Positions 1 through 64,000 of a DNA stretch of 64,000 nt are shown here, one piece after another. The translations under genes and the position numbers were made by a program. Numbering within the stretch: position 1 is the first letter of the stretch; every line of letters begins with the position of its first letter. Origin of the DNA: an uncultured Bacteroidota bacterium. Its GTDB lineage: Bacteria > Bacteroidota > Bacteroidia > Bacteroidales > VadinHA17. Under the pieces are notes generated by a model, which was not told where the DNA came from, ran no database searches, and worked only from the letters and a program-made list of their open reading frames with translations. Location: positions 1 to 64,000 of the forward strand of contig CAIMVD010000029.1 of the NCBI GenBank assembly GCA_903844815.1. The letters are read 5' to 3'.

Positions 1-2
1 CA

Positions 3-467
3 TTTTATGCAGAACCTCCTCTTGTAATGATCGACGGAATAATAATAAACGACCTCAATGTGCTTGCAGACCTCAATCCGGAGCGAGTTGAGAAGGTAGA
101 AGTTGTAAAAACCCCTTGCCTGACAGGCGACAGGATCCTGCACGGGATTGTGAATGTAATAACAAAGACAGGAGATTTCAGCGACATTTCCATGCCTGAA
201 TATGCCGTCATGATACCTTACAAAGTGGTTGAAGAGGTCCCTGATTTTATCGCACCCGACTACTCTGACCCAAAGGTCATGATTAGCAGGACGCCCGATT
301 TAAGAAATACCCTTTACTGGAATCCTCTCTTAAAAACAGACTCTTCAGGAAAAGCAAATCTTACCTTCCATACATCTGATTTGCCGGGAAATTATATTAT
401 TTATATACACGGGATTTCAGATTCAGGAAAAATAGTGGTTGTAAGGAAATCATTCAGGGTCAGGTAA
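3..467 (+). CDS. TonB-plug / MG2-like surface protein, C-terminal part (5' end outside window)
   Basis: The frame is open from base 3, so this is the 3' end of a longer gene. The visible part has the TonB plug signature: 'PLVMIDGIIINDLNVLADLNP' context, then 'RVEKVEVVKTPCLTGDRI' and 'GIVNVITKTG'. It is followed by 'LYWNPLLKTDSSGKANLTF' and a beta-rich end, 'DLPGNYIIYIHGISDSGK'. In Bacteroidetes such proteins are large outer-membrane or periplasmic carboxypeptidase-regulatory/MG2 proteins with a plug domain and no following barrel. The gene ends about 60 residues after the plug, so it is not a full TonB receptor. The substrate cannot be told. It has no obvious link to the next gene. Confidence 0.7.
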   Translation, partial: FYAEPPLVMIDGIIINDLNVLADLNPERVEKVEVVKTPCLTGDRILHGIVNVITKTGDFSDISMPEYAVMIPYKVVEEVPDFIAPDYSDPKVMISRTPDLRNTLYWNPLLKTDSSGKANLTFHTSDLPGNYIIYIHGISDSGKIVVVRKSFRVR

Positions 468-881
468 TACCTGCTGTTAGCCAATGGAATAAGGAACCCG
501 GGGAAAATTGGATGTCGGACTAATTTTATATACCATGGCTATACAATTACCGATGACCTGCATTTCATTCTCTTTTATTACAATACTTTTTAATTAAACC
601 GAACAATAAGGCAACACGGTCTCCTTATATTCCAGTCATCAGGAAAAAAGTGAGATTTATTATTCAAGAGGTAAATTGCATTTACTTCTTGTAAATTTAA
701 CCAAACACTTTAATGGATACAATTAACATGAGTATTAACATCTTCCGGATATAAACACATTCCAATATTTCCGTTAGGATAAATTCAAAGTTTGAATTAC
801 CTTAGAGCATTTACACAGGTTTTGACAGACGATAGTCTGGTTTCAGCCTCTAAAAGACTTACCTCACTTAAAAGAAGAGAG
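468..881. other. Intergenic region, no gene seen
   Basis: AT-rich spacer between the TonB-plug gene and the PRPP synthetase gene. An in-frame 30-codon extension of the latter starts at a TTG at 792 but does not resemble the family N-terminus. No hairpin plus T-tract and no convincing TAnnTTTG box were found. Confidence 0.5.
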
Positions 882-1871
882 ATGGATTCTGATATTAAAA
901 TATTCGCAGGCAGCTCTGGTCAGGAGTTTGCAAAATGCATGTGCAAGTATCTCGGAGTACCACTTGGGAAAACTTCTGTGATAACTTTTTCAGAAGGGAA
1001 TACTTACGTAAAAATTGAAGAACATGTTCGCGACGAAGATGTATTTGTGGTTTTACCGATTGGTTTAGATCCCAATAATGAGTTTGTTGAACTATTATTT
1101 TGGATGGATGCATTTAAAAGATCCGGAGCCAGATATGTTACAGCTATAGTTCCCTATTTCAGCTATGCGAAAGGGGATAAAAAAGATGAGTCAAGAGTAT
1201 CGATCAGGGCAAGAGTTTGTGCAGAATGTATTGAACTGGCAGGAGCAGACAGGGTAATAACAATGGATCTGCATGCGGCTCAGATCCAGGGTTTTTTTAA
1301 AAAACCGGTAGACCATTTGTACGCCAGTCCTCTTTTGGCAAAATATATAAAATCAATTATGTCCGATAATATAGTGGTGGTCTCTCCTGATGCAGGATTT
1401 GTAAAAAATGCCAGGAAATTTGCAGCAAAACTGGAAGTTGATTTTGCTGTTGGAGATAAAACCAGAATCGCTCATGATGAAAATGCAGAAATTATGGAGA
1501 TAATAGGAGACGTCGCAGGTAAAAACGCGGTAATCATTGATGATTTTAGCTTATCGGCAGGAACTATAGTTGAAACTGCCAAGATATTAAAGAAAAGGGG
1601 AGCAAAGAGTATTATAGCTTGTCTTTCACATATACCACTCAGCTCAAAAGGTGTTGATGCCATTGAGAAGAGTGATTTAAGCATGGTCATATCTACAGAT
1701 AGTATAAATAATCCACGGCTAAAAGGGTCTTCCAAAATAAAGATAATATCTGTTGCACCATTATTTGCGGAAGTGGTAAAACGAATGCATAACAGGGAAA
1801 CAATTGGTGATTTGATAGATAATATTCCTGAAGATGTTTTTAATGCTTCGATTATTGCTCTTCATCACTAA
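882..1871 (+). CDS. prs: Ribose-phosphate pyrophosphokinase (PRPP synthetase), divergent
   Basis: Makes 5-phosphoribosyl-1-pyrophosphate from ribose-5-phosphate and ATP for nucleotide, His and Trp synthesis. I chose ATG 882 (329 aa): 'MDSDIKIFAGSSGQEFA' matches the usual family start and a purine-rich AAGAAGAGAG precedes it. Seen motifs are 'PYFSYAKGDKKDESRVSIRA' (flexible loop), 'ADRVITMDLHAAQIQGFF' (metal/PRPP site), 'DKTRIAHDENAEIMEIIGDV' (catalytic Lys/Arg loop, K and R kept) and 'IDDFSLSAGT' (ribose-5-phosphate loop). The last is normally DDMIDTAGT; the first two Asp remain but the third is Leu. This may be a second, divergent paralogue rather than the housekeeping enzyme. Length fits the family (about 310-320 aa). 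Confidence 0.85.
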   Translation: MDSDIKIFAGSSGQEFAKCMCKYLGVPLGKTSVITFSEGNTYVKIEEHVRDEDVFVVLPIGLDPNNEFVELLFWMDAFKRSGARYVTAIVPYFSYAKGDKKDESRVSIRARVCAECIELAGADRVITMDLHAAQIQGFFKKPVDHLYASPLLAKYIKSIMSDNIVVVSPDAGFVKNARKFAAKLEVDFAVGDKTRIAHDENAEIMEIIGDVAGKNAVIIDDFSLSAGTIVETAKILKKRGAKSIIACLSHIPLSSKGVDAIEKSDLSMVISTDSINNPRLKGSSKIKIISVAPLFAEVVKRMHNRETIGDLIDNIPEDVFNASIIALHH

Positions 1872-1924
1872 ATCCGGTTTTTTATTTTACCAGTTTATTG
1901 ATAATCCAACCTGATGCCCAATGC

Positions 1925-2176
1925 TCATGTTCGATCAGTCTCGATATTCCAACAATTGTTGCTGCTGAATACCAAATCAAGGTCAGGATTGTTTCGGCAT
2001 AGCTCAATAACCTGTTCTCCTGTCAATGCACTTAAGACTTCCGTACTGATTTTCCGAACCATTCTTTTGAGAATTAAATTCGATGGTTCATTATCTTCAA
2101 CAATCAATATTTTTAGTTTTTTTACCTGAACGTCTGTCTGTTCTGAAGAAACAGCATTTTCAATCTCGTTTGCTTA
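1925..2176 (-). pseudogene. Remnant of a response-regulator receiver domain
   Basis: On the minus strand this reads '..NAVSSEQTDVQVKKLKI' then 'LIVEDNEPSNLILKRMVRK', '..LTGEQVIELCRNNPDLDLV' and then loses the receiver pattern before the phospho-Asp ('MDIxMP' is absent; it ends 'FSSNNCWNIETDRT'). It is in the same frame as the upstream histidine kinase gene, separated only by TAA GAA TAA. The simplest reading is that a hybrid kinase lost its C-terminal receiver through stop codons and then a 3' truncation. Confidence 0.65.
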
Positions 2177-2179
2177 TTC

Positions 2180-3295
2180 TTATACCGGATTAAAAGGGAT
2201 AGTAAAATAAAATGTTGAACCTCTGCCTTCTACACTCTCAACCCATATTTTGCCACCATGTTTTTCAACAAATTCTTTACAGAGCAGCAACCCCAGACCT
2301 GTGCTTAATTCCTTGTTTGTACCGGACCGTTTGGTGGTAGCATCGATGCTGAAAAGCTTAGCCTGCATCTGATCGCTTATGCCAATGCCTGAATCTTTCA
2401 CCGAAATGACTATCATATTATTTTCATCCGGTTCGGATGAAATTGTTACCTCACCTCCGTTGGGGGTGAACTTTATACTGTTCGAAAGCAGGTTGCGGAT
2501 CACGGTCTGAATCATATTGGAGTCAGCAAATACCTGTAATTCATTGGATACTTCAATATTAAGACTGATTGACTTTTCCCTTGCCGATTCCGCGGCTAGA
2601 TTTACACATCCTGTTATAATATCTTTTAATATAAGGTTTTGCAGATTGAAAGCTGTATTTCCACGGACCACTTGCGACCATTCAAGCAGATTTTCCAGAA
2701 GATTGTATGTATTCTGTGCCGAGATGCTTAAGGTTTCATTCATATCCTTCTTCTGCTCGCCGGTTAGTATTTGTGACTCATTGGCTATTATTTTTGTCAA
2801 CTCCATGAATCCTCCAAGCGGCCCACGAAGATCATGGGCAATGATAGAAAAGAATTTATCCTTTGTCGCATTAACTTCCCGGAGTTCTTTGGTTTGCTGA
2901 CTTAGTTTCAGATGTGTGTGAACCCGGGCCTTAATCTCTTCTGACTGAAAAGGTTTAAAGATGTAATCGACTCCGCCGGTAGTCAACGCTTTTACGATAC
3001 TGTCCGTGTCGCCAAGGGCACTGATAAAAATAACCGGTACATCGGTTAAATCGGGGTTTTCTTTAATACGCCGGCAAACTTCAAATCCATCCATGCCCGG
3101 CATCATGATATCGAGCAGGATCAGGTCAGGCTTCTCTTTTTCAGCAGCAAGCAATGCAAGCTTCCCGCCAGGAATCAGCCGTGTTTTATATCCTTCAGGT
3201 CTTAGTATATCATCAAGCAATTTGAGATTGGCGCCATAATCATCAACAATAAGAATGTTGGGAATATACAGGCTGTTCAGTGTGTCGTCTTTCAT
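2180..3295 (-). CDS. Receiver-histidine kinase (response regulator-HK fusion)
   Basis: 371 aa, predicted cytosolic. The N-terminal receiver domain (about 12-130) has acidic pocket 'IVDD', phospho-acceptor D62 in 'LILLDIMMPG' and K114 in 'FKPF'. A short helix leads to HisKA with H154 ('FFSIIAHDLRGPLG'). The HATPase domain follows, with N box 'VIRNLLSNSIKFTP', G1 'DSGIGIS' and G2 'STGLGL'. It has no sensor or membrane segment, so input probably comes through phosphotransfer to D62, for example from the adjacent hybrid kinase. Its start overlaps that gene's stop by 4 bp (ATGA), so the two are co-translated. An in-frame receiver remnant lies beyond its stop. Confidence 0.9.
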   Translation of the reverse strand: MKDDTLNSLYIPNILIVDDYGANLKLLDDILRPEGYKTRLIPGGKLALLAAEKEKPDLILLDIMMPGMDGFEVCRRIKENPDLTDVPVIFISALGDTDSIVKALTTGGVDYIFKPFQSEEIKARVHTHLKLSQQTKELREVNATKDKFFSIIAHDLRGPLGGFMELTKIIANESQILTGEQKKDMNETLSISAQNTYNLLENLLEWSQVVRGNTAFNLQNLILKDIITGCVNLAAESAREKSISLNIEVSNELQVFADSNMIQTVIRNLLSNSIKFTPNGGEVTISSEPDENNMIVISVKDSGIGISDQMQAKLFSIDATTKRSGTNKELSTGLGLLLCKEFVEKHGGKIWVESVEGRGSTFYFTIPFNPV

Positions 3296-5733
3296 TTTTT
3301 TCTGATTCTGAATAACTGCAAAAGGTAATCATAATTGAAACCGGTTGCCTGTGCCATCAGGTGCCTGGAGAGTTCAGGATAATGATTTTCAATACTTTCA
3401 ATATGCGATGTAAGCAGGTGAAAATCGCCAGATTCAACGGCATTTTTAATTTGTAATACAAGGTCGTCCGGCAGTTTTGCAACATCCTCCTCAACGAGTC
3501 TGGCGTTACCCGAATATTTTAAGGGTGCGTCGGACGTTGTTTCTTCTTCGTAAACATACCTGATTCCAAGAGCATTGCCAATGGCTTCAAACAATTCACT
3601 TTCATGGAATGGCTTGGGAATATAGCCCTGTATGTCAAGTTTTAAGACCTTTATTTTCTCATCTTCGAGCGAGCTGGCGGTTACCGCGATAACCGGCGTT
3701 TGTTTCCCTTTTTCAGTTGATTTGATCCGGCGGGTTGCCTCATAGCCGTCCATCACGGGCATTCGCATATCCATCAGGATTAGGTGCGGGTTCCACTGTT
3801 CAAACTTCGCGAGGGCATCTGCTCCGTTTACCGCTTCTTTGGTTTCGAAACCAGCCAGCCTGAGAAAACTCCCCATTACCTGCCTGTTCTCTTCTTTATC
3901 ATCTACAATCAGTATGCGAAATGCATCACTTGGGTTATCAATGCCCGTCACACGTTTTTTAATGGAAGCTTCACGAATGTCGGGTTCTCCCTCCCTTATT
4001 TCCACATTGATGGTAAAGACCGAACCTTTCCCAATTTCGCTGGACACAGTGATATTTCCACTCATTAACATGGCCAGTTCACGGCTCAGTGCAAGCCCCA
4101 GACCAGTGCCTCTGGTGCTGTTGATGCCGGCTGCTGTTTGTTCAAACTGCTTAAAGAGTCTTCCCATTTCGTCCTCAGACATTCCCGGACCAGTATCCTC
4201 AATTTCGATGATCAGGCGGCTTGTATCCTTGTTCTCCTTGTCAACCCTGGCTCGTACAGCAATGCTGCCAAAGTCGGTGAATTTAATCGCATTTCCGATC
4301 AGATTGATCAGTATCTGCCGTAATTTATGGTTGTCTGCCTTGACATGACGCGGCAGATCACCCGAGGCTTCAACAATCAGCTGCAACTGTTTGGATTGGG
4401 CCTGTTCTTTGAACATCATCCGTATATCGCTCAAAACAGCATGCAGATCAAAATTTGCCGGGTTTAACACTGCACGGCCAGCTTCCATTTTTGACAATTC
4501 GAGAATGTCGTTTATCAGCTTCAGCAGATGTTCTCCGGCCCGATAGATAGAGGTATTATACTCCTTTTGTGTATCTGTCAATAATTTTTCGCGGTTCATC
4601 AGTTGCGAAAACCCAATGATCGCGTTCAGCGGGGTTCTGATTTCATGCGACATATTCGCCAGAAATGTACTCTTTGCCTTATTGGCAACTTCGGCATCTG
4701 CTTTTGCCTTTAAAAGTGCGGTTTCCACCTTCTTGCGCTCAGTAATATCACGGGTAACTCCAAGCATGGTTATTGAACTGCCATCACTTCCAAGTACCGG
4801 ATAAGTATAAGATTCGGTCATCAAAGTAGACATGTCTTTGCGATAATATTCGAGCTCTCCATGAAAAATTGGCAGAGGTGAGCCAGACTCAATAGCAGCA
4901 CATAATCTCACCACGTAGTCTATACTAATAGCTTGGGAGTCGGGTGTGAGTATCTTGTCAAGGGGCTGATTCATAGCCTCCTCCACCGTGAGGCCACGCA
5001 ACAGCTCCACGGCCGGACTTACATAAGTAATTGTACCGTCAAGATTCATGGTATAGACGACATCTCTGGTATTGTCAGCCAGTAACCGGTAGCGTTCTTC
5101 CTTAATCCGTAGTTCATCTTCAACCCACTTTCGCCCGGTGATGTCGGTGATGAAGCCATGCCACAGCACGGATCCATCCTCTTCCTTCTGAGGAACAGCA
5201 TTGCCGTAAAGTGAGCGGATGGCGCCATCATCAAACTTCATACGAAACTCCTGCTGCCAGGGGGTGAGGTTTTGTGCCGATTCCCGGATGGAAGCTAAAA
5301 CGCCGGGAAGGTCATCAGGATGACTACTTGCAAATACCTTTGAAGAATCTTCACGCACTTCATCAGGACTAACCCGGAATATTTCCCTGATGGCCTCGCT
5401 GGCGTAAGGAAAGCAGGAGGTGCCATCGGGGCGCAAAAGATATTGGTAAACGACACCGGGCACCCGGCTGGCGATTTTTCTGAGATTATCCTGCTGAAAA
5501 GCCAGTTTTTTGTTAGCAATGATTAACTCTGCTGCCCGTTTTTCATGCTCTTCGTTTTGAAAGGCCAGCTCTTTGTTGGCAATGTGCAGTTCATCGGCCC
5601 GCTTTGTTTTCTCTATGTTTTGAAAAGACAGCTCTTCCTTTTGCCTTTCAAGTACTATTTTTTGTACCTCGAGCTGGTTTAAGAGTGCAAGCATTTCTGC
5701 TTCAGAAAGATTCATGCCAGAGTTTTTATTCAT
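3292..5733 (-). CDS. PAS-domain hybrid sensor histidine kinase
   Basis: 813 aa, no signal peptide or membrane segment, so a cytosolic sensor. The order is: coiled coil (about 15-90) with repeated 'RAxELxIANKxLAFQN' units; two PAS/PAC units (about 90-205 and 212-335, each ending 'DITxRK'); HisKA with H363 ('MSHEIRTPLNAIIGFS'); HATPase with 'LINLIGNAIKFT', 'DTGPGMS' and 'GTGLGLALS'; receiver with D655 ('LILMDMRMPVMDG') and K707; and a C-terminal helical tail of about 80 aa that resembles the Hpt-like end of such kinases but shows no clear phospho-His motif. It is the first gene of a two-gene operon with the receiver-kinase downstream. The ligand cannot be told. Confidence 0.9.
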   Translation of the reverse strand: MNKNSGMNLSEAEMLALLNQLEVQKIVLERQKEELSFQNIEKTKRADELHIANKELAFQNEEHEKRAAELIIANKKLAFQQDNLRKIASRVPGVVYQYLLRPDGTSCFPYASEAIREIFRVSPDEVREDSSKVFASSHPDDLPGVLASIRESAQNLTPWQQEFRMKFDDGAIRSLYGNAVPQKEEDGSVLWHGFITDITGRKWVEDELRIKEERYRLLADNTRDVVYTMNLDGTITYVSPAVELLRGLTVEEAMNQPLDKILTPDSQAISIDYVVRLCAAIESGSPLPIFHGELEYYRKDMSTLMTESYTYPVLGSDGSSITMLGVTRDITERKKVETALLKAKADAEVANKAKSTFLANMSHEIRTPLNAIIGFSQLMNREKLLTDTQKEYNTSIYRAGEHLLKLINDILELSKMEAGRAVLNPANFDLHAVLSDIRMMFKEQAQSKQLQLIVEASGDLPRHVKADNHKLRQILINLIGNAIKFTDFGSIAVRARVDKENKDTSRLIIEIEDTGPGMSEDEMGRLFKQFEQTAAGINSTRGTGLGLALSRELAMLMSGNITVSSEIGKGSVFTINVEIREGEPDIREASIKKRVTGIDNPSDAFRILIVDDKEENRQVMGSFLRLAGFETKEAVNGADALAKFEQWNPHLILMDMRMPVMDGYEATRRIKSTEKGKQTPVIAVTASSLEDEKIKVLKLDIQGYIPKPFHESELFEAIGNALGIRYVYEEETTSDAPLKYSGNARLVEEDVAKLPDDLVLQIKNAVESGDFHLLTSHIESIENHYPELSRHLMAQATGFNYDYLLQLFRIRKK

Positions 5734-6204
5734 GGTTCCGGAATTTACAATTTACACATCAGATTGATAAACAATAAATACGAATGAAAGAATTCCTCAA
5801 TTTTCATTGGTCAAAAATATTTAGCGGTTTTAGTTTACAATTTCCGATTTAAATGTACTTAACTGTTCTTCAAAAACCTAATTTGCACTTCCCAATATAA
5901 TACTATATATCAATGCATTACAATAGCAACACTTTCCAATTCCCTAAAATCAGTGGTATTCAGCAACTATTTTGCTTACAACGAAAAGTTTAGTAAATAG
6001 TATTCCTGATTACACTCTTGCAAAAAAGCAAGGTTGAAGAATGAACAGGTTAAGGTTGATGCCATTTGAAATCTTTCAGAAAACGAGAGATTGCATTTTT
6101 ATCTGCTCTAAATTGGTGGTACCGTTTTTTACCGGTAGATGGTATCAGAGTTGACCGACGTTAAAAATAGTACCTTATTTGTCATTGGGTTTCATAAGAC
6201 AATT
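5734..6204. other. Intergenic region between kinase operon and defence island
   Basis: No coding pattern on either strand. It holds one candidate minus-strand promoter (listed separately) near its left end. The part toward 6204 is the 3' flank of the DUF3223 gene and shows no clear hairpin plus T-tract terminator. The change from housekeeping to defence genes happens here. Confidence 0.5.
5812..5842 (-). promoter_or_regulatory. Candidate Bacteroidetes-type promoter of the kinase operon
   Basis: The minus strand reads TATTTTTG (5819-5812), a full match to the TAnnTTTG -7 consensus. A weaker AATTGTAA (about 5842-5835) lies where the -33 TTTG box should be. It is about 80 bp upstream of the hybrid kinase start. 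AT-rich DNA gives such matches by chance, so this is only a candidate. Confidence 0.3.
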
Positions 6205-7071
6205 TCATGTTATTAACAAGTCCTTTGAAGATCTTTTAACCCTCGCCATCCCTGACCGGCTTGAATTGCACTCCTTCCTTACTATTCGCAAGCTTGACTT
6301 TTCTTTATGGTACGTCCTAAAATTATCTGCCAGTTCAGGTTCATAGAATTGTAATAAATTTTGATCATCCGTCTGGTAATCAACTGAATCCAAATCAATA
6401 TTTTTTGCTTCCTTAAACCGCTCCACTATCATTGAAAAGGTATTTGGCTGTCTATGGTCAACCACCAATTCTTCCCACCTTGATAAAATCCCTGTCTCCT
6501 GGCATTTGACCTGACCCTTGATTGAGTTTTTATTAAAATACTCCTGCTTTACTGACCTCAAATCAGATGCTATCGTATTTCGGCAGGCTTTTTGAAATAG
6601 TTTTTCTGGTGGATAATGAGTATTGTTAATCATCAATATATAAGAAAGACACCAGGATGTTTTATCGCTTAGGAAGACCTCGAAACATTTTGTATCATAT
6701 TGAACTCTTGACACCTTAATGTCTTCAATAAAAACTTCTTCCTCCGCCTTTTCAACAACCTCACTATTTTCCACAACGTTTGTTACTACATCATCCAGAT
6801 AGTCATGTATATTATTGTTAGTTTTGGTGATATCTGAATCATAGTTAATTAAATCCACAAGATCGTCCAGGTCCAGAGTACTTAGCGATTGGCCAAAACT
6901 ATAAGAATTTAAGATTTGTTGGTAATACGCCAAGGCATCCTTCTTAAACTTGTATTCTTTTTGTCCAATTGGTAACGGGTTTCTCATTTTCAGAATTTGT
7001 TTAGATTGTGCTTTAATCCTTATAATCATTTTTCTGTAAGAATCAGTTTTTAGTAGGAAAATACGAATCAC
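6205..7071 (-). CDS. DUF3223 (DCL-like) protein with HNH-like C-terminal part
   Basis: 288 aa from the first ATG. The ATG of M29 is an equally good start, because the conserved DUF3223 pattern begins there: 'LPIGQKEYKFKKDALAYYQQ' then 'ILNSYSFGQ'. The middle (130-175) has the DUF3223-like 'CFEVFLSDKTSWCLSY' and 'ACRNTIASDLRSV'. The C-terminal part has 'GQVKCQETG' (C190), then 'LVVDHRQPNTFSMIVERF' (D205, H206). In bacterial DUF3223 proteins this Cys..TG..VDH..P.TF pattern looks like a reduced HNH fold. It is the last minus-strand gene after BREX, with a 138-bp gap, so it may have its own promoter. Nuclease activity is inference. Confidence 0.55.
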   Translation of the reverse strand: MIRIFLLKTDSYRKMIIRIKAQSKQILKMRNPLPIGQKEYKFKKDALAYYQQILNSYSFGQSLSTLDLDDLVDLINYDSDITKTNNNIHDYLDDVVTNVVENSEVVEKAEEEVFIEDIKVSRVQYDTKCFEVFLSDKTSWCLSYILMINNTHYPPEKLFQKACRNTIASDLRSVKQEYFNKNSIKGQVKCQETGILSRWEELVVDHRQPNTFSMIVERFKEAKNIDLDSVDYQTDDQNLLQFYEPELADNFRTYHKEKSSLRIVRKECNSSRSGMARVKRSSKDLLIT

Positions 7072-7209
7072 TTTCTGTAGGCAATTATGAGACTGCTGAG
7101 AAAGAAATCTTTTACTTTATGAAAGAATGGGTGCAAAACTTGTATACTGACATGTCGGATCTGCCACTTTAACAACATCCATAGTTTTAACAACGATTTT
7201 TTTCTTTTT

Positions 7210-8211
7210 CTATTTTTTCCCAACATAGAACTCCCTTAATCTTGTTGGCTCAATAATTGGTGAATATCCAATTCGCTCGATGGATAAATTAGTCAATAAG
7301 TCCTTAGTTAAATCTTCTTCCTCTTTGGAGAAGTTATATCCCAATAATATTTTTTCAATTTTTAAAAGAGGCATTTTGTCATTTACATCTTTCTTAAGAT
7401 TTCTAAATATTGGTATTTCAATATATTTTGCATCAGTTCCTCTTTCTATTGATTTTTTTTCATCTACTTTAATTTCCGGAAATTCTTTTTCATTACTATC
7501 AAACCATATCTGGCTTGAAGTGCCAGATATCTTTTTTCGCCGATCAGAAATAATCCTGATCTCATTTTCTAACGAGTATAATCTTGATTTATGAAATGGG
7601 ATTAATTTGCTAAGATCAATAGAGACATATGGTGGAGATAAATTTAACTCATTCACTAAAGCCTTCAGCTTAACAAAAACAATTCTATTTTTATTACCAT
7701 ATAAAATATTGCTGCAATGATAATCCAACCATTGCATGGGAGAATTGTGAATTGAAAACAATACCAACACGCCTTTGCCATTATCTCCGAAAAGTCGCCA
7801 CATGTTGAATTCTAATATAGAATTCCTCAATATCTTTTGGGGACAGAAGGAAATTTGGTAAATCTCATTCTTAGCATGATTAAAACCATCCTCATCAAGG
7901 TTCAATCTTTTTCCAGCAAATGAAAACTCCCGGGGATCATCAAGGCTGTTTAAATTATACAATCTAATATTTCTATTTGATATTATTGATTCAATTGCCT
8001 CGAGTTTAGTAAAATGAATAATATTCTTTTGTTCAAAAAAATATGGGGTATGCACAAGAGTTCTATTGTTATGATGTAGGTAGGCAACAATATGGTCAAA
8101 ACTATCTAATCCTTCGCTTAATTTGCCAAACTTTAGGGCTTGAACTTCAATACCGGGAAAAATACTATTCAAACCAGAGATTAACGCTTCAACTTTATCT
8201 TTGATTTCCAT
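7210..8211 (-). CDS. DUF2971 domain protein in BREX operon
   Basis: 333 aa, soluble. DUF2971 features: 'IIHFTKLEAIESIISNRNIR' (family: YHYTSLEALxxIL), 'LYNLNSLDDPREFSF' (family: NDPxEF), 'ISFCPQ', and 'NMWRLFGDNGKGVLVLF' (family: WRxYGDxGxGVxxGF). The family is widespread in defence islands and has no established biochemical activity that I know of. It lies 45 bp downstream of brxL on the same strand, so it is probably co-transcribed as an accessory gene. Its N-terminal 40 residues and its last 150 residues show nothing I recognise. The domain call is fairly secure; function is unknown. Confidence 0.7.
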   Translation of the reverse strand: MEIKDKVEALISGLNSIFPGIEVQALKFGKLSEGLDSFDHIVAYLHHNNRTLVHTPYFFEQKNIIHFTKLEAIESIISNRNIRLYNLNSLDDPREFSFAGKRLNLDEDGFNHAKNEIYQISFCPQKILRNSILEFNMWRLFGDNGKGVLVLFSIHNSPMQWLDYHCSNILYGNKNRIVFVKLKALVNELNLSPPYVSIDLSKLIPFHKSRLYSLENEIRIISDRRKKISGTSSQIWFDSNEKEFPEIKVDEKKSIERGTDAKYIEIPIFRNLKKDVNDKMPLLKIEKILLGYNFSKEEEDLTKDLLTNLSIERIGYSPIIEPTRLREFYVGKK

Positions 8212-8256
8212 AACGTATATCTTTTAGGGAAGGATTATTTCTATGTGATCTAATAA

Positions 8257-10305
8257 TCATTCTCCCAGCACCGCCTTCTGCAGCAACATCTGCCCATTTC
8301 CATAGAAAGGAGTGTCTGTCTTCCCCAGGATGCCTGATGGCAGGGTTGTGATCTCATTCAAATTATCCATAGGGACAAGTACTGTCCTGGCTCCATTTTC
8401 TGAGAGCAGGGTAACCTTATCCGCAAAGTTCAAAGCCCTTTCGATGGCTCCACCGATTGAAATATTCCCCAACACAGCCAGACCCGGTTTGAGATTCTTC
8501 TTGTAGATAGCCGAAAGGATCGACACATAAACTGCACATCCAATTCCTCCGCTGATGAAAGCGCCCAGTAAGTTGCTCACCTGTATATTAAGATCATAGC
8601 CAGTCAGAGAATGCTGATCGCTCAGCAGGCTTTTCTCATTAGCCCGGAGATAATTGTAGGTATTTTTTACATTCTCTTTTACATCCTGGTTATTAGTGCC
8701 GGTTATATTCACCTTACCACTACCCTTTAACACAACAACTTCAACCTTGACCAGAGAATTATTCTCCCCATCACTTGTGGCTGTGTAGCAAACTCCGGGA
8801 GGCAGGGGATTGCTCTCGATAAGGGCTGACCCTCTTTCTTCAGGCAGACCAACAAAAATCTCTTCCTGGGTGTCTTTATCAATATAGGAGAAATTTGTAT
8901 CCCAGAACTCCATTCCTCCAATGCGCTTAAGCTGCTCCTTAACTCTCCGGCGCATTTCCATTGCCAGTACAAGGTATTCCCTGATTTCTTCCTTGGTGTA
9001 TACCGCATCTGGATGAAGTAGTTTTATTAGTCCGGAGACGATCCTTCTCACGGATTTTGAATCTCTTTGCTTGAGATGGGTTCCAAGGGTGAAATACCTG
9101 TCAATGGCATCATAATAGGTTTCCTTTCTCTGTGATTTCAATACCTCAGAGAAGAAATCTGTACTGAATCCGAAATGGCTTGTGAAGTTCTCAGGACTGA
9201 ATTTTGTTATTTCCCAGCCTGGCAGGAAAAGATTAATCCTGTCAAGGAAAGCTGTGTCATAATTTACCTCATCCGACAAGGGACTGAATAGGTGTGAGGT
9301 TTGCAAAACTGTTTCAACAGGCTGGTTGATATTACCATTCAGAATGATAGATGCTGATCCTGTTATTTCTCCTCCTTTGGCCCTTGAAAAGGACCCGGAT
9401 TCCATGTAGTCCTTCATAAGTGGAATGGCATCCCTGTCCTTAAAGAGTTTATCGGTACTCTCATCGAAACATATAGCATCCCACAGGCCAACGGCTCCAA
9501 CCCTTCCTGTGGTATTATTTACGAACAGCTGGGGTACTGATCCCTGACCTCCGGATATTAAAATGGCATAAGGCGTAATTTCCTTATAGATATATGACTT
9601 TCCTGATGACCTTGGCCCCAGCTCCACCATATTAAAATTAGCCTCAACAAGTGGGATTAAACGGCACAGGAGAATGTTCAATTTCCTCTCATCCAACCCT
9701 TCGCTGTGTGGTTCATAGCCGGCACTCCGTAGCAACAGAGTTTTCCATTCATCCCTGGAGAAAAGTCTTCTTTTTTCCAAAACCTTTGAATTGTCAAAGC
9801 TTGAAAGCTGAATGGGTTTAATTTCTCTTACAACAAAAGGGTATACAGTTGTGCCTATCGTTATCATCGGATCGTATTCCATTTCTATGATAGCCCAGAT
9901 ACCCCCAAGAAGAAGTTTATCGTGCTTCTTTACCAGCTCATCACTGATATTTGCTTTCCTGATATTACTGTTGGCAATGTTTGCCCAGTATCGGTCCTTT
10001 TGGGGTTCAAGGTCAACAGAGATCTTATCAATGATCTTGTACCTGCCTTTTTCACGAAGCTTTGACTGTATCAACGTACTCTCTTCCGGGTTGACATAGT
10101 GTTCCCTAAGGATCTTGCGTACATTATCCATCCCTGCTTTAAGCCTTTCTTCATCCTCTGTACTGCATGAATTGGCAAGCAGGTATTCCAGCACAAAGGC
10201 TGGTACGTTTGCTCCTCCCTTGATGATGCCTACAAGGTCTTTCTTTACCACAAAACCTCTGAAATAATCTAATGCCTTTTTATCTAATTCATCCAGGATT
10301 ATCAT
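8257..10305 (-). CDS. brxL: BREX protein BrxL (Lon-like AAA+ ATPase)
   Basis: 682 aa, the usual BrxL size. The N-terminal helical part leads to an AAA+ core with Walker A 'GPRSSGKS' (230-237) and Walker B 'AICFDES' (about 277-283). The C-terminal 'LAVLGNISIGGAIERAL' plus 'ARTVLVPMDN' aligns with the LonB protease domain. However, the Lon catalytic Ser segment (PKDGPSAG) is replaced by 'AFISGGIGC' and the catalytic Lys segment (GGLKEK) by 'GGAIERA'. This fits reports that BrxL acts as a DNA-binding motor rather than a protease. It is the last core BREX gene, 11 bp after pglZ. Confidence 0.92.
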   Translation of the reverse strand: MIILDELDKKALDYFRGFVVKKDLVGIIKGGANVPAFVLEYLLANSCSTEDEERLKAGMDNVRKILREHYVNPEESTLIQSKLREKGRYKIIDKISVDLEPQKDRYWANIANSNIRKANISDELVKKHDKLLLGGIWAIIEMEYDPMITIGTTVYPFVVREIKPIQLSSFDNSKVLEKRRLFSRDEWKTLLLRSAGYEPHSEGLDERKLNILLCRLIPLVEANFNMVELGPRSSGKSYIYKEITPYAILISGGQGSVPQLFVNNTTGRVGAVGLWDAICFDESTDKLFKDRDAIPLMKDYMESGSFSRAKGGEITGSASIILNGNINQPVETVLQTSHLFSPLSDEVNYDTAFLDRINLFLPGWEITKFSPENFTSHFGFSTDFFSEVLKSQRKETYYDAIDRYFTLGTHLKQRDSKSVRRIVSGLIKLLHPDAVYTKEEIREYLVLAMEMRRRVKEQLKRIGGMEFWDTNFSYIDKDTQEEIFVGLPEERGSALIESNPLPPGVCYTATSDGENNSLVKVEVVVLKGSGKVNITGTNNQDVKENVKNTYNYLRANEKSLLSDQHSLTGYDLNIQVSNLLGAFISGGIGCAVYVSILSAIYKKNLKPGLAVLGNISIGGAIERALNFADKVTLLSENGARTVLVPMDNLNEITTLPSGILGKTDTPFYGNGQMLLQKAVLGE

Positions 10306-10316
10306 ATATCTTTATT

Positions 10317-12563
10317 TTATAAACCTCCCAGATCACGGAGATTTGATTTTGTAATTGTTACCATATCAAGCTGCTCTTTTGTCTCTGCATCGAGCAGTAC
10401 CACCTGAACCTTGCTGTTATTATCAAGGGAACATTCAATGGATTCAACGGTTCCTGCTACCAAAGACATAATGTTGCTGCTCTGAAATTCTTTATTGCCG
10501 GAATATAACTTAATCTGAACCTTTCTCTGGGCTGCAAAAAGATCGGTAGCTTCCTTCGAGGCTTCAATCTTAATGACAAATAATTCAGCATTAACCTCAG
10601 CCAGGTCTGATTTATTTGTTATCCTGATACTAAGCGAAGATGTTGCTGCTTTTTGTTTTGAGAAACGGAATTTCGGGATTATGATTTCCTGGGGAGTGAA
10701 ACCTCCGTGAGAATAGCCATAAACTCCTTTGGATTTGAATGGCCGATGATTCTTTGCCATGTACACGTAATTAAGATCATCGTATTTCTCTTCAATGCCG
10801 ATCCATTCGCTATTTGTTTGTTTCTCCACGGTGCGGATATACCTCTCATGCACCTCCTTCTTTCCTGAAACATCCGGGTCAATTTTATCAGCCTCATCCA
10901 GTAAACCGGTTAGTACAAATCCGTGATCAGTAACAAGGTAAACATCGTTATAGCCCATATTAATCAACAAGGTTATCTTATCAATCAGGACAGATTCAAA
11001 TTCTGCAAAGAGCTTGATTGCACCCTGCTGAAGTTTCTCTCCTGCACTATCTATGTCTTTGTATGTCAACACAAGGTACTCGGCATTCAAACCATAGTTC
11101 AATTGTTCAAGCTGAATAAATTTAATGTCCTTCCCAGTGGCTTTTTGCAGGCTTGCTTCCCTGTCCTTGTGCAAAGACAATGACTTCTTCTCGCTCAGGT
11201 ACAAGGCACTCATGTTGTGTTCTGTCTCCGAGGGCAACCCGGCCAGCATTATTTGCTTATCTACCTTTAAGTGTTTTTGAAGCTTTGTCGCTACATAATC
11301 AGCAATTTCGTAACGGATACCATCGCCAACAATTATAGCTGTCTTTCCTTTAGCAGATGACAACACTTTCACTATGTAACCTTGTTGATCTGATTTATAG
11401 TCTGACCAGAAGTTAAACCAGGTCTGAAGAACCTGATGGTTCAAATCTTCATAGTGTTCCTGAAGGGGCCGTATCAGATCTTCGGTGTTCAGGAATGTTG
11501 AATAAAGATTTCGGATAGCCCTGTCAACCTTTGAAAAGTAACCGGTATAATATTCAATAAAAGCATTAAGGTCTTTGCAGGTTGATAAATTATTCGTTCC
11601 GGTTTCAAATATAGTCCAGATATCCATCCACCATGGCGGTACAAACAATTTGGCTCTTGAAGAAAAGATCCTGCTTTTTAACTTGTGAAGCCTTCCTGTT
11701 ACATAAGCCCTGTCTCTGATGTTCTCAGCTATCTGTTTCAATGCTATAAGATCAAGCTTTTCAAAGCAATGATCAGGATGTGCATTTAAGGGGTTTGTAC
11801 TTCCGTTTAGCTTATGATTCCTTATATACGTTTCCAATGATGGACGGTAAGATGAACTGTCTGCCCATTTGTAGTACAGGTGTAAAAGAGTATCAGATAT
11901 TTCGTTACCAGCAAGCCCGTCAAGCATCTTTTTTGCAACTTCCTCAGCAAGGGTTTTGACAGGCTTGGCCATATACTGCTGGCTAAGAACCTCATGTATC
12001 TTTTCTTCAAAAAGCCTTTTTATATCTGGGTCTAACCGGCTCATATATCCTTCAGGATCATGAAGAAAAGGAAGAAGCTCTTCATCAAGATCAATAAGTT
12101 CCTGAAGGTTTAAAACGATCCGTTTCCACCAGTCAAGGTCCTTATTTATCCCGAGCTTGGCTGCGGTCAGTAACAAGGGGTTGTCTAACTGTACCTGCAA
12201 GCCAGTGGAGGAAAATATTTTCTTCTTGAGCCAGTTCTGCGGATGGCTCAGGTCAAGGCAGCCATGAGTAAAACAATAATCAAAGAGAAAACTCATTTTT
12301 TCAACCGGGCGGGTAACGTAAAATACAATTGGTTTATCCTTCTCCCCGGTTTCAGCCTCGTAACGCAATAATAATTCTTCCTTTACCTGTTGCCAATGTT
12401 CACTTATTGCACCATTGGTTTGAAGGACCCTTATCCCGTTGTTTTCAAGAATGGATAAAACAAACCGACACTGACCGGAAGGATCAAGTACCACCACTCT
12501 GTTTCGATGGTTAAGTAGTTTCTTAATGTCGTTTAAGAGCCATTGGTCTGTCATGATATTCAA
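10317..12563 (-). CDS. pglZ: BREX protein PglZ (alkaline-phosphatase superfamily)
   Basis: 748 aa. The N-terminal half is helical. The C-terminal half carries the metal-dependent phosphatase fold, with 'AIIVGDGIRYE' (about 409-419), 'VYLVTDHGFVLTG' (about 540-552) and 'YGYSHGGFTPQEIIIPKF'. These Asp/His clusters are the metal-binding sites of the PglZ domain. PglZ is the hallmark gene of every BREX subtype, together with the methylase and BrxC/PglY. Its start abuts the stop of the AlbA_2 gene (12564), so translation is coupled. The length is within the range of BREX type 1 PglZ proteins. Its substrate is not known. Confidence 0.92.
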   Translation of the reverse strand: MNIMTDQWLLNDIKKLLNHRNRVVVLDPSGQCRFVLSILENNGIRVLQTNGAISEHWQQVKEELLLRYEAETGEKDKPIVFYVTRPVEKMSFLFDYCFTHGCLDLSHPQNWLKKKIFSSTGLQVQLDNPLLLTAAKLGINKDLDWWKRIVLNLQELIDLDEELLPFLHDPEGYMSRLDPDIKRLFEEKIHEVLSQQYMAKPVKTLAEEVAKKMLDGLAGNEISDTLLHLYYKWADSSSYRPSLETYIRNHKLNGSTNPLNAHPDHCFEKLDLIALKQIAENIRDRAYVTGRLHKLKSRIFSSRAKLFVPPWWMDIWTIFETGTNNLSTCKDLNAFIEYYTGYFSKVDRAIRNLYSTFLNTEDLIRPLQEHYEDLNHQVLQTWFNFWSDYKSDQQGYIVKVLSSAKGKTAIIVGDGIRYEIADYVATKLQKHLKVDKQIMLAGLPSETEHNMSALYLSEKKSLSLHKDREASLQKATGKDIKFIQLEQLNYGLNAEYLVLTYKDIDSAGEKLQQGAIKLFAEFESVLIDKITLLINMGYNDVYLVTDHGFVLTGLLDEADKIDPDVSGKKEVHERYIRTVEKQTNSEWIGIEEKYDDLNYVYMAKNHRPFKSKGVYGYSHGGFTPQEIIIPKFRFSKQKAATSSLSIRITNKSDLAEVNAELFVIKIEASKEATDLFAAQRKVQIKLYSGNKEFQSSNIMSLVAGTVESIECSLDNNSKVQVVLLDAETKEQLDMVTITKSNLRDLGGL

Positions 12564-14264
12564 TTAGGAATTTGGAGCTAAGAGGTGGCCTGACAAGAAG
12601 AGTTTGCCTTCTTCCGTGATTCTGTATCTATTCTCAGGATCAGTTAGATTTTCCGGAATAGTCATTGCAATTAAACCAGCTTCCCTCAGGGGTTTGACGT
12701 AGTTATCTCTGAAGGTCTTTTCATTTTTATAGTCAAAATGCGCCAGCAGCCTTTTCATTTTTATTGGTTCGGAACAGAGGCTAAGGATGCCGATTAAATA
12801 CCTTGCTTTCTTGCGCATCAGCTGGGTACTTTTTTCCTGCCAGCTGGGTACCTTCTGAATTTCAAATTTTTCAAATATCTGATTTTCAGGCCAATTTAAA
12901 ACAGTAAGGTGGGTACCTTTATGATGCCAGCTGGGTACCAGATAAATCAGAAGGTCTTCCCAGGAAGAGTTTGCCATGACTGCCGGCAGGTTGATATTTT
13001 TCAATCCGGAAGCAAGATGTTGCGATGCATCCTCTTCCAATTCCAGCCATCGGGTCCATTCTTTAGCGAACCTGGCCATGACATCCAAAAGCAATGGTAT
13101 TTCAGTGATGAATGTATCGTTTTCATAAAAGACAGGTTTGGCCCCGGGGACGTAAAGAGGCAAATATTTATATGTGTTTCTGATTCCGGAACCAATTTCA
13201 TCGGTCCACCCAAAAGAGGTAAAGAACTTACGGATATTGGGATTTTTAGGATAAGGATTGAATCCGCTCGGATCAATTACCCCATGGAACAACGGCTTAT
13301 TTGGATTTGTAATTCTGACTTCACTGCCTGTAATTATTAATTCAGTGGATAATGCACTTGTGTATTCCCTGTGTACAATCACATTACCGATTACTTCACG
13401 GAAAATTTTATCTTTTAAATCAATCCTCTGGCCTTCTTCGTAATAAAATTTATCAGGCAGGTGTTTATTTATAAACTCCTTGAGGCTAAGATAGGTATCA
13501 ATTAAATTAGTTCTCAAAGGAGGAATGATTCGGTCGTCCCATCGGTCTTTGTTTATTATCCGGACCATTGCCTCAACTTTGTAAGCCGGAAGAATGCTTT
13601 GTATGGTTGAATCCTTTCCAAAAATCAATGCGGCAGCAAGGGTTAGTCCCTCTTCACCCGATTGAAAATCCTTTCGCCAGAGAGTAGAATCTTGCAACAT
13701 TCGCTCCTCATTGACAAGTAACCAGGGATGGTCGCTTTTATTATTGCGTATTATCTGGCGGGCCTTTTCAAAGAGATGGGGGTCCAGATCATCCATGGTC
13801 AAATGCGGAAGGATCTGGGCTTCTGTAAAAAAGTTCCTTTTGCGCAGATAGATGTCACTGACTTTTTGCTGATTATGAGTAATGTCAATATCACTTTCAA
13901 ATTCACGACTGTAAACAATGCCTTTGTGATTATGCAACTGGCTGCTGGCAGGTATTTGAATAACCATAACCATTCCATCAGGATGCAGTATCGTGAAAGG
14001 TTGAATATAAACAGGCGGATTTATACAATCCCTGGAATTTAATGCCGTGATTATATCTTTTTGAAGCTTTACATAGGCAGAAGAGTCAATCCCGGTTACC
14101 CTGCCATTATCATCCACACCTAACAACAAGGTTCCACCGTCAGTATTAGAGAAGCTAACTACAGTTTCGTAGAAAGATCCCGGAACCGAATTGGTAGCTT
14201 CTTTAAATTCAATTCTCAGTCCTTCACCGAGCCGGATAAGATTTGTCAGTTGTTGTAAGTCCAT
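12564..14264 (-). CDS. AlbA_2/Schlafen-type ATP-binding protein inserted in BREX
   Basis: 566 aa. The N-terminal AlbA_2 (Schlafen) nucleic-acid-binding domain (about 10-110) has 'GLRIEFKEA', 'VVSFSNTDGGTLLLGVDDNG' and 'VTGID'. A GHKL-type ATPase segment follows, with 'FREVIGNVIVHREYTS' and 'GWTDEIGSGIRNTYKYLP'. The C-terminus is winged-helix-like ('MKRLLAHFDYKNEKTFRDNY', 'PLREAGLIAMT'). Such RecG-like helicase annotations usually mean a transcription regulator or a defence-linked ATPase. It sits between pglX and pglZ, abutting pglZ. Classical BREX type 1 has no gene there, so it is an accessory or regulatory component. Residues about 440-490 hold a repeated 'VPSWxxKxTxL' element. Confidence 0.82.
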   Translation of the reverse strand: MDLQQLTNLIRLGEGLRIEFKEATNSVPGSFYETVVSFSNTDGGTLLLGVDDNGRVTGIDSSAYVKLQKDIITALNSRDCINPPVYIQPFTILHPDGMVMVIQIPASSQLHNHKGIVYSREFESDIDITHNQQKVSDIYLRKRNFFTEAQILPHLTMDDLDPHLFEKARQIIRNNKSDHPWLLVNEERMLQDSTLWRKDFQSGEEGLTLAAALIFGKDSTIQSILPAYKVEAMVRIINKDRWDDRIIPPLRTNLIDTYLSLKEFINKHLPDKFYYEEGQRIDLKDKIFREVIGNVIVHREYTSALSTELIITGSEVRITNPNKPLFHGVIDPSGFNPYPKNPNIRKFFTSFGWTDEIGSGIRNTYKYLPLYVPGAKPVFYENDTFITEIPLLLDVMARFAKEWTRWLELEEDASQHLASGLKNINLPAVMANSSWEDLLIYLVPSWHHKGTHLTVLNWPENQIFEKFEIQKVPSWQEKSTQLMRKKARYLIGILSLCSEPIKMKRLLAHFDYKNEKTFRDNYVKPLREAGLIAMTIPENLTDPENRYRITEEGKLFLSGHLLAPNS

Positions 14265-14297
14265 CTGGTATTTATGTAATTCAATTTTTATTTACGA

Positions 14298-17200
14298 TTA
14301 CCAGTCTGCATTTAAGTATTTTTCAAGTTGTTTTTTATTCAGGACCTCTGCCCTGAGCATCCCCTTTTTCTGTAACGGGGCAATATTCTTGCCAACACCA
14401 TCGTCGAGCTTAGGATTATAACCCTCAGAAATAAGTTCATCTATCTTTTTAGCGAAAACTTCTATTTCCTGAAGCTGGAGCCGAATTGTTTCCTTTTCTG
14501 TTTGGGACTGGGCACTAGTACTGTCTGAAATTTGCTGTAAACGATACTGCAGGCTTTCAGTACGCTTTGTAAGGTAGCTGCTTTTTAGTTTATACAGGCT
14601 ATCCTGGTTCCATTTGTAGATAATGATGAAGGCTTCAAATCCCTGATGTTCTCCACTGCTCAGGTGCCAGATAAAGGGGGTTTTGGGCAAGTTTGGGAAT
14701 AAGTTAAGATGATCACTTAAGTTTTTAAAGAAGTGCTGTTCGATGTATTCATTAATCGGGCGACCAATTAAACTATCTAATTGCATGAATTGAGCTGGGC
14801 TGAAACCCTGTTTAAAGCAATGCTGCTCTAGACAATCCATTAGTCGCGGTTCATTGGGTAAACCAACCAACGGTATAATGCCATCTTCATCGGTCATTAA
14901 AATAGTTCGGAAAGCATCTGCCAGAAACTCCAAGGCTATTTCTGCAGCACGACCCTGTGGCACTATTTTACTTTCTATAAACCAGTACCAAATATTGATT
15001 GGATTAACCTGGTTCCTGATACAAAACTCTTCCAGATTGTTATTGCCTTGATAAAGCGCCTGAAACTCAGCAACTATTTCCTTTTTCACCTGCTCATCAA
15101 ATTCAATAACAGGTAGTGACTCAAGATGCTTTTCCAGTAATCCCAAATTCGTTACTCCTGATTTGTCACCCCTAATTGCTTCTCTGAACATTTGTAATTC
15201 GTATTTGCCAATTCCTAGTTCTACTACCGGTTTGCCCATCTTGGATTCTACCTGTTGCCTATCCTCTTCACTTAAATCATAAACATCAAAAATTAATTGG
15301 TTTATGAGGGCTTCATTTATAAGTCCTAAAGTAATTTGAGCATTTACATAATTCAGAAAAGATAATAAGCGAACTTGTAAAGTTGCACCAGAATAGGTAA
15401 ATATGGGACTTTTACAATAATTAATTTCAATAATGTAATTAGCATTAAGGGCTTTCTTAATAGCAATATTTTGAGCGACTAATGCTGAGATATTATCTTC
15501 GATGAGTTGAGGAGGTTTTATATATGGCAACCTTTCAATGTCACCCACAGTTGTACTAACTGTTGGATTTAGACAATATGCAGTATATAATGCTAAACTA
15601 GAATTCAGAAGTCCTAAACCGTAGAAAATGTCTCGGTCAGACTGTGGAAATACAGACCTTGAAGCACTATCAAAAAGGCAATTTGAATTTAATACTCTAA
15701 AATTAACTCCTTTTGTACCAACTGAGCTAAATGTTATTCCATCTTTAAAATAAAACCTCTCATTTCTTACAGATGCCCCACTTTTTTCTTTTATCTCCTT
15801 ACCGTTCCCCTTCCAGTTAATTCTTAGCCAAACATTACCGTAGTATTTATTATATGAACCACCTTTGGCATAATAAGGCCATTCATCCAGATTATCATTT
15901 TCAATTTCCCAAAAAAAGCGAAGAAAACGGTTATTATCCGCAGTTGTTAAGCCTTCAGCAACTTTGAAAACATCTTTAATAAGTTTCCCCTTAAACTTCT
16001 CCCTAAACCCATCACTGATCCAATAAATAAAGGGCCAGCCATCAATTATTTTGAGCTTTTCCTGCAATAAGTTATAAACCCTGTCATTCTTTCTTTTATG
16101 GATATAATCATCGTAAGCAATTTCCAACGAAGTTTTTTTAGCTTTCTCCTGCTGGTTTGCAGTGATATTGAAGTAGACTCCTTCAGTTTGTCTTTTTTTC
16201 TTGCTTAGTACGTACCAGGTTGCATCAAGCAATATTCCTGGGCCAAAAAGATTTACCCTGTCAAGCCCATAATCAACCAATAAATCAATATGTGTGTGTT
16301 CTATTATATATTTCCTTACATCATCAAATGTTTTAATAAACATGAAAGTATGAGGATGTATTAGTGCAACGAAGCCTATTTCATCGGTAATTTCACAACA
16401 CCTTTTAATAAAGGAAGCATAGAGATTTGAGTTGAATTTATAGGGTTGCCTGTAATTGGTCTCCACAAACATTTTTAGCTCGGGTCCAAAATCAGAGCTG
16501 TCGGTATATGGAGGATTTGCTACAGCCACATCATATTTTTGAGATATGATCTGAAGGAAAGTTATTGCATCCTGAGCTTTTGTATTCAGGAATGTCATTC
16601 CCTGTTTAATTGTATTTTGGGAGATAGCAGTATGAAGATTTGAAAAGAAAACATTCTTGAAGTTCTCATAGTTTGCAAGTGTCTGCTCCGAGAAAATATT
16701 AAGTTGAATGCTTTCAAAGCCCTGAGTAACACCATGAAGCTGAACAGATAGTTTTTCTTCAAGCCGGATAAGTGAACCGAATTTGTATGCATTCTGAAGA
16801 TCTTCCCATATTGAACTGATTATCTCTTTTTGTTTTCTGTCAAAGTTATTGTTCTCCTCAAAGATGTCTTTCACCTGGTCGTAATCAGGTAAATAGAAAT
16901 CGGAACTGACAATGTTGAAGTGGTCAATTTTGGCAGAGCGTTTTTTCCTTTTGGCTTTAATGTAAAGTCCGAGCTGAGCTAATTGTATTGCCCTGTCATC
17001 AAGATCCACCCCATGAAGGTTGTAGGTAATTATTAGTTCAGGGATTTTTCGTTCATCATAGTCTGCTCCAAAGTTTTCAATCTGATCGAGATAAAGTTCG
17101 TAGAAAAGATCAAACCCATATAGAAGGAAATTACCGCTACCGGTAGCGGGGTCAATCATCCTTATCTCAGTTAATGGTTTTGGGTCCCTTGACCTTTTTG

Positions 17201-17981
17201 CAGGAGCATTAGCAATTTTATATCTGGCTTTTATTCCACTGTCAGGGAACATCTCAAGGTATAATTTCCCGAGACTGTTGTCAACAAGGAACTTTACAAC
17301 CCAGCGTGGAGTATATACCTGGCTCTGTATGCTAACCTTGTTAAACTCCGTCTTGGCTCCGCTTTCCTTGTGTTTTGCCTTTTTAAAGTTGTTATAGCTT
17401 TCATACAGCCAGCCAAGAACATCATCGCTCATCCAAATATCATCCTCAACCTGGTCATCGGTCTCTACCTTGTTAAATGATGAAATTATGTTGGTTAGTT
17501 CAATAGCTGTCGGAATCAAATGAAATGGATGCTGGAGGCTGAAAAGGGGAATATCTGTCGCCAATACTGAAAACTGATCCTTCAGGAAACGAACCAGACC
17601 CTCCATTTCATCATTGCGGGCATCAGGATTTTGCTCCAGCCAGTGTTTATGGGCAAAGGAACGGTCGCCATGCTGGCTTCTGCGGGTTACTATTTCCGGA
17701 TGCAGGGTATGGGCTTCCATCACTTTCAAAGCAGCCAGGCGATTAAAAAGAGTGAATGTAAATTCCTCCACAAGCTTCTCATATGCTTCATGCACATTAC
17801 CCGTTTCTGCAATCAGAACCTCACGAATATTAAGTATCCTGTTTCTGTCCTTTAAGTAGACTTCCGGAACATGACCTTCATTCTGGACTCCGGAATCAGT
17901 GATCCCCATTCGGCCAAGCAGGTTGCGAAAGGAAGTATCAATTTTCTGTCTTATATTTTCAACGTGTTCAGATAGTTTCAT
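14298..17981 (-). CDS. pglX: BREX adenine-specific DNA methyltransferase PglX
   Basis: 1227 aa, the usual PglX size. It methylates adenine in the BREX recognition site so that host DNA is marked as self. Visible motifs are SAM-binding 'IDPATGSGNFLLYGFD' (277-285 core), 'HGVDLDDRAIQLAQLGLY', and catalytic 'VAVANPPYTDSSDF' (NPPY at about 489). An upstream 'QSQVYTPRWVVKFLVDNS' is typical of N6 adenine enzymes of type IIG/PglX form. The C-terminal half would hold the target-recognition region. It begins 16 bp after brxC and is followed by the AlbA_2 gene after 33 bp. No frameshift or phase-variable tract was seen. Confidence 0.95.
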   Translation of the reverse strand: MKLSEHVENIRQKIDTSFRNLLGRMGITDSGVQNEGHVPEVYLKDRNRILNIREVLIAETGNVHEAYEKLVEEFTFTLFNRLAALKVMEAHTLHPEIVTRRSQHGDRSFAHKHWLEQNPDARNDEMEGLVRFLKDQFSVLATDIPLFSLQHPFHLIPTAIELTNIISSFNKVETDDQVEDDIWMSDDVLGWLYESYNNFKKAKHKESGAKTEFNKVSIQSQVYTPRWVVKFLVDNSLGKLYLEMFPDSGIKARYKIANAPAKRSRDPKPLTEIRMIDPATGSGNFLLYGFDLFYELYLDQIENFGADYDERKIPELIITYNLHGVDLDDRAIQLAQLGLYIKAKRKKRSAKIDHFNIVSSDFYLPDYDQVKDIFEENNNFDRKQKEIISSIWEDLQNAYKFGSLIRLEEKLSVQLHGVTQGFESIQLNIFSEQTLANYENFKNVFFSNLHTAISQNTIKQGMTFLNTKAQDAITFLQIISQKYDVAVANPPYTDSSDFGPELKMFVETNYRQPYKFNSNLYASFIKRCCEITDEIGFVALIHPHTFMFIKTFDDVRKYIIEHTHIDLLVDYGLDRVNLFGPGILLDATWYVLSKKKRQTEGVYFNITANQQEKAKKTSLEIAYDDYIHKRKNDRVYNLLQEKLKIIDGWPFIYWISDGFREKFKGKLIKDVFKVAEGLTTADNNRFLRFFWEIENDNLDEWPYYAKGGSYNKYYGNVWLRINWKGNGKEIKEKSGASVRNERFYFKDGITFSSVGTKGVNFRVLNSNCLFDSASRSVFPQSDRDIFYGLGLLNSSLALYTAYCLNPTVSTTVGDIERLPYIKPPQLIEDNISALVAQNIAIKKALNANYIIEINYCKSPIFTYSGATLQVRLLSFLNYVNAQITLGLINEALINQLIFDVYDLSEEDRQQVESKMGKPVVELGIGKYELQMFREAIRGDKSGVTNLGLLEKHLESLPVIEFDEQVKKEIVAEFQALYQGNNNLEEFCIRNQVNPINIWYWFIESKIVPQGRAAEIALEFLADAFRTILMTDEDGIIPLVGLPNEPRLMDCLEQHCFKQGFSPAQFMQLDSLIGRPINEYIEQHFFKNLSDHLNLFPNLPKTPFIWHLSSGEHQGFEAFIIIYKWNQDSLYKLKSSYLTKRTESLQYRLQQISDSTSAQSQTEKETIRLQLQEIEVFAKKIDELISEGYNPKLDDGVGKNIAPLQKKGMLRAEVLNKKQLEKYLNADW

Positions 17982-17996
17982 TGACTTCGCCGGGAG

Positions 17997-20900
17997 TTAT
18001 TCATTTGAAATAGAAACATCATCATTGTCATTTGCCCCGGCCAGTTTTTTGAGTTCATCATGGAGCCATTGCTTATAGGAGCTGACCTTCATTTTTTTCG
18101 ATGGTAAACGGGCTGTATATGTTTTGATGACAGGGTTTTCAGGATCGGATGGAGGCTTAACCTCAGGCTTTTCCCTGACAAGCTCCGCACTTATCAATTC
18201 AAGTTCTGCCTTTCTGGTATCGAATAATTCAATTGAGGAAAGCATTTCAGAATAACTGAACTTTGTCTGCTTGTCTTTTATCTCAAAATCTATTTCTACC
18301 GCAGCACTTGTTCTCTGGTTAGCATATTGCACGATGCTTTTCACTTTTGTTTCAGCATCACTGTTCAATCCGGCAGGTAGAGAACCTATTTCACTTATCA
18401 GATCGTCTGCCTGCTTTTGAATAGAGAGGTATTTACCTGACATTTCTTCAGCGGCTGATTTCATGAGTGCAAAATATGCATCCTTTATCTGCTGAACTGA
18501 TTTCTGAAGCAAAGGGTAGTTCCTTACCACATCCTTTGCTGAAAGTGAGTTGAAGTTAACAACATACTGAAGCAGATCCTTATCGGCTCGTCCCGTTTTG
18601 GTGATTTCATCAGCGACTCCGCCGGCAAAAACTATCCACTGTCGGAGTTTTTCAAGTTTGTTACGGATAAATTTCTCCGCAGAATCAATTTCCTTAAAGG
18701 CAGAGGCATACTCCGTTTTTCGGGCGATAAAATCCTCAGCCCTGTCTACATAATTGGCTTCGCTTACCGCACCGGTAAATGTACCCAACACATCTTTGCT
18801 TAATTCAAGAGTATCAAATAAGGTAGTAAAGTCCTTATGAGTCCGTTTCATGTCATCAACCTTATCGCAAAATCGTTGAGCAAGATCACGTATCGCATTT
18901 ACAAGTTCAAAATCATTAGTATTCCAGTCTATTTTTCTGCTTGTATGTGTTTCACATTCCATCTCCTGCAGTGAGGTCACAATGGTATTTTTCTGTCCGG
19001 CACTAAGAGACCTGGCTATCGCCTTAAACGAGGCTTTACGGAATTCACGTGCAACGCTGAAGATACCCGAAACACCTTCATCTTTCCACGAAAATTTTTC
19101 ATTACCGTTGTGCTTGGCCATTATCTTTCCTCCCCTCATCAGGGCCGCTACTGTACTAATCACAGTACCAAAAACATAACCATTAGGCGGCTGCTCAAGA
19201 TCCTTTTCAAGGGTACTACCATCAACAAAGGTGTTTCTTATCTTGAATAATACTTCTTCTGCAGGTTTTAATGATTCTCCTGTAAAGTTTCCATGAGCAT
19301 CAAAGAACTGAAAATCGGCACCGAGATTATTAAAATAGGTAGGTAACCGTTGATTATTTCCTTCCTTAATTATCCTTTCAGCGATTGCATCGGATAACTG
19401 GGACCCAAGTCTCTTGCTGTATACGTTCTGGATCATCTGCCGCTGTAACCCGTTTATCGTTGTCTGCCAGTTATTCTTGTCAAGTTGTGCAGTGTTATAG
19501 AGATAAATTGAATTTCCTTGGTACAATGATTGTTCTACCAATTCTTTCAGCCTGTTTTCCTTAATTGATCGTTCTGCCTGAAAAGCCCTTACATGTTCAC
19601 CTTCATCAGATTTGGGATTGGTATATTTCTCCTCAAGGTATTTAATGCGTTCAATTTCATCAAGCAGTTTGTCAATGTCCTTAAAACTGCCGTTGTCGGG
19701 TACCAGCCAGATAGTGTCCTTATCATTCTGATACTGCGACCTAATCTGGTCAATATCGGCATTACGGTCATCGCTGAAATTATACAGGCTTTTAACCCTG
19801 ATTTTAAGCTGCTTTAAGGCTGGATTAGTTAATTCATCATCGTTATCCGAAGTAATATAAAAGTCGTACGGAAGGTTAATATCTGTAATCCGGGCCAATG
19901 TTTTTACAAAGGCAGCATTTTTGAAGGCAGCGATAACCTGCTGCTTTTTCTTGAATACCTGAACAGGATACTGGTTCATTTCATCAAGCAACCGCTGCTC
20001 AATATCAGAGGTTATGCGGTAGGTACCATTTGTCAGGAGCAGGATCTTGTGTTCAACAAGAGTATCAAGAGCTTTTGATATTTCAGGCTGGACAGAATGA
20101 TAATCTTCCGGGACCTTTATATACGACTTAACAATGTTGCCAAGAGAGGCCGGAGCAACCTCCGCTTCAGATAAAAAATGAATTGTCTCAAGCAAATGCC
20201 TGCCAGGGAGTGAGAAGTGTCCCTGTTTCAATATCCTGTCGGCATTTTCGTACCTGTTAACCAGTCTCACAGGAGGCTGTGGCTGGGCTTCCTTCGCAAT
20301 CTGCCATCCCGTGGCAGCACTGAAAAGACGTTCGTTTTGAACTTCCTTCTTTAAAATATCATAGGTAGTAATGATCATGCCACGTGCAGCTACTTTCGTG
20401 GAAGCATAACCCTGTCGTCCGAACAGGAAATTTTGCAGAAGTCCGAAATGGTATTGGTAGAACGGATAATATGTTACATAAGAATTAATATCTTCAGTTT
20501 TCCCGGTACCAATAAGCCCGCTGTGATCAGCAATTTTGCCTGAATTGCTAATATAATATTCTCTTAGCTTATCAATGTAGTTGTCTTTCTTCTTGAGTAA
20601 CCGGCTGCGGATAATTACGTCCACTTCTGTTGCCTCAAGGTGGATCTTTATTTTGAACCTGTCGGTAACCTTTGTAAGCTGTGCCTTGTTAATGTTTGAA
20701 TTGTTGATAACATCATCAAGCTTTTCCTGGGCAATGGCTATGGTCCATACCTTACCACCCAAAGAGGATAGGGCCTCGCTCAATCCTTCAAGGTCAAGCA
20801 GGGTGAATTTCTTCTGATTGATTGCTTCACTTGCTTCATCAAAGAGAAAGACAATCTTTTCATCTTTCTCTGCTTTGAGGTAATTGGTTAATTCCTCTTT

Positions 20901-21608
20901 AAGCCGTGAAGCACTAAACTCATCAATCTCCCGGCGGATTGTTGTCAGGATATTATTGTAATCTGACTCTGAATTTCCTGTGGCAATGTATATCTCCTTG
21001 ATCTTACCAATATAAAGTAATCTTTTATTCTTCAATTCATTCCATGAGGCACCAATTCTATCATGAACAAAATACTCAGCATTACCATAACCGGAATCGC
21101 ACATCATTGAATAGAGCAAAAAACCATGTTCATTCTGAGGTAAATCAAGCGACTTGAGGAAGTTCCGGAACAAAGCATATGAGAATCCCTTTGAAGTATC
21201 CTGTTTGGCAATGTCCATAAAAACAACCCTGGCATTTACGGAATCCAGCTTTGCTATTGTATTTTTTACCAGGGCTTCATCATCAATACCGGTAAATCTC
21301 TGAAGGACACGATCTCTTGCCGGAGTGCCATTAATCAGTCTGTTGCTTATGAGGTAACCAAGAAGCTTCCCGAAATATGATTTTCCGGAGCCATAGAAAC
21401 CCGAGATCCAAACCCCTGTTTCTACAATATTTGAGGTGAAGGTGGAAACAAACTTCTCATACTCATTGGCAAGACCGTCAGTGATAATGTAGTTTTCAAT
21501 CTCAGACTGGATGGCAGCCTCAGAAATATCTTCCAGGTCAATTACGTTTTTTATGTCCTCGCTGAGGTCAATGGTCAGGATATCTTTTATAAACATATTG
21601 TGTTTCAT
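17997..21608 (-). CDS. brxC: BREX P-loop ATPase BrxC
   Basis: 1203 aa, the usual BrxC/PglY size. The N-terminal P-loop is 'VWISGFYGSGKSYFGKLLG' (Walker A 70-77) and Walker B is 'KIVFLFDEASEAI' (about 252-260). The rest is long and helical with charged linkers ('IKYLEEKYTNPKSDEGEHV' and later segments). The C-terminus is Pro-rich and then basic. BrxC is the large ATPase of BREX, thought to form higher-order assemblies with BrxB and PglZ. Its start abuts the brxB stop (21609). The ATP site looks intact, so the system should be functional at this point. Confidence 0.94.
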   Translation of the reverse strand: MKHNMFIKDILTIDLSEDIKNVIDLEDISEAAIQSEIENYIITDGLANEYEKFVSTFTSNIVETGVWISGFYGSGKSYFGKLLGYLISNRLINGTPARDRVLQRFTGIDDEALVKNTIAKLDSVNARVVFMDIAKQDTSKGFSYALFRNFLKSLDLPQNEHGFLLYSMMCDSGYGNAEYFVHDRIGASWNELKNKRLLYIGKIKEIYIATGNSESDYNNILTTIRREIDEFSASRLKEELTNYLKAEKDEKIVFLFDEASEAINQKKFTLLDLEGLSEALSSLGGKVWTIAIAQEKLDDVINNSNINKAQLTKVTDRFKIKIHLEATEVDVIIRSRLLKKKDNYIDKLREYYISNSGKIADHSGLIGTGKTEDINSYVTYYPFYQYHFGLLQNFLFGRQGYASTKVAARGMIITTYDILKKEVQNERLFSAATGWQIAKEAQPQPPVRLVNRYENADRILKQGHFSLPGRHLLETIHFLSEAEVAPASLGNIVKSYIKVPEDYHSVQPEISKALDTLVEHKILLLTNGTYRITSDIEQRLLDEMNQYPVQVFKKKQQVIAAFKNAAFVKTLARITDINLPYDFYITSDNDDELTNPALKQLKIRVKSLYNFSDDRNADIDQIRSQYQNDKDTIWLVPDNGSFKDIDKLLDEIERIKYLEEKYTNPKSDEGEHVRAFQAERSIKENRLKELVEQSLYQGNSIYLYNTAQLDKNNWQTTINGLQRQMIQNVYSKRLGSQLSDAIAERIIKEGNNQRLPTYFNNLGADFQFFDAHGNFTGESLKPAEEVLFKIRNTFVDGSTLEKDLEQPPNGYVFGTVISTVAALMRGGKIMAKHNGNEKFSWKDEGVSGIFSVAREFRKASFKAIARSLSAGQKNTIVTSLQEMECETHTSRKIDWNTNDFELVNAIRDLAQRFCDKVDDMKRTHKDFTTLFDTLELSKDVLGTFTGAVSEANYVDRAEDFIARKTEYASAFKEIDSAEKFIRNKLEKLRQWIVFAGGVADEITKTGRADKDLLQYVVNFNSLSAKDVVRNYPLLQKSVQQIKDAYFALMKSAAEEMSGKYLSIQKQADDLISEIGSLPAGLNSDAETKVKSIVQYANQRTSAAVEIDFEIKDKQTKFSYSEMLSSIELFDTRKAELELISAELVREKPEVKPPSDPENPVIKTYTARLPSKKMKVSSYKQWLHDELKKLAGANDNDDVSISNE

Positions 21609-22166
21609 TTATTGAATTATCATGCAACGGTATTTTGAAGAAGGCCTTTTGCCAAGGAACATCAGCCTGTCAGCTTCCTTAGTTGCCGGATAAAGTATTA
21701 TTAAAGGGAAGGCAGCGTTCATTACATTTTCATTTTCCATTATATGTATGTTGTCAATACCGGTTCCGTACAAGGCCCCGGAGTTTATTAATACCGGGAC
21801 TTTTTTGTTATTAAAAGCTTCACTGATCTGTGAGATTATTTCCTTAAACAGATCCTGGGATTCCTCATCAGGAGGAGCTTTAAAAATCTCCTGGGTTGCA
21901 GATTGAAGCAGGCTGAATAACTCAATGATTGCTGATTTGTGGGTTGTTATAAAGTCAATCAGGCATTTATTCAAATCTATGATGGAATAGGCATCATCGG
22001 GAAGATGTTTCCTGATCCCGTCAATATACTCCGGTTCCTGCATCGGGTCACAGACAACCAAGATAGAATTGCCACCATTTGCATTAAGCCTGATCTCTGA
22101 TCTGCGGTCTGATTCCACGAGCCTTTTGGCCTGGAGAATAATATGTTCGGCGCTACTTACAGGCAT
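21609..22166 (-). CDS. brxB: BREX protein BrxB (DUF1788)
   Basis: 185 aa, the usual DUF1788 size. Typical segments are 'GNSILVVCDPMQEPEYIDGI', 'DAYSIIDLNKCLIDFI', 'KVPVLINSGALYGTGIDNI', 'FPLIILYPATKEADRLMFLG' and the final 'SSKYRCMIIQ'. BrxB is required for BREX defence and is thought to bridge other BREX proteins. It overlaps brxA by 14 bp and abuts brxC, so the three genes are translationally coupled. Confidence 0.92.
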   Translation of the reverse strand: MPVSSAEHIILQAKRLVESDRRSEIRLNANGGNSILVVCDPMQEPEYIDGIRKHLPDDAYSIIDLNKCLIDFITTHKSAIIELFSLLQSATQEIFKAPPDEESQDLFKEIISQISEAFNNKKVPVLINSGALYGTGIDNIHIMENENVMNAAFPLIILYPATKEADRLMFLGKRPSSKYRCMIIQ

Positions 22167-22905
22167 GATAAATATCTTTATAAGGTATCAGGGGGTCTAT
22201 CTTCAATTGATCCACAGTATAGGTAAACTCATAGAAATCAGCAAACTTCTTCTGCATCACCCTTTCCAGGAACACAGGCTGTTCGCAGAAACTATATTTC
22301 AGCCACTCGCTCTCAAGAATGTTTGATTTTGCCTCATTTGCTTTCAGCCAATATAAAAACAGCACAAACATCTTATCGCTAAGGTAGGGGTGGAGGATTT
22401 TCTTATTCAATGTTCCTTCCAATAGGTTAAACTTCTTGAGGAGAGTCAGGTATTTTCCAGCAACTGTTTCCAGGGTACTTGCAGACCAACCTCTTATAAC
22501 TTCCTCTGTTTCCCTGAGTTCTTTTATGCAGGCAGCTACCTCATCGGCCCTTAGGACAAGTCTGCCTGAATAGAATGCCGGGAAGAATACTTTTGCATTT
22601 AAGTAATTTAAAAGGTCATCGTTAGTTGCTGAATTCCAAAACAAAAACAACTGACTGTCCAATGAAATAGACTCATTCCTCAGCATTGTACCGAGCAGCA
22701 ATTCTATTTCAGATTTTCTTGATTTAAGCAAAACACCCCTTATTACTCTGCCGTACCTGTTAAAAGACTGAGTAGTTTTAACAGAAGTATATGGCTGTGA
22801 ACCCTTAAATAAAACATCACCCTCTATACTTCCGATGAGAAAATGAATTACCAGTTCAAGGTCCTTTATACTACCAAGAATGTTAATGCTGCTGTTTATT
22901 TCCAT
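22153..22905 (-). CDS. brxA: BREX protein BrxA (DUF1819)
   Basis: 250 aa. DUF1819 pattern: 'QPYTSVKTTQSFNRYGRVIR', 'RKSEIELLLGTMLRNESISL', 'LFWNSATNDDLLNYLNAKVFF', 'WSASTLETVAGKYLTLLKKF' and the final 'IDPLIPYKDIYHA'. BrxA is a small helical DNA-binding protein and is normally the first BREX gene. The start at ATG 22905 matches the family. It follows a regulatory region with a TAnnTTTG box and two perfect inverted repeats. It overlaps brxB by 14 bp. Confidence 0.92.
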   Translation of the reverse strand: MEINSSINILGSIKDLELVIHFLIGSIEGDVLFKGSQPYTSVKTTQSFNRYGRVIRGVLLKSRKSEIELLLGTMLRNESISLDSQLFLFWNSATNDDLLNYLNAKVFFPAFYSGRLVLRADEVAACIKELRETEEVIRGWSASTLETVAGKYLTLLKKFNLLEGTLNKKILHPYLSDKMFVLFLYWLKANEAKSNILESEWLKYSFCEQPVFLERVMQKKFADFYEFTYTVDQLKIDPLIPYKDIYHACK

Positions 22906-22924
22906 AGATGTTAACCAAGATTCT

Positions 22925-22932
22925 CAAAAATA
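22925..22932 (-). promoter_or_regulatory. Candidate -7 promoter box of the BREX operon
   Basis: The minus strand reads TATTTTTG, matching the Bacteroidetes TAnnTTTG consensus, about 20 bp upstream of the brxA ATG. No TTTG -33 box was found at the right distance. Instead, the region where it should lie is covered by the perfect inverted repeat at 22935-22969, which would place a bound repressor or activator on the promoter. Confidence 0.35.
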
Positions 22933-22934
22933 AG

Positions 22935-22969
22935 AAATCCAATCTGATTTTGGATGTTAGATTGGATTT
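22935..22969. promoter_or_regulatory. Perfect 11-bp inverted repeat upstream of brxA (operator candidate)
   Basis: Left arm AAATCCAATCT (22935-22945) and right arm AGATTGGATTT (22959-22969) are exact reverse complements with a 13-bp spacer. It lies 30-64 bp upstream of brxA, just upstream of the candidate -7 box. On the minus strand it is followed by CTTATTTTTG, so it could also be a weak terminator for the metallopeptidase-like gene at 23072. The symmetric arms and position favour an operator. Confidence 0.5.
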
Positions 22970-22974
22970 GTTTA

Positions 22975-23003
22975 AGTAAGTATTGAAACAAATTTCACTT
23001 ACT
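22975..23003. promoter_or_regulatory. Perfect 7-bp inverted repeat upstream of brxA
   Basis: Arms AGTAAGT (22975-22981) and ACTTACT (22997-23003) are separated by 15 bp. This is a second palindromic element just upstream of the 11-bp inverted repeat. The two may bind the same or different regulators. Chance occurrence is possible for a 7-bp arm in AT-rich DNA. Confidence 0.35.
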
Positions 23004-23071
23004 CACGGATGGAAGAAATATTAAAATCCTTTTAGATTAGTGAAATGCAAATTCCAGGATTGGAGGGATTT

Positions 23072-23770
23072 TCATTTTTCTTCTTTAAAGCTAAAGTACT
23101 TATCAAGCTTTAGGTCCTTTGCCCAATGATCAACCAGGTCATATTCCTCACCTGGTTCCCTGTCATCACGATACTCAATAAATTCCTCATAAAGCCTCGC
23201 GGCTGTATCTAGCTCGTTATGGGCAGGTTGGAATTCATTTAGAAAGTCAACCCCATAAAGATCCCTGAATTGAAGTGCATTTACAAGGTTTAGTAATTTG
23301 CTCGCCTGAACAATTCCTGGCGGGGTATAATTTATGATGGTCTTGTTTGTAGTTCCCTTAATGCCCTGCCCGATGAGGTAAAACAATGATGTAAACTGAT
23401 ATGGCCTCAGGTCGGGATACTCATTAAACAGCTTCTCTTCGATAAATAAATCAATAGGAGTGTTATATATCTGAAGGTTCATTCCTGTAAACAACGATTC
23501 AAAGAATCCATTTATTGAATTGAGGTCACGTCCCGATTTTTGGAGCTTCATCCTTGCCGGCTTTGTAATGTCCATGAAGGCTTTCCTGTGACTTTCGTTT
23601 GAGGTGAAAAGCTTATTTGAATTGGCTTTCCTGGCTTCGAGAATAAAATCGAGATGGACCAGTTCATGCATAACAAGGTGCCATGCACCAGGGTATCCCT
23701 GATTATATTTCAGATTATGATATGACCTGTTGTAGTTTTCGGCAACCTCGATCTTTGCATTAGTCTTCAA
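23072..23770 (-). CDS. HExxH metallopeptidase-like protein, N-terminally truncated
   Basis: 232 aa from a TTG codon; the frame is closed by TAA 12 codons further upstream and has no ATG before the conserved part. The N-terminus already lies inside a conserved segment ('AKIEVAENYNRSYHNLKYNQ', 'GYPGAWHLVMHELVHLDFIL'), with zinc motif HELVH. The remainder is helical with 'LRPYQFTSLFYLIGQGIK', 'FRDLYGVDFLN' and 'YRDDREPGEEYDLVDHWAKD'. From memory, relatives carry roughly a hundred more residues before this point, so it is probably a 5'-deleted remnant at the edge of the mobile element. It is upstream of BREX on the same strand, 166 bp before brxA. Confidence 0.6.
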   Translation of the reverse strand: MKTNAKIEVAENYNRSYHNLKYNQGYPGAWHLVMHELVHLDFILEARKANSNKLFTSNESHRKAFMDITKPARMKLQKSGRDLNSINGFFESLFTGMNLQIYNTPIDLFIEEKLFNEYPDLRPYQFTSLFYLIGQGIKGTTNKTIINYTPPGIVQASKLLNLVNALQFRDLYGVDFLNEFQPAHNELDTAARLYEEFIEYRDDREPGEEYDLVDHWAKDLKLDKYFSFKEEK

Positions 23771-23819
23771 CCTGGCCAGTTGATTTTGAATGGGAAAACC
23801 TATTTATGGTTCGGATTTG

Positions 23820-23880
23820 TATCCTATTAAAATCTCTATTAGGATAATTCAGAAGTCGATTGTTATGCAAATTGTTTGCA
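23820..23880. repeat. Two small palindromes between the metallopeptidase gene and the tRNA remnant
   Basis: TATCCTA (23820-23826) pairs with TAGGATA (23840-23846), and TGCAAA (23866-23871) pairs with TTTGCA (23875-23880) around a TTG. With the terminator at 23884 they form a run of three hairpins in 100 bp of non-coding DNA. Function unknown. Confidence 0.3.
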
Positions 23881-23883
23881 AAT

Positions 23884-23920
23884 AAAAAAAGGCAGCCAAA
23901 TTTTTCATTTGTAACTGCCT
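23884..23920 (-). terminator. Rho-independent terminator after the tRNA-Met remnant
   Basis: On the minus strand AGGCAG (23920-23915) pairs with CTGCCT (23895-23890) and runs into a tract of T residues. It lies 12 bp beyond the 3' end of the tRNA-like sequence and in its direction of transcription, as expected for the native chromosomal tRNA terminator. Confidence 0.75.
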
Positions 23921-23931
23921 CATTTTCAACG

Positions 23932-24010
23932 TAGCGAGAGGGAGGAATGATCTCCCGACCTCATGATTATGAATCATGCGCCTATCTTAATCAATCAATC
24001 TATATATCAG
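23932..24010 (-). pseudogene. tRNA-Met(CAT)-like remnant, probable left attachment site (attL)
   Basis: Read on the minus strand, the 3' half is tRNA-like: a 5-bp anticodon stem CATGA/TCATG with loop TTCATAA (anticodon CAT), variable AGGTC, T stem GGGAG/CTCCC and acceptor end TCTCGCTA. The 5' half is decayed: the D-arm part is 'GATTGATTGATTAAGATA', the distance to the anticodon is wrong and the 5' acceptor strand does not pair. The T loop ATCATTC also departs from TTCRANN. A preserved 3' end with its terminator and a lost 5' end is what remains on one side when an element integrates into a tRNA 3' end. The phage lies on the side that lost the 5' half. Confidence 0.6.
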
Positions 24011-24036
24011 CTTACTACGTGATTTTCGTCCTTCTC

Positions 24037-24107
24037 TTGTCTTGCATTTGTCTTGCATACTGGTTTTTTTGGCTATTTTCTGGCTATTTTCTGGCTATTT
24101 TCTGGCT
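24037..24107. repeat. Two sets of 11-bp tandem repeats next to the tRNA remnant
   Basis: TTGTCTTGCAT occurs twice in tandem (24037-24047, 24048-24058). GGCTATTTTCT follows in three exact tandem copies (24071-24103) plus a partial GGCT. Both arrays have an 11-bp period, about one helical turn, so bound proteins would sit on one DNA face. Being just inside the element from the tRNA remnant, they could be arm-type recombinase binding sites. There is no gene here. Confidence 0.55.
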
Positions 24108-24232
24108 GCCAATTATTGCCAATTCAGATGACAATAACTTTTCAACTTGATTGCAAATATACAAAAACAAATATTTATATTTGCCCTGTTGTTGCTTCAC
24201 CTTGAAAGGTTGCACGATTTGTTGTTGCTGAC

Positions 24233-24262
24233 AAAAAAAGCCCCGGATTCCGGGGCTTTTTG
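24233..24262. terminator. Strong bidirectional rho-independent terminator
   Basis: GCCCCGG (24240-24246) pairs with CCGGGGC (24250-24256) around an ATT loop. The stem is flanked by A and T runs on its two sides, so it works in both directions. It sits 18 bp after the stop of the last gene of the minus-strand phage structural block and ends that transcript. Confidence 0.9.
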
Positions 24263-24280
24263 ATTTTGGGGAATTCCTGA

Positions 24281-25090
24281 CTATTGCAGGAAGCTGTCGC
24301 TTACCCTCCTGGAAGGAGTTTTATAACGAAGCAGCTGGGACTTGATCTTAGAGAGCTGGGAGTTGTACTCCGCCTCCTCAATCGGGAAGTCGTTTGTATT
24401 CCTGTTGATCTTATACCACTCTTTTACGGCAAACAGGGTCAGAGCTTCCTCCATTGAGGACTGAAGGCCGACAAACAGGTTAAGGTCCCAGGAGTAATCG
24501 ACATTCAGGTATTGCAGGATGAAGTTACCTGTTACCGATGCAATTATATACTCAGATCCAACGGCCAACGCTGGACTGAAAGCAGTATCTACCGTCACTG
24601 ATGTTGCAGTAGAGGCTGTAATAGTCCTCTCCTGATTCATATTCGCTCCCGGAGAAACACATACGAGCTTAGCTCCGACCAGACCCGTTGTAGGCAGAAC
24701 AGCAGTGGAATCGGTGAGTGTGGTTGTAGAAACAGTTGTCACAGTCCCGGCATGAAGTGGATTACCCCATTTGACATTGTGCCTGTAAGCACTATCAATG
24801 CCCTTTGTCCAGGCACCGAACTTGCGGAATACCTCTGCTCCACCGTTCTTGATAACCTCGTCAAACCAGTCTCTTTCGTCATCTGTGAGAGAAAGTTTTT
24901 CCAGCATACTCTGACCTGAACCGTCAGTAGCGTACCGGCCCCTCATTGCTGTCCTTCTCTTGGCAGCGTTAAAGGTAACATCCAAATCCGTGACTAGCAG
25001 GACAAACTTGGTCCCTAGCTCGGCTGAAACATCATCAACACTCGTGAGGTTGGTGTATTTCTTACTTGTTTGATTAAAAATAAAATTCAT
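24281..25090 (-). CDS. Phage protein, probable virion component (unknown family)
   Basis: 269 aa, the last gene of the structural/lysis block. The ends are helical ('LSLTDDERDWFDEVIKNGG', 'VKEWYKINRNTNDFPIEEAEY'). The middle (about 112-185) is a Ser/Thr-rich beta segment ('TVTTVSTTTLTDSTAVLPTT', 'ATSVTVDTAFSPALAVGSEY') like insertion domains of phage structural proteins. No catalytic motif or membrane segment is visible. Its place after the lysis genes and before a strong terminator gives no firm role. Confidence 0.6.
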   Translation of the reverse strand: MNFIFNQTSKKYTNLTSVDDVSAELGTKFVLLVTDLDVTFNAAKRRTAMRGRYATDGSGQSMLEKLSLTDDERDWFDEVIKNGGAEVFRKFGAWTKGIDSAYRHNVKWGNPLHAGTVTTVSTTTLTDSTAVLPTTGLVGAKLVCVSPGANMNQERTITASTATSVTVDTAFSPALAVGSEYIIASVTGNFILQYLNVDYSWDLNLFVGLQSSMEEALTLFAVKEWYKINRNTNDFPIEEAEYNSQLSKIKSQLLRYKTPSRRVSDSFLQ

Positions 25091-25114
25091 AGCTATTGAA
25101 TTGAATTAAAATGA

Positions 25115-25708
25115 TTAAAACTTGAATCCGTAATTGATTTTTATATAAGTATTTACATAATTGCCGACCTCAATACCGACAATTCGCCCTTTCGCATTTA
25201 GGTAACTGAGGCTACCTGAGAATATCATATTTTCAGGGCCTTTTCCTGCCCCTACTATTCCATATATGCCTGTTTGAGGCTCTTTCTTGATTACATCATG
25301 GGGAACAGGAACCCGTTCATAAATCGTTTTTGTGACCTCTTGATATGTGGGCTTATACTTCCAGGCTATATCTTCCAGAGTGCCTTTTATTTTCAGATCG
25401 ACACGGGCCGATATTTCATTATTATCAATGCTGTCTGAATAAGTCTTTACAGCCGTGTCCCCGATAAGGACCGGCACCGGGACTGGTACCTTCTTTTCAA
25501 GATAGACCGTTTTCCCTTTCAGGTATTTTATCTCCTTGATGGTATCAGGAGGAAGGTTCACTATCCTTGCAGCAGCTTCAAGGCTGTCAAGATAAGTTTT
25601 TGCGACCTTGATCATGACCGGCTGGTCTTTCCTGCTGCAAAATAGAAGCAAGCCTAGGAAGCATCCTAGAAGTATTGCCCCGAAGGGTATTATTCGATTG
25701 TAGTTCAT
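25115..25708 (-). CDS. Membrane-anchored lysis-module protein (spanin candidate)
   Basis: 197 aa. The N-terminus has one hydrophobic segment, 'IIPFGAILLGCFLGLLLFCS' (about 5-25), with a Cys at its end. A charged stretch and the Pro-rich 'KKVPVPVPVLIG' lead to beta strands, and the protein ends 'VNTYIKINYGFKF' with a terminal Phe, as in outer-membrane strands. It follows the holin-like gene by an ATGA overlap and comes after the amidase, the place where spanins occur. An inner-membrane anchor plus an outer-membrane-like end would suit a protein linking both membranes in the last lysis step. This is inference; no family match was recognised. Confidence 0.55.
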   Translation of the reverse strand: MNYNRIIPFGAILLGCFLGLLLFCSRKDQPVMIKVAKTYLDSLEAAARIVNLPPDTIKEIKYLKGKTVYLEKKVPVPVPVLIGDTAVKTYSDSIDNNEISARVDLKIKGTLEDIAWKYKPTYQEVTKTIYERVPVPHDVIKKEPQTGIYGIVGAGKGPENMIFSGSLSYLNAKGRIVGIEVGNYVNTYIKINYGFKF

Positions 25709-25938
25709 TTTTCTTCGTATTGTGTTTGTAATGCTTTGAATCCAAAGGCCGGCGCAATGAATACCCCGACAGCTCCAATGGTCAGGGCTATTCCCTGCCA
25801 GTTAATCTCCATGCTCTTAAAGGCCTGAATAACTATTGCTGTTATGATTGCTATAATCAAGCCGACAGCCATCCCGATAACCCAATAAAGCGATACCCGG
25901 ATGGTTGACTTCTTTCCTTCTCTATTTCTGAGGCTCAT
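25705..25938 (-). CDS. Holin-like small membrane protein
   Basis: 77 aa with a basic N-terminus ('SLRNREGKKSTIR') and two membrane segments (about 17-40 and 46-67), ending in a charged tail. This is the form of a two-segment phage holin that releases the endolysin into the periplasm. Its start lies inside the amidase gene (17-bp overlap) and its end overlaps the next gene by 4 bp, so the three are translated as one lysis unit. Confidence 0.65.
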   Translation of the reverse strand: MSLRNREGKKSTIRVSLYWVIGMAVGLIIAIITAIVIQAFKSMEINWQGIALTIGAVGVFIAPAFGFKALQTQYEEK

Positions 25939-26503
25939 AAGTGTAGTCGTTGAAGTTGTTTTTTATCAGGAATTGCTTCACATCAAATCCAGGACAAAGC
26001 TTTGTAGCAAAATTATTATGCCCTGCGATCTTCAAAGCTGGTACTTTCTTGATTTCATCCTTGATTATTTTCAATAATGCGAATCTTTGTTCGATATTAA
26101 ACAGGACTGAGAAAGGCTGTATTTCGCTTTCGTCCCCTCCTCCTTCAAGACAGATGTGCCGTGAGATTGAGTTCACCCCTGTTGCTCCCCAGGTCATTTC
26201 ATCATTTGTAATCTGATCGTCATCATTGAAAGGAGTAACAATCTCGGCAGCTCCGTTTCGATGAATCAAAACAGAATATCCAAGGCGGTCCCATCCTCTG
26301 CCGGTAATCCTTGCTACAAGCTTGCCGTTAATCGTATCACGAGGCAATTCAGCTCTTGATGAATAATCCTTTCCCAGATACCTTACCTTTCCCCCTGGCT
26401 GATCACAAGGCCCCATGTGCCATTCTCTCAACATCTCCTTTGTTACGGTCATGGTTGGAGGCGTTGCCGAACAATGAATTATCAAATAAGTTAATTTTCC
26501 CAT
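25922..26503 (-). CDS. Phage endolysin, N-acetylmuramoyl-L-alanine amidase (T7 lysozyme type)
   Basis: 193 aa, no signal peptide. Amidase_2 family: 'LIIHCSATP' (zinc ligand H10), 'GWDRLGYSVLIHRNG' (Y76), and 'IAGHNNFATKLCPGFDV' with zinc ligands H162 and C170 and catalytic K168. The spacing follows T7 lysozyme (H17, Y46, H122, K128, C130), so the enzyme should cleave the amide between muramic acid and L-Ala in peptidoglycan. It needs a holin for release, supplied by the next gene. It is 2 bp after the large fibre gene. Confidence 0.92.
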   Translation of the reverse strand: MGKLTYLIIHCSATPPTMTVTKEMLREWHMGPCDQPGGKVRYLGKDYSSRAELPRDTINGKLVARITGRGWDRLGYSVLIHRNGAAEIVTPFNDDDQITNDEMTWGATGVNSISRHICLEGGGDESEIQPFSVLFNIEQRFALLKIIKDEIKKVPALKIAGHNNFATKLCPGFDVKQFLIKNNFNDYTYEPQK

Positions 26504-26505
26504 TT

Positions 26506-29121
26506 CTACATTATAACTGTTATGTCACAAGACCTGTAAGCTCCTGTTACTCCCATCCATTCCTGCTGAACCTCTGACGTTCCCTTCATCATGCCAAGAA
26601 CTCTTACTCCAAGCACAATAGCATTTGCTGAACCTTCAGCCGATCCTTTCATATATTGTTTTCTTACCCCGTTAGCGATTGCCGAGAAGCTTGCAGCCCC
26701 GGTGGAATCTCCAATCATCCTGCCCGTAGCCTTGAAAATCGCTGCATTAGTTGATATCCCCAATGCAGATCCGTTAATCTTTGCCTTACTCTGTCCTGTC
26801 GCAAAGAGGAAGGCGATACCTTCAGCCTTGGCAATAAGCTTCCCCTTGCCTTTCAGCACAGCCGAATCAGATGCAATGCCTCCCAGGAGGCCAATCATCA
26901 TTGCCCTGCCACGCAAGGAAGCTGAATCAGTAGTAACACCGGTGGAGCTGGCTGATATTTTGCCTTTTGCCTTAAATACGGCAGCATCAGTAGTAACACC
27001 GGTGGACGAACCAACGATCCTGCCTTTTCCCTTTAATATCGCTGCATTAGTCGTGACCCCAGTGGACGAACCAACGATCTTGCCTTTTCCCTTTAATACA
27101 GATGTCTCAGTCGCAACACCGGTGGTACTTCCAGCGATCTTGCGTCTGCCTTTCAGATTTGCCAGTGTCGTTGCAGCACCAGTGGAGGCCCCTTTAAACT
27201 TCCCTTTGGCTTTTAATATTGCTGAAAGATAACTTGGATATCCAATCCCTATTGTATCTGTGGTTTTGACATAGCCGTTATTTTCTGCTGTCGGGCCTAC
27301 TGTTGAATGGAATATGGCTCTGAACACAGACATCTTCCCAATGTATATACTTCCAATGTTTGGGAAAGCTATCGTACAGACGATGGTATTACAACCCACG
27401 GGGACTGTGAAATCACAAAACTGCCGAGTAATATCTGTTGCGATTAATGGTAATTCATAAATCAGCAGGCCAGTAGCCTCATTAGTTACCTTTGCAGAGA
27501 ATCCTACCCAATCACCAAATTTTTCAAACGAGAAGAGATAGTTCTCCCCAGGAATAACATTAATTTTTGAGGTTCCAGCCCCTTGTCTCAAATATGCAGA
27601 CGTTGATGTAGCCTCTATTAAAGATAACTTAGGAAGTCCAAAATAGTCATTCCCCTGGTTATTAGTTATCGTCAATCCTGAATACTCCCATATTCCACCT
27701 GCTGTATGATCAAGTTCCTCGGAATAGAGAATAAGGTTTTCGTCAATCTGAGTAGGACCGCTATATCCTTTTATGTATTTTCTACCTGTTGTAGAGAGAG
27801 CCAAAACCAAAGAGGCACTTCCACTGGATGATCCAGCCATACGGCCCTGAGGCTTATTGCGAAGGACACCTGAAACCGTTGCCCCGGTTGGCGTAAGTGT
27901 GAAATCAGTACCTACCCAAGAACCGACACTTTCACTACTGATGCTCCACGTCGAAATACCCGGCATACCTGTCTGCCAGGTCGTATCCGTATAAGTACCG
28001 CCCGATCCTGTGGCAGAACCCATACCTGCACCCATGTCAAGCAAGACACCGTTCTTCCAAGTTGTGATGGTACTGCCAATAGCCCTAAGTTCATATACGT
28101 CTCCAACAACCGCCATGACAGTTGTTTGAGCAAGGACAGTGAAAGACCCGTTGTTATTAGATATAAGCTGAACCCCATACGTTCCATAATTATCGAACAT
28201 GAGTTCATAGTAGGTGTAGCCACTTATCCTGACTGCACAACAAGTCTGTGCATTGTTGGCGTTATCAAGAGTTACTACCGTTAACTTTGAACTGTGATTT
28301 GCTGAGAATCCATCGTTGTACTTGACACACCCATCTGCACCTGAAGCATTTGGAGTGACCTTTTTACTTGCATTAAGTCTGACATTACCAGTCACAACCT
28401 CCCATTTCCCCTGACCTCCCAGGTTGGAGTTAGCGGTATATGCACTAAGATCATCAGTAACGACCTTATAAGCTCCCGTTCCTCCTGCAAGGTATCCTTT
28501 TCTTATCGGAGAGACACAGATAGTATGAGCAACCCATTGCTCTGTAAGTGATGTGAATGTTCCTGGGTCCTCAGATGATCCATTTATTGATCTTTCAGCC
28601 GTGTTTGTTGACGCTCCTGACGTACCGGCCCCTGCAATCGTCTGAAGGTTTAAATAATTGGCTGGGGCTGCGGTTGCTACTATCGTGCTATCGCCTGACC
28701 TGGTGGCAATCCAAAGATAGTCTTGTGTTCCCCATTGTGCAGGATCGACCGGAGGGTTAGAGTTAGTGGACGATCCGCTTGCCGAAGCACCGAAAACATG
28801 AACTGCTCCTGTTATCCTGAAAGACACATGAGAGGACTGCTCCACTGCTGACGTTGTTAAGGTCAGAGCATTTGAAGCTTCAGCAATCTTCCAGAGATAC
28901 ACCGAAGATACGGTCGTTGAATAGGATACCTTAGTGCTTATATTCCAGTTATTCCCCGAAACTCCGGTGTTGATCGAAATTGTTGGCGATCCATCGACAG
29001 AGAAGACAACAAGCAACAAGTTACCTGCCACGATCCCTGCCGGGAGCGTAATGGCATGGGTTGTCGTGTCGGTAGTCGTTGTTCTACCTGTTGCCCTCGC
29101 TGCTACTAATGGAAACGCCAC
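26506..29121 (-). CDS. Phage tail fibre/adhesin-like protein with 20-aa repeats
   Basis: 871 aa, no signal peptide. The N-terminal part (about 1-210) is beta-rich, with 'ITLPAGIVAGNLLLVVFSVD' and a 'WVAHTICVSPI' end. A concanavalin/laminin-like part follows (about 215-420). The C-terminal part (about 625-850) consists of about ten 20-residue repeats of form 'LKGKGKIVGSSTGVTTNAAI', the later ones diverged. Such Gly/Ser/Thr repeats make trimeric or solenoid fibre shafts in phage receptor-binding proteins. It is directly before the amidase, and several fibre-like genes precede it. Host receptor binding is inferred. Confidence 0.75.
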   Translation of the reverse strand: MAFPLVAARATGRTTTTDTTTHAITLPAGIVAGNLLLVVFSVDGSPTISINTGVSGNNWNISTKVSYSTTVSSVYLWKIAEASNALTLTTSAVEQSSHVSFRITGAVHVFGASASGSSTNSNPPVDPAQWGTQDYLWIATRSGDSTIVATAAPANYLNLQTIAGAGTSGASTNTAERSINGSSEDPGTFTSLTEQWVAHTICVSPIRKGYLAGGTGAYKVVTDDLSAYTANSNLGGQGKWEVVTGNVRLNASKKVTPNASGADGCVKYNDGFSANHSSKLTVVTLDNANNAQTCCAVRISGYTYYELMFDNYGTYGVQLISNNNGSFTVLAQTTVMAVVGDVYELRAIGSTITTWKNGVLLDMGAGMGSATGSGGTYTDTTWQTGMPGISTWSISSESVGSWVGTDFTLTPTGATVSGVLRNKPQGRMAGSSSGSASLVLALSTTGRKYIKGYSGPTQIDENLILYSEELDHTAGGIWEYSGLTITNNQGNDYFGLPKLSLIEATSTSAYLRQGAGTSKINVIPGENYLFSFEKFGDWVGFSAKVTNEATGLLIYELPLIATDITRQFCDFTVPVGCNTIVCTIAFPNIGSIYIGKMSVFRAIFHSTVGPTAENNGYVKTTDTIGIGYPSYLSAILKAKGKFKGASTGAATTLANLKGRRKIAGSTTGVATETSVLKGKGKIVGSSTGVTTNAAILKGKGRIVGSSTGVTTDAAVFKAKGKISASSTGVTTDSASLRGRAMMIGLLGGIASDSAVLKGKGKLIAKAEGIAFLFATGQSKAKINGSALGISTNAAIFKATGRMIGDSTGAASFSAIANGVRKQYMKGSAEGSANAIVLGVRVLGMMKGTSEVQQEWMGVTGAYRSCDITVIM
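26585..27225 (-). repeat. 60-bp coding repeats in the tail fibre gene
   Basis: About ten in-phase copies of a 60-bp unit code for the 20-residue fibre repeats. The copies between about 26930 and 27130 are most alike, sharing 'acaccggtggac' and 'cttgccttttccctttaa' blocks. They offer sites for unequal recombination that would change shaft length. Confidence 0.75.
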
Positions 29122-29131
29122 TTATTAAGTA

Positions 29132-29578
29132 TTAATCCTCGTTAATGTCCAAATCGTACTGAGCAAATTCCGGTGTAATGCCTACGCTGATGGCAAGGCC
29201 ACCGACAGGGGTCGTAATGTCTCCATAATAGATTGCGTCATCAACTCCGGGTGTTCCTGCCTTACAAATGCCAAATGCAACAGCGGTATTCGTCCCTGAT
29301 GTGCAAGCCCCAAACGTCAACGCTGCTGCGTTGGATGCGTTGCTGGCTGCTACTTGCCATCCTGCCCCAGATCGGGCAACGGCCAATCTCGCATAACCGA
29401 CATAGTTACACTCCGTACCTGCTGTGCCTTCTCCCGGAGCAACTGTATAAAGAGCAACATATAAGCTGCCTGCTGTTACTGCTGCCGGTAGTCCTGATCC
29501 TATGCCAGCAATGGTTGTGTTGTTGAAAAGCAAAAGCAACAACGCATTTTCAAAAGTATCCTTCTTCGATCCTGCCAT
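29132..29578 (-). CDS. Phage tail-region protein (conserved, unknown)
   Basis: 148 aa. Pattern: 'KKDTFENALLLLLFNNTTIA', 'GSLYVALYTVAPGEGTAGTE', 'YVGYARLAVARSGAGW', 'SNAAALTFGACTSG' and 'ITPEFAQYDLDINED'. This matches a common phage family of beta-rich proteins found next to tail fibre genes, usually annotated as hypothetical or tail fibre protein. It is 10 bp upstream of the large fibre gene on the same strand. It is probably a virion component, with no enzymatic residues visible. Confidence 0.7.
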   Translation of the reverse strand: MAGSKKDTFENALLLLLFNNTTIAGIGSGLPAAVTAGSLYVALYTVAPGEGTAGTECNYVGYARLAVARSGAGWQVAASNASNAAALTFGACTSGTNTAVAFGICKAGTPGVDDAIYYGDITTPVGGLAISVGITPEFAQYDLDINED

Positions 29579-29608
29579 TTTATTTAATTATTAGTGTTTA
29601 TATTTAAG

Positions 29609-30124
29609 TTATTTTGATGATTCTTTAATAAATGAGATACAGCCCTGCATACCCAGAGGATGAAGGCCTGCCGGCACAATTTCTAGGTCTATTTGTAAAG
29701 GCTGAAACTCCTCTGCTGGAAGATCCATTTTCAACAGGTCTTTATATGTCCTGTTTTTCGCTTCCTGCCTTGCTATTTCCTCTGAAAAGGTTTCTTTCAA
29801 GGATGCGACCTCTTTCATATAAGGGCTTGAAGCATTGCCGTCACCGACAATCTTCCTGAAGGCCCTGCCAAATGTTGGGTGAATAACATAGCCGACTGTA
29901 CCATCCTGATCCTTCTCTGCATACCTCAGGTTAATCCTGTCAAGTTCTTTCTGATAAAAGAGTATATCCGGGGTAGGCTCCACAACTATATTCATCGCCT
30001 TGATAATGACCTCTAGTTTGGCCTTATTGATTGCTACTGCATACAGAAATCGAGCATTGGCCCCTTCAATGTAGTTCACCTTATTCAGGTTGTCTCGCAT
30101 TTCAATTACTTCCAGGTATGTCAT
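29609..30124 (-). CDS. Phage protein of unknown function (helical)
   Basis: 171 aa, helical and charged, starting 'MTYLEVIEMRDNLNKV' with an 'AINKAKLEVIIKAMN' heptad-like segment, then 'YQKELDRINLRYAEKDQDG' and a C-terminus ending 'MQGCISFIKESSK'. The layout slightly resembles the DUF1617 phage family, but I cannot assign it. It lies between two structural genes, which suggests an assembly or virion role. Confidence 0.5.
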   Translation of the reverse strand: MTYLEVIEMRDNLNKVNYIEGANARFLYAVAINKAKLEVIIKAMNIVVEPTPDILFYQKELDRINLRYAEKDQDGTVGYVIHPTFGRAFRKIVGDGNASSPYMKEVASLKETFSEEIARQEAKNRTYKDLLKMDLPAEEFQPLQIDLEIVPAGLHPLGMQGCISFIKESSK

Positions 30125-30139
30125 TGGTTCATTGGTTTT

Positions 30140-31300
30140 TTATGTTGCACAATAGAATTTATTACCACTCCACACGACATCGGAAAGAACAACCTTTCCT
30201 TGCCATCCGTATTGCCATGTCCGACCAGCTGCAAGTATTCCATTACAGTAATACCCTGATGTTCCTTCTGTGATAGCTACTCCTGTTGCCAATGTCTGAT
30301 CAAAGGTTGTACCGTCAGCCATCGTGACGATCATGTGAATATTACAGGAGGTTATGCCTGGCATGTGATATGGTGTGCCGGTAATACCCTTTGTCTTGAC
30401 GTAGAATGTGAAGGCTGGGCTTCCTTGCTGAATTATCGGGGCAACACTGGTGCAGGGAGTAGTCTCTGAGCTAACAACAGGCCATGCTGCGGTCCATGAC
30501 ACCCATCTGGCATTGATTGTATCATACCATGTCGGAGGATTCGTTACCGGATATGTCCCTGAATTAGTGAAGTATGGTCCTGCTATTACCGAAGGAGCCT
30601 GGTATTGCTTGAAAACTATGTCGATATACCCTGCTGATAGGTCAGCCCCGAAATTAATAAGTCGATTTCCTGCTATATCACAAAAATATACTTCAAAATA
30701 CCTCGTACACTCGGGAGCATCAACCGGAATCCCGGATATTGTTAGAAGGTTTCCACTTGCACCCGTGTTCATTACCCAATTCACCTGCCTTGTATGACCG
30801 GTCAATGGGGTATGAGCTACCATATTTTTATCAATAGGATAGGCTCCTAACAAGAGGTTACTTGCAGCAAGCCGATATTGCGATTGAGTATAAACATCAA
30901 CTCGCAAATGGTAATGTGCTGGAATGGTTGTAAAATCAATACCATTATTCGGAAAGGCTGCAAGGTTGAGTTCTTCCATAGTTATTGAAAGGACACATGT
31001 AGCAGTTGATCCCGATGGCCCCCAGCCTATATAGCCACTTGGAGGGGCCACGAAATGCGGCCCAAGCTCTGTGTGATTGTATCTCCTGTAATCCCCCTCT
31101 TTATACCCCGATGTTGGAGGAGTAAGAGTAATATTCTTATTTGCATCAACTCCAAGGGTCCCTGGTGCATACCGGCTGAACTTATTCAGTCCCGACACAC
31201 CGACAAGCTCCGACACCTTATTGGAAGGAAGCCCAATATAGGTTGCCACAAGCACGGTATTGATATTATTGTCAGGTAGTGCCATATCAGGGAGTTGCAA
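30140..31300 (-). CDS. Phage structural protein, beta-rich (unknown family)
   Basis: 386 aa, rich in Gly, Thr, Tyr and aromatic residues, with no membrane segment. Segments such as 'ISGIPVDAPECTRYFEVYF' and 'LSAGYIDIVFKQYQAPSVIA' suggest beta sandwiches. It overlaps the preceding fibre-like gene by 14 bp and so is translated with it. It is probably part of the tail tip or fibre complex. I do not recognise the family. Confidence 0.55.
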   Translation of the reverse strand: MQLPDMALPDNNINTVLVATYIGLPSNKVSELVGVSGLNKFSRYAPGTLGVDANKNITLTPPTSGYKEGDYRRYNHTELGPHFVAPPSGYIGWGPSGSTATCVLSITMEELNLAAFPNNGIDFTTIPAHYHLRVDVYTQSQYRLAASNLLLGAYPIDKNMVAHTPLTGHTRQVNWVMNTGASGNLLTISGIPVDAPECTRYFEVYFCDIAGNRLINFGADLSAGYIDIVFKQYQAPSVIAGPYFTNSGTYPVTNPPTWYDTINARWVSWTAAWPVVSSETTPCTSVAPIIQQGSPAFTFYVKTKGITGTPYHMPGITSCNIHMIVTMADGTTFDQTLATGVAITEGTSGYYCNGILAAGRTWQYGWQGKVVLSDVVWSGNKFYCAT

Positions 31301-32609
31301 ATGTTTCTACTTCGTTGAGAGCCTTCAAATACCCTGCACTGCTTAATGAGGCAATGGCTGTTGATCCATACTTAAAGACAAGCTTACCCGATTCCTCCAC
31401 GATGGAGAAATTTGCTGTCTGCATTGTTGGGGCAGGTGTTCCGTATGACAGTTTACCGGTGGCCGTATCGTAATAAACTACATTGAGTTCAGTTGTTTTT
31501 GCCGGGAGATACTTAAGATAAATATTATCAAAGGTCAACCCAATACTAGGAGCTGAAATGACTACAACAGTCGGATGAAGGATTCCTACTGCCTCAATAT
31601 AAGCGTAGGGCGAAATTGGTTTGAGTGCATTAGAAGTCGTTTCTGATTGTTCCCAGAACGATTCCCCTCCACTTGCCAGACCACTAAGCACCCCTTGTGC
31701 ATCAATGGTGAGATTTGCCCCGACCTTAATGCCTCCAAGAACTGTGGCGGTAGCAATCGGCAGTCCTGCCCATAGATTTGGGGGCATTTGTCCGCTGTTC
31801 GTGAAGGCCTGTATCTCATAATCTCCTCCAACTGCCTTTTTTACTCGCAAGTACTCATTTACTAAGCCAGGATTCACCAGCTCAAACCAGTCATCAATCC
31901 TTGTATCGGTCCCTGTTCCTGTTCCGAAAAGACTTTCAATGATCGTCAACTGATCCGAAGCATTGCGATAAAACTGAGCAGGATTATATTTTATTCCTCC
32001 AATACTGGTGTCTGTCGCCCAAGGTATGTTTGCAAACAGGCCTGGAAGATCAGTTCCGAACTGTCCATTATTTGTGTAAGCCTGAAGTTCGTAGTCTGCA
32101 CCAACGGGTTTCTTCACCCTCAGGTATTCATTTGGCAGGCCGGGATTGACAAGCTCAAACCATTGATCTAAACGGGGATCATAGCCCATGCCTCCTCCGG
32201 TTGGAGCCGTATAGTCAGTAATGTCAGACATGCTGTGGGTATGGCTCTTTGCAGCAAACATGTTATTTATGTTGACTGCACCGATAAACAGACCAGTAAG
32301 ATCGTTGGGGTTTTCAAGGTATGTCTTAACCTGAGGAAGATAGGTGTTTGTTGGATGATAGATGATTGTACCGCTTGCGATGACAGTAACATCATAATTG
32401 CCGTCAAGAGATACATCTATTGACGTTGAAGCCTTTTCTTCAATAAGCAGGATATAACTATCATCCTCTTTCGCTACCTCAAAAGTATAATCGCCAGCCT
32501 GTTCCTTTATAGACAGGTCAAGCGATATGCCTGACATTAGCTCAACGTCAAGATCACCGGGGTAATATACACCTAGAGCATGATCGCCTATATGTGTAAT
32601 GTCTTCCAC
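31287..32609 (-). CDS. Tail fibre-like protein with internal duplication
   Basis: 440 aa. 'AAKSHTHSMSDITDYTA' (about 119-135) is the His-rich repeat typical of phage fibre shafts, and 'VLGGIKVGANLTIDAQGVLS' is the T4-fibre-like 'GxxKVGxxLxIDxxGVLS' motif. A block of about 38 residues occurs twice: residues 145-183 ('DQWFELVNPGLPNEYLRVKK') and 237-274 ('DDWFELVNPGLVNEYLRVKK'). The C-terminus has 'SLSSAGYLKALNEVETFATP', usual at fibre ends. It is probably a tail or baseplate fibre. Confidence 0.7.
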   Translation of the reverse strand: MEDITHIGDHALGVYYPGDLDVELMSGISLDLSIKEQAGDYTFEVAKEDDSYILLIEEKASTSIDVSLDGNYDVTVIASGTIIYHPTNTYLPQVKTYLENPNDLTGLFIGAVNINNMFAAKSHTHSMSDITDYTAPTGGGMGYDPRLDQWFELVNPGLPNEYLRVKKPVGADYELQAYTNNGQFGTDLPGLFANIPWATDTSIGGIKYNPAQFYRNASDQLTIIESLFGTGTGTDTRIDDWFELVNPGLVNEYLRVKKAVGGDYEIQAFTNSGQMPPNLWAGLPIATATVLGGIKVGANLTIDAQGVLSGLASGGESFWEQSETTSNALKPISPYAYIEAVGILHPTVVVISAPSIGLTFDNIYLKYLPAKTTELNVVYYDTATGKLSYGTPAPTMQTANFSIVEESGKLVFKYGSTAIASLSSAGYLKALNEVETFATP

Positions 32610-32618
32610 CCCTGATAA

Positions 32619-32999
32619 TTATATTTGTGCCTTAATAATTTCTGCGAATTTGCCTGTCTTGATAATGGTCCTGGTTCCTCCTGTCTCTGTATCAGGAACA
32701 GTGATATTGACCTGTATTTTATTATCGTTTCCTTCTGCTAAGTTCGTCTGTGCTTCCGTCAGGTAAAAGCGAACCCGGATATCTGTTGCGCTAAGCGTTG
32801 ATGTTGACATGATAGTCCAATTACCTCCCACTGGTAACGAAGTAAGATAGAATTTAGCCCAAGCCAGATTGGTGATGGCGTTGAAGATATACACCTTCAC
32901 CTGCAACACCTGTGTTAAAAGTAATGGGTTAAGCTGAATCCCGGCTTCATCCTTTATTTTCAACAAAAACTTTGGGGTGCTTCCTGCGTATATTGCCAT
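32619..32999 (-). CDS. Small phage structural protein (unknown)
   Basis: 126 aa, beta-rich: 'AIYAGSTPKFLLKIKDEAGI', 'LQVKVYIFNAITNLAWAKFY', 'IRVRFYLTEAQTNLAEGNDN' and the final 'IIKTGKFAEIIKAQI'. It sits between the connector-like gene and the fibre genes, 2 bp after the former and 9 bp before the latter. No enzyme motif is visible. It could be a tail-tube or neck accessory protein. Confidence 0.5.
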   Translation of the reverse strand: MAIYAGSTPKFLLKIKDEAGIQLNPLLLTQVLQVKVYIFNAITNLAWAKFYLTSLPVGGNWTIMSTSTLSATDIRVRFYLTEAQTNLAEGNDNKIQVNITVPDTETGGTRTIIKTGKFAEIIKAQI

Positions 33000-33001
33000 G
33001 T

Positions 33002-33619
33002 CTATTGTTTTAACGCATTAATGTACTGGTCATAAGCTAGTTTTGCCTTATCAGCCTGCCCTCCAATAAGAAGAATCTTTGACGTACAGAGCCATGTCAA
33101 TGCTTCGGCAAGTCTAAGCGGAAGATTCTCCGGTTTGTCAGTCTTGATGTAGGTTGCTATTGTCGGGGTTGTAATGACTACGGCCCCGTCCTCATACTGC
33201 ATGACCTTTGAACATTCAAGGTATCTCCCAGGATCGGCAGATGTAAGACCGCTATTTCGGAAGATTACGGACGGTCTTGCATAACCTCCCCTTATAAACT
33301 CATTTTCCTGGATAGGAAAGTCGGGATGATTCGAGCTTATTGCAACTCTTACCGGTCTTTTCCATTTCGGGAATTTCATCTCATGCAGTCGCACATAATC
33401 CGAAGGAACAAGGATATAAGCCTTGCTGTCATTGTATGTGATACCGGGAACAACAAGATATGAAGGTATTAGCAAGTGCAGAGGAGCTTTGTCAAGTATC
33501 TCTAATGCCGATTCGTCAAGCATAGGACCAATAAATGTGTCAAAAGGGAGAGATACCCCCTCAGGGGTGTACTCGTCCAGTTTTATTTTAACCTTTGTTA
33601 TTAATCCCTGTCTTTCCAT
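33002..33619 (-). CDS. Candidate head-tail connector protein
   Basis: 205 aa. The N-terminus 'LITKVKIKLDEYTPEG' then 'LDESALEILDKAPLHLLIPS', followed by 'YILVPSDYVRLHEMKFPKWK' and a helical end 'RLAEALTWLCTSKILLIGGQ'. The plan of a helical N-terminus with a 'LPxDxxRLxxxxxxxW' strand and a helical C-terminus is that of podovirus-type head-tail adaptor or ring proteins. It also stands one gene after the capsid gene. Family membership was not verified. Confidence 0.5.
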   Translation of the reverse strand: MERQGLITKVKIKLDEYTPEGVSLPFDTFIGPMLDESALEILDKAPLHLLIPSYLVVPGITYNDSKAYILVPSDYVRLHEMKFPKWKRPVRVAISSNHPDFPIQENEFIRGGYARPSVIFRNSGLTSADPGRYLECSKVMQYEDGAVVITTPTIATYIKTDKPENLPLRLAEALTWLCTSKILLIGGQADKAKLAYDQYINALKQ

Positions 33620-33623
33620 GTGC

Positions 33624-34028
33624 TTACTTTATGTTCAGGTCCGGGAATACAATGAAATGTTTCTCAGCCAGGGCCAATACAGCCGTGGCGTTTGGGAGCG
33701 ATGATTTTGTTGTGTTTTCAACATTATCAACAAGATAATCCCTCGCCTCCTGTACCGTTTTTATGCCGGTGACAGAGGTGCCGGGTGTGGCTTCTGCTTC
33801 CATTGTTGTGGATTCATCATCAAAGGACCCTATTTCTTTGAATGATATGCCGTTACTTGTGTCTTTCGCAAGAGCATCCTGTAACTTCAAATCACTCGTT
33901 GAAAACGTGCCGTTAATCGGTGGCCTTAGTGTTCCTCCCTTGAAAGAAATTAACACCGGTTTTCCATCTACGAGAGCATACATTTCAAGAGTTTGATAAT
34001 GCAATGCCTGATAAGTTTTTTGAATCAT
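33624..34028 (-). CDS. Small phage head-region protein (unknown)
   Basis: 134 aa. 'ALVDGKPVLISFKGGTLRPP' then 'GTFSTSDLKLQDALAKD', an acidic middle and a helical C-terminus 'VQEARDYLVDNVENTTK'. It follows the capsid gene by 72 bp. Proteins with the 'G.F.T.D..LQ.AL' pattern occur after capsid genes in several phages, perhaps as head fibre or decoration proteins. The role is not established. Confidence 0.5.
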   Translation of the reverse strand: MIQKTYQALHYQTLEMYALVDGKPVLISFKGGTLRPPINGTFSTSDLKLQDALAKDTSNGISFKEIGSFDDESTTMEAEATPGTSVTGIKTVQEARDYLVDNVENTTKSSLPNATAVLALAEKHFIVFPDLNIK

Positions 34029-34100
34029 GATTCTTAAATTTGGTTATGGTTTATAAAAACAGGGGAATGTGGTCAGCATCCCCCAGGTATTAGTCAAAGT

Positions 34101-35453
34101 CTAAGCCTTAGGGCCTATGATTGCGTGTGTGTCAGGGTAACGAGTAATGAGGCCGGTAGTTTCTTCAAGTACAACGGCATCGACATTACGCTGGCCAGAA
34201 GCTTTCAGGTCAAGCTTACGAGTAGCCATCGGCTTGAAGGTATGCTTCTCAATATGATTAGGGTCCACGACGATACCTTTTTCACCCCATCCTGCGTAAT
34301 CAAGCAGACTGTGATGTTTGTAGAGAAGAATCCCGAAGTTTGTTTCTATCTGATTCCACTTAACACCCCATTTAACCTCAGTTTTCTTGGCCTCGATCTG
34401 CTTCTGAACAGTACTGATTTTACTGATATTTGCAGTAAGAGCGTCCCCACCAAAGAATATCCTCGATTCTGAACCGGAGTTGCCCGTAAAGATTGCTTTT
34501 GTCCAATCCACGAATGTAGAATCATCAATGGTCCTGTCAGAACCGCCTGTTCCATATTGAAGGTTCTTGGTTATGAAACGAGTGATACCACCGGTAGCGT
34601 ACCTTTCCTTGGCATTGACGAGATCAACAAACTTAGCCCTAACTCCAAAAAGAGAGCTGAACTCCATTGTCTGCCTCATGTCATAAATATTCTGAGCCTC
34701 ATAATCGCTGAAATCCCAATCAGCTTCCTGATCATGAATCTTCTGGAATGTTGATTCTTCAACCTGTGCCATGAATATCTGCATATAGTTAAAATCCTTC
34801 ACTGGCAGCATAGCGTAAGGGGAGGTCTGAGCATCAAGTTCATGCTTGCAACTGCCCATTCTTGTAAGAGTAATCCCGGAAGCGATGGTAGGCACGATCT
34901 GAGAAGCAGAATTCGCACCAGTTCCTAACGGCCCGTTAAGAGGCTGAATTTTTATAGTGCCATTTGTTACGTTCTTTGAAATCACAAAGCAAACAAGCTC
35001 CTTGCTATCTGAACCAAGGATTGTATTCACCTTAACGGTATCGTCAGCAGACCATGCAGATATATTGTTGACTGCCAGGTCAACGGTTGTCGCTCCGTCT
35101 GTCGGCTTCGTGTAGAGTGTTTTCACAGAATCAGCGACAGGTCGGGAATCGACTGCGTAATACTCTGAGACAAAAGCATTAATATCCTTACCATTTGTGA
35201 TTGACCTCATTACGGTATCAAGAGGAGTAGCCGAAGGGCGCATCTCAGTAACCTTTCGACTGATATAGTTACGATCAAGGGTACTATTTGCTTTCGTATT
35301 CTGTACGGTAACTGCCGTATCAGCAATAACAGCTCCTACGGCACTGGTAATACCTGCCACAGCCGTAATAGTGGAGAGGAATAAGCTTGCTGCTAACAGG
35401 AAGAATATCCCGAAGAGATAGCTGCTGATCTTAAAAATGTTATACTTTTTCAT
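34101..35453 (-). CDS. Major capsid protein candidate with N-terminal hydrophobic segment
   Basis: 450 aa. After residue 55 it fits the phage coat family related to SU10/DUF5309: 'LDRNYISRKVTEMRPSATPL', 'VSEYYAVDSRPVADSVKTLY', 'CKHELDAQTSPYAMLPVKDF', 'AQVEESTFQKIHDQEADWDF', 'LFGVRAKFVDLV' and the final 'DTHAIIGPKA'. A beta insertion lies at about 115-195. It follows the scaffold-like gene, as capsid genes do. The odd part is residues about 8-45, a hydrophobic, signal-peptide-like segment ('YLFGIFFLLAASLFLSTITA') before the coat domain. It could be a cleaved delta-type domain or a real membrane anchor. Confidence 0.75.
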   Translation of the reverse strand: MKKYNIFKISSYLFGIFFLLAASLFLSTITAVAGITSAVGAVIADTAVTVQNTKANSTLDRNYISRKVTEMRPSATPLDTVMRSITNGKDINAFVSEYYAVDSRPVADSVKTLYTKPTDGATTVDLAVNNISAWSADDTVKVNTILGSDSKELVCFVISKNVTNGTIKIQPLNGPLGTGANSASQIVPTIASGITLTRMGSCKHELDAQTSPYAMLPVKDFNYMQIFMAQVEESTFQKIHDQEADWDFSDYEAQNIYDMRQTMEFSSLFGVRAKFVDLVNAKERYATGGITRFITKNLQYGTGGSDRTIDDSTFVDWTKAIFTGNSGSESRIFFGGDALTANISKISTVQKQIEAKKTEVKWGVKWNQIETNFGILLYKHHSLLDYAGWGEKGIVVDPNHIEKHTFKPMATRKLDLKASGQRNVDAVVLEETTGLITRYPDTHAIIGPKA

Positions 35454-35499
35454 TTTTGATGTCTGTTTTAATTATTTATTAATTGGAATTGGTTGATCA

Positions 35500-36330
35500 C
35501 TATGCGAATACGTCTTTACTTCTTGTCTTATTCACAAGGTTATCCATGTAGTTTGGTGCTACATTAGGAGCTGCTTGCTCCTGTGCTGACCTGGTTGGCC
35601 TCGGCAGGCCATCCCCGTTCATTCCCGGAGTAGCCTTTTTCGCTATAATATTTTCATTTCTTCCAGCGATTTTGCCCTGCTCGTTAGCATCAGACATGTC
35701 TGTATCATAAGAAAAGGCCTTCATTATTGATTCAAGGTGTTCTTCGGTTATTAAACCGGTGTCAATATCTGAGAGCATAGAATCAAACTTTTCAAAGAAC
35801 TCGTCAGCCTGTTCGGGTGACAGCCCTTTCTTTTCGACAAAAGAGGTGACAGCCTGTTCTGAAATAGTTATGTTTTTAGCATAGTTATCCTGATCCGCTT
35901 TCCGCTTTTCAAGATTTGCTTCCCTGTCGTTCTTGTTTTTGTTCCAGCCCTCATAGTCAGGATCGCCTTCAATAGCTGTTATGTCATCCGGGCTTATATG
36001 TTTTGCGAGGGCTTCACGGAATGTTGCGCCATTCATCATGTCTCGCACTACATCGCCAACGGCAGGCTCTGCCTCAAACAGAGCAATAAGCTTCTTATTA
36101 GCAGCCTTACCCCTCTCCTTGTAGCCTTCAAGATCATTCATGTAAGTATCAAGACCTGCATCATGCTCGTCCTGTGTCTTATACTCCTTGTCAGGATATG
36201 CCTTAGATAGCCTGTCCGCATACTTTAAGGAAGGAGCGGTGCCATCAGGTGGAATAACTGCGGAGGCCCCTGTATCAGGCACGGGTATCTCGGCAGTATT
36301 ATCTGTTGGAATTATTTTTTCGTTCTTCAT
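35500..36330 (-). CDS. Capsid scaffolding protein candidate
   Basis: 276 aa, acidic and almost wholly helical, with a Pro-rich N-terminus, long charged middle ('EGWNKNKNDREANLEKRKAD') and a C-terminus 'NYMDNLVNKTRSKDVFA'. It is directly upstream of the capsid gene, the usual scaffold position. It is the first gene of its block, with a TAnnTTTG box 42 bp upstream. There is no sequence motif that proves the role. Confidence 0.6.
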   Translation of the reverse strand: MKNEKIIPTDNTAEIPVPDTGASAVIPPDGTAPSLKYADRLSKAYPDKEYKTQDEHDAGLDTYMNDLEGYKERGKAANKKLIALFEAEPAVGDVVRDMMNGATFREALAKHISPDDITAIEGDPDYEGWNKNKNDREANLEKRKADQDNYAKNITISEQAVTSFVEKKGLSPEQADEFFEKFDSMLSDIDTGLITEEHLESIMKAFSYDTDMSDANEQGKIAGRNENIIAKKATPGMNGDGLPRPTRSAQEQAAPNVAPNYMDNLVNKTRSKDVFA

Positions 36331-36371
36331 CTGATTTTATTTACTGTTAATTGCCAGTATGGAAATAAAAC

Positions 36372-36379
36372 CAAACTTA
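36372..36379 (-). promoter_or_regulatory. Candidate -7 box for the structural block
   Basis: The minus strand reads TAAGTTTG, matching TAnnTTTG, 42 bp upstream of the scaffold-like gene, the first gene of a block of about 12 kb. No good -33 TTTG was seen. Confidence 0.35.
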
Positions 36380-36404
36380 GGTATCATGTTAATAACCTTA
36401 TGGT

Positions 36405-36432
36405 TTAATAAGACACACTTCAGGCTTATTAA
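36405..36432. promoter_or_regulatory. Perfect 8-bp inverted repeat between divergent phage blocks
   Basis: TTAATAAG (36405-36412) and CTTATTAA (36425-36432) are exact reverse complements with a 12-bp spacer. They lie in the only divergent intergenic region of the visible phage, between scaffold (minus) and terminase (plus) genes. This could be an operator controlling both directions. Confidence 0.4.
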
Positions 36433-36458
36433 TACTATTTTTACAGATAAATCTCTGT

Positions 36459-36764
36459 ATGGAAGAACTGATTAACATTGTCACAAAGGCTATTGCGCAA
36501 ACCGGGTCTGCTGATAAAAGAGCGGAGAAGATTATTCGGGGAAACAAAAGTCTCGTCAAGCAAAAAAGAAACACCAAAAAGGAATTAAAACAAAGAGCCA
36601 TTTATAAGTCTTATTGCGACTACCTGAAGATGCTCGGCAAGGATGTAGCACCTTATGAGATGAAGAAAGACTTGTATTCCTGGATAGCTGAACAGTTCTT
36701 TGTTGAAGCCGACTATGTAAGGAAAGTAGTAAACAAAGCAAGCAAGACAGCCATATCCCAATGA
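36459..36764 (+). CDS. Terminase small subunit candidate
   Basis: 101 aa, basic and helical: 'AEKIIRGNKSLVKQKRNTKK', 'IYKSYCDYLKMLGKDVAPYE' and 'WIAEQFFVEADYVRKVVNKA', the last resembling a helix-turn-helix. It overlaps the large terminase gene by 4 bp (ATGA), the normal place for the DNA-recognition subunit that starts packaging. No family motif proves this, so the call rests on size, charge and position. Confidence 0.6.
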   Translation: MEELINIVTKAIAQTGSADKRAEKIIRGNKSLVKQKRNTKKELKQRAIYKSYCDYLKMLGKDVAPYEMKKDLYSWIAEQFFVEADYVRKVVNKASKTAISQ

Positions 36765-38743
36765 TTCCCGACTACGAACCGATAATTTCTGAGAATCAGC
36801 AGAGGAGAGCGGTCCTGTTTGAACCGTATGACCCTCTTTCGGGTGCCGGCTCCCCTATTGAAAGGAAGAAGGTCCAGTTCTCTGCCGGTGGATCAATGTG
36901 GTCCTACTTCGCTCCTGTCGCAATGTATGAGGCTCACAAGAATTTATTTGACAGGCTTTTGCAGTCTGGCAGCGTTGAGAGCCTTATTGAAAGCATTGAA
37001 GAGAAGGTCCCCGAAAGAGGGTTAATAAAAGAGCTGATTGATATCAGGTTCAAATATGACTTTGAGTTCTGGGCCGTTACTTGTGTTAAAATTCAGGATA
37101 AGGAGACTAAAAAACTAATCCCCTTTACTCTAAACAGGCCCCAGCGCAAAGTACTGGCCCGTCTTGAACGCATGCGATTGGCCGGCATTCCTATTCGCAT
37201 GATAATCCTTAAGGCTCGGCAGTGGGGAGGATCAACCTTAGTCCAGGTCTACATGGCGTGGATTCAGCTAATTTTAAAATGCAACTGGCACTCTGCTGTC
37301 ATAACAGATGTTGAAGATCAAGCCCGTAATATCCGGGGCATGTATTCCCGTCTTGCCAAAGAATACCCTAAAAGCATAGGATCGGTTAAGTTTGTCCCGT
37401 ATGAGGGTTCAACGAAGAACAAATTAATCAAAGACCGTAATTGCATCATCGGTGTAGGATCGGTACAGAAGCCCGACAGCCTGCGGTCCTTCGACTTTGC
37501 CATGACACACATGTCAGAAGTAGGGTTATGGAAGTCAACCCCTCAAAAGAGTGCGGAGGACCTTGTGCAGGGTGTTCGTGCTACCGTCCCGGACGTGCCT
37601 GATAGCTTGTCCGTACTTGAATCTACTGCAAAGGGTGTCGGCAATTTCTTCCACAGGGAATGGCAGGCAGCAGTTGAGGAAAAAAGTTCCTATGATGCGG
37701 TATTTGTAGGATGGCATGAGATTGAGCGGTATCAAAAGCCTATCACCGACCTGACAAAGTTCATAACATGGATGCTCGGTGATGCTTATGGTCTGTACCT
37801 GTGGAATACCGGAGCCACCCTAGAGGGCATCAAGTGGTACTTTGATACTAAGAATGGGGAGAATTATGACGATTGGCGAATGAAATCAGAGTTCCCTTCA
37901 TCCCCAGCGGAGGCATTTCAATCAACTGGACGCAGAGTGTTTGCACCTGGTTATGTTCAATTAGCCAGGAAAAACTGCAAGAAACCTGCTTTTTATGGAG
38001 AGATATACCCTGCTGTGAAAGGGAAACAAGCATTTAAAAGAGTAGAATTCCATCAAAACGATAAAGGGCTGTTTCTTATATGGGAGAAACCGGACACTAC
38101 TCTTGAAGTCTCGAACCGGTATATAGTCTCTGTTGACATAGGTGGTCGAACTGATAAAGCTGACTGGTCCGTAATCAAGGTATTCGACCGGTATTGGATG
38201 ATGGAAGGGGGCAAACCTGAGGTAGTGGCTTGTTGGAGGGGCCACCTGGATCAAGACTTGATATCCTGGAAGGCTGCACAGATTTCCAAGTACTACAACA
38301 ACGCACTGCTTGTCATTGAATCAAACTCGCTTGACAGTCAGGAATCAGAAGGGGATCACTTCCTGACCGTTCTTGATGAAATAGTTAAGTATTACCCAAA
38401 CATTTTCGCTCGGACAGATGCGGAGAAGATTCGGCAGGGTCTTCCGCTCAGGTATGGCTTTCAGACCAACATGTCAACCAAGCCAATGGTTATTGACCTG
38501 CTCAATGGAATCCTCAGGGAAGAAGGGTATTATGAGAGGGACCTTCGATCCTGTGATGAAATGGATACTTATGAAATAAAGCCAACCGGCAAATATGGTG
38601 CTGTTGAGGGTTGCAAGGATGACCTGGTGATGGCAACGGCAATCGGGTTATGGGCTGCGTACAAGTATATGGACATGCCTAAACTGATTCAAAGATCAAC
38701 GGGGAAACTTGTCAAGAAGATTATTTCAGAGGCAAGTATATAA
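36761..38743 (+). CDS. terL: Phage terminase large subunit
   Basis: 660 aa. The N-terminal ATPase has Walker A 'LKARQWGGSTLVQ' (151-160; the deviant R-Q-W-G-G-S-T form common in TerL) and Walker B 'FAMTHMSEVGLW' (about 246-257). The C-terminal RNase H-type nuclease has 'SVDIGGRTDKADWSVI' (about 458-473), 'LLVIESNSLDSQ' (about 515-525) and 'CKDDLVMATAIG' (about 619-630), which supply the metal-binding acids. It drives DNA into the prohead and cuts the concatemer. It overlaps both neighbours by 1-4 bp. All catalytic motifs look intact, so packaging should work. Confidence 0.93.
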   Translation: MIPDYEPIISENQQRRAVLFEPYDPLSGAGSPIERKKVQFSAGGSMWSYFAPVAMYEAHKNLFDRLLQSGSVESLIESIEEKVPERGLIKELIDIRFKYDFEFWAVTCVKIQDKETKKLIPFTLNRPQRKVLARLERMRLAGIPIRMIILKARQWGGSTLVQVYMAWIQLILKCNWHSAVITDVEDQARNIRGMYSRLAKEYPKSIGSVKFVPYEGSTKNKLIKDRNCIIGVGSVQKPDSLRSFDFAMTHMSEVGLWKSTPQKSAEDLVQGVRATVPDVPDSLSVLESTAKGVGNFFHREWQAAVEEKSSYDAVFVGWHEIERYQKPITDLTKFITWMLGDAYGLYLWNTGATLEGIKWYFDTKNGENYDDWRMKSEFPSSPAEAFQSTGRRVFAPGYVQLARKNCKKPAFYGEIYPAVKGKQAFKRVEFHQNDKGLFLIWEKPDTTLEVSNRYIVSVDIGGRTDKADWSVIKVFDRYWMMEGGKPEVVACWRGHLDQDLISWKAAQISKYYNNALLVIESNSLDSQESEGDHFLTVLDEIVKYYPNIFARTDAEKIRQGLPLRYGFQTNMSTKPMVIDLLNGILREEGYYERDLRSCDEMDTYEIKPTGKYGAVEGCKDDLVMATAIGLWAAYKYMDMPKLIQRSTGKLVKKIISEASI

Positions 38744-39030
38744 TGATTGAGCTAAAAAACAATATAATGGACTATATCAAAGGGGAATACACACGAACAA
38801 AATGGCCTTATACTGCACAAAATAAACTTATAGGTTTATTCGGGCCACCAGTTCTAACGGCAATACCCTTGTTGGAGAAAGATGGCCTTATCAGGATTGC
38901 TCCTGGAATAAGCAGCGACATTGTAATTTACCTTGAAGGAGAACAATTATCGGGAATATTGAAGATCAATAAAATTACTAAAAAGGACAGATATGGGAGA
39001 AATGTTAAGAAGTTTCCTGCTCAGAATTAA
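38743..39030 (+). CDS. Phage hypothetical protein
   Basis: 95 aa. Contains 'NNIMDYIKGEYTRTKWPYTA' and 'LIGLFGPPVLTAIPLLEKDG', perhaps a winged-helix fold (helix, turn, 'LEKDGLIRIAPG' wing). It starts on the last base of the terminase stop, so it is coupled to it. It overlaps the next gene by 38 bp. Function unknown. Confidence 0.5.
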   Translation: MIELKNNIMDYIKGEYTRTKWPYTAQNKLIGLFGPPVLTAIPLLEKDGLIRIAPGISSDIVIYLEGEQLSGILKINKITKKDRYGRNVKKFPAQN

Positions 39031-39373
39031 AATTGATTATCAGGAATGGAGAGATTATCAGCGTTCAATGTGGGACGTTAAGAGAAATAGCAGGGCTATT
39101 AATCGGGCCATGAACAGGGCAAGGGAGAAGAATCTGAATGATGGAAGGACGTATTATGTCCTCAGGGACAGAGCAGGGGGATATAATGAATTCAATAGTA
39201 CAGATATTCATTTTTGGACAACACTCCACAATCCTCCATTGCTTGACAAAATGAATTTCCTGCAAAGGATTGAGAGGGCAGAAGGGATTGTGACCTGTGC
39301 AAGTACGACCCAGCAGCATTACGATCAGGTTCACCTTAGAAAAGAAAATACGGGAGAGAAACAGGATGAGTAG
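38993..39373 (+). CDS. Phage hypothetical protein
   Basis: 126 aa, basic: 'KRNSRAINRAMNRAREKN', 'LNDGRTYYVLRDRAGGYNEF' and a region with 'THxxxFN-like' 'NEFNSTDIHFWTTLHNPPLL'. The middle ('GRTYYVLRDRAGGYNEFNS') looks like a small beta domain for binding. Overlaps neighbours on both sides (38 bp and 8 bp). Function unknown. Confidence 0.5.
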   Translation: MGEMLRSFLLRIKIDYQEWRDYQRSMWDVKRNSRAINRAMNRAREKNLNDGRTYYVLRDRAGGYNEFNSTDIHFWTTLHNPPLLDKMNFLQRIERAEGIVTCASTTQQHYDQVHLRKENTGEKQDE

Positions 39374-39545
39374 GGCGAAGCAGAAACGCATACCCGGATG
39401 CAAGTCAGATATTACAAATACTGTACTGGTCTACAAAGGATCTGCTGAGGGCAAAAAATACAACCCTGAGAACCCTAGTGGCTTCTCTAAAGAACCGAAT
39501 GCCTTTGCTCACCTGGGCAAAGAGCATTACGATCTGAGTAAATAA
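39366..39545 (+). CDS. Small basic phage protein
   Basis: 59 aa from ATG 39366, which overlaps the previous stop by 8 bp. A longer start at 39297 would overlap by 77 bp and adds an unlike N-terminus. The sequence has 'RAKQKRIPGCKSDITNTVLV', 'YKGSAEGKKYNPENPSGF' and ends 'HYDLSK'. Function unknown. Confidence 0.45.
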   Translation: MSRAKQKRIPGCKSDITNTVLVYKGSAEGKKYNPENPSGFSKEPNAFAHLGKEHYDLSK

Positions 39546-39572
39546 TTAGTAATTTTTAATAAATATCATCTT

Positions 39573-39962
39573 ATGTCATTAAAAAACAAAGTACTCCTGA
39601 TTGGAAACGTAGGAAAAGACCCGGAAGTTAAACATCTCGCATCCGGGTCAGTAGTGGCAAATGTCACTCTTGCCACAAGTGAGAAATACACCGATAAAAG
39701 TGGCGTGAAGAAAGAGGTTACAGAATGGCACAATCTTATCTTCTGGGACAACTCAGCAAAGCTTATTGAGCAGTTTGTGAAAAAGGGTGATAAGCTCTCC
39801 ATCGAAGGGGCATTAAGGACGGAGAGCTATGAGAAAGACGGACAGAAGCATTATAGAACAAAAATACAGGTCGAAAATTTCCTGTTCCTAACTCCTAATC
39901 CGAATTCAAGCACAACCACAACCACTAACACAAACATTAGTCAGGACGATTTACCCTATTAA
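39573..39962 (+). CDS. ssb: Phage single-stranded DNA-binding protein
   Basis: 129 aa. OB-fold pattern: 'NKVLLIGNVGKDPEVKHLAS', 'VANVTLATSEKYTD', 'EVTEWHNLIFWDNSAKLIEQ', 'FVKKGDKLSIEGALRTESYE' and 'YRTKIQVENFLFL'. A short Thr/Asn-rich linker follows, then the acidic tip 'QDDLPY', the form that recruits partner proteins. It coats ssDNA during phage replication or recombination. The shorter linker compared with host SSB is usual for phages. Confidence 0.93.
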   Translation: MSLKNKVLLIGNVGKDPEVKHLASGSVVANVTLATSEKYTDKSGVKKEVTEWHNLIFWDNSAKLIEQFVKKGDKLSIEGALRTESYEKDGQKHYRTKIQVENFLFLTPNPNSSTTTTTNTNISQDDLPY

Positions 39963-39974
39963 TTCCTCTACCCC

Positions 39975-40397
39975 TTGGAAGTAAGAATAATACAGAACAA
40001 GAAGCAGGCACTTGCATTTTGTGAAAGCATCATGCAGGGCCGGCTGCCTCTTAAGGTGGCTGTTCAGGACATTTACCCAACCAGGAGCCTTGAAAGCAAT
40101 GCGTATCTGTGGGGCATTGTGTATGAACACATTTCCAGGGCATCCGGTCATTCTCCGGAAGAAGTACACAGGGCTTATAAGAAACAATTCAATTTCCGTC
40201 ACGACCTGAGATATAATGACAGGAAAAGGCTTTGGGTCTGGATTATGGGGGTAGCTACTACAACAAGTCTTGATACTAGGGAGATATGGGATTACATTAT
40301 GAAGGTCCGGGCCGATGCGGAGATTGAACTTGATATAGTCATTCCCCTGCCGAATGAGTGTTTTATCAATGAACTTGAATTTAAAGAAGAGAAATAA
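39975..40397 (+). CDS. Phage protein, possibly recombination-related
   Basis: 140 aa from a TTG start at 39975, 12 bp after ssb; no ATG is available before the conserved part. 'PTRSLESNAYLWGIVYEHIS', 'SGHSPEEVHRAYKKQFNF' and 'DIVIPLPNECFINEL' form a pattern found in phages beside SSB, reminiscent of NinB-type proteins (S.xQNAxxWGxx). I am not sure of the family. The next small gene starts on its stop (TAATG). Confidence 0.5.
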   Translation: MEVRIIQNKKQALAFCESIMQGRLPLKVAVQDIYPTRSLESNAYLWGIVYEHISRASGHSPEEVHRAYKKQFNFRHDLRYNDRKRLWVWIMGVATTTSLDTREIWDYIMKVRADAEIELDIVIPLPNECFINELEFKEEK

Positions 40398-40507
40398 TGA
40401 TAATATCAGGTTATGACACAACTACATATCTCATTACAGCTGCGGTAAGCTTTATAGTAAGTCTCCTTATTAGCTGGTATAGGTATGACAAAAAACACCC
40501 ATTATGA
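40397..40507 (+). CDS. 36-aa single-pass membrane microprotein
   Basis: The ATG shares a base with the preceding TAA (TAATG), and its TGA overlaps the next ATG (ATGA). The product has a polar N-terminus 'MIISGYDTTTY', one membrane helix 'LITAAVSFIVSLLIS' and a basic end 'WYRYDKKHPL'. The exact overlaps on both sides and the helix argue for a real gene. Such tiny membrane proteins in phages can act in superinfection exclusion or lysis timing, but nothing shows this here. Confidence 0.55.
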   Translation: MIISGYDTTTYLITAAVSFIVSLLISWYRYDKKHPL

Positions 40508-40701
40508 ATTCACTATTTATTTTTGAAAACTGTGCGGTTGACGAACCTGGTTTATTAAGACTTGATCTTCCTGATTGCGTTGTTCTTAACGCAGGTGACT
40601 ATATTATGCTTTATGATGATGATGATGATGAAGAGCATTCGTTAATCACAGGGAAGGAGTACGATGTTATATTAAATGAAATGACATATTGGATAGAATA
40701 A
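40504..40701 (+). CDS. Small acidic phage protein
   Basis: 65 aa, strongly acidic, with a poly-Asp run 'YDDDDDEEH' coded by a (gat)n trinucleotide tract at about 40613-40632 that could slip. It starts on ATGA of the membrane microprotein. Function unknown; small acidic phage proteins sometimes mimic DNA. Confidence 0.45.
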   Translation: MNSLFIFENCAVDEPGLLRLDLPDCVVLNAGDYIMLYDDDDDEEHSLITGKEYDVILNEMTYWIE

Positions 40702-40749
40702 ATAAGTTGTTTTTAAACCTTCATTTTTTACACAGATTTCACTATTAGC

Positions 40750-40992
40750 ATGCTTGAATCTATAATTGACACATATCCCGATGACGAGTTCTTAAAAGTT
40801 GACGGCTATGATGAAGCGATAATTGGGGTTGATATGGCATCTTCAAACCTGATATACTCTTACGCCAAGATGATCGAAATAATGATGGAGGAAGGCATGG
40901 ACCAGGAGGAAGCACGGGAATATTTTGATTTCAATATTGCAGGAGCATATATGGGAGAAAAAACACCGATATTCTGTAATGACGAGTTTTAA
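40750..40992 (+). CDS. Conserved small phage protein
   Basis: 80 aa. The pattern 'AIIGVDMASSNLIYSYAKMI' plus 'EEGMDQEEAREYFDFNIAGA' and the end 'YMGEKTPIFCNDEF' belongs to a small phage family I recognise only as hypothetical (xGVxxxxxLVYSxxKxIExLMxEGM). Acidic, single domain, no cofactor motif. Confidence 0.6.
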   Translation: MLESIIDTYPDDEFLKVDGYDEAIIGVDMASSNLIYSYAKMIEIMMEEGMDQEEAREYFDFNIAGAYMGEKTPIFCNDEF

Positions 40993-41000
40993 CAAAATAT

Positions 41001-41453
41001 GTGATAATGTTAAATCAATACCAGATTGATAGCGAACTGGCTAAGTTCAAGTTATGGTATAAACATAATTACCCCTTGTGTATCTTCTGTGGTCATCGGG
41101 TCAAAGGGGGTCAGCTGGCTCACTTGATCAGACGGTCATTTTCAAGAGAGCTGCAAGCCGTTAAGCTTAATACCGGCCTTGCTCACCCAGATTGTCATGA
41201 GTTATTTGACGATCATCCTGATCAGGCAGTATATCTACCAAGGATCGTGGAGGTCCTTTATATTATTTGGACCCTGGACGAACCATATTTCAATATGATA
41301 GCAGACAACTTTGAAGAACTGGCTGATGTCATGCAGCTATTTCCCGAAGTAAGACAACAGGATAAACTTGATCATCATGGGGAATTACTAACCCTGCAAT
41401 ATTTACACCCTCTCCGATATAACATAAGATTAATTAAAACCAGAAACAAATGA
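41001..41453 (+). CDS. HNH-like phage protein
   Basis: 150 aa. 'LCIFCGHRVKGGQLAHLIRR' then 'LNTGLAHPDCHELFDDHPDQ' has the CxxC...H...N...HxxCH layout of an HNH/NinG-like zinc fold (two Cys at about 27-30, His of 'AHLI', His and Cys of 'HPDCH'). Such phage proteins cut DNA or process recombination intermediates. The rest is helical. GTG 41001 or ATG 41007 may be the start. It overlaps the next gene by 4 bp. Confidence 0.6.
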   Translation: MIMLNQYQIDSELAKFKLWYKHNYPLCIFCGHRVKGGQLAHLIRRSFSRELQAVKLNTGLAHPDCHELFDDHPDQAVYLPRIVEVLYIIWTLDEPYFNMIADNFEELADVMQLFPEVRQQDKLDHHGELLTLQYLHPLRYNIRLIKTRNK

Positions 41454-41845
41454 GATACTTAAACATGAGGAAACAAGCAGCTAGTTCTGCTTCCTGGGTA
41501 AAAGACAAACACAAGGTTGATTCTATTCTAACGGCAAACGCTGATAAGAACTTTGTGAAAAGAATTAAAACTCCTGACCAGTACCCGAAGATGGACTTAG
41601 GCAATGGGGATTCAGCAACACACAAGATGGCCTGGGGCGAAGATGACAAAGGGGCTGCCTATGTATATCCAACGATTGTGCATGATACTGTTACGAACTC
41701 TTTGAAGCAGTTGAACAACCAAGAGGCTTGGCAACACGCAATCAAGAACAAGGAATACATAAAATTTAACGACACAAAAGAAGCCGATTGGTTCTCTCGG
41801 AAATACAAGGCAGTCTGGGGAAAACAGTATTGGGACGAGCAGTAA
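41450..41845 (+). CDS. Conserved phage protein (virion-region family)
   Basis: 131 aa. 'NADKNFVKRIKTPDQYPKMD', 'ATHKMAWGEDDKGAAYVYPT' and 'EADWFSRKYKAVWGKQYWD' form a pattern that recurs in phage structural and polyvalent proteins (NFVxRI..P...THxMA...YVYPTI...YK..WGK). Here it stands alone. No catalytic residues are evident. It overlaps the HNH-like gene by 4 bp. Confidence 0.6.
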   Translation: MRYLNMRKQAASSASWVKDKHKVDSILTANADKNFVKRIKTPDQYPKMDLGNGDSATHKMAWGEDDKGAAYVYPTIVHDTVTNSLKQLNNQEAWQHAIKNKEYIKFNDTKEADWFSRKYKAVWGKQYWDEQ

Positions 41846-41858
41846 CAAATATAAATAT

Positions 41859-42122
41859 ATGGGAACAAAAGAAGAAATACTCAGTAGCATTCCATGTCAT
41901 TGTGATGATAATAATGATGAATGGATATTAAACGCCAATGTCTTAAAGGCAATGGAAGAATATGCCTCTCAGTTTCGGCAGAAGGTAAGTGATGAGGATG
42001 TTAAAGAAATAGTATTTAAATTAAGTCATGGTCAGTATGCAGAAACTGAAGGCGATGACTTTTGTGCAAGAATGGATATGTTAAAGAAATGGATGCGTAA
42101 CGGACTGATACCTAAGAAGTAA
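41859..42122 (+). CDS. Small phage protein with duplicated C-terminal module
   Basis: 87 aa. The N-terminus 'MGTKEEILSSIPCHCDDNND' is followed by a helical module 'SDEDVKEIVFKLSHGQYAET' and 'EGDDFCARMDMLKKWMR'. The DNA of that module (41991-42098) recurs almost unchanged at 43068-43175. Function unknown. Confidence 0.5.
   Translation: MGTKEEILSSIPCHCDDNNDEWILNANVLKAMEEYASQFRQKVSDEDVKEIVFKLSHGQYAETEGDDFCARMDMLKKWMRNGLIPKK
41991..42098 (+). repeat. 108-bp direct repeat, copy A
   Basis: Matches copy B at 43068-43175 with only three mismatches over 108 bp by eye (two near the 5' end, one AGT/AGC). Both copies are in the coding frame of the same module. The near-identity implies a recent duplication or gene conversion. 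Confidence 0.85.
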
Positions 42123-42142
42123 TTAACCTAATAAGAGATAAG

Positions 42143-42469
42143 ATGAAAACACACGGTGAAAAATGCAAAGACAATTGGATGAAATTAGCCAATTACCTTT
42201 CAGACGAAAAGATGGAAGGGAAAACCGAATTTGTACTGTCATTTCAAAATGGATGTGATTTTATAATTCATCCCGAAGGTAAGAACGGTAAGACATTAGA
42301 CCTATCTATTTGTATTCCGCTAAGCAACGAAGGATGGCAATACGCATCTCTCCCTGCAAAGGTGAGTGAACCAAGAAACGAGCAATTAACATGCCCTCAT
42401 ACATATCATACTAAAAGTGGATATTGTAAGTATTGTGGATTATATAACGCAGATAAAAACATACTATAA
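42143..42469 (+). CDS. Small phage protein with zinc-ribbon-like end
   Basis: 108 aa. 'GEKCKDNWMKLANYLSDEK' starts a helical part. A linker 'ASLPAKVSEPRNEQL' leads to a C-terminal 'CPHTYHTKSGYCKYCGLYNA' with four Cys/His positions suited to one zinc. Its stop overlaps the next ATG by one base. Function unknown. Confidence 0.5.
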   Translation: MKTHGEKCKDNWMKLANYLSDEKMEGKTEFVLSFQNGCDFIIHPEGKNGKTLDLSICIPLSNEGWQYASLPAKVSEPRNEQLTCPHTYHTKSGYCKYCGLYNADKNIL

Positions 42470-42978
42470 TGGCAAAGATAATAACAGCATACGTCCATGA
42501 TCTACTTCAACAAGTTGATAAAGGTGAGATATCCTTTTCGAGAATGGTTGAACTGATTAACGAGAAAGCTAATGCGCCATCAGAGGGAGATAGCCTAAAT
42601 TCTCATTGTGGTAATACAAACACAACTAAAGATAACTGTCAAGTACTTGCAAAGAAAAGTAATAATTGCAAAGGTTGTGAGTATAGAGTATTTGAGCCAT
42701 CAGAGGGAGAGTCTTTTAGAAAGGTTTATATCAAGAGTGAAGATGATTTGCCGAGAGATGATGCAAATTATGTTTGTAAGGTAGCGGGAAATGATAAGAC
42801 GTATGTTTTTGAGGCTCAAATTATAAGGGATTACGGGCTATCTATTGATTGGTACTTACTCCCTGTAAGCGAGCCAAAGGAAGAGGGGAAAGGTGCAGGG
42901 GAAATAAGAGAAATACTAATTGACTTTTATCACGAAATGAAAAATTTAATGTTATCAATGTTAGAGATATTGATGTAG
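42469..42978 (+). CDS. Phage accessory protein, apparently frameshifted near its 3' end
   Basis: 169 aa as read. 'YVHDLLQQVDKGEISFSRMV' and two 'PSEGxSx' linkers surround a Cys cluster ('HCGNTNTTKDNCQVLAK', 'CKGCEYRVFEPSEG'). The last residues after 'LIDFYHEMK' look random. If one A is added to the A5 run at 42940-42944, the frame continues through 'KFNVINVRDIDVADYLKRRR' and the duplicated module to a TGA at 43199, which overlaps the next ATG by 4 bp. The true gene is therefore probably 42469-43199. Confidence 0.5.
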   Translation: MAKIITAYVHDLLQQVDKGEISFSRMVELINEKANAPSEGDSLNSHCGNTNTTKDNCQVLAKKSNNCKGCEYRVFEPSEGESFRKVYIKSEDDLPRDDANYVCKVAGNDKTYVFEAQIIRDYGLSIDWYLLPVSEPKEEGKGAGEIREILIDFYHEMKNLMLSMLEILM

Positions 42979-43199
42979 CTGATTATCTGAAAAGAAGGAG
43001 AAAAGACCATGCTCGATCAATAGATGATTTTCTAAAGAAGTACTCTCTCCCTGCAAAGAGTGTAACGGATGAAGATATTAAAGAAATAGTATTTAAATTA
43101 AGCCATGGTCAGTATGCAGAAACTGAAGGCGATGACTTTTGTGCAAGAATGGATATGTTAAAGAAATGGATGCGTGACCGGATGGGAGGTGTAAAATGA
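42940..43199 (+). pseudogene. Frameshifted 3' part of the 42469 gene
   Basis: A frame with no start codon of its own codes for 'FNVINVRDIDVADYLKRRRK', 'YSLPAKSVTDEDIKEIVFKL', 'SHGQYAETEGDDFCARMDML' and ends 'WMRDRMGGVK'. The last 45 residues equal the C-terminus of the 41859 gene. The coding quality and the ATGA junction with the next gene show this was the real 3' end. Either a true mutation, programmed slippage or a read error could explain it. Confidence 0.6.
43068..43175 (+). repeat. 108-bp direct repeat, copy B
   Basis: See copy A at 41991-42098. Lies in the frameshifted 3' part of the 42469 gene. Confidence 0.85.
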
Positions 43200-43417
43200 G
43201 AGTAGTAGGAGTATTATTTAAAAGTGATATTTTATGTAATTATTGTCAGTTGCATATATCTGAATGCCCAAAAGCGAACCATATTAAATTCGGGAATGGA
43301 GTTGGAAATGACAATGTGATAGAATGTTCCGAATTTCTTGTAAAACAATTTGTTAATGATTTTTCAATAACTGGAATGCCCGAATATGGGATTATAAAAG
43401 GAGGTAAACAGCTATGA
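43196..43417 (+). CDS. Small Cys-containing phage protein
   Basis: 73 aa. 'SDILCNYCQLHISECPKANH' places three Cys and His residues where a zinc could bind. The end is 'GMPEYGIIKGGKQL'. It overlaps both neighbours by 4 bp, part of a tightly packed run of small genes. Function unknown. Confidence 0.5.
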   Translation: MRVVGVLFKSDILCNYCQLHISECPKANHIKFGNGVGNDNVIECSEFLVKQFVNDFSITGMPEYGIIKGGKQL

Positions 43418-43638
43418 CACTACAAGAAGCGATTAAAGAGTTGAAGGAATATAATTCCTGTCAGAAGAAGGAAAAGATACTTTCCGATCGAATTACAGAA
43501 GCCCTTGACACACTAATCTCTGCTTATGAGATAACAGACGAAGATATAAGTTATTTGTTAAGGATGTTCATATTAATGCCATGGCATGGCAGTTTAGTTT
43601 TGAAGCGGGTGCGAAAGACTTTCGTGACGGTAAAATAA
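43414..43638 (+). CDS. Small phage protein, apparently frameshifted
   Basis: 74 aa as read. The N-terminal 'LQEAIKELKEYNSCQKKEKI' and 'ALDTLISAYEITDEDI' looks real. After that the other frame is better: 'KLFVKDVHINAMAWQFSFEA' and 'GAKDFRDGKIKKR', ending in a TGA at 43649 that overlaps the next ATG. One extra A near 43548 would join them as a 78-aa protein (43414-43649). The 'AWQFSFEAGAK..RDGK' end is typical of small phage proteins. Confidence 0.45.
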   Translation: MTLQEAIKELKEYNSCQKKEKILSDRITEALDTLISAYEITDEDISYLLRMFILMPWHGSLVLKRVRKTFVTVK

Positions 43639-43645
43639 AAAAGCG

Positions 43646-43813
43646 ATGAGCAAGAATCTGGGTAAAGAAATATTTGAGGCTGCAACGGTTCAATGTTTGC
43701 ACTGTGGTAGATTCTTTATAAAACCACTGCATCATCTATGCCCAAGGCAGTTTAGAAAGCATCATCATAAATGGTTAAAGTTATCAGATGAATCCCGAGA
43801 TAAAACAAATTAA
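43646..43813 (+). CDS. 55-aa Cys/His-rich phage protein
   Basis: The ATG at 43646 overlaps the TGA of the repaired upstream frame. The protein has 'ATVQCLHCGRFFIKPLHHLC' followed by 'PRQFRKHHHKW', a CxxC...HHxxC zinc-finger-like layout, with a basic tail. It overlaps the next gene by 26 bp. DNA binding is possible but unproven. Confidence 0.45.
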   Translation: MSKNLGKEIFEAATVQCLHCGRFFIKPLHHLCPRQFRKHHHKWLKLSDESRDKTN

Positions 43814-43997
43814 GAATGTACATCTTGTTGTCTATCCCCGAAAAGGAACAAAGACTTGTCAGAACTGCTGTTCCTTCAATAAGTTCGGGGTACACCTTGG
43901 ATATTGTTTGCTTAAGGAAGATGTGAAATTGGACCGTAACCGGTGCAAAAACTTTGAGGAAGATGGAAGCAATGTTTCAGAACCCAATTTCCCCTGA
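43788..43997 (+). CDS. Small Cys-rich phage protein
   Basis: 69 aa with 'TKTCQNCCSFNKFGVHLGYC' and 'NRCKNFEEDG', a C-x2-CC...C...C set that suggests a small zinc or disulfide fold. It ends with the linker motif 'NVSEPNFP' found in neighbours. Last gene of the plus-strand block. Function unknown. Confidence 0.5.
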   Translation: MNPEIKQIKNVHLVVYPRKGTKTCQNCCSFNKFGVHLGYCLLKEDVKLDRNRCKNFEEDGSNVSEPNFP

Positions 43998-44050
43998 ATA
44001 TCAGGGCTGACGCTAGAAATATTGCTTTGATCACCTCATTAACAAGGTGA
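43992..44050 (+). terminator. Two hairpins at the end of the plus-strand block
   Basis: CCCTGA/TCAGGG (43992-44006) includes the stop codon of the last plus-strand gene. TCACCT/AGGTGA (44031-44050) follows and is succeeded by a weak T-rich stretch. They probably end plus-strand transcription toward the convergent minus-strand gene. The T-tract is poor, so confidence is moderate. Confidence 0.45.
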
Positions 44051-44074
44051 CCAAATATCCCCTTTTCTATATAT

Positions 44075-44106
44075 AAAAAACCCCCGGCCAACTCGTGACC
44101 AGGGGG
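44075..44106 (-). terminator. Rho-independent terminator of the portal block
   Basis: The minus strand forms a stem from CCCCCTGG and CCGGGGG (one bulge) followed by TTTTTT, 28 bp after the stop of the virion-type gene. It ends the transcript that carries the giant gene, portal and 44134 gene. Confidence 0.8.
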
Positions 44107-44133
44107 AAACCTAACCTAACCTATGAAAAAAAC

Positions 44134-45177
44134 CTATTTCATTGAAACAAAACCTCCATCTCGTTCAAAGGCTTTGTTTTGTCTTAAATGGCTGGCAACA
44201 TTATAACGCTTCATCGCCTTATTATAAACATCGGGCTTCTCTTCCCGGAACTTGGTTACTACATCGGTGCCGTTTTTGGCCCCTGTCATCCTTTTTATTA
44301 ATCCGTTCTCGCCGTAATTATAGCCTATATAGGTAAGCATCTCTTTCTCCTGAGGAGTAAGTGGCACCTTTGTACTGTCAAGCATGTTCTCTATATTCTT
44401 AGCGTAAGATGACATGGCATTAATAGCACCCTTTGTTGACAAGAAATCAGCGGAATACATTTCCTGTCCTCTCTCATTAATGAATGGTGTCCCGGATGGC
44501 ATAAAATAATAATCCAGAGAATCAGGGTGGCTCATTTTACCGGTAAGATCTGGCTTAAGCGAAGTCAGTCCCTTCTTCTTAAACTCGTCATACCTTCTTG
44601 CCCAATCGTCTGTTCCCGTCCATTGTACTGCGCTTATAGGATCAGTATAACCCCCAAAGTCTTTTACTGATATGGATGGATCATCACTCGCAACACCGTG
44701 CATTTCATCTACCAAACCTTCTGCTGATAACAGTCCTCCCAAGACATAAGAATCAACTTTGTTTTCATTGTCCACAAGCATATCCTTAAGGTGTTCATCC
44801 CTATTCATATAAGCATACCTTGTCCATAATGTTGGATCATTGTATTTGCTTTTGAATTCCTGTTCCATTTTCATATTATCGAGCAATGTTTGTCGATCAT
44901 CACTCAGATAATCCCGTGTGCTTTTGTACCGGTTCGGTGCAGGACCAGCATTCCCCGTTGTAGTATTGGCCCCAGGGAAGAACTGTTTTATGAAGCTCTC
45001 GTTAGGCTTTGTGTAGTAACCGTCCTGTTTCAGGTCCTTATACAACTTTGCTAATTTATCAGGGTTGGAGAACTGCTCCTTATACTGACTGAAGCTTTTG
45101 GTATAATGTCCTGCTTCTGTCAGAGCATGCCACAATTTATACTTTGGATCATTGTGTATCTTAGGTGGTCCTGGCAT
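44134..45177 (-). CDS. Phage virion-type protein with YTKS-repeat N-terminus
   Basis: 347 aa. The N-terminus has two related units, 'LWHALTEAGHYTKSFSQYKE' and 'LYKDLKQDGYYTKPNESFIK', each about 35 aa, a repeat I know from large Bacteroidetes phage proteins. The C-terminal third has 'LTPQEKEMLTYIGYNYGENG', which resembles the helical core of phage lysozyme-like folds, but no clear catalytic Glu pair is visible. It is 3 bp after the portal gene and the last of its block. It could be an internal or ejected virion protein. Confidence 0.55.
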   Translation of the reverse strand: MPGPPKIHNDPKYKLWHALTEAGHYTKSFSQYKEQFSNPDKLAKLYKDLKQDGYYTKPNESFIKQFFPGANTTTGNAGPAPNRYKSTRDYLSDDRQTLLDNMKMEQEFKSKYNDPTLWTRYAYMNRDEHLKDMLVDNENKVDSYVLGGLLSAEGLVDEMHGVASDDPSISVKDFGGYTDPISAVQWTGTDDWARRYDEFKKKGLTSLKPDLTGKMSHPDSLDYYFMPSGTPFINERGQEMYSADFLSTKGAINAMSSYAKNIENMLDSTKVPLTPQEKEMLTYIGYNYGENGLIKRMTGAKNGTDVVTKFREEKPDVYNKAMKRYNVASHLRQNKAFERDGGFVSMK

Positions 45178-45180
45178 GGC

Positions 45181-47211
45181 TTACAGATTATCATATTTAC
45201 CGGATGCAGCTGCTCCTGCTGCCGGTCCTCCTTTTCCTATAAACTGCTGTGCCATTGCCATTGCTTTGGGATTGGCCCCTTGCTGTGCCTGTGCCATTAA
45301 CTCAGGTGGCATGGCTTCTGGCATAGCACCCTGATCAAGTTGTTCTTTCCTTGACTTGACGGCTGCCAGTAGCTTGTCTGCAAACGGAAGTGAGGTCTGT
45401 TCAAGAAACATTTCGAGGTCAATCATCTGTGTTTCTAAGAGCTTCATAAGAGTATCATCAATAATCTGTCGATAGACCGGTGTATCTGTCCCCTGCGTTA
45501 TTGCAAGGTCAAAATCCATATTCTTAACAAGATCGGGATCATAAAGCTTTGAATCCTGATTGAGGGACCGGCCATTAATAGCCAGGTATCTTGGCTCATT
45601 ATAAAACTGCACAATAGTTTTTAGTGCCTTGGTATCCCTTTTCTGACGGAAGTGCTGAAACGTCTGCATATAGTCCAGAGTATTCACGGTAGCATTTTGG
45701 GCCTCCTGAGCATACAAGCTGGCCGGCGTTCCTGATCCTGGTGTCTTTCCCTGAATAGCTCCATGCACACCTGAAATCTCCGTCATGAGCTGCATCTGTA
45801 AGGCAAGCATCTCACTAATGCCAATGTTTGTACTGTTCGCACTGATCTGAGTAGGCATTTGGTTATGTGTCTTACTCGGGGTATAAACAATTACTCCATT
45901 GAACCTGGTCCACTCTTGGGCATAGTCCTCTGGGGTCATGTTATCCGGAATAACATCTTCCGGGATCATCAATACTCCCTTTGCTGAAGCTGACATGATG
46001 AAGTCCATCATTATCACGAGCCTGTTGATGTATCGCTGCTGGTCGATTATATCTTCCACAAAGCCCCATACTTCGCCATCGAGCAATGGATACAGGGTAA
46101 TGGCGTAAGGGTGTTCCTCGTGCTTATAGGGTGTCTCTCCTTCAAATAGGGTATATCCAGAAGGAGTAAGGAATCTGACATACCATGACTGTTCAAATTT
46201 CTCCTCTGCTTCGATAAGAGGTATTTCATCTTGCGCAATGCCTCCTTCCAATCCAACCCGAAGCCTTTCGCTGTTCTGAATAGCAATCTCTTTCATGGTA
46301 TTCGGAACAATGGCATAACTTCCGTCCATTGGATCGTGTGCATATACTTTCCAGGAGCCTTTAAGCTGCCATATTTCATAAAGCCGTGCTTTGGCCGGGT
46401 CCTGCGGTATATAGAAGTCAAGATTGTCAAGCCTGTTAGAATTTAGTCCTCTTAGTGCAAGGAAATCCTTTGTTACTGACCTTGAATAAAGCTCTTTGAT
46501 TCTACTTTCGTCCTTTGTACTCTTTGCAAACGTGCTTATAATATCTTCAAGGGTGGTATCAATTATCTCCCCTATAATCCTAAGATCATGCAGCCGGATA
46601 TCTGCAACGTCTGAGTTGAAAAACACCCTGTTGACGTTTACATTCTCAATATACAGGTCTTCGAGGTTTCTTTCCTTCCAATACTTATAACCTACCTTTT
46701 GAACCATAGCTCCCGATATTGAGAATTCCTCAAATTCCCGTGCATCCAGTTCCTTCGTCATGTTCACGGCATGACTAGCCTGTAATGCGTTGCTCAGCAT
46801 CTCTGATACGCCGGCATTTTCCCTCGCTCGGGCTACAACAACGCTCTGTGATGGGTTGCTCCGGTATTGTCCTACAAGGTTTTTCACAAGCTGCCGGACC
46901 TGATTTTGTTTCAATGGTACTTTACCTTGATTTTTCAAATATTGCTCCTCTGTGATATAGCCGTCACCGTTAGGGTCGGGAATTTCATCGCTCCACTGAT
47001 CGCCCCGGTAGTACTTGCGGTTTCTCAGCCTCCTCTTGCGGAAATCCCGAAGGCTGTCCCAATGCCTGCGACATTCATCAAGTAACCGGCTGTTTTCGCT
47101 GGTATCTTCCATTGCAACATTGTCAGAAAGCTTGAATACCTTCTGCTTCCTCATGCCCAGAGAGGTGTTAGTCCTCCCTCTTAGCTGTTCTTTACTTGTA
47201 ATAATTCTCAT
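45181..47211 (-). CDS. Phage portal protein
   Basis: 676 aa. 'NRKYYRGDQWSDEIP' (typical YYxGxQW), 'VPLKQNQVRQLVKNLVGQYR', 'KEERNLEDLYIEN'-type strands and 'HPYAITLYPLLDGEVWGFVE' then 'DIIDQQRYINRLVIMMDFIM' are the wing, stem and long helix of P22-like/podovirus portals. A C-terminal Met/Gln/Ala-rich tail ends 'AAASGKYDNL'. The portal is the dodecameric channel for DNA entry and docking of the terminase. It is 14 bp after the giant gene and 3 bp before the virion-type gene. Confidence 0.88.
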   Translation of the reverse strand: MRIITSKEQLRGRTNTSLGMRKQKVFKLSDNVAMEDTSENSRLLDECRRHWDSLRDFRKRRLRNRKYYRGDQWSDEIPDPNGDGYITEEQYLKNQGKVPLKQNQVRQLVKNLVGQYRSNPSQSVVVARARENAGVSEMLSNALQASHAVNMTKELDAREFEEFSISGAMVQKVGYKYWKERNLEDLYIENVNVNRVFFNSDVADIRLHDLRIIGEIIDTTLEDIISTFAKSTKDESRIKELYSRSVTKDFLALRGLNSNRLDNLDFYIPQDPAKARLYEIWQLKGSWKVYAHDPMDGSYAIVPNTMKEIAIQNSERLRVGLEGGIAQDEIPLIEAEEKFEQSWYVRFLTPSGYTLFEGETPYKHEEHPYAITLYPLLDGEVWGFVEDIIDQQRYINRLVIMMDFIMSASAKGVLMIPEDVIPDNMTPEDYAQEWTRFNGVIVYTPSKTHNQMPTQISANSTNIGISEMLALQMQLMTEISGVHGAIQGKTPGSGTPASLYAQEAQNATVNTLDYMQTFQHFRQKRDTKALKTIVQFYNEPRYLAINGRSLNQDSKLYDPDLVKNMDFDLAITQGTDTPVYRQIIDDTLMKLLETQMIDLEMFLEQTSLPFADKLLAAVKSRKEQLDQGAMPEAMPPELMAQAQQGANPKAMAMAQQFIGKGGPAAGAAASGKYDNL

Positions 47212-47225
47212 AGGTCTGTTGTATA

Positions 47226-50200
47226 TTATTGTCCGTAAGCCTTTTTGTACTGATTTACCTGATCAAGACACTGTTTCATCAGGACGATAATCTGATCTGC
47301 GCTTGCTACATCGTCCTTAACTTTATCCTTAGAAAGTTCTTTGATATCCGAATCATAAGAGGCAAATATATCCTGAATGGCTAAAGCACGTTGATCACTT
47401 GCAATCTGATTGTACTTATCTGGGGTTCCTCCTTCGCTTGCCTGGCTTTCATAAATCTTTGTCAGGTCGGCATAACCCCCGGCTTCTTCTTTAAGATTGT
47501 AATAATCAGCAATGATATTCCACTTGGCTTCAGGTGTTTTGCGGATGAACTTGTTAACAAAAGGCATGTTCTTGAAATCCACCTCAGTTTCCGGTGATAT
47601 TCCTTGATAGGCAGTTGTAATCATATCAGTTATCATGCCTCCGGTTCCTCCGGAATATCCCTTCATAATATGTTCAACTGCTGACGGGTTTATATCAAGA
47701 CCGACAAAGACCTTTTCCCATTTTCCGTCTTTATAATAGAACTTTGTTTTATTGTCTCCACCTCCAGACCTAAACAGGATATCGGTAAAGAACTTAGCAG
47801 CTGGGCTAACATTAGTCTTGCCAAGACCGGCATTTGCAAGTTTTTTCTCCTGATCCTTAGTAAATGGCTCTTTTACTATTGCATAGCCCATGTAATTTTT
47901 ATTATCAGCAAGTTCCTTCCAGGGCTTAACTATTGTTGGGAATAAAGGTGCAGTACTGAATTCCCCATTTTGATAGAACCCACCTATGTCAATAGGGGTC
48001 ATGCCTGCTGCAAAGTTTGTCATTGCGTTTACCATCCCAGCTTGCAGGGTCATCCGTTTGGACATAACATCGAAGCCGATAGCCCCTAAGCTCTTGAATC
48101 CTCTCCAAAACTGAGGTAATGGAATACTCAAATACTTATCTCCCTTTCCTTTCCCTGTTGCCATTCCAATCAGGTTCGGGATGATAAGAAAGTTCTCCCT
48201 CATATACTCGCTAATATTGTAATAGGATGAATCATCATCATCATCATCTGAAAAAGCGTTCATCATGGCCTCAAAGAACCCAATAGCAACAAATGATCCA
48301 GCGACCCCTGCAAATCGGGCAGGATAATCCTTTGCAAGCTTGAAGTTTTTCTGAAGTGACTGCACTGCAACATTAAAGAAAGCGAACCAAGCATCCCAGG
48401 CCTTACTTCCTTTGCCCTTGCGATTGAAGTTTACAGAGGCTTCTTTTGCTTCGTATGCTGCATCCTTCTTTGTCATTCCTGCTGCCAGGGATGCCCTGTA
48501 AATAGAAAATCTTGTTGCATCCTCAAAAACTCCGTTCCACATCTCTACTCCGTTGCCTACCTTGATAAGAGTATTAAGCATCTTCCCTGGTACTTGTCCA
48601 TCCCTTACCGCTCTTTTGACCTGCTTAATAATCTTCTTCTCAATATCCTCAGTGGTCATGGAATGTGTATAGCCAGTCGCACCCCCGAAGGTGTAAAAGT
48701 CCTCTAAGTCTTGATCTACTTGCGTTGATAGATCATGTTTGTCAAACATTCTCCTTGTTATGGCACCGAAGGATGATTTATACTTACTGTAAACTCCCTT
48801 TTCGCCACCTAACGGATTGCTCCCTGTTTTGATATAATGAGTTATCGGGGCTTCCTGTGCATCACGGAGGAAGTTTGTGAACGGGAATATAACATTCCAT
48901 GAGGTATAAAGAGCCTTAAGAGTGTTGTTTAATGGTCCCAAAGCAGCAATACCGCCATGGATACCCTTTCTCGTATCTCCAAGACCTCCAAATAAAGAAC
49001 GGTAAGTATAATTCTCCTTGTTCAAGGTCTGAGCTGTCTTTATACCTTTTCCTGGGAATACCATAACATAATCACCGCCCTCCCTTCGGACCATCACTTC
49101 ATGTGCATCCGCTCGTTTTGGAGTTCTGACCTTCTCATGCTCTCTGTAAACCTTTGTTTTTACTCGTTTGTCGGCATACAGGGCAGCACTCGGCTTCTCT
49201 ATTGTCGGGACCCATTCGTCTGTACCGTCAGCAAGTGTTTCCCTTACATAGTACAGCTTCTTCAAGGTTGCCAGATCATGAATTTCATTATTATGAAGGT
49301 TCTTGACGATAAGATTAAGCATTGAGTTCTTAACCTCGTTATCAACCTGTTCCGAGAGGGCCTGAGCCTGAACAGTAACCATGTAAGCCAATGGGTTATC
49401 GGCAAGTGATCCCCTTCCTTTGGCATGAATCAGGGACTTATACTTTCCGTCTCCCTGTGTATAGTCCAGATCCTTGGAAGCATCTTCCCTCCAACCCCTA
49501 AGAGGTACGAAGTGTTTGAACTGAGCAAGATAATCCTGCTTCTGCTCATTAGATATCTGATTCCCCGATTCCCAGGTGTCAAGGGTAGCTTCGGAAGCTC
49601 CTCTTATGTTGGTCCAAAGATTATTAATAAGATTCTCGTCAACCATACTTTCAAAGGCATCGACAATCTCCTGTGCAATATCTTCGGGATTCTCATACTT
49701 ATTGTTTACGTCAAAGGGCTTGATCCCGGAGTAGTCTTTATTCTTAATCGTCTCCCAATACGCATTGCGCCTCTTCTGGCTTTCTACATGCATGGTGATA
49801 TCCCAATTTGCAAGATCAGCAGGAAAAAGGTTCTGATTAGCATTCTCATACTTGGCCCTTTCACTCGCCACTCTCATTTCTTCTTTCAGGTTCCATTCTG
49901 CCAATTCCCTTTTTCTGAAGGCAGGATTTCTTTCAAGGCCGTGCTTACTAATAATATACGGAAGGATTGCATCCCTTGGCATGCCTTCCTTTACGATCCA
50001 GCTGATAGTATTAAGGACAGGGTCCATTTTATCCTCCATGTACTTCCTGTAAAGTTCCTCATACCTTCCAAAGGCAAGACTTAAATCCCGGTAAGGCTTA
50101 GAAGCATTGTCCTGCTTTGCGCCTCTCCTGCGGAATTCCTGCTCCATATCACGGAGCGGTAGTGCAATGTCCTGAATGTACTCTCTGAATCCTTTAATAG

Positions 50201-53200
50201 TCTCATTCAGGTTCCTTGCAATCCTTATGGGCTTGTTATACTCTGCATTTGCCTGGTCAAGTACTTCCGATCCTGTCTGAGAGGTCTTGAATTTTGCACC
50301 TTGATTAAGATATTCTTCTGCAAACTCTGCTTTCCCGGCATTTTGCTTGCGAAGATTCTCTTTTGATCTGCGGAGCATGTCATGAATGTCATTGGAGGTA
50401 AAAGATACCTTGAACATTCTGCGAAGCATCTGCCGTATCTTAGCAAGCACTCTCTGATATAAGCTCGGGTTAACATTCTCCTCGGCCATTGATCCAAGAT
50501 ATTCCTCGGCAATAGTTCTCTTATCGCTGGTGTTATAATCTCGTCTTATCAGGTTTTCATCATCAACTGGTATGTCCTTATAGAGTTCATCAAGGAAGTT
50601 GTTGTATTCAGCCTGACCCAGCAAGAAAGGAAGCCCTTTATGAGCAACAACCTCATGCAGGATGGTCTTTGTCACTTCTTCAAGGCCTCTTGCCTCACCT
50701 AGTTCATGAATCCCATCAAGAACGACATAAACGGAATCGGTGGCTTGATCATATACTCCCCCGATGCGCTGGTTCCATATCCCCATTCTCTTGGCCTGTT
50801 TCTTTATGTGTTCAGGAAGATCATTTTTGCTCTTGACAACATTGACCAGGCTATTTAATGAAGTTGCAATTTTCTGAACCTTTTCAGTCATATCAGCATC
50901 CCATTTGGCTCTGTCCTGAGTTCCCAGAACGTCATTCATTAGAGATTCGCCCGATATTTCGCTCTTATACAGGGGTACTCCCTGCCGGTAAGATTCAAAC
51001 ATAGCAGGAGAGATAGGTAAAGACTGTACCGGGATGCCCTTCCCAGGCTTTGAATTTACAATCATGGCCTCCGCTTCGGCAACAGTCCCGACAGTAGCAA
51101 CAACTGCCCCTTCATCATTATAAACATTTACTCCGTCAGAGAATTCTGCATAACCGGTAGCTTGCGAATTTTTATTATCTGGCAGATAAGTTGTTTCAAC
51201 CTTTGTTCCGAATTTCTTCCCGAGTTTATTGGCTATGGATGGTAGTATCTGATCGTAAAAGGCTTTCATGCCTGCTCCACCTACTTTAAGGTCAAGCCCC
51301 TTGAGTGTGCTTAAATGTCCATTCTTTTCAGTGTATTCACCGTTTACAATCTTTTGTGTAAGTTCCTTTCCGATAGTGTTTTCAAGCTCCGCAGGTGTCT
51401 GATAGTTTTGGATAAGGTCTGCCCCTGTTCCGGGCTTTCTGTAAATAACTACGTTATAAGTGCCTGCTCTTGTAGAATTATATGATATAGCGTCAATATG
51501 ATTGATTAAGCTGTACCTTTCTGCTTGTACCTGCCCAGGTGTCCATGCAATAGCGTCAAACCCGTTGTCAATAGCATAGCGGATCATTCGCCTGAACGCA
51601 AGGCCAGCCCATTGGTCTGTGTTCTTGAATGGCATGTTGGGAACTGTGGATATTTTTTGAGTATATGATTCAATCATAGGCATAGCCTCTGCCTGTGTTA
51701 ATTCACCAGATGCAACCCTTCCCATTATTTCCTGAACCTTAACCTTTGCTTGTTCTGTATTTAAAGGAGAAGCAAAGCCTTCCTTCTTCCCTTTCTGGCC
51801 CCAATCGCTCTGAACTTCTTCAAGGAAAAGGATATTTTTGCCGTCTGTTGTGGTCCGGGTGTTAAACCTTGTGTGAGCAACAATATTGGCTTCGTCCCAA
51901 TGACGGGTATGAAATGATTTATTTGAAATTGGTTTTGACCCAAACGTAGACCCATGATAATAAAGTCTCTCAACAACATTTATCCATTCTTCCTCCGTCT
52001 CCTGTTCATAATTACCGGATGGCATTAATTTTGGATTATCTCCGTAACTTGCAATTCTTTTACCATCGTAAAACACCTCTGTTGTCCCTTGCGTCGCAGA
52101 TGATAAATGTCTTACAATTTTAACTAAGTCCCGATTAAACTTATCCTCTACCGGCATTGTCAGCAACAACTCCTTATAGTCCTCACCTCCTGGCATGACC
52201 CAGCTTCCAAATTTTGGACCTTCTGCATCTCCATCTTCCCATTCACGGTTAAGCTCTTTATGCTCTTTAGCTAAGGCAGGAAGATTACCTGGAAGTGTTT
52301 TCCAATCATCTTCATATATCGTCTCTCCATTCTTAACGACTACAAGTTCTTGACCTTCGTACTCTAAATTAAACCCCTTTGCTTCAAATTCGGCTTGTAT
52401 TTCCCCGTTCCGCTGCCATTTCCGCTCCTCGCTGTATGTCCCTTTCTTGACTTCCTTGATTCCGATCTTGTTTTTGCCGATCCATTCTGCTATTTCGAGC
52501 TTGTTTACCTTCATCCCGGCATCAGGAAAACGATCATCCCAGCCCATCCAGTCCAGTTCAGCCTGCTTGGCCCCTCCATTCAGAAGCATGGCTTTCCATT
52601 GCTCGGCAGTAGCCTTCTCCTGCTTGACCTTAATCAGGGCAGTCGAAACTGTCGAAAGATAAAGGTCATTGATAACCCTGAAGTTTGCACCCTTGTCAGG
52701 TCTGTTGATTTCATCGCTCTGGCTCGGATCGTCTTTGGCATAATTGATATAGTCCTCTAAAACTCCTGATTCAGCTGCGGATTCATAAGTACCATAATTA
52801 AAACTTACCAAATCAAGCAGGGTAACATCACTTTTAGCTAACTGTGTTTTTAAAGAATTTGCGGTTTTAGTTGAATTAAATTCTGACGATCTGCCATAGA
52901 TTATGGCTGACACACCTCCAAAGCGTGCTACATAGGCTGAGATATCCCTGGCGATTTCAGGATTCGACAGACTGCTGTATGGCAGGTGAATGTTTGCAGT
53001 AACTTTATTCCCCGTGTCAAGAACAAGAAGCGAAAGCTTATCCCCATCACTTAGTCTCTGTGCTGATAGTACTGAAGCTACGTTAGCAACACTCTTAATC
53101 TCAGGCTGATCTATACTCCTGTTAAATACCTGTTTATTAAACGACAGTGTTGTAAATGCTTTATTATTCCCCGTAATAGGCCTGGTTCCAATGTCAGAAA

Positions 53201-56200
53201 GCCCTCCGCTGAATAAACCGTACTTTCCGCTATCTATGTTTAAAATAACACCATCTTTTATTAAATTATCTCCGAAAGCTTCTTTTGCCCTGTTCAACAT
53301 AGCATAGTCAGACGCAGAGGCATTTAAAGCTCCTGACGGATGATTGTGTACAATATAAACAGCATCAGGATTGAATCTTTTTATCCCATCAGCCAGAGCA
53401 AGATGCCATACCACTGAAGCGTATGGACTTCCTATTGAAATATGCTGAATTATTGGTTTGCCATTTTTAACATATACATAGAAAACATTTTCAACCGCCT
53501 GATCTTCAAGACTGCGAAACAGGTATGCTACATCATCATAGGATTCAATTTTTTCATTACCTGTAAAGGTAAATCCCTTATTGGCCCTGTATTTTCGCTC
53601 AACAGATGAATATTCTCCCTCATTGAGTTTACGAAGGGCTGGATTTGTTAGTCTATCAGTTCTCCCAGCGGTAGTGGGATCTCCCGGTTGTTGTACGTTA
53701 TTGTTTCCCGATGAAGGCTCGTCTCCGAAGGCAAGTTTATAATGTATAACTTCACCTTTGGTGGTTGTATATTTACCTTTTTTTTCTTCAACATTAGTCG
53801 AAGTTGCTTCCGCAATAAATTTCTGCCTATTGTCATCATTGGAAAAGACGAATCCCTTTACAAATCTACTATAATACCCGGCATTCTTTTCAGCTTTTTT
53901 TCTTATTATATCATATTCTGACCAGTCAAGCCGTTTTTTAGGTTTTGCCACAAAAAGGTCTTGTCCTGTCCTAGAATGTTTAATTGTTTCAAGTTTAAAT
54001 TCACTTGCAGAATCTTGACTTATATCTTCATACTGTTTAATCGGTTTCTCTGTTTCAACAGGTTTCTCAGGAATATTTCTCTTAGCGATATTCATGTCTT
54101 CGAGTTCATCAAAGAACTCGGAAACAGTCTTAACATCGTCCATCTCAATATTTCGTGACTGAGGAAGGTTGTCATATTGCGCTGAGAATCTTCTTTGTGC
54201 CTCTGCTTCTATTTGTAGTGGAGTATTCATTGCAAAATAGCGACCAGCAAGGAGAGCTTGCATTTGTTCGGCTTTGATCTCATTAAGGAATTGCGCCTTG
54301 GTCTTTATGACAACTTTGTCAACAATGACTACCCTACACGATACCGCAGTACCGGCTTGTTCAAATGTTATCCTTGGCAGCTTTATGGTTGCAACAAGAT
54401 GAACGTCAGGGTTAAGCAGTTTCCCATTTAAGTCAGTTCCGTTCACGAATGATTCCCATCGCTTATCCATCATGCCCCCATTTGGAATGATGGCAACCAG
54501 GCGACCTCCATCCCTAAGGTGTTTAAAGGCCTTCGCTACATGGTCCATAGCCATTTTACCGCCGGCACCAAACGGAGGATTCATCGCAATCCCATCAAAC
54601 TTATTTACAAGGTCAAGGTCCTCAAAATTCTGATTTATAAGCCTCCTTGTTCCTCCTGCTGCTCTTACATTCAGCCTCGAAAAGAGAGTATATGACGGTT
54701 CTACAACAGTTGTAGAGCCTGTTTCAGGGAACCACATTGCTATCGCCCCATTTCCTGCACTTGGTTCAAGTACCTGATCTCCTTCCCTAAGATCCAGCCA
54801 TTCAGTCATCTTCTGTCCAAGAGGCTCAGGTGTCGGGAAAAAATCGGTCCCTGCTCTCTCGTCCCTTTTTCCCCGTATCCTCTGATTGGTGTTATATACA
54901 AGTACTGCTTTGCGGAAGCGTGATACATTGGACACCTCTCGTTTGTCATATTCCTTTCCTCCTTTCCCCTGGTCAACTGTGGGGTCGTCTTTTTTAGAGT
55001 TGAATAAAACTCCCTCGGCAAACGATCTTATGAGGTCCCTTGCCTGATTTCCGACTGCAAGGTTCTCCGTTGTGCTTAACTTCCGGTTGATGCTATTGCC
55101 GAAGGCTGCAATCTCCATATCAAGACCAAGAATAGGATATTCAAATATGGCATCCGTTTCCTGTCCAATCCTGAAAATACGCCCTTCGATTTGCAGAGCT
55201 GTCGTTGAAGATTGAGGGAGAGACATATTCATAATAACCCTCTGATGCTTCCCGGTGGTATCATGGAGAGAAATTCCTTCTTTGCCAGCTTCTTCCTGGA
55301 CTACCAGTATATCAACGCCTGAATTGTCATCATTGAACTTCCTGATGTTTTCAGATTTGTCTTTCTTAGGAGTATCACCATTGAGAAGTACTACCCTGTC
55401 ACCGAATGCTTTAACAATCTGATCTATCGCTGATGTGTAGTTGAGTGTTTTTTCATATTCTAACAGGTCTGCAAACTTTTCCGCAAAAGCGTCAATTTCC
55501 GCTAATGTCTTTAATGCTGTTTCTTTATGTTCGGGTGTTTCAGTATCATCTTCAATGATCCCGTTACAGTTATTCGTTGTTGCCCTGAGAATGAGTGCAA
55601 ATGGAGGTTCGACATTGGCCTGTTTCCTTCTATGAAAAACAACAACCTTCCTTCCCATTTCAAGATGCTTCCCTATTCGGGGAATAGACATAGAAGCCCT
55701 TAAGGATTCAAATAGCTGAGTTGTGTAGTTATAGTCGAAAAACACATCACGAGCAATAGCCTGAAGCCCCTGAAACTGACCTCCCTCACCATGAGTAAAT
55801 ATTTCGCTGAATCCTTGGTTTATAAGATCGGCATTATCAAGAGCAACAAGGGGGAATTCCCTTGAATAGTCCATGTTGCTTTCAATAGCCCTTCCTGACA
55901 TTACCCCTTGTGCCATAAGCTTCTCAGCGAAAGCAATCTCCTGCATCGCTATTGCTTCTGCACTTGCGTTGCTTCTGGTTTGTAGGTTATTGTTCTTCCA
56001 TTCATAGGCACCGCCAAAGTTGTCAAGGAAGAATCTACCTTCCGGATCAACCCTGCTCTGTCCTCTGCTTTTCGGTTCGTATGTAGTCTCATTCCCCCAA
56101 TCAAACAGGGAACCATTTGCATACCTGAGGTTAAAATGTGTTTTAAATGGTGTTGCCGATAGGAATACTACCTTGGTTTTCTCAAAAGCTTTCTTTGCTC

Positions 56201-59200
56201 GTTCTTCCAGAGCAGGAGTAGCTTCTTTGATCTTTTCTTTAAGAACATCAAGCCTGTCATCGTACTTTTTAATCCTTGTTCTGATTTCGTCAAGCTGCCA
56301 ATCCATCAGATCAAGATTATTGGTGCTTTTTCTCTCTTGTCTTACCAGTTCGTTAAGTTGCTTCTGTTCTACCCAAAGAGGGTGAACGCTAGATATTCTA
56401 TTAAAGGCTTGGCTGGGAGTAATATTGCCATGTAAATAATGAGCTGAGGTTGTAGCTGAACTCTTTCCGTGCTTATCCTCCATGAGCCGGTGCGATTCAT
56501 CGTACATGATCAGGTCAAGATCACGGTTTTTCAGATTGTCATTGGCCCTGAATGAGGCATAAGTGGTTACGCAGATACCCTGGCCTTTATCCTTTGTGTT
56601 TTTTAGGACAGAGACATTAAGCCCAAAGCTGGCTGCTTCCTTTATCCAATCATTTATCTTGGCTTCGCTGGGGACAACGATCAGGATATCTGTTTTGCCC
56701 TGTTTTGCAAATCGCTTGATGATTCCTAGCCCGGAATAGGTCTTACCCGTGCCTGTCCCATTTGTAAACAACATTCCTTTGCCGTTGGCAAGTTCTTTGG
56801 TCTTGTGTTCTTCGCCAAAAAACCGTTTTTCAGCCTTTAGAACATCGTCCTGTTGTTCGGGGAGACATAATGGAAGCGTTTCCCTTACGTTGGCTTCATC
56901 CATCAACTTTACAGGGATGGATTCAGCCTTCTTTTGCTCTATTTTCTTTAGCCTTGTACGTTCTTGAAACGAACCTGATATTCTTTCGCCACCGATCTCA
57001 CCTTCTTCTCCTGTTCCCTCGTCAGTGATATCATGTCCCCCTGTGCCACCAATATCATCTCCTCGACCGTCAAAATCTCCGGCATCGCCGTCCTCAGGCC
57101 AGAAATCCTCGTCTTGCGGATGTACTCCGTTATCGCCTCGTTCTCCAGGAGCAGGACCAAATAGACTCCGATTACCCTTGCCACTTCGTCGTCCGCCTGA
57201 GCCTCCACCTCGTTTCTTATTGCCATTTCCCACTGATCCGCTTCCTCCTCCTCCATCAGGAAGGCCCGTTTGATCTCCGGGTATATCATCGGCACTGTCT
57301 TGGCTATCTCGTTCGCTATCTCCTGGTCTATCAGATACATCTTCTTGAGGTTTAATGGTTTCTAAATCAAATTTACTAACAATATCGTAACTTTCCAAGG
57401 ATAATTCTGCATATTCATGCCAATCTCTTATGCTATTATAGATTATTTTCAGGTAGGGCTTAATGTTTATCCCAAGTTCATTGATCATTCGTTGGGCAAA
57501 TTCAGCAAAAGTCCTTGCACTAGCCTCAATATGATACGCACCTAGTATCATCCCATCCGAAATTATCCCAAGGTCCATGCCCATATTAAGGTTGTTCAGC
57601 CTCTTCCTATTGCGTTCCCTTGCAGCAGCAGCAGCGTCAGTCTTAACCACCTTATTGTCCTGTCCGTATGTGCTTGTTGGTGTAGGAGGAGGTGTAGCTG
57701 GTTCGTTTCTTAATTGCTCCGTGAATGAATCAAGTTCCGCTTCAGTCTTTAATGTGGTAGGGAATGTTAGGTTAGGATTATATGAATAAAATGCAGCTTC
57801 ATAACTGCCATTATAAGTTTTATATCTCACTATATACTCCCATCCCATCGGAGTATGTTTTTTGCTTTTCAGCTTACCATCAAAGTATTCAGGTTTGACA
57901 TCATCCTGAGGCTTGTTTGGAGGTGTAAGATCCTTAGACTGATCCTTAGTGAATATAAGTCTTTCCTTCATTCCCTGTTTAGGGTCCCTCTTCCATGCAG
58001 CTCTATAACCAGCTTCGGATAAGTACTTGGCTATCTTTGCTTCCTGGTCATCAATACCAAATCCCTGAGGATTATTGTCGGCTGATTCATGTAATGCAGC
58101 AAGTGCCTTATTGAATCCCGGCAACTTGGTTAAGTCTTCCGGGGGAGTAAATTCGTCTTTGGCAGGCTGCTTTGCTTCCTTAAAATACCCGTCATTTATG
58201 TTTGTAAAGAGTTCCTTTGCAGAAAGATCAACCTTGTCTGTGGGAATAGTACTATCTGCCTTTTCATACATAGATACTTCAATGCTTCCGTTAGCAAGGG
58301 GCTTAAGTTGTATCTTCTCGTAATATTCGCTACTCCATACCTTTGAAGCAGCTTCTTCGATCTCTTGTATTGGAAGCAGGGACCAACGATCCCAGACCTT
58401 AGGATCAAGCTTATGGTCATATATGATTGTTCCGTGTCCTTCTTCGTCAGGTTCATATCTAAGGAATCCTTCTTTTGGGTGTGTCGCCACGCTAAAGGGA
58501 CGGAGAGCCATTTTATAGCGATATTCCTGCTGGGGTTCTTTCTTATCTCCTTTAATCTGATCGGGTTCAGGATTATCGTACTTTATCTCCTGTTGGTTTC
58601 CCTTTAAGATATCGGTTATCTTCTGTTGAAGGAGTTGGTCATTTCTTTCCATCTCCTGTATGCTCTTTTCTATTGTATCGTTAAAAGGTTTAAGAGCAGC
58701 CTGAAGGTTCTCTTTCTTGGGTTCAAAGAAATCTCCTGCAAACATGTCCTGGGAATCAGCATTATTATCGCCAAAGACCCCATTTCGGCCCTGAAGTTCC
58801 TTTTCTTTCCTATCACGCTTCTTCTGAGTATCAATTATTCGATCTCCAATCTTGTCATTCACTGCAAGGTTTTCTTCAACCAGCTTTTGGATCTGACTAA
58901 GCTTGGATTGATCAATGGTCTTATCAATGGCATTAAGTTTCTCCTCAATCTTTGGAACTTCCTGCTCCTCGATCAACTTTAATGTCCTTAATTCTTTAGC
59001 AGTTGATGCTGAAGGATTCTTTTCAAGCTCTTTTATTCGGGCTTGCCTGGCTTTTTGTTGTGATAATGCAACAAAATAATGCCAAAGGTCCTTTGTCTTT
59101 TCTTGTTCAGTCTTTACAGGGGCAGGTTTCTCAATCTTCTGTTTATTGATTTCGTTGCTTGCCCAATTATTACTTTTATATTCTTCCAGAACATTCAAAG

Positions 59201-62200
59201 GAACTTTTTTACCGTCTTCAATAGCAGCTTTAACATGTTTAGGATGGGCTGCCTTTGCGATAGCAACTGCATCTATGTCTTTACTCCCTAATGAATTAAC
59301 ATATTCAGCAGGTGTCATCTGCCAGGGTTCCTTATCTCCTTCAGCTGGTTCGGCCTGTTCAGCTTCTTTAGCAGCTCTGCGGTCATGCAGTCTTGTTTCG
59401 GCATTGTACTTAGAACCACCTGTGTAGCTATTAACGACATCATCTACATTAAAGGGGAGCTTGTCATTGACTGCATCTTTAATATATCCCAGGAGAGCAT
59501 CGGTTCCCTCCGGTAGTGATGGGAGTGCAGGGAAGTCCTCTTGTAACAGGCTGTACCATTCTCTTAGCTGGCTCTCTTTTTCTCCTTCACCAAATCCATT
59601 TGTAGGAGATGTTAAGTTATCAAGCGTTTTGATATCAATAGGGTATTTCAGACCTACCAACCTCATAATCCACTTGCTATATATGTTATGCCAGGAATAC
59701 AATTCTGCGTGTTCACGAAGGGAGCCTAGTTTTATGGCATCATCAATCTTTTTCTGCATGGGATGATCCTCAGGCAGTTCTGACTTGAATTCTTTAAGAC
59801 TTTTTAGTTTATCAGATATTGTTTGCCAGGCATCATGGGCATTCTCACCTCTTACGTCCTTTATAAGGTCCTCATAATTCTTTAGTACCTTAGGATCAAT
59901 AGAAACTAACTTGTTGGATTGTCCCCAGGCTTCTTTTTGTGGTTTTTCAAGCTCTCCTCCATGTTTGCCAGTATCTCCGGGATTGTTTTCTTCTCCGCTT
60001 TGGCTCTCAGGCACACTAGGTCCATGAACGCTTTGAATAGCTGTGCTTCCTCGTCTGTTTGCTTGTTCATTTTGTAGTTCTGTTTTAAGTTTGAGTAATT
60101 CATCAGCACTTAATCCGAATGGTGTTAAATTACTAACTATCTCTGGATTAAATTCAATATCATTCAATAACTTATCAACGTCAAGACCGTTTTTATTAGT
60201 ATATTCCTGTAAAATAATTTTAACATCAGGGGTATCCATAAAATCATCAAAAACCTTATTCACTTTTGGGAAATTAGCCTCCTGATCGGCCTCTAATTGT
60301 GCTGCTTCCAATTCTTCATCACTTGGCAGCATGTGATCTGGCATACCATCAATATTCTTTGATCTTTCAAGGGCCTTTACCATATCCCATTTGGTGCGAT
60401 ACCTATGTAAGATATCTATGATCGCATTTACCATATCCACGCTCTGACCTCCATCTGCAAACTCAAAGCCGTTTTGTAAACTTTGGTGAAATACGTCAAG
60501 CGAAACACCATCGTCGCTGATAAATTGGAAGAATTGAAGTTTTCGCAGTTCTTCAGATCCCCTTTCATATCCTGCATATCTTATAACATCGTCTGTCTTA
60601 ACTTTCCCCTTTCCAATAAAGAACTGCAATGCTTCTTCTTCAAAGCTATTAGGGGTCTGTTCCATGGCCCTTAGTTCTCTCGCCGTAAACGCTGGTCTTT
60701 TAACCTTTGGCTTCTGTTTAACAGGTTTCTTGGTCCTCGTCCCATCACCGAGCCATTCCTTGAACTGTTCTACCGGCATTTCGGTCATTGCGCCAAGACC
60801 TTTCCAATCTGGGTCGTAGTTTGCATGATACCCTTCCCTTGCTTCTTCCTCTGAATTAAAGCCAAGCATGACCTTATGTTCATCAAACTTACCGGTCTTG
60901 GGATCAACCTGATCAACTACAAACACCTTTGTGGATGCAGGATTGTTGCCTACAAATACATCAACCTGATCCCCGTCCTTGCCTTTTGTCCTTTTGAAAT
61001 AGCCATAGGAGTGATTCATCATTGTACTCCACTTCTTTCCCTTGCTATCCGTCCCGGATCGAATTGTCCCAGGAGCGTTCTCTAAGGTTATAGGCATCCC
61101 TTGTATGGTTACATGGCCTTTTGTGGCATTCCCTGCCTTCTTCTGTGCATCGGAAGGATGACCGTCTACCTGATCATTGGCTGCTGTGATGTCTACCTGT
61201 GCCGCTTGCTCGTCAGTGGCTACTGCACTACCTCCCTTAGGTGCCGGGTACTTCTTCTGATACTCAACTACTTCTGCTCTTAATTTCTTAGCATAAGCCT
61301 GGGCTGCCTGAGACTGACGGGGTGCCATCTCGTCAATTTCTTTAAGATAATCCACCAGTTCTGCACCGATTGCCTCTTTCTCAGTATTATATGGTTTACT
61401 ATACTGTGAAGGACCAGACGCATGGCCTGAATCTCCAATATGTAGGGAACTTCCTGCAAACCAATGACCTGAAGGAGATTCCTTTGTGCTAATGGAATTC
61501 AATATTGCCCATCCCTTTTTATGTGGTGTAAATGCGATTACTTCCTCATGTCTTGACTTCCAATTATTTGCGGGATACTCTGCTGCCTTAGCATTTTCAA
61601 ATCCGTATTTCTGAGCGAGTGCGTCATTATCCTTAGCTCTCTGTGTGGCTTGGTCTGCCCTAGCTTGATTTTCTTTGCTCTCTATAACAGACTTGGTATA
61701 TTCAACCCATTCATTAGGTGTATAATCCTCTTTGTTTTTTAATGTACCATCTGGGTGTTTTGCAAACTTGATTTCTCCGTTATCCTGTCCCGGCTGTTGG
61801 TCTTGTTGATCAAATCCAAACGGAGAACCTGGTACATTGCTAACTTTGGCTTGTTCCGCTTCAAACTCTGCCTTGATCTCTGCATGAATCTGTGCAGCTT
61901 CCTCTGGTCCCACTTCAGGAACGGCTTGGTATATCCTTGCAGGGGATGATTTTGCAGCCTCCTCATAACTCCCTCCGAACGTATCAAGGACAATCTGCTT
62001 TTTCTGCTGATAGGTTGGCTCCTGGCCTAGGTTTGGTGCCTGCCCCTGACCTCCCGATATCTGCCCTTCCGTCTTGGTAGCGGTGGCAGTTTCATCGGTG
62101 GCAGGAGAAGATTGTAACCGGTTATAACCGGTTACAATCGGTAGATTACTCGTATCTTGCGGAATTGACACAATCTTAAACTGATCTGCTTCAAGAGGGT

Positions 62201-64000
62201 CCTGGCTGATCTGCGGAACAAGGGTGAAGTTTGCCCTTGGCCTTTTCTTCTGTAAGGTTTCAAGGACCTTTGTAGCGTCCTGCTCGTTGTCCCAAGTCTG
62301 ATCAATGGCATAATTCCCGTTTTCATCGGGTGTCATGGTATAATCATTCTTCCCGTCAGAAATGATTTTAGCCTGTTGCACCGGCTGTCCTGTGGCTTGA
62401 ACTGGTGCAGTAACAGGGTTAACTGGTTCAATAACGGCGTTAACTGGTTCAGTACTGGACTGAACTGGTGCAGTAGCATTCCCGTTCTCAGTTATAATGT
62501 TCTGATATTCCGACTGTGGTATGCTTGCAATTTCCCCGTTTTCATTTTCAACCATCAGTGTTTCTTCGGGTACTCCTTCTCCCTGAGGCATTACTTCAAG
62601 GACGTTGTAGTTTTGGCCTTTATATGCGATAGGCTGACCGGCAGAGAACTGGGATTGCTCTTGTGCTGCTGCATGATTAATCTGTGCCTCGGTATCGCTA
62701 TACTGCTGCAATTCGTTATTAAGCCACTCCTGATAAGGTACTTCCTTGGTATCTGAGAATTGTGAGGGCTTCATCATCACCGGAGGCACTGCATTAAAGT
62801 CAAAATCATTGGCCTTAAGTTCATCAACGTCATACGCAACATGGAACGCATCGGACTCTGCTCCATCGGCTTCCTTGATTGCATATACTTTGCCGGTGTT
62901 CTTATCCGTAACAAAGGTCATCTTCGGGTCCGGGTCCTCGGCAAGCGGTTTCCTACTGAACTTAAGCTGCTGCCCAATGGAATTTATCTTTTCTTCGGGA
63001 GTAACAGGAACGGGCTTGGCTTCTGGTTGTTGGGTAATAGTATTCTGATTAGCAGGAGCGGTTGTTCCTGGCTGACTACTATTCATCGTTCCCCCTAACA
63101 TTGCAATCATCTTTGATGATCGGTCAAAGTCGGCTATCTCGTCAGGGTCAGCTTCCTGCCCTAAGGCCTTTGTCTCGTCAACATACCCTGCAACACGGCT
63201 GTTCATTTCCTGCCAGTACGCAAGAGGATCGCTATTTAACAGGTCAAGGTCTTTCTGCGCATCCTCCTTTAACATAGGATGCAGGGCTTCTCTGCTTAAA
63301 AGACTGGTTATTTTATCAACCTCGATTTGATGTTCCTGGTCGTAATTGTCTGTTACGTTTGTTACATTGTTACGTCCGGGGACATTGAGCGGTCCAGTAC
63401 TCGTGTTTACAGTCCCCTGGTCCGGTCCTGTCGCTCCTCCTGTCGGTCCTGTTGGTCCTGTCGGTGTTGGTCCTGTCGGTGGGGCTTGTAATTTCTTAGA
63501 TATGGCCCCGATAGCTGCGAATCCCGAACCTGTGGCTCCTCCAATCGCAAATGAATCGAAAAGACCTTCCGTGAAATTATCCTTTGACCACTCTTTCTCT
63601 CCGGTGGCCATGCTGATCAGGTTCCCAGCTGTCGTATTTATAACTTCTGACAAACCTTCATGCACGGGAGCGAACCAGAGGCCAAATGTTTTATATGCTT
63701 TTGCAATGACTTGCCCTACACCCTCCTTAAATATCTCTTTTGCGACAGCAGGTGTGTTATTATTTGCAATCCTATGAATCCATTCACTCATTTCCTTGGT
63801 GCCGAATTCCTCTGTTAGTACTTCAAAGGCACCATATCCCAACGCATTAAGTGTCTTGCCCAAATCACTTACCTGCGGTGAATTCTCGTCAAGCTGGTCA
63901 TATTGCTGTGCAGCAGCAGTAATACCCATTCCTGCCAGTCCTGCCGGCCCTGCCCCTGCTGCGACAAGTGTTGCCGGGAGAGATTCAACGGCTCCTAGCA
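47226..64000 (-). CDS. Giant polyvalent phage protein (helicase-methyltransferase, JAB, zincin, LPD38), 5' end outside window
   Basis: More than 5,567 aa. The frame stays open past the ATG at 63929 to the window edge ('..LPATLVAAGAGPAGLAGMG'), so the start lies outside. Residue numbers below count from that ATG. Order: Ala/Gly-rich start; Pro-Thr-Gly linker (about 150-170); InPase-like domain (about 930-1085, 'DGDQVDVFVGNNPASTKVFV'); long helical parts; SF2 helicase (Walker A 'GTGTGKT' about 2390, 'YDESH' about 2475, motif VI 'QIEGRIFRIGQ' about 2912); adenine methyltransferase ('EPSAGNGAIAMW' about 3054, 'NPPFG' about 3115); RadC/JAB domain ('HNHPSG' about 3528); a 'LEEVQSDWGQ' domain (about 4035); a zincin ('HEVVAH' about 4425); and a C-terminal LPD38-like region (about 4580 on) with a hydrophobic stretch at about 5210. 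Helicase-methylase pairing resembles phage P1 DarB, which enters with the DNA and blocks restriction. Confidence 0.9.
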   Translation of the reverse strand, partial: LGAVESLPATLVAAGAGPAGLAGMGITAAAQQYDQLDENSPQVSDLGKTLNALGYGAFEVLTEEFGTKEMSEWIHRIANNNTPAVAKEIFKEGVGQVIAKAYKTFGLWFAPVHEGLSEVINTTAGNLISMATGEKEWSKDNFTEGLFDSFAIGGATGSGFAAIGAISKKLQAPPTGPTPTGPTGPTGGATGPDQGTVNTSTGPLNVPGRNNVTNVTDNYDQEHQIEVDKITSLLSREALHPMLKEDAQKDLDLLNSDPLAYWQEMNSRVAGYVDETKALGQEADPDEIADFDRSSKMIAMLGGTMNSSQPGTTAPANQNTITQQPEAKPVPVTPEEKINSIGQQLKFSRKPLAEDPDPKMTFVTDKNTGKVYAIKEADGAESDAFHVAYDVDELKANDFDFNAVPPVMMKPSQFSDTKEVPYQEWLNNELQQYSDTEAQINHAAAQEQSQFSAGQPIAYKGQNYNVLEVMPQGEGVPEETLMVENENGEIASIPQSEYQNIITENGNATAPVQSSTEPVNAVIEPVNPVTAPVQATGQPVQQAKIISDGKNDYTMTPDENGNYAIDQTWDNEQDATKVLETLQKKRPRANFTLVPQISQDPLEADQFKIVSIPQDTSNLPIVTGYNRLQSSPATDETATATKTEGQISGGQGQAPNLGQEPTYQQKKQIVLDTFGGSYEEAAKSSPARIYQAVPEVGPEEAAQIHAEIKAEFEAEQAKVSNVPGSPFGFDQQDQQPGQDNGEIKFAKHPDGTLKNKEDYTPNEWVEYTKSVIESKENQARADQATQRAKDNDALAQKYGFENAKAAEYPANNWKSRHEEVIAFTPHKKGWAILNSISTKESPSGHWFAGSSLHIGDSGHASGPSQYSKPYNTEKEAIGAELVDYLKEIDEMAPRQSQAAQAYAKKLRAEVVEYQKKYPAPKGGSAVATDEQAAQVDITAANDQVDGHPSDAQKKAGNATKGHVTIQGMPITLENAPGTIRSGTDSKGKKWSTMMNHSYGYFKRTKGKDGDQVDVFVGNNPASTKVFVVDQVDPKTGKFDEHKVMLGFNSEEEAREGYHANYDPDWKGLGAMTEMPVEQFKEWLGDGTRTKKPVKQKPKVKRPAFTARELRAMEQTPNSFEEEALQFFIGKGKVKTDDVIRYAGYERGSEELRKLQFFQFISDDGVSLDVFHQSLQNGFEFADGGQSVDMVNAIIDILHRYRTKWDMVKALERSKNIDGMPDHMLPSDEELEAAQLEADQEANFPKVNKVFDDFMDTPDVKIILQEYTNKNGLDVDKLLNDIEFNPEIVSNLTPFGLSADELLKLKTELQNEQANRRGSTAIQSVHGPSVPESQSGEENNPGDTGKHGGELEKPQKEAWGQSNKLVSIDPKVLKNYEDLIKDVRGENAHDAWQTISDKLKSLKEFKSELPEDHPMQKKIDDAIKLGSLREHAELYSWHNIYSKWIMRLVGLKYPIDIKTLDNLTSPTNGFGEGEKESQLREWYSLLQEDFPALPSLPEGTDALLGYIKDAVNDKLPFNVDDVVNSYTGGSKYNAETRLHDRRAAKEAEQAEPAEGDKEPWQMTPAEYVNSLGSKDIDAVAIAKAAHPKHVKAAIEDGKKVPLNVLEEYKSNNWASNEINKQKIEKPAPVKTEQEKTKDLWHYFVALSQQKARQARIKELEKNPSASTAKELRTLKLIEEQEVPKIEEKLNAIDKTIDQSKLSQIQKLVEENLAVNDKIGDRIIDTQKKRDRKEKELQGRNGVFGDNNADSQDMFAGDFFEPKKENLQAALKPFNDTIEKSIQEMERNDQLLQQKITDILKGNQQEIKYDNPEPDQIKGDKKEPQQEYRYKMALRPFSVATHPKEGFLRYEPDEEGHGTIIYDHKLDPKVWDRWSLLPIQEIEEAASKVWSSEYYEKIQLKPLANGSIEVSMYEKADSTIPTDKVDLSAKELFTNINDGYFKEAKQPAKDEFTPPEDLTKLPGFNKALAALHESADNNPQGFGIDDQEAKIAKYLSEAGYRAAWKRDPKQGMKERLIFTKDQSKDLTPPNKPQDDVKPEYFDGKLKSKKHTPMGWEYIVRYKTYNGSYEAAFYSYNPNLTFPTTLKTEAELDSFTEQLRNEPATPPPTPTSTYGQDNKVVKTDAAAAARERNRKRLNNLNMGMDLGIISDGMILGAYHIEASARTFAEFAQRMINELGINIKPYLKIIYNSIRDWHEYAELSLESYDIVSKFDLETIKPQEDVSDRPGDSERDSQDSADDIPGDQTGLPDGGGGSGSVGNGNKKRGGGSGGRRSGKGNRSLFGPAPGERGDNGVHPQDEDFWPEDGDAGDFDGRGDDIGGTGGHDITDEGTGEEGEIGGERISGSFQERTRLKKIEQKKAESIPVKLMDEANVRETLPLCLPEQQDDVLKAEKRFFGEEHKTKELANGKGMLFTNGTGTGKTYSGLGIIKRFAKQGKTDILIVVPSEAKINDWIKEAASFGLNVSVLKNTKDKGQGICVTTYASFRANDNLKNRDLDLIMYDESHRLMEDKHGKSSATTSAHYLHGNITPSQAFNRISSVHPLWVEQKQLNELVRQERKSTNNLDLMDWQLDEIRTRIKKYDDRLDVLKEKIKEATPALEERAKKAFEKTKVVFLSATPFKTHFNLRYANGSLFDWGNETTYEPKSRGQSRVDPEGRFFLDNFGGAYEWKNNNLQTRSNASAEAIAMQEIAFAEKLMAQGVMSGRAIESNMDYSREFPLVALDNADLINQGFSEIFTHGEGGQFQGLQAIARDVFFDYNYTTQLFESLRASMSIPRIGKHLEMGRKVVVFHRRKQANVEPPFALILRATTNNCNGIIEDDTETPEHKETALKTLAEIDAFAEKFADLLEYEKTLNYTSAIDQIVKAFGDRVVLLNGDTPKKDKSENIRKFNDDNSGVDILVVQEEAGKEGISLHDTTGKHQRVIMNMSLPQSSTTALQIEGRIFRIGQETDAIFEYPILGLDMEIAAFGNSINRKLSTTENLAVGNQARDLIRSFAEGVLFNSKKDDPTVDQGKGGKEYDKREVSNVSRFRKAVLVYNTNQRIRGKRDERAGTDFFPTPEPLGQKMTEWLDLREGDQVLEPSAGNGAIAMWFPETGSTTVVEPSYTLFSRLNVRAAGGTRRLINQNFEDLDLVNKFDGIAMNPPFGAGGKMAMDHVAKAFKHLRDGGRLVAIIPNGGMMDKRWESFVNGTDLNGKLLNPDVHLVATIKLPRITFEQAGTAVSCRVVIVDKVVIKTKAQFLNEIKAEQMQALLAGRYFAMNTPLQIEAEAQRRFSAQYDNLPQSRNIEMDDVKTVSEFFDELEDMNIAKRNIPEKPVETEKPIKQYEDISQDSASEFKLETIKHSRTGQDLFVAKPKKRLDWSEYDIIRKKAEKNAGYYSRFVKGFVFSNDDNRQKFIAEATSTNVEEKKGKYTTTKGEVIHYKLAFGDEPSSGNNNVQQPGDPTTAGRTDRLTNPALRKLNEGEYSSVERKYRANKGFTFTGNEKIESYDDVAYLFRSLEDQAVENVFYVYVKNGKPIIQHISIGSPYASVVWHLALADGIKRFNPDAVYIVHNHPSGALNASASDYAMLNRAKEAFGDNLIKDGVILNIDSGKYGLFSGGLSDIGTRPITGNNKAFTTLSFNKQVFNRSIDQPEIKSVANVASVLSAQRLSDGDKLSLLVLDTGNKVTANIHLPYSSLSNPEIARDISAYVARFGGVSAIIYGRSSEFNSTKTANSLKTQLAKSDVTLLDLVSFNYGTYESAAESGVLEDYINYAKDDPSQSDEINRPDKGANFRVINDLYLSTVSTALIKVKQEKATAEQWKAMLLNGGAKQAELDWMGWDDRFPDAGMKVNKLEIAEWIGKNKIGIKEVKKGTYSEERKWQRNGEIQAEFEAKGFNLEYEGQELVVVKNGETIYEDDWKTLPGNLPALAKEHKELNREWEDGDAEGPKFGSWVMPGGEDYKELLLTMPVEDKFNRDLVKIVRHLSSATQGTTEVFYDGKRIASYGDNPKLMPSGNYEQETEEEWINVVERLYYHGSTFGSKPISNKSFHTRHWDEANIVAHTRFNTRTTTDGKNILFLEEVQSDWGQKGKKEGFASPLNTEQAKVKVQEIMGRVASGELTQAEAMPMIESYTQKISTVPNMPFKNTDQWAGLAFRRMIRYAIDNGFDAIAWTPGQVQAERYSLINHIDAISYNSTRAGTYNVVIYRKPGTGADLIQNYQTPAELENTIGKELTQKIVNGEYTEKNGHLSTLKGLDLKVGGAGMKAFYDQILPSIANKLGKKFGTKVETTYLPDNKNSQATGYAEFSDGVNVYNDEGAVVATVGTVAEAEAMIVNSKPGKGIPVQSLPISPAMFESYRQGVPLYKSEISGESLMNDVLGTQDRAKWDADMTEKVQKIATSLNSLVNVVKSKNDLPEHIKKQAKRMGIWNQRIGGVYDQATDSVYVVLDGIHELGEARGLEEVTKTILHEVVAHKGLPFLLGQAEYNNFLDELYKDIPVDDENLIRRDYNTSDKRTIAEEYLGSMAEENVNPSLYQRVLAKIRQMLRRMFKVSFTSNDIHDMLRRSKENLRKQNAGKAEFAEEYLNQGAKFKTSQTGSEVLDQANAEYNKPIRIARNLNETIKGFREYIQDIALPLRDMEQEFRRRGAKQDNASKPYRDLSLAFGRYEELYRKYMEDKMDPVLNTISWIVKEGMPRDAILPYIISKHGLERNPAFRKRELAEWNLKEEMRVASERAKYENANQNLFPADLANWDITMHVESQKRRNAYWETIKNKDYSGIKPFDVNNKYENPEDIAQEIVDAFESMVDENLINNLWTNIRGASEATLDTWESGNQISNEQKQDYLAQFKHFVPLRGWREDASKDLDYTQGDGKYKSLIHAKGRGSLADNPLAYMVTVQAQALSEQVDNEVKNSMLNLIVKNLHNNEIHDLATLKKLYYVRETLADGTDEWVPTIEKPSAALYADKRVKTKVYREHEKVRTPKRADAHEVMVRREGGDYVMVFPGKGIKTAQTLNKENYTYRSLFGGLGDTRKGIHGGIAALGPLNNTLKALYTSWNVIFPFTNFLRDAQEAPITHYIKTGSNPLGGEKGVYSKYKSSFGAITRRMFDKHDLSTQVDQDLEDFYTFGGATGYTHSMTTEDIEKKIIKQVKRAVRDGQVPGKMLNTLIKVGNGVEMWNGVFEDATRFSIYRASLAAGMTKKDAAYEAKEASVNFNRKGKGSKAWDAWFAFFNVAVQSLQKNFKLAKDYPARFAGVAGSFVAIGFFEAMMNAFSDDDDDDSSYYNISEYMRENFLIIPNLIGMATGKGKGDKYLSIPLPQFWRGFKSLGAIGFDVMSKRMTLQAGMVNAMTNFAAGMTPIDIGGFYQNGEFSTAPLFPTIVKPWKELADNKNYMGYAIVKEPFTKDQEKKLANAGLGKTNVSPAAKFFTDILFRSGGGDNKTKFYYKDGKWEKVFVGLDINPSAVEHIMKGYSGGTGGMITDMITTAYQGISPETEVDFKNMPFVNKFIRKTPEAKWNIIADYYNLKEEAGGYADLTKIYESQASEGGTPDKYNQIASDQRALAIQDIFASYDSDIKELSKDKVKDDVASADQIIVLMKQCLDQVNQYKKAYGQ
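62111..62138. repeat. Perfect 28-bp palindrome inside the giant gene
   Basis: The half-site ATTGTAACCGGTTA is followed directly by its exact reverse complement, with no spacer. The centre holds two tandem TAACCGGTTA units, each itself palindromic. It codes for 'NLPIVTGYNRLQ' in a linker between domains. A 28-bp gapless palindrome is very unlikely by chance and could bind a dimeric or tetrameric protein. Confidence 0.8.
62391..62475 (-). repeat. Degenerate coding repeats, Pro/Val linker of the giant gene
   Basis: Repeated 'aactggtgcagta' and 'gttaactggttca' blocks code for 'TEPVNAVIEPVNPVTAPVQA', a flexible linker between domains. Variation in copy number would only change linker length. Confidence 0.5.
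63418..63486 (-). repeat. Pro-Thr-Gly coding repeat in the giant gene
   Basis: Tandem 'ggtcctgtcggt' units code for 'PTGPTPTGPTGPTGGATGP', a collagen-like or flexible linker between the N-terminal region and the following domain. Confidence 0.6.

Follow-up and report, generated by a model that had tools for sequence, protein, structure and literature searches.

A giant polyvalent protein encoded beside a P22-like portal gene: a putative virion cargo protein with a conserved frame and changing enzymes

Giant polyvalent proteins are predicted effectors that would be injected at the first moments of infection, and few of them have, to our knowledge, been tested experimentally. The phage-type class was described in 2017 by Iyer et al (PMC5512222); the part of that survey consulted here lists InPase and LPD38 as phage-only domains of polyvalent proteins, gives RadC as present only in conjugative elements, already notes HEXXXH zincins, and reports a polyvalent protein of 12,242 aa from a plasmid. 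It also gives the meaning of the TP and NPP(Y/F) methyltransferase motifs, has methyltransferase followed by helicase as the usual DarB order, and contains the proposal that this pair in DarB modifies DNA. DarB of phage P1 is a packaged protein whose 30 N-terminal residues are enough to bring a reporter into the head (PMC9024508). For the Bcep22-like phage JC1, virion mass spectrometry placed a DarB-like protein of 4,515 aa, with 51 unique peptides, second by score (PMC9144972), and the protein of about 3,500 aa that N4 injects contains a zincin and has a C-terminus that is large and helical (PMC12633501).

The window analysed here (64,000 bases, positions 1–64000 of a 75,784-base contig) contains one uninterrupted minus-strand frame of 5,590 codons, which lies between 47226 and 63998, reaches the window edge and takes up 26% of the window; a sequence-only reading of this DNA had correctly described it as covering over a quarter of the window and as still open at the edge. 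The same reading put the protein at more than 5,567 residues, which is the count from the first ATG inside the window, at 63929. Extension along the contig, which that reading had proposed as a check, placed the ATG start at contig base 64805. The gene is complete on the contig (47226–64805, minus strand, 5,859 codons by ORF reading; 47226–64000 in the window), and the earlier figure has to be corrected to 5,859 aa for the whole protein, with a computed mass of about 653 kDa and a pI of 5.4. The open frame extends to contig base 64889 (5,887 codons from stop to stop). The source genome comprises 6.37 Mb in 411 contigs.

The portal gene begins 14 bases downstream of the giant gene, as expected from the previous remark that the giant lies just before the portal. 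It encodes a P22-like portal protein of 676 aa (45181–47211, minus strand; PF16510, E 3.6e-43; phrog_156, E 3.9e-73). Further genes of the region encode a 347-aa protein (44134–45177, minus strand), a SU10-type major capsid protein (34101–35453, minus strand; PF17236, E 2.5e-30) and the large subunit of a terminase (36761–38743, plus strand; phrog_2, E 9.6e-24); those upstream of the giant encode 405, 147, 140 and 225 aa. The left ∼23 kb of the contig look bacterial and include a BREX system. No tyrosine integrase was found on the contig, which ends on its phage side. The 347-aa protein had no pattern match among viral contigs and no significant Pfam match; a lysozyme-like fold, suspected by eye, was not retained, the only trace being a weak Glucosaminidase match (E 0.14) in the 264-aa protein of locus L106.

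The InPase, helicase, methyltransferase, RadC and LPD38 matches of the giant all exceed the Pfam cut-offs, that is, unrelated activities are joined in one chain. InPase (PF18823, E 4.1e-56) occupies aa 1219–1352 (60750–61151, minus strand, as for all features of the giant), with DGDQVDVF at aa 1277, and recurs in 43 of 49 family members. Its nearest clear relative in the PDB, and the sole one, is the C-terminus of the portal of phage Pa193 (9b41, E 9e-33), which ties InPase to the portal; this part of the portal is described as without density in its structure (PMC11042391). The SF2 helicase covers aa 2639–3315 (54861–56891), with matches to ResIII (PF04851, aa 2673–2778, E 2e-11), PF00270 and Helicase_C (PF00271, aa 3122–3214, E 8e-7) and with the motifs GTGTGKT (aa 2683), DESH (2769), SATP (2883) and QIEGRIFRIGQ (3205). 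From the last of these motifs we take it to be SNF2-like; besides, there were weak matches to AAA_34. In the methyltransferase region (aa 3312–3490), MTS (PF05175, E 9.7e-6) matches the core at aa 3336–3440 (54486–54800), and TPEPLG (aa 3325), LEPSAGNG (3346) and NPPF (3409) are present; an adenine methyltransferase had been named by eye, of which the methyltransferase is borne out, and the N6-adenine type is probable from the motifs. RadC/JAB (PF04002, E 4.7e-6) follows at aa 3757–3844 (53274–53537), with HNHPSG at aa 3820, and LPD38 (PF18857, E 2.2e-20) at aa 5525–5750 (47556–48233). The by-eye assignments of InPase, SF2 helicase, RadC/JAB and an LPD38-like end thus held, and helicase, methyltransferase, JAB and zincin all retain their signature motifs.

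Other parts of the chain gave less. A DarA_C match at aa 2093–2146 stayed under its Pfam cut-off, every match in an NCBIfam scan was below cut-off, and LPD36 was absent among the Pfam matches listed in the general scan. The profile phrog_10089, labelled DarB-like, matches aa 710–1389. An N-terminal region at aa 138–430 (in-window part 63516–64000) has BLAST matches in L016, BF1-TP2 and others and is common to 9 of 48 relatives; weakly hydrophobic stretches were seen within it by hydropathy, at aa 264–299.

The zincin region (aa 4661–4830, 50316–50825; 40 of 49 members) had no Pfam match. It contains HEVVAH at aa 4717–4722, and His 4717, Glu 4718, His 4722 and, further on, Glu 4768 (columns H58, E59, H63 and E109 of the alignment, in which G65 is likewise invariant) did not vary in 56 aligned C-termini; Glu 4768 is the probable third ligand. 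In a set of 78 C-termini, obtained by thinning 100 on the basis of shared 5-mers and limited to those that reach the zincin region, 77 have HEXXXHxG. The giant therefore carries HEXXXH plus a downstream Glu, as zincins of the HEXXXH set do, and the zincin proposed earlier stands on an invariant motif that is not HEXXH. Ahead of it, aa 4205–4600 (51006–52193; motifs EVQSDW and GGxGMKAFYD) form an unnamed conserved domain without a Pfam or NCBIfam match at E≤0.1. Its aa 4223–4280 are covered by phrog_23189 (function unknown), at least 551 related stretches occur in viral contigs, and its AlphaFold2 model (pLDDT 87.2) had no fold match in the PDB at E≤0.001. Structure prediction, also among the checks proposed before, was extended to aa 4660–5859 (AlphaFold2, 56 sequences, pLDDT 76.9) and gave a mainly helical chain, of which aa 4862–5859 (47229–50222) include LPD38. 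Foldseek retrieved 72 predicted viral proteins with this model at E≤0.001, the top match being an LPD38 protein of Podoviridae sp. ctsfx1 (E 5e-37, TM 0.57), and no solved structure at the same threshold. Four plasmid records match the C-terminus.

As judged from its sequence, the giant is a phage-type polyvalent protein, which agrees with the earlier assignment and is backed by domain matches, phrogs and family relatives: it is encoded among late virion genes (P22-like portal, SU10 capsid protein, terminase) and contains the phage-only domains InPase and LPD38. RadC, found in the giant and in 9 of 48 relatives, widens the phage-type class and leaves membership unaffected, the distribution recorded in 2017 not being a defining feature.

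Relatives were gathered by scans with C-terminal profiles, which yielded 95 stretches from contigs of genomes and 210 from viral ones; 79 and 80 loci, respectively, were retained. The set of 49 members consists of our giant, three Bacteroides phages, 13 fetched stretches less L189 (a duplicate of BKO1-TP3 over the compared segment) and the qualifying loci less L107 (on the same contig as L016); to qualify, a locus needed a frame of 2,500 aa or more that the stretch did not truncate, and similar but non-identical members were retained. L142, L079, L049 and some others are possibly frame-broken or start late, and L186 and L192 are cut C-terminally by the 20-kb limit. Because relatives were collected by the C-terminus, its presence in 49 of 49 is by construction. 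By profile, InPase was found in 43 and the zincin in 40 members (missing in 9), against 13 with methyltransferase, 10 with RadC, 11 with ART, 16 with MuF_C and 9 with ParB; a helicase of our giant's type occurs in two and one of Strawberry-notch type in four. The 11 tested cargo domains form 28 distinct combinations, “none of tested” (6 members) being counted as one. BLAST coverage from our giant gives the same picture among the 48 relatives (InPase 42; aa 4601–4800, 38–39; aa 4801–5800, 44–48; the helicase-methyltransferase stretch aa 2501–3600, 1–2), as do the N-terminal parts of 12 relatives when scanned with Pfam, InPase being found 12 times and 19 other families one to six times each. L016, for example, has a C-terminus 51% and an InPase 57% identical to the giant's, with LPD5, LPD1 and MuF_C in place of helicase, methyltransferase and RadC.

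The genomic setting is largely kept as well. Of 73 non-redundant loci for which 2.5 kb or more of downstream sequence is available, 61 have a portal gene next to the giant's end in the same orientation, 55 of them within 200 bases; before thinning the count was 105 of 132 loci. In the other 12 of the 73, no same-strand portal was detected by profile, and in BF1-TP2 the portal lies about 4 kb off on the opposite strand. For the gene immediately upstream, kinship can be recognised in 8 of 23 loci, two of which are one contig. As InPase and zincin are so widespread (43 and 40 of 49) compared with 28 combinations of cargo, and as the portal follows in 61 of 73 loci, the conserved parts look like a delivery chassis and the enzymes like exchangeable cargo. 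The giant had been called extreme in size and combination. The former does not hold, since 6 of the 48 relatives (measured stop to stop) are longer and the plasmid protein of 12,242 aa is on record (PMC5512222); as to the latter, only L180 matches the giant's set of tested domains, and varied mixtures are the rule of the family. Of 24 records, 20 have an InPase match, and these have open frames of 3,913–6,935 aa, seven of them exceeding the 5,887 of the giant (one of these, in G534, on a contig other than that of the locus that led there). Among genomes related to the host, the giant type was found in 3 of 117 of the family and 3 of 395 of a class sample, the own genome included in both. Contig C451 (L012) of genome G047, from the same genus as the host, is identical to DNOQ01000519.1 (L023).

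Many N-termini of the family fall into a few short kinds: tagA (MPIY...GKxYxIPdd...), tagB (two repeats of LYdxLxxxGY...DFxxxL) and tagC, which is carried by our giant, L182, L101, L102 and L016, mostly with DPWG. Of the 49 giants, 10 begin with tagA, 18 with tagB and 5 with tagC, and 15–16 have none of the three; the profiles were built from 9, 17 and 5 giants, whose matches are thus by construction. Searched against 16,641 ORFs of at least 60 aa, the profiles matched, at E≤0.01 and apart from giants and their fragments, three ORFs. TagB was recognised at the N-terminus of the 347-aa protein encoded behind the portal of our phage (two-repeat module, E 1.5e-4) and in a 264-aa gene that likewise comes behind the portal in L106 (E 4.5e-6), and tagA in a 157-aa ORF directly upstream of the L130 giant (E 2.6e-5), whose split-off start this ORF might be. 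For the three Bacteroides phages, tag matches within the fetched sequence were confined to the giants. Looser ORF matches to a tagB profile that included the two new proteins were not taken as tags (L114, 149 aa, E 0.006; L122, 150 aa, E 0.02; L038, 272 aa, E 0.33). Because of their placement and recurrence, and because 30 N-terminal residues target DarB to the head, the modules are candidate packaging tags. If so, the presence of tagB on the 347-aa protein and on the 264-aa protein of L106 would imply one set of address labels for several proteins of a phage type. Against this, our giant carries tagC but its 347-aa neighbour tagB, the L106 giant has none of the three, and neither have 15–16 of the 49 giants. 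The sharing concerns two or three proteins. A modular injection platform of such Bacteroidota phages, in which short interchangeable tags direct chains into the head, InPase and the zincin/LPD38 helical region retain each chain at the portal and thread it out, and many enzyme sets can be inserted, is put forward as a tentative and rather doubtful extension.

Taken together, the giant is probably a virion cargo protein of a P22-portal-type phage, composed of a delivery chassis and exchangeable cargo and packed and ejected with the DNA; the sequence-only reading had already suggested packaging and ejection, which are plausible from context and precedents. The reading draws on the domains, the synteny with the portal, the family pattern, the tie of InPase to the Pa193 portal and the precedents of P1, JC1 and N4; JC1, with its 4,515-aa protein, indicates that a protein of this order of size can be in the virion. 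The complete gene, its domains and motifs, the synteny and the family pattern are observed, whereas packaging and ejection, from precedents, and cleavage and antirestriction are inferred. The giant would be made as one 653-kDa chain, be packed into the assembling head by its N-terminal module, sit beside the portal and leave with the DNA into the next host. The N-terminal module, InPase, the zincin and the helical LPD38 region of about 1,000 residues would form the chassis, and the remainder would be cargo. Within the latter, the helicase-methyltransferase pair may modify the entering DNA, whereupon host restriction would fail, and RadC/JAB would be further cargo with a predicted role. InPase is predicted to clear pyrophosphate or to hydrolyse a nucleotide signal, and the zincin to cut the chain or a partner, in the head or in the host. 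Several observations speak against a virion cargo protein: the 12 of 73 loci in which the profile detected no same-strand portal, the distant opposite-strand portal of BF1-TP2, the 9 of 49 members without the zincin, the upstream gene being related in 8 of 23 loci only, the helical C-terminus without a match among solved structures and without profile similarity to that of N4, and the reversed order of helicase and methyltransferase; moreover, conservation of the C-terminus follows from how the relatives were selected. For this phage and its near relatives, the literature matches listed contained no virion data.

That an assembly error fused separate genes, which the sequence-only reading had named as a way in which it might fail, is a notion to which a source genome in 411 contigs lends some substance. 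However, L180, from a separate assembly, is collinear with the giant over aa 2374–5859 at 49% identity (BLAST). A pairwise codon alignment of the two (3,300 positions, 1,796 identical residues) has differences of 0.351, 0.266 and 0.612 at codon positions 1, 2 and 3, which is the pattern of selection on protein, and BS-TP4 and BKO1-TP3, records deposited as complete genomes, have one frame each, of 5,391 and 5,553 aa. Because of this collinearity, the codon-position pattern and the single frames in complete phage records, the giant frame is a gene, neither a chance frame nor a mis-join, and the probability of a fusion artefact is close to nil.

The giant may instead be made late or in the lysogen and act inside the producing cell, against other phages or in head assembly, without ever being ejected. 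Iyer et al (2017; PMC5512222) suggested that captured polyvalent proteins might act against superinfection, and RadC, ART and nucleases in relatives are also compatible with intracellular conflict; such a role is nevertheless unlikely in view of the adjacent portal in 61 of 73 loci, the virion data for P1 and JC1 (PMC9024508, PMC9144972) and the relative of InPase that ends the Pa193 portal. Another conceivable function is mainly structural, as a scaffold or ejection conduit in which the enzymatic domains matter little. P22 gp16 and T7 gp16 are models for this type, the mainly helical stretch of ∼1,000 C-terminal residues occurs in every one of the 49 members (by selection), and the upstream genes for 225, 140, 147 and 405 aa resemble, by eye, the layout of an ejection-protein cluster. 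Intact motifs of helicase, methyltransferase, JAB and zincin, and an enzyme set that varies among relatives as expected of cargo, make a chiefly structural protein quite improbable.

The polyvalent class, the named domains and the predicted mode of action are already published (PMC5512222). New, as far as the literature was searched, are the complete length, the chassis-and-cargo pattern in one syntenic family, the tag hypothesis, RadC in phage-type chains and the helicase-first order; no paper on the giant family was among the matches listed for Bacteroides or temperate phages and polyvalent proteins, and one may be in print. The family amounts to a natural experiment, with one chassis at one locus combined with 28 sets of cargo, some of them in named Bacteroides phages. 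If the N-terminal modules were packaging tags and the C-terminus the delivery part, what a phage head accepts and ejects would become directly testable. The family also brings a common unnamed domain (aa 4205–4600) that has no match among solved folds.

Compared with described systems, the virion cargo protein proposed here shares its plan with the N4 virion RNA polymerase, whose zincin precedes a mostly helical C-terminal part of about 1,100 residues that has no known homologues (PMC12633501); the N4 motif is HEXXH and its cargo an RNA polymerase, whereas the giant has HEXXXH. Between the two zincins there is a weak alignment over 31 columns (hhalign, probability 71%, E 3.6e-5, against 0.11 for the reversed control), and when the full profiles were compared, the zincin was the sole aligned part (probability 11%, E 0.0027). 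Kinship of the helical C-termini was not supported, as the profile comparison (E 0.3) equalled its reversed control (0.3). JC1 gp69 and Bcep22 gp75 are likewise giant late-region podovirus proteins, the former found in virions; in JC1 the portal is gp45 and the giant gp69 (PMC9144972), and the likeness to our giant is by phrog_10089 and by description.

P1 DarB (about 250 kDa), likened here by description from papers, also combines an adenine methyltransferase and an SF2 helicase in one chain (PMC5512222), as does the giant, with TPEPLG at aa 3325 and NPPF at aa 3409; as an antirestriction protein that is packaged, DarB serves as the model for function. The order differs: in the giant, and alike in L180, the helicase (aa 2639–3315) precedes the methyltransferase (aa 3312–3490), and helicase-first order was also found in Klebsiella ZX1 (Pfam) and Ruegeria 45A6 (collinear BLAST and motifs), whereas four relatives with a Strawberry-notch helicase have the methyltransferase first, as is usual for DarB. 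L180 (MAG JAAZBI010000099.1, record title Mollicutes bacterium) has a cargo set equal to that of our giant but measures 4,721 aa from stop to stop and starts with a tagB module.

The phages BKO1-TP3 (gp55, 5,553 aa, annotated “DarB-like antirestriction”) and BS-TP4 (gp3, 5,391 aa) encode proteins of the giant's size class. No RadC and no helicase of our giant's type were detected in these two, and that of BS-TP4 differs further by a ParB domain and by a methyltransferase ahead of a Strawberry-notch helicase. It has LPD38 by Pfam, as our giant does, and both proteins share with ours InPase, an HEXXXH zincin, a C-terminus 24–25% identical over about 1,200 columns, and the same place, between a gene for 371–393 aa and the portal.

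Within the gene for the giant polyvalent phage protein, the minus-strand segment at 51006-52193 encodes an unnamed domain that is common in phages and carries an EVQSDW motif. Its AlphaFold2 model was good, and a search of solved folds returned none at E<=0.001. The coding sequence of the giant also contains, at 62110-62139 (aa 889-899), a perfect palindrome of 30 bases.

Three bases past the portal gene lies the gene for a 347-aa protein (44134-45177, minus strand), the N-terminus of which is the two-repeat module tagB, a candidate packaging tag; a family search with this protein gave no significant match. At L106, a locus with a relative of the giant, a tagB-bearing gene likewise comes after the portal.

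Elsewhere in the window, again on the minus strand, a BREX defence operon (8257-22905) encodes BrxA (22153-22905), BrxB (21609-22166), BrxC (17997-21608), PglX (14298-17981), PglZ (10317-12563) and BrxL (8257-10305), with a Schlafen AlbA_2/Fic-like C-terminal protein (12564-14264) in the PglX-PglZ interval. The protein encoded at 6205-7071 (minus strand) matched defence-system models for HamC2/HamC (DUF3223). Two adjacent sensor genes (2180-5733, minus strand) encode a PAS-histidine kinase with receiver (3292-5733) and a receiver-kinase (2180-3295).

A relative of this Bacteroidota-type phage giant is encoded on a contig titled Mollicutes bacterium (L022/L180; JAAZBI010000099.1), a title that is possibly a binning error; those of L032 (Staphylococcus) and L046 (Bacillota), also loci with relatives, may be so likewise.

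The Bacteroides phages BS-TP4 and BKO1-TP3, which both have giant homologues, encode a reverse transcriptase (L007:35987-37477 and L010:3819-5309) with a gene of 2,645 or 2,638 aa nearby, possibly a diversity-generating retroelement.
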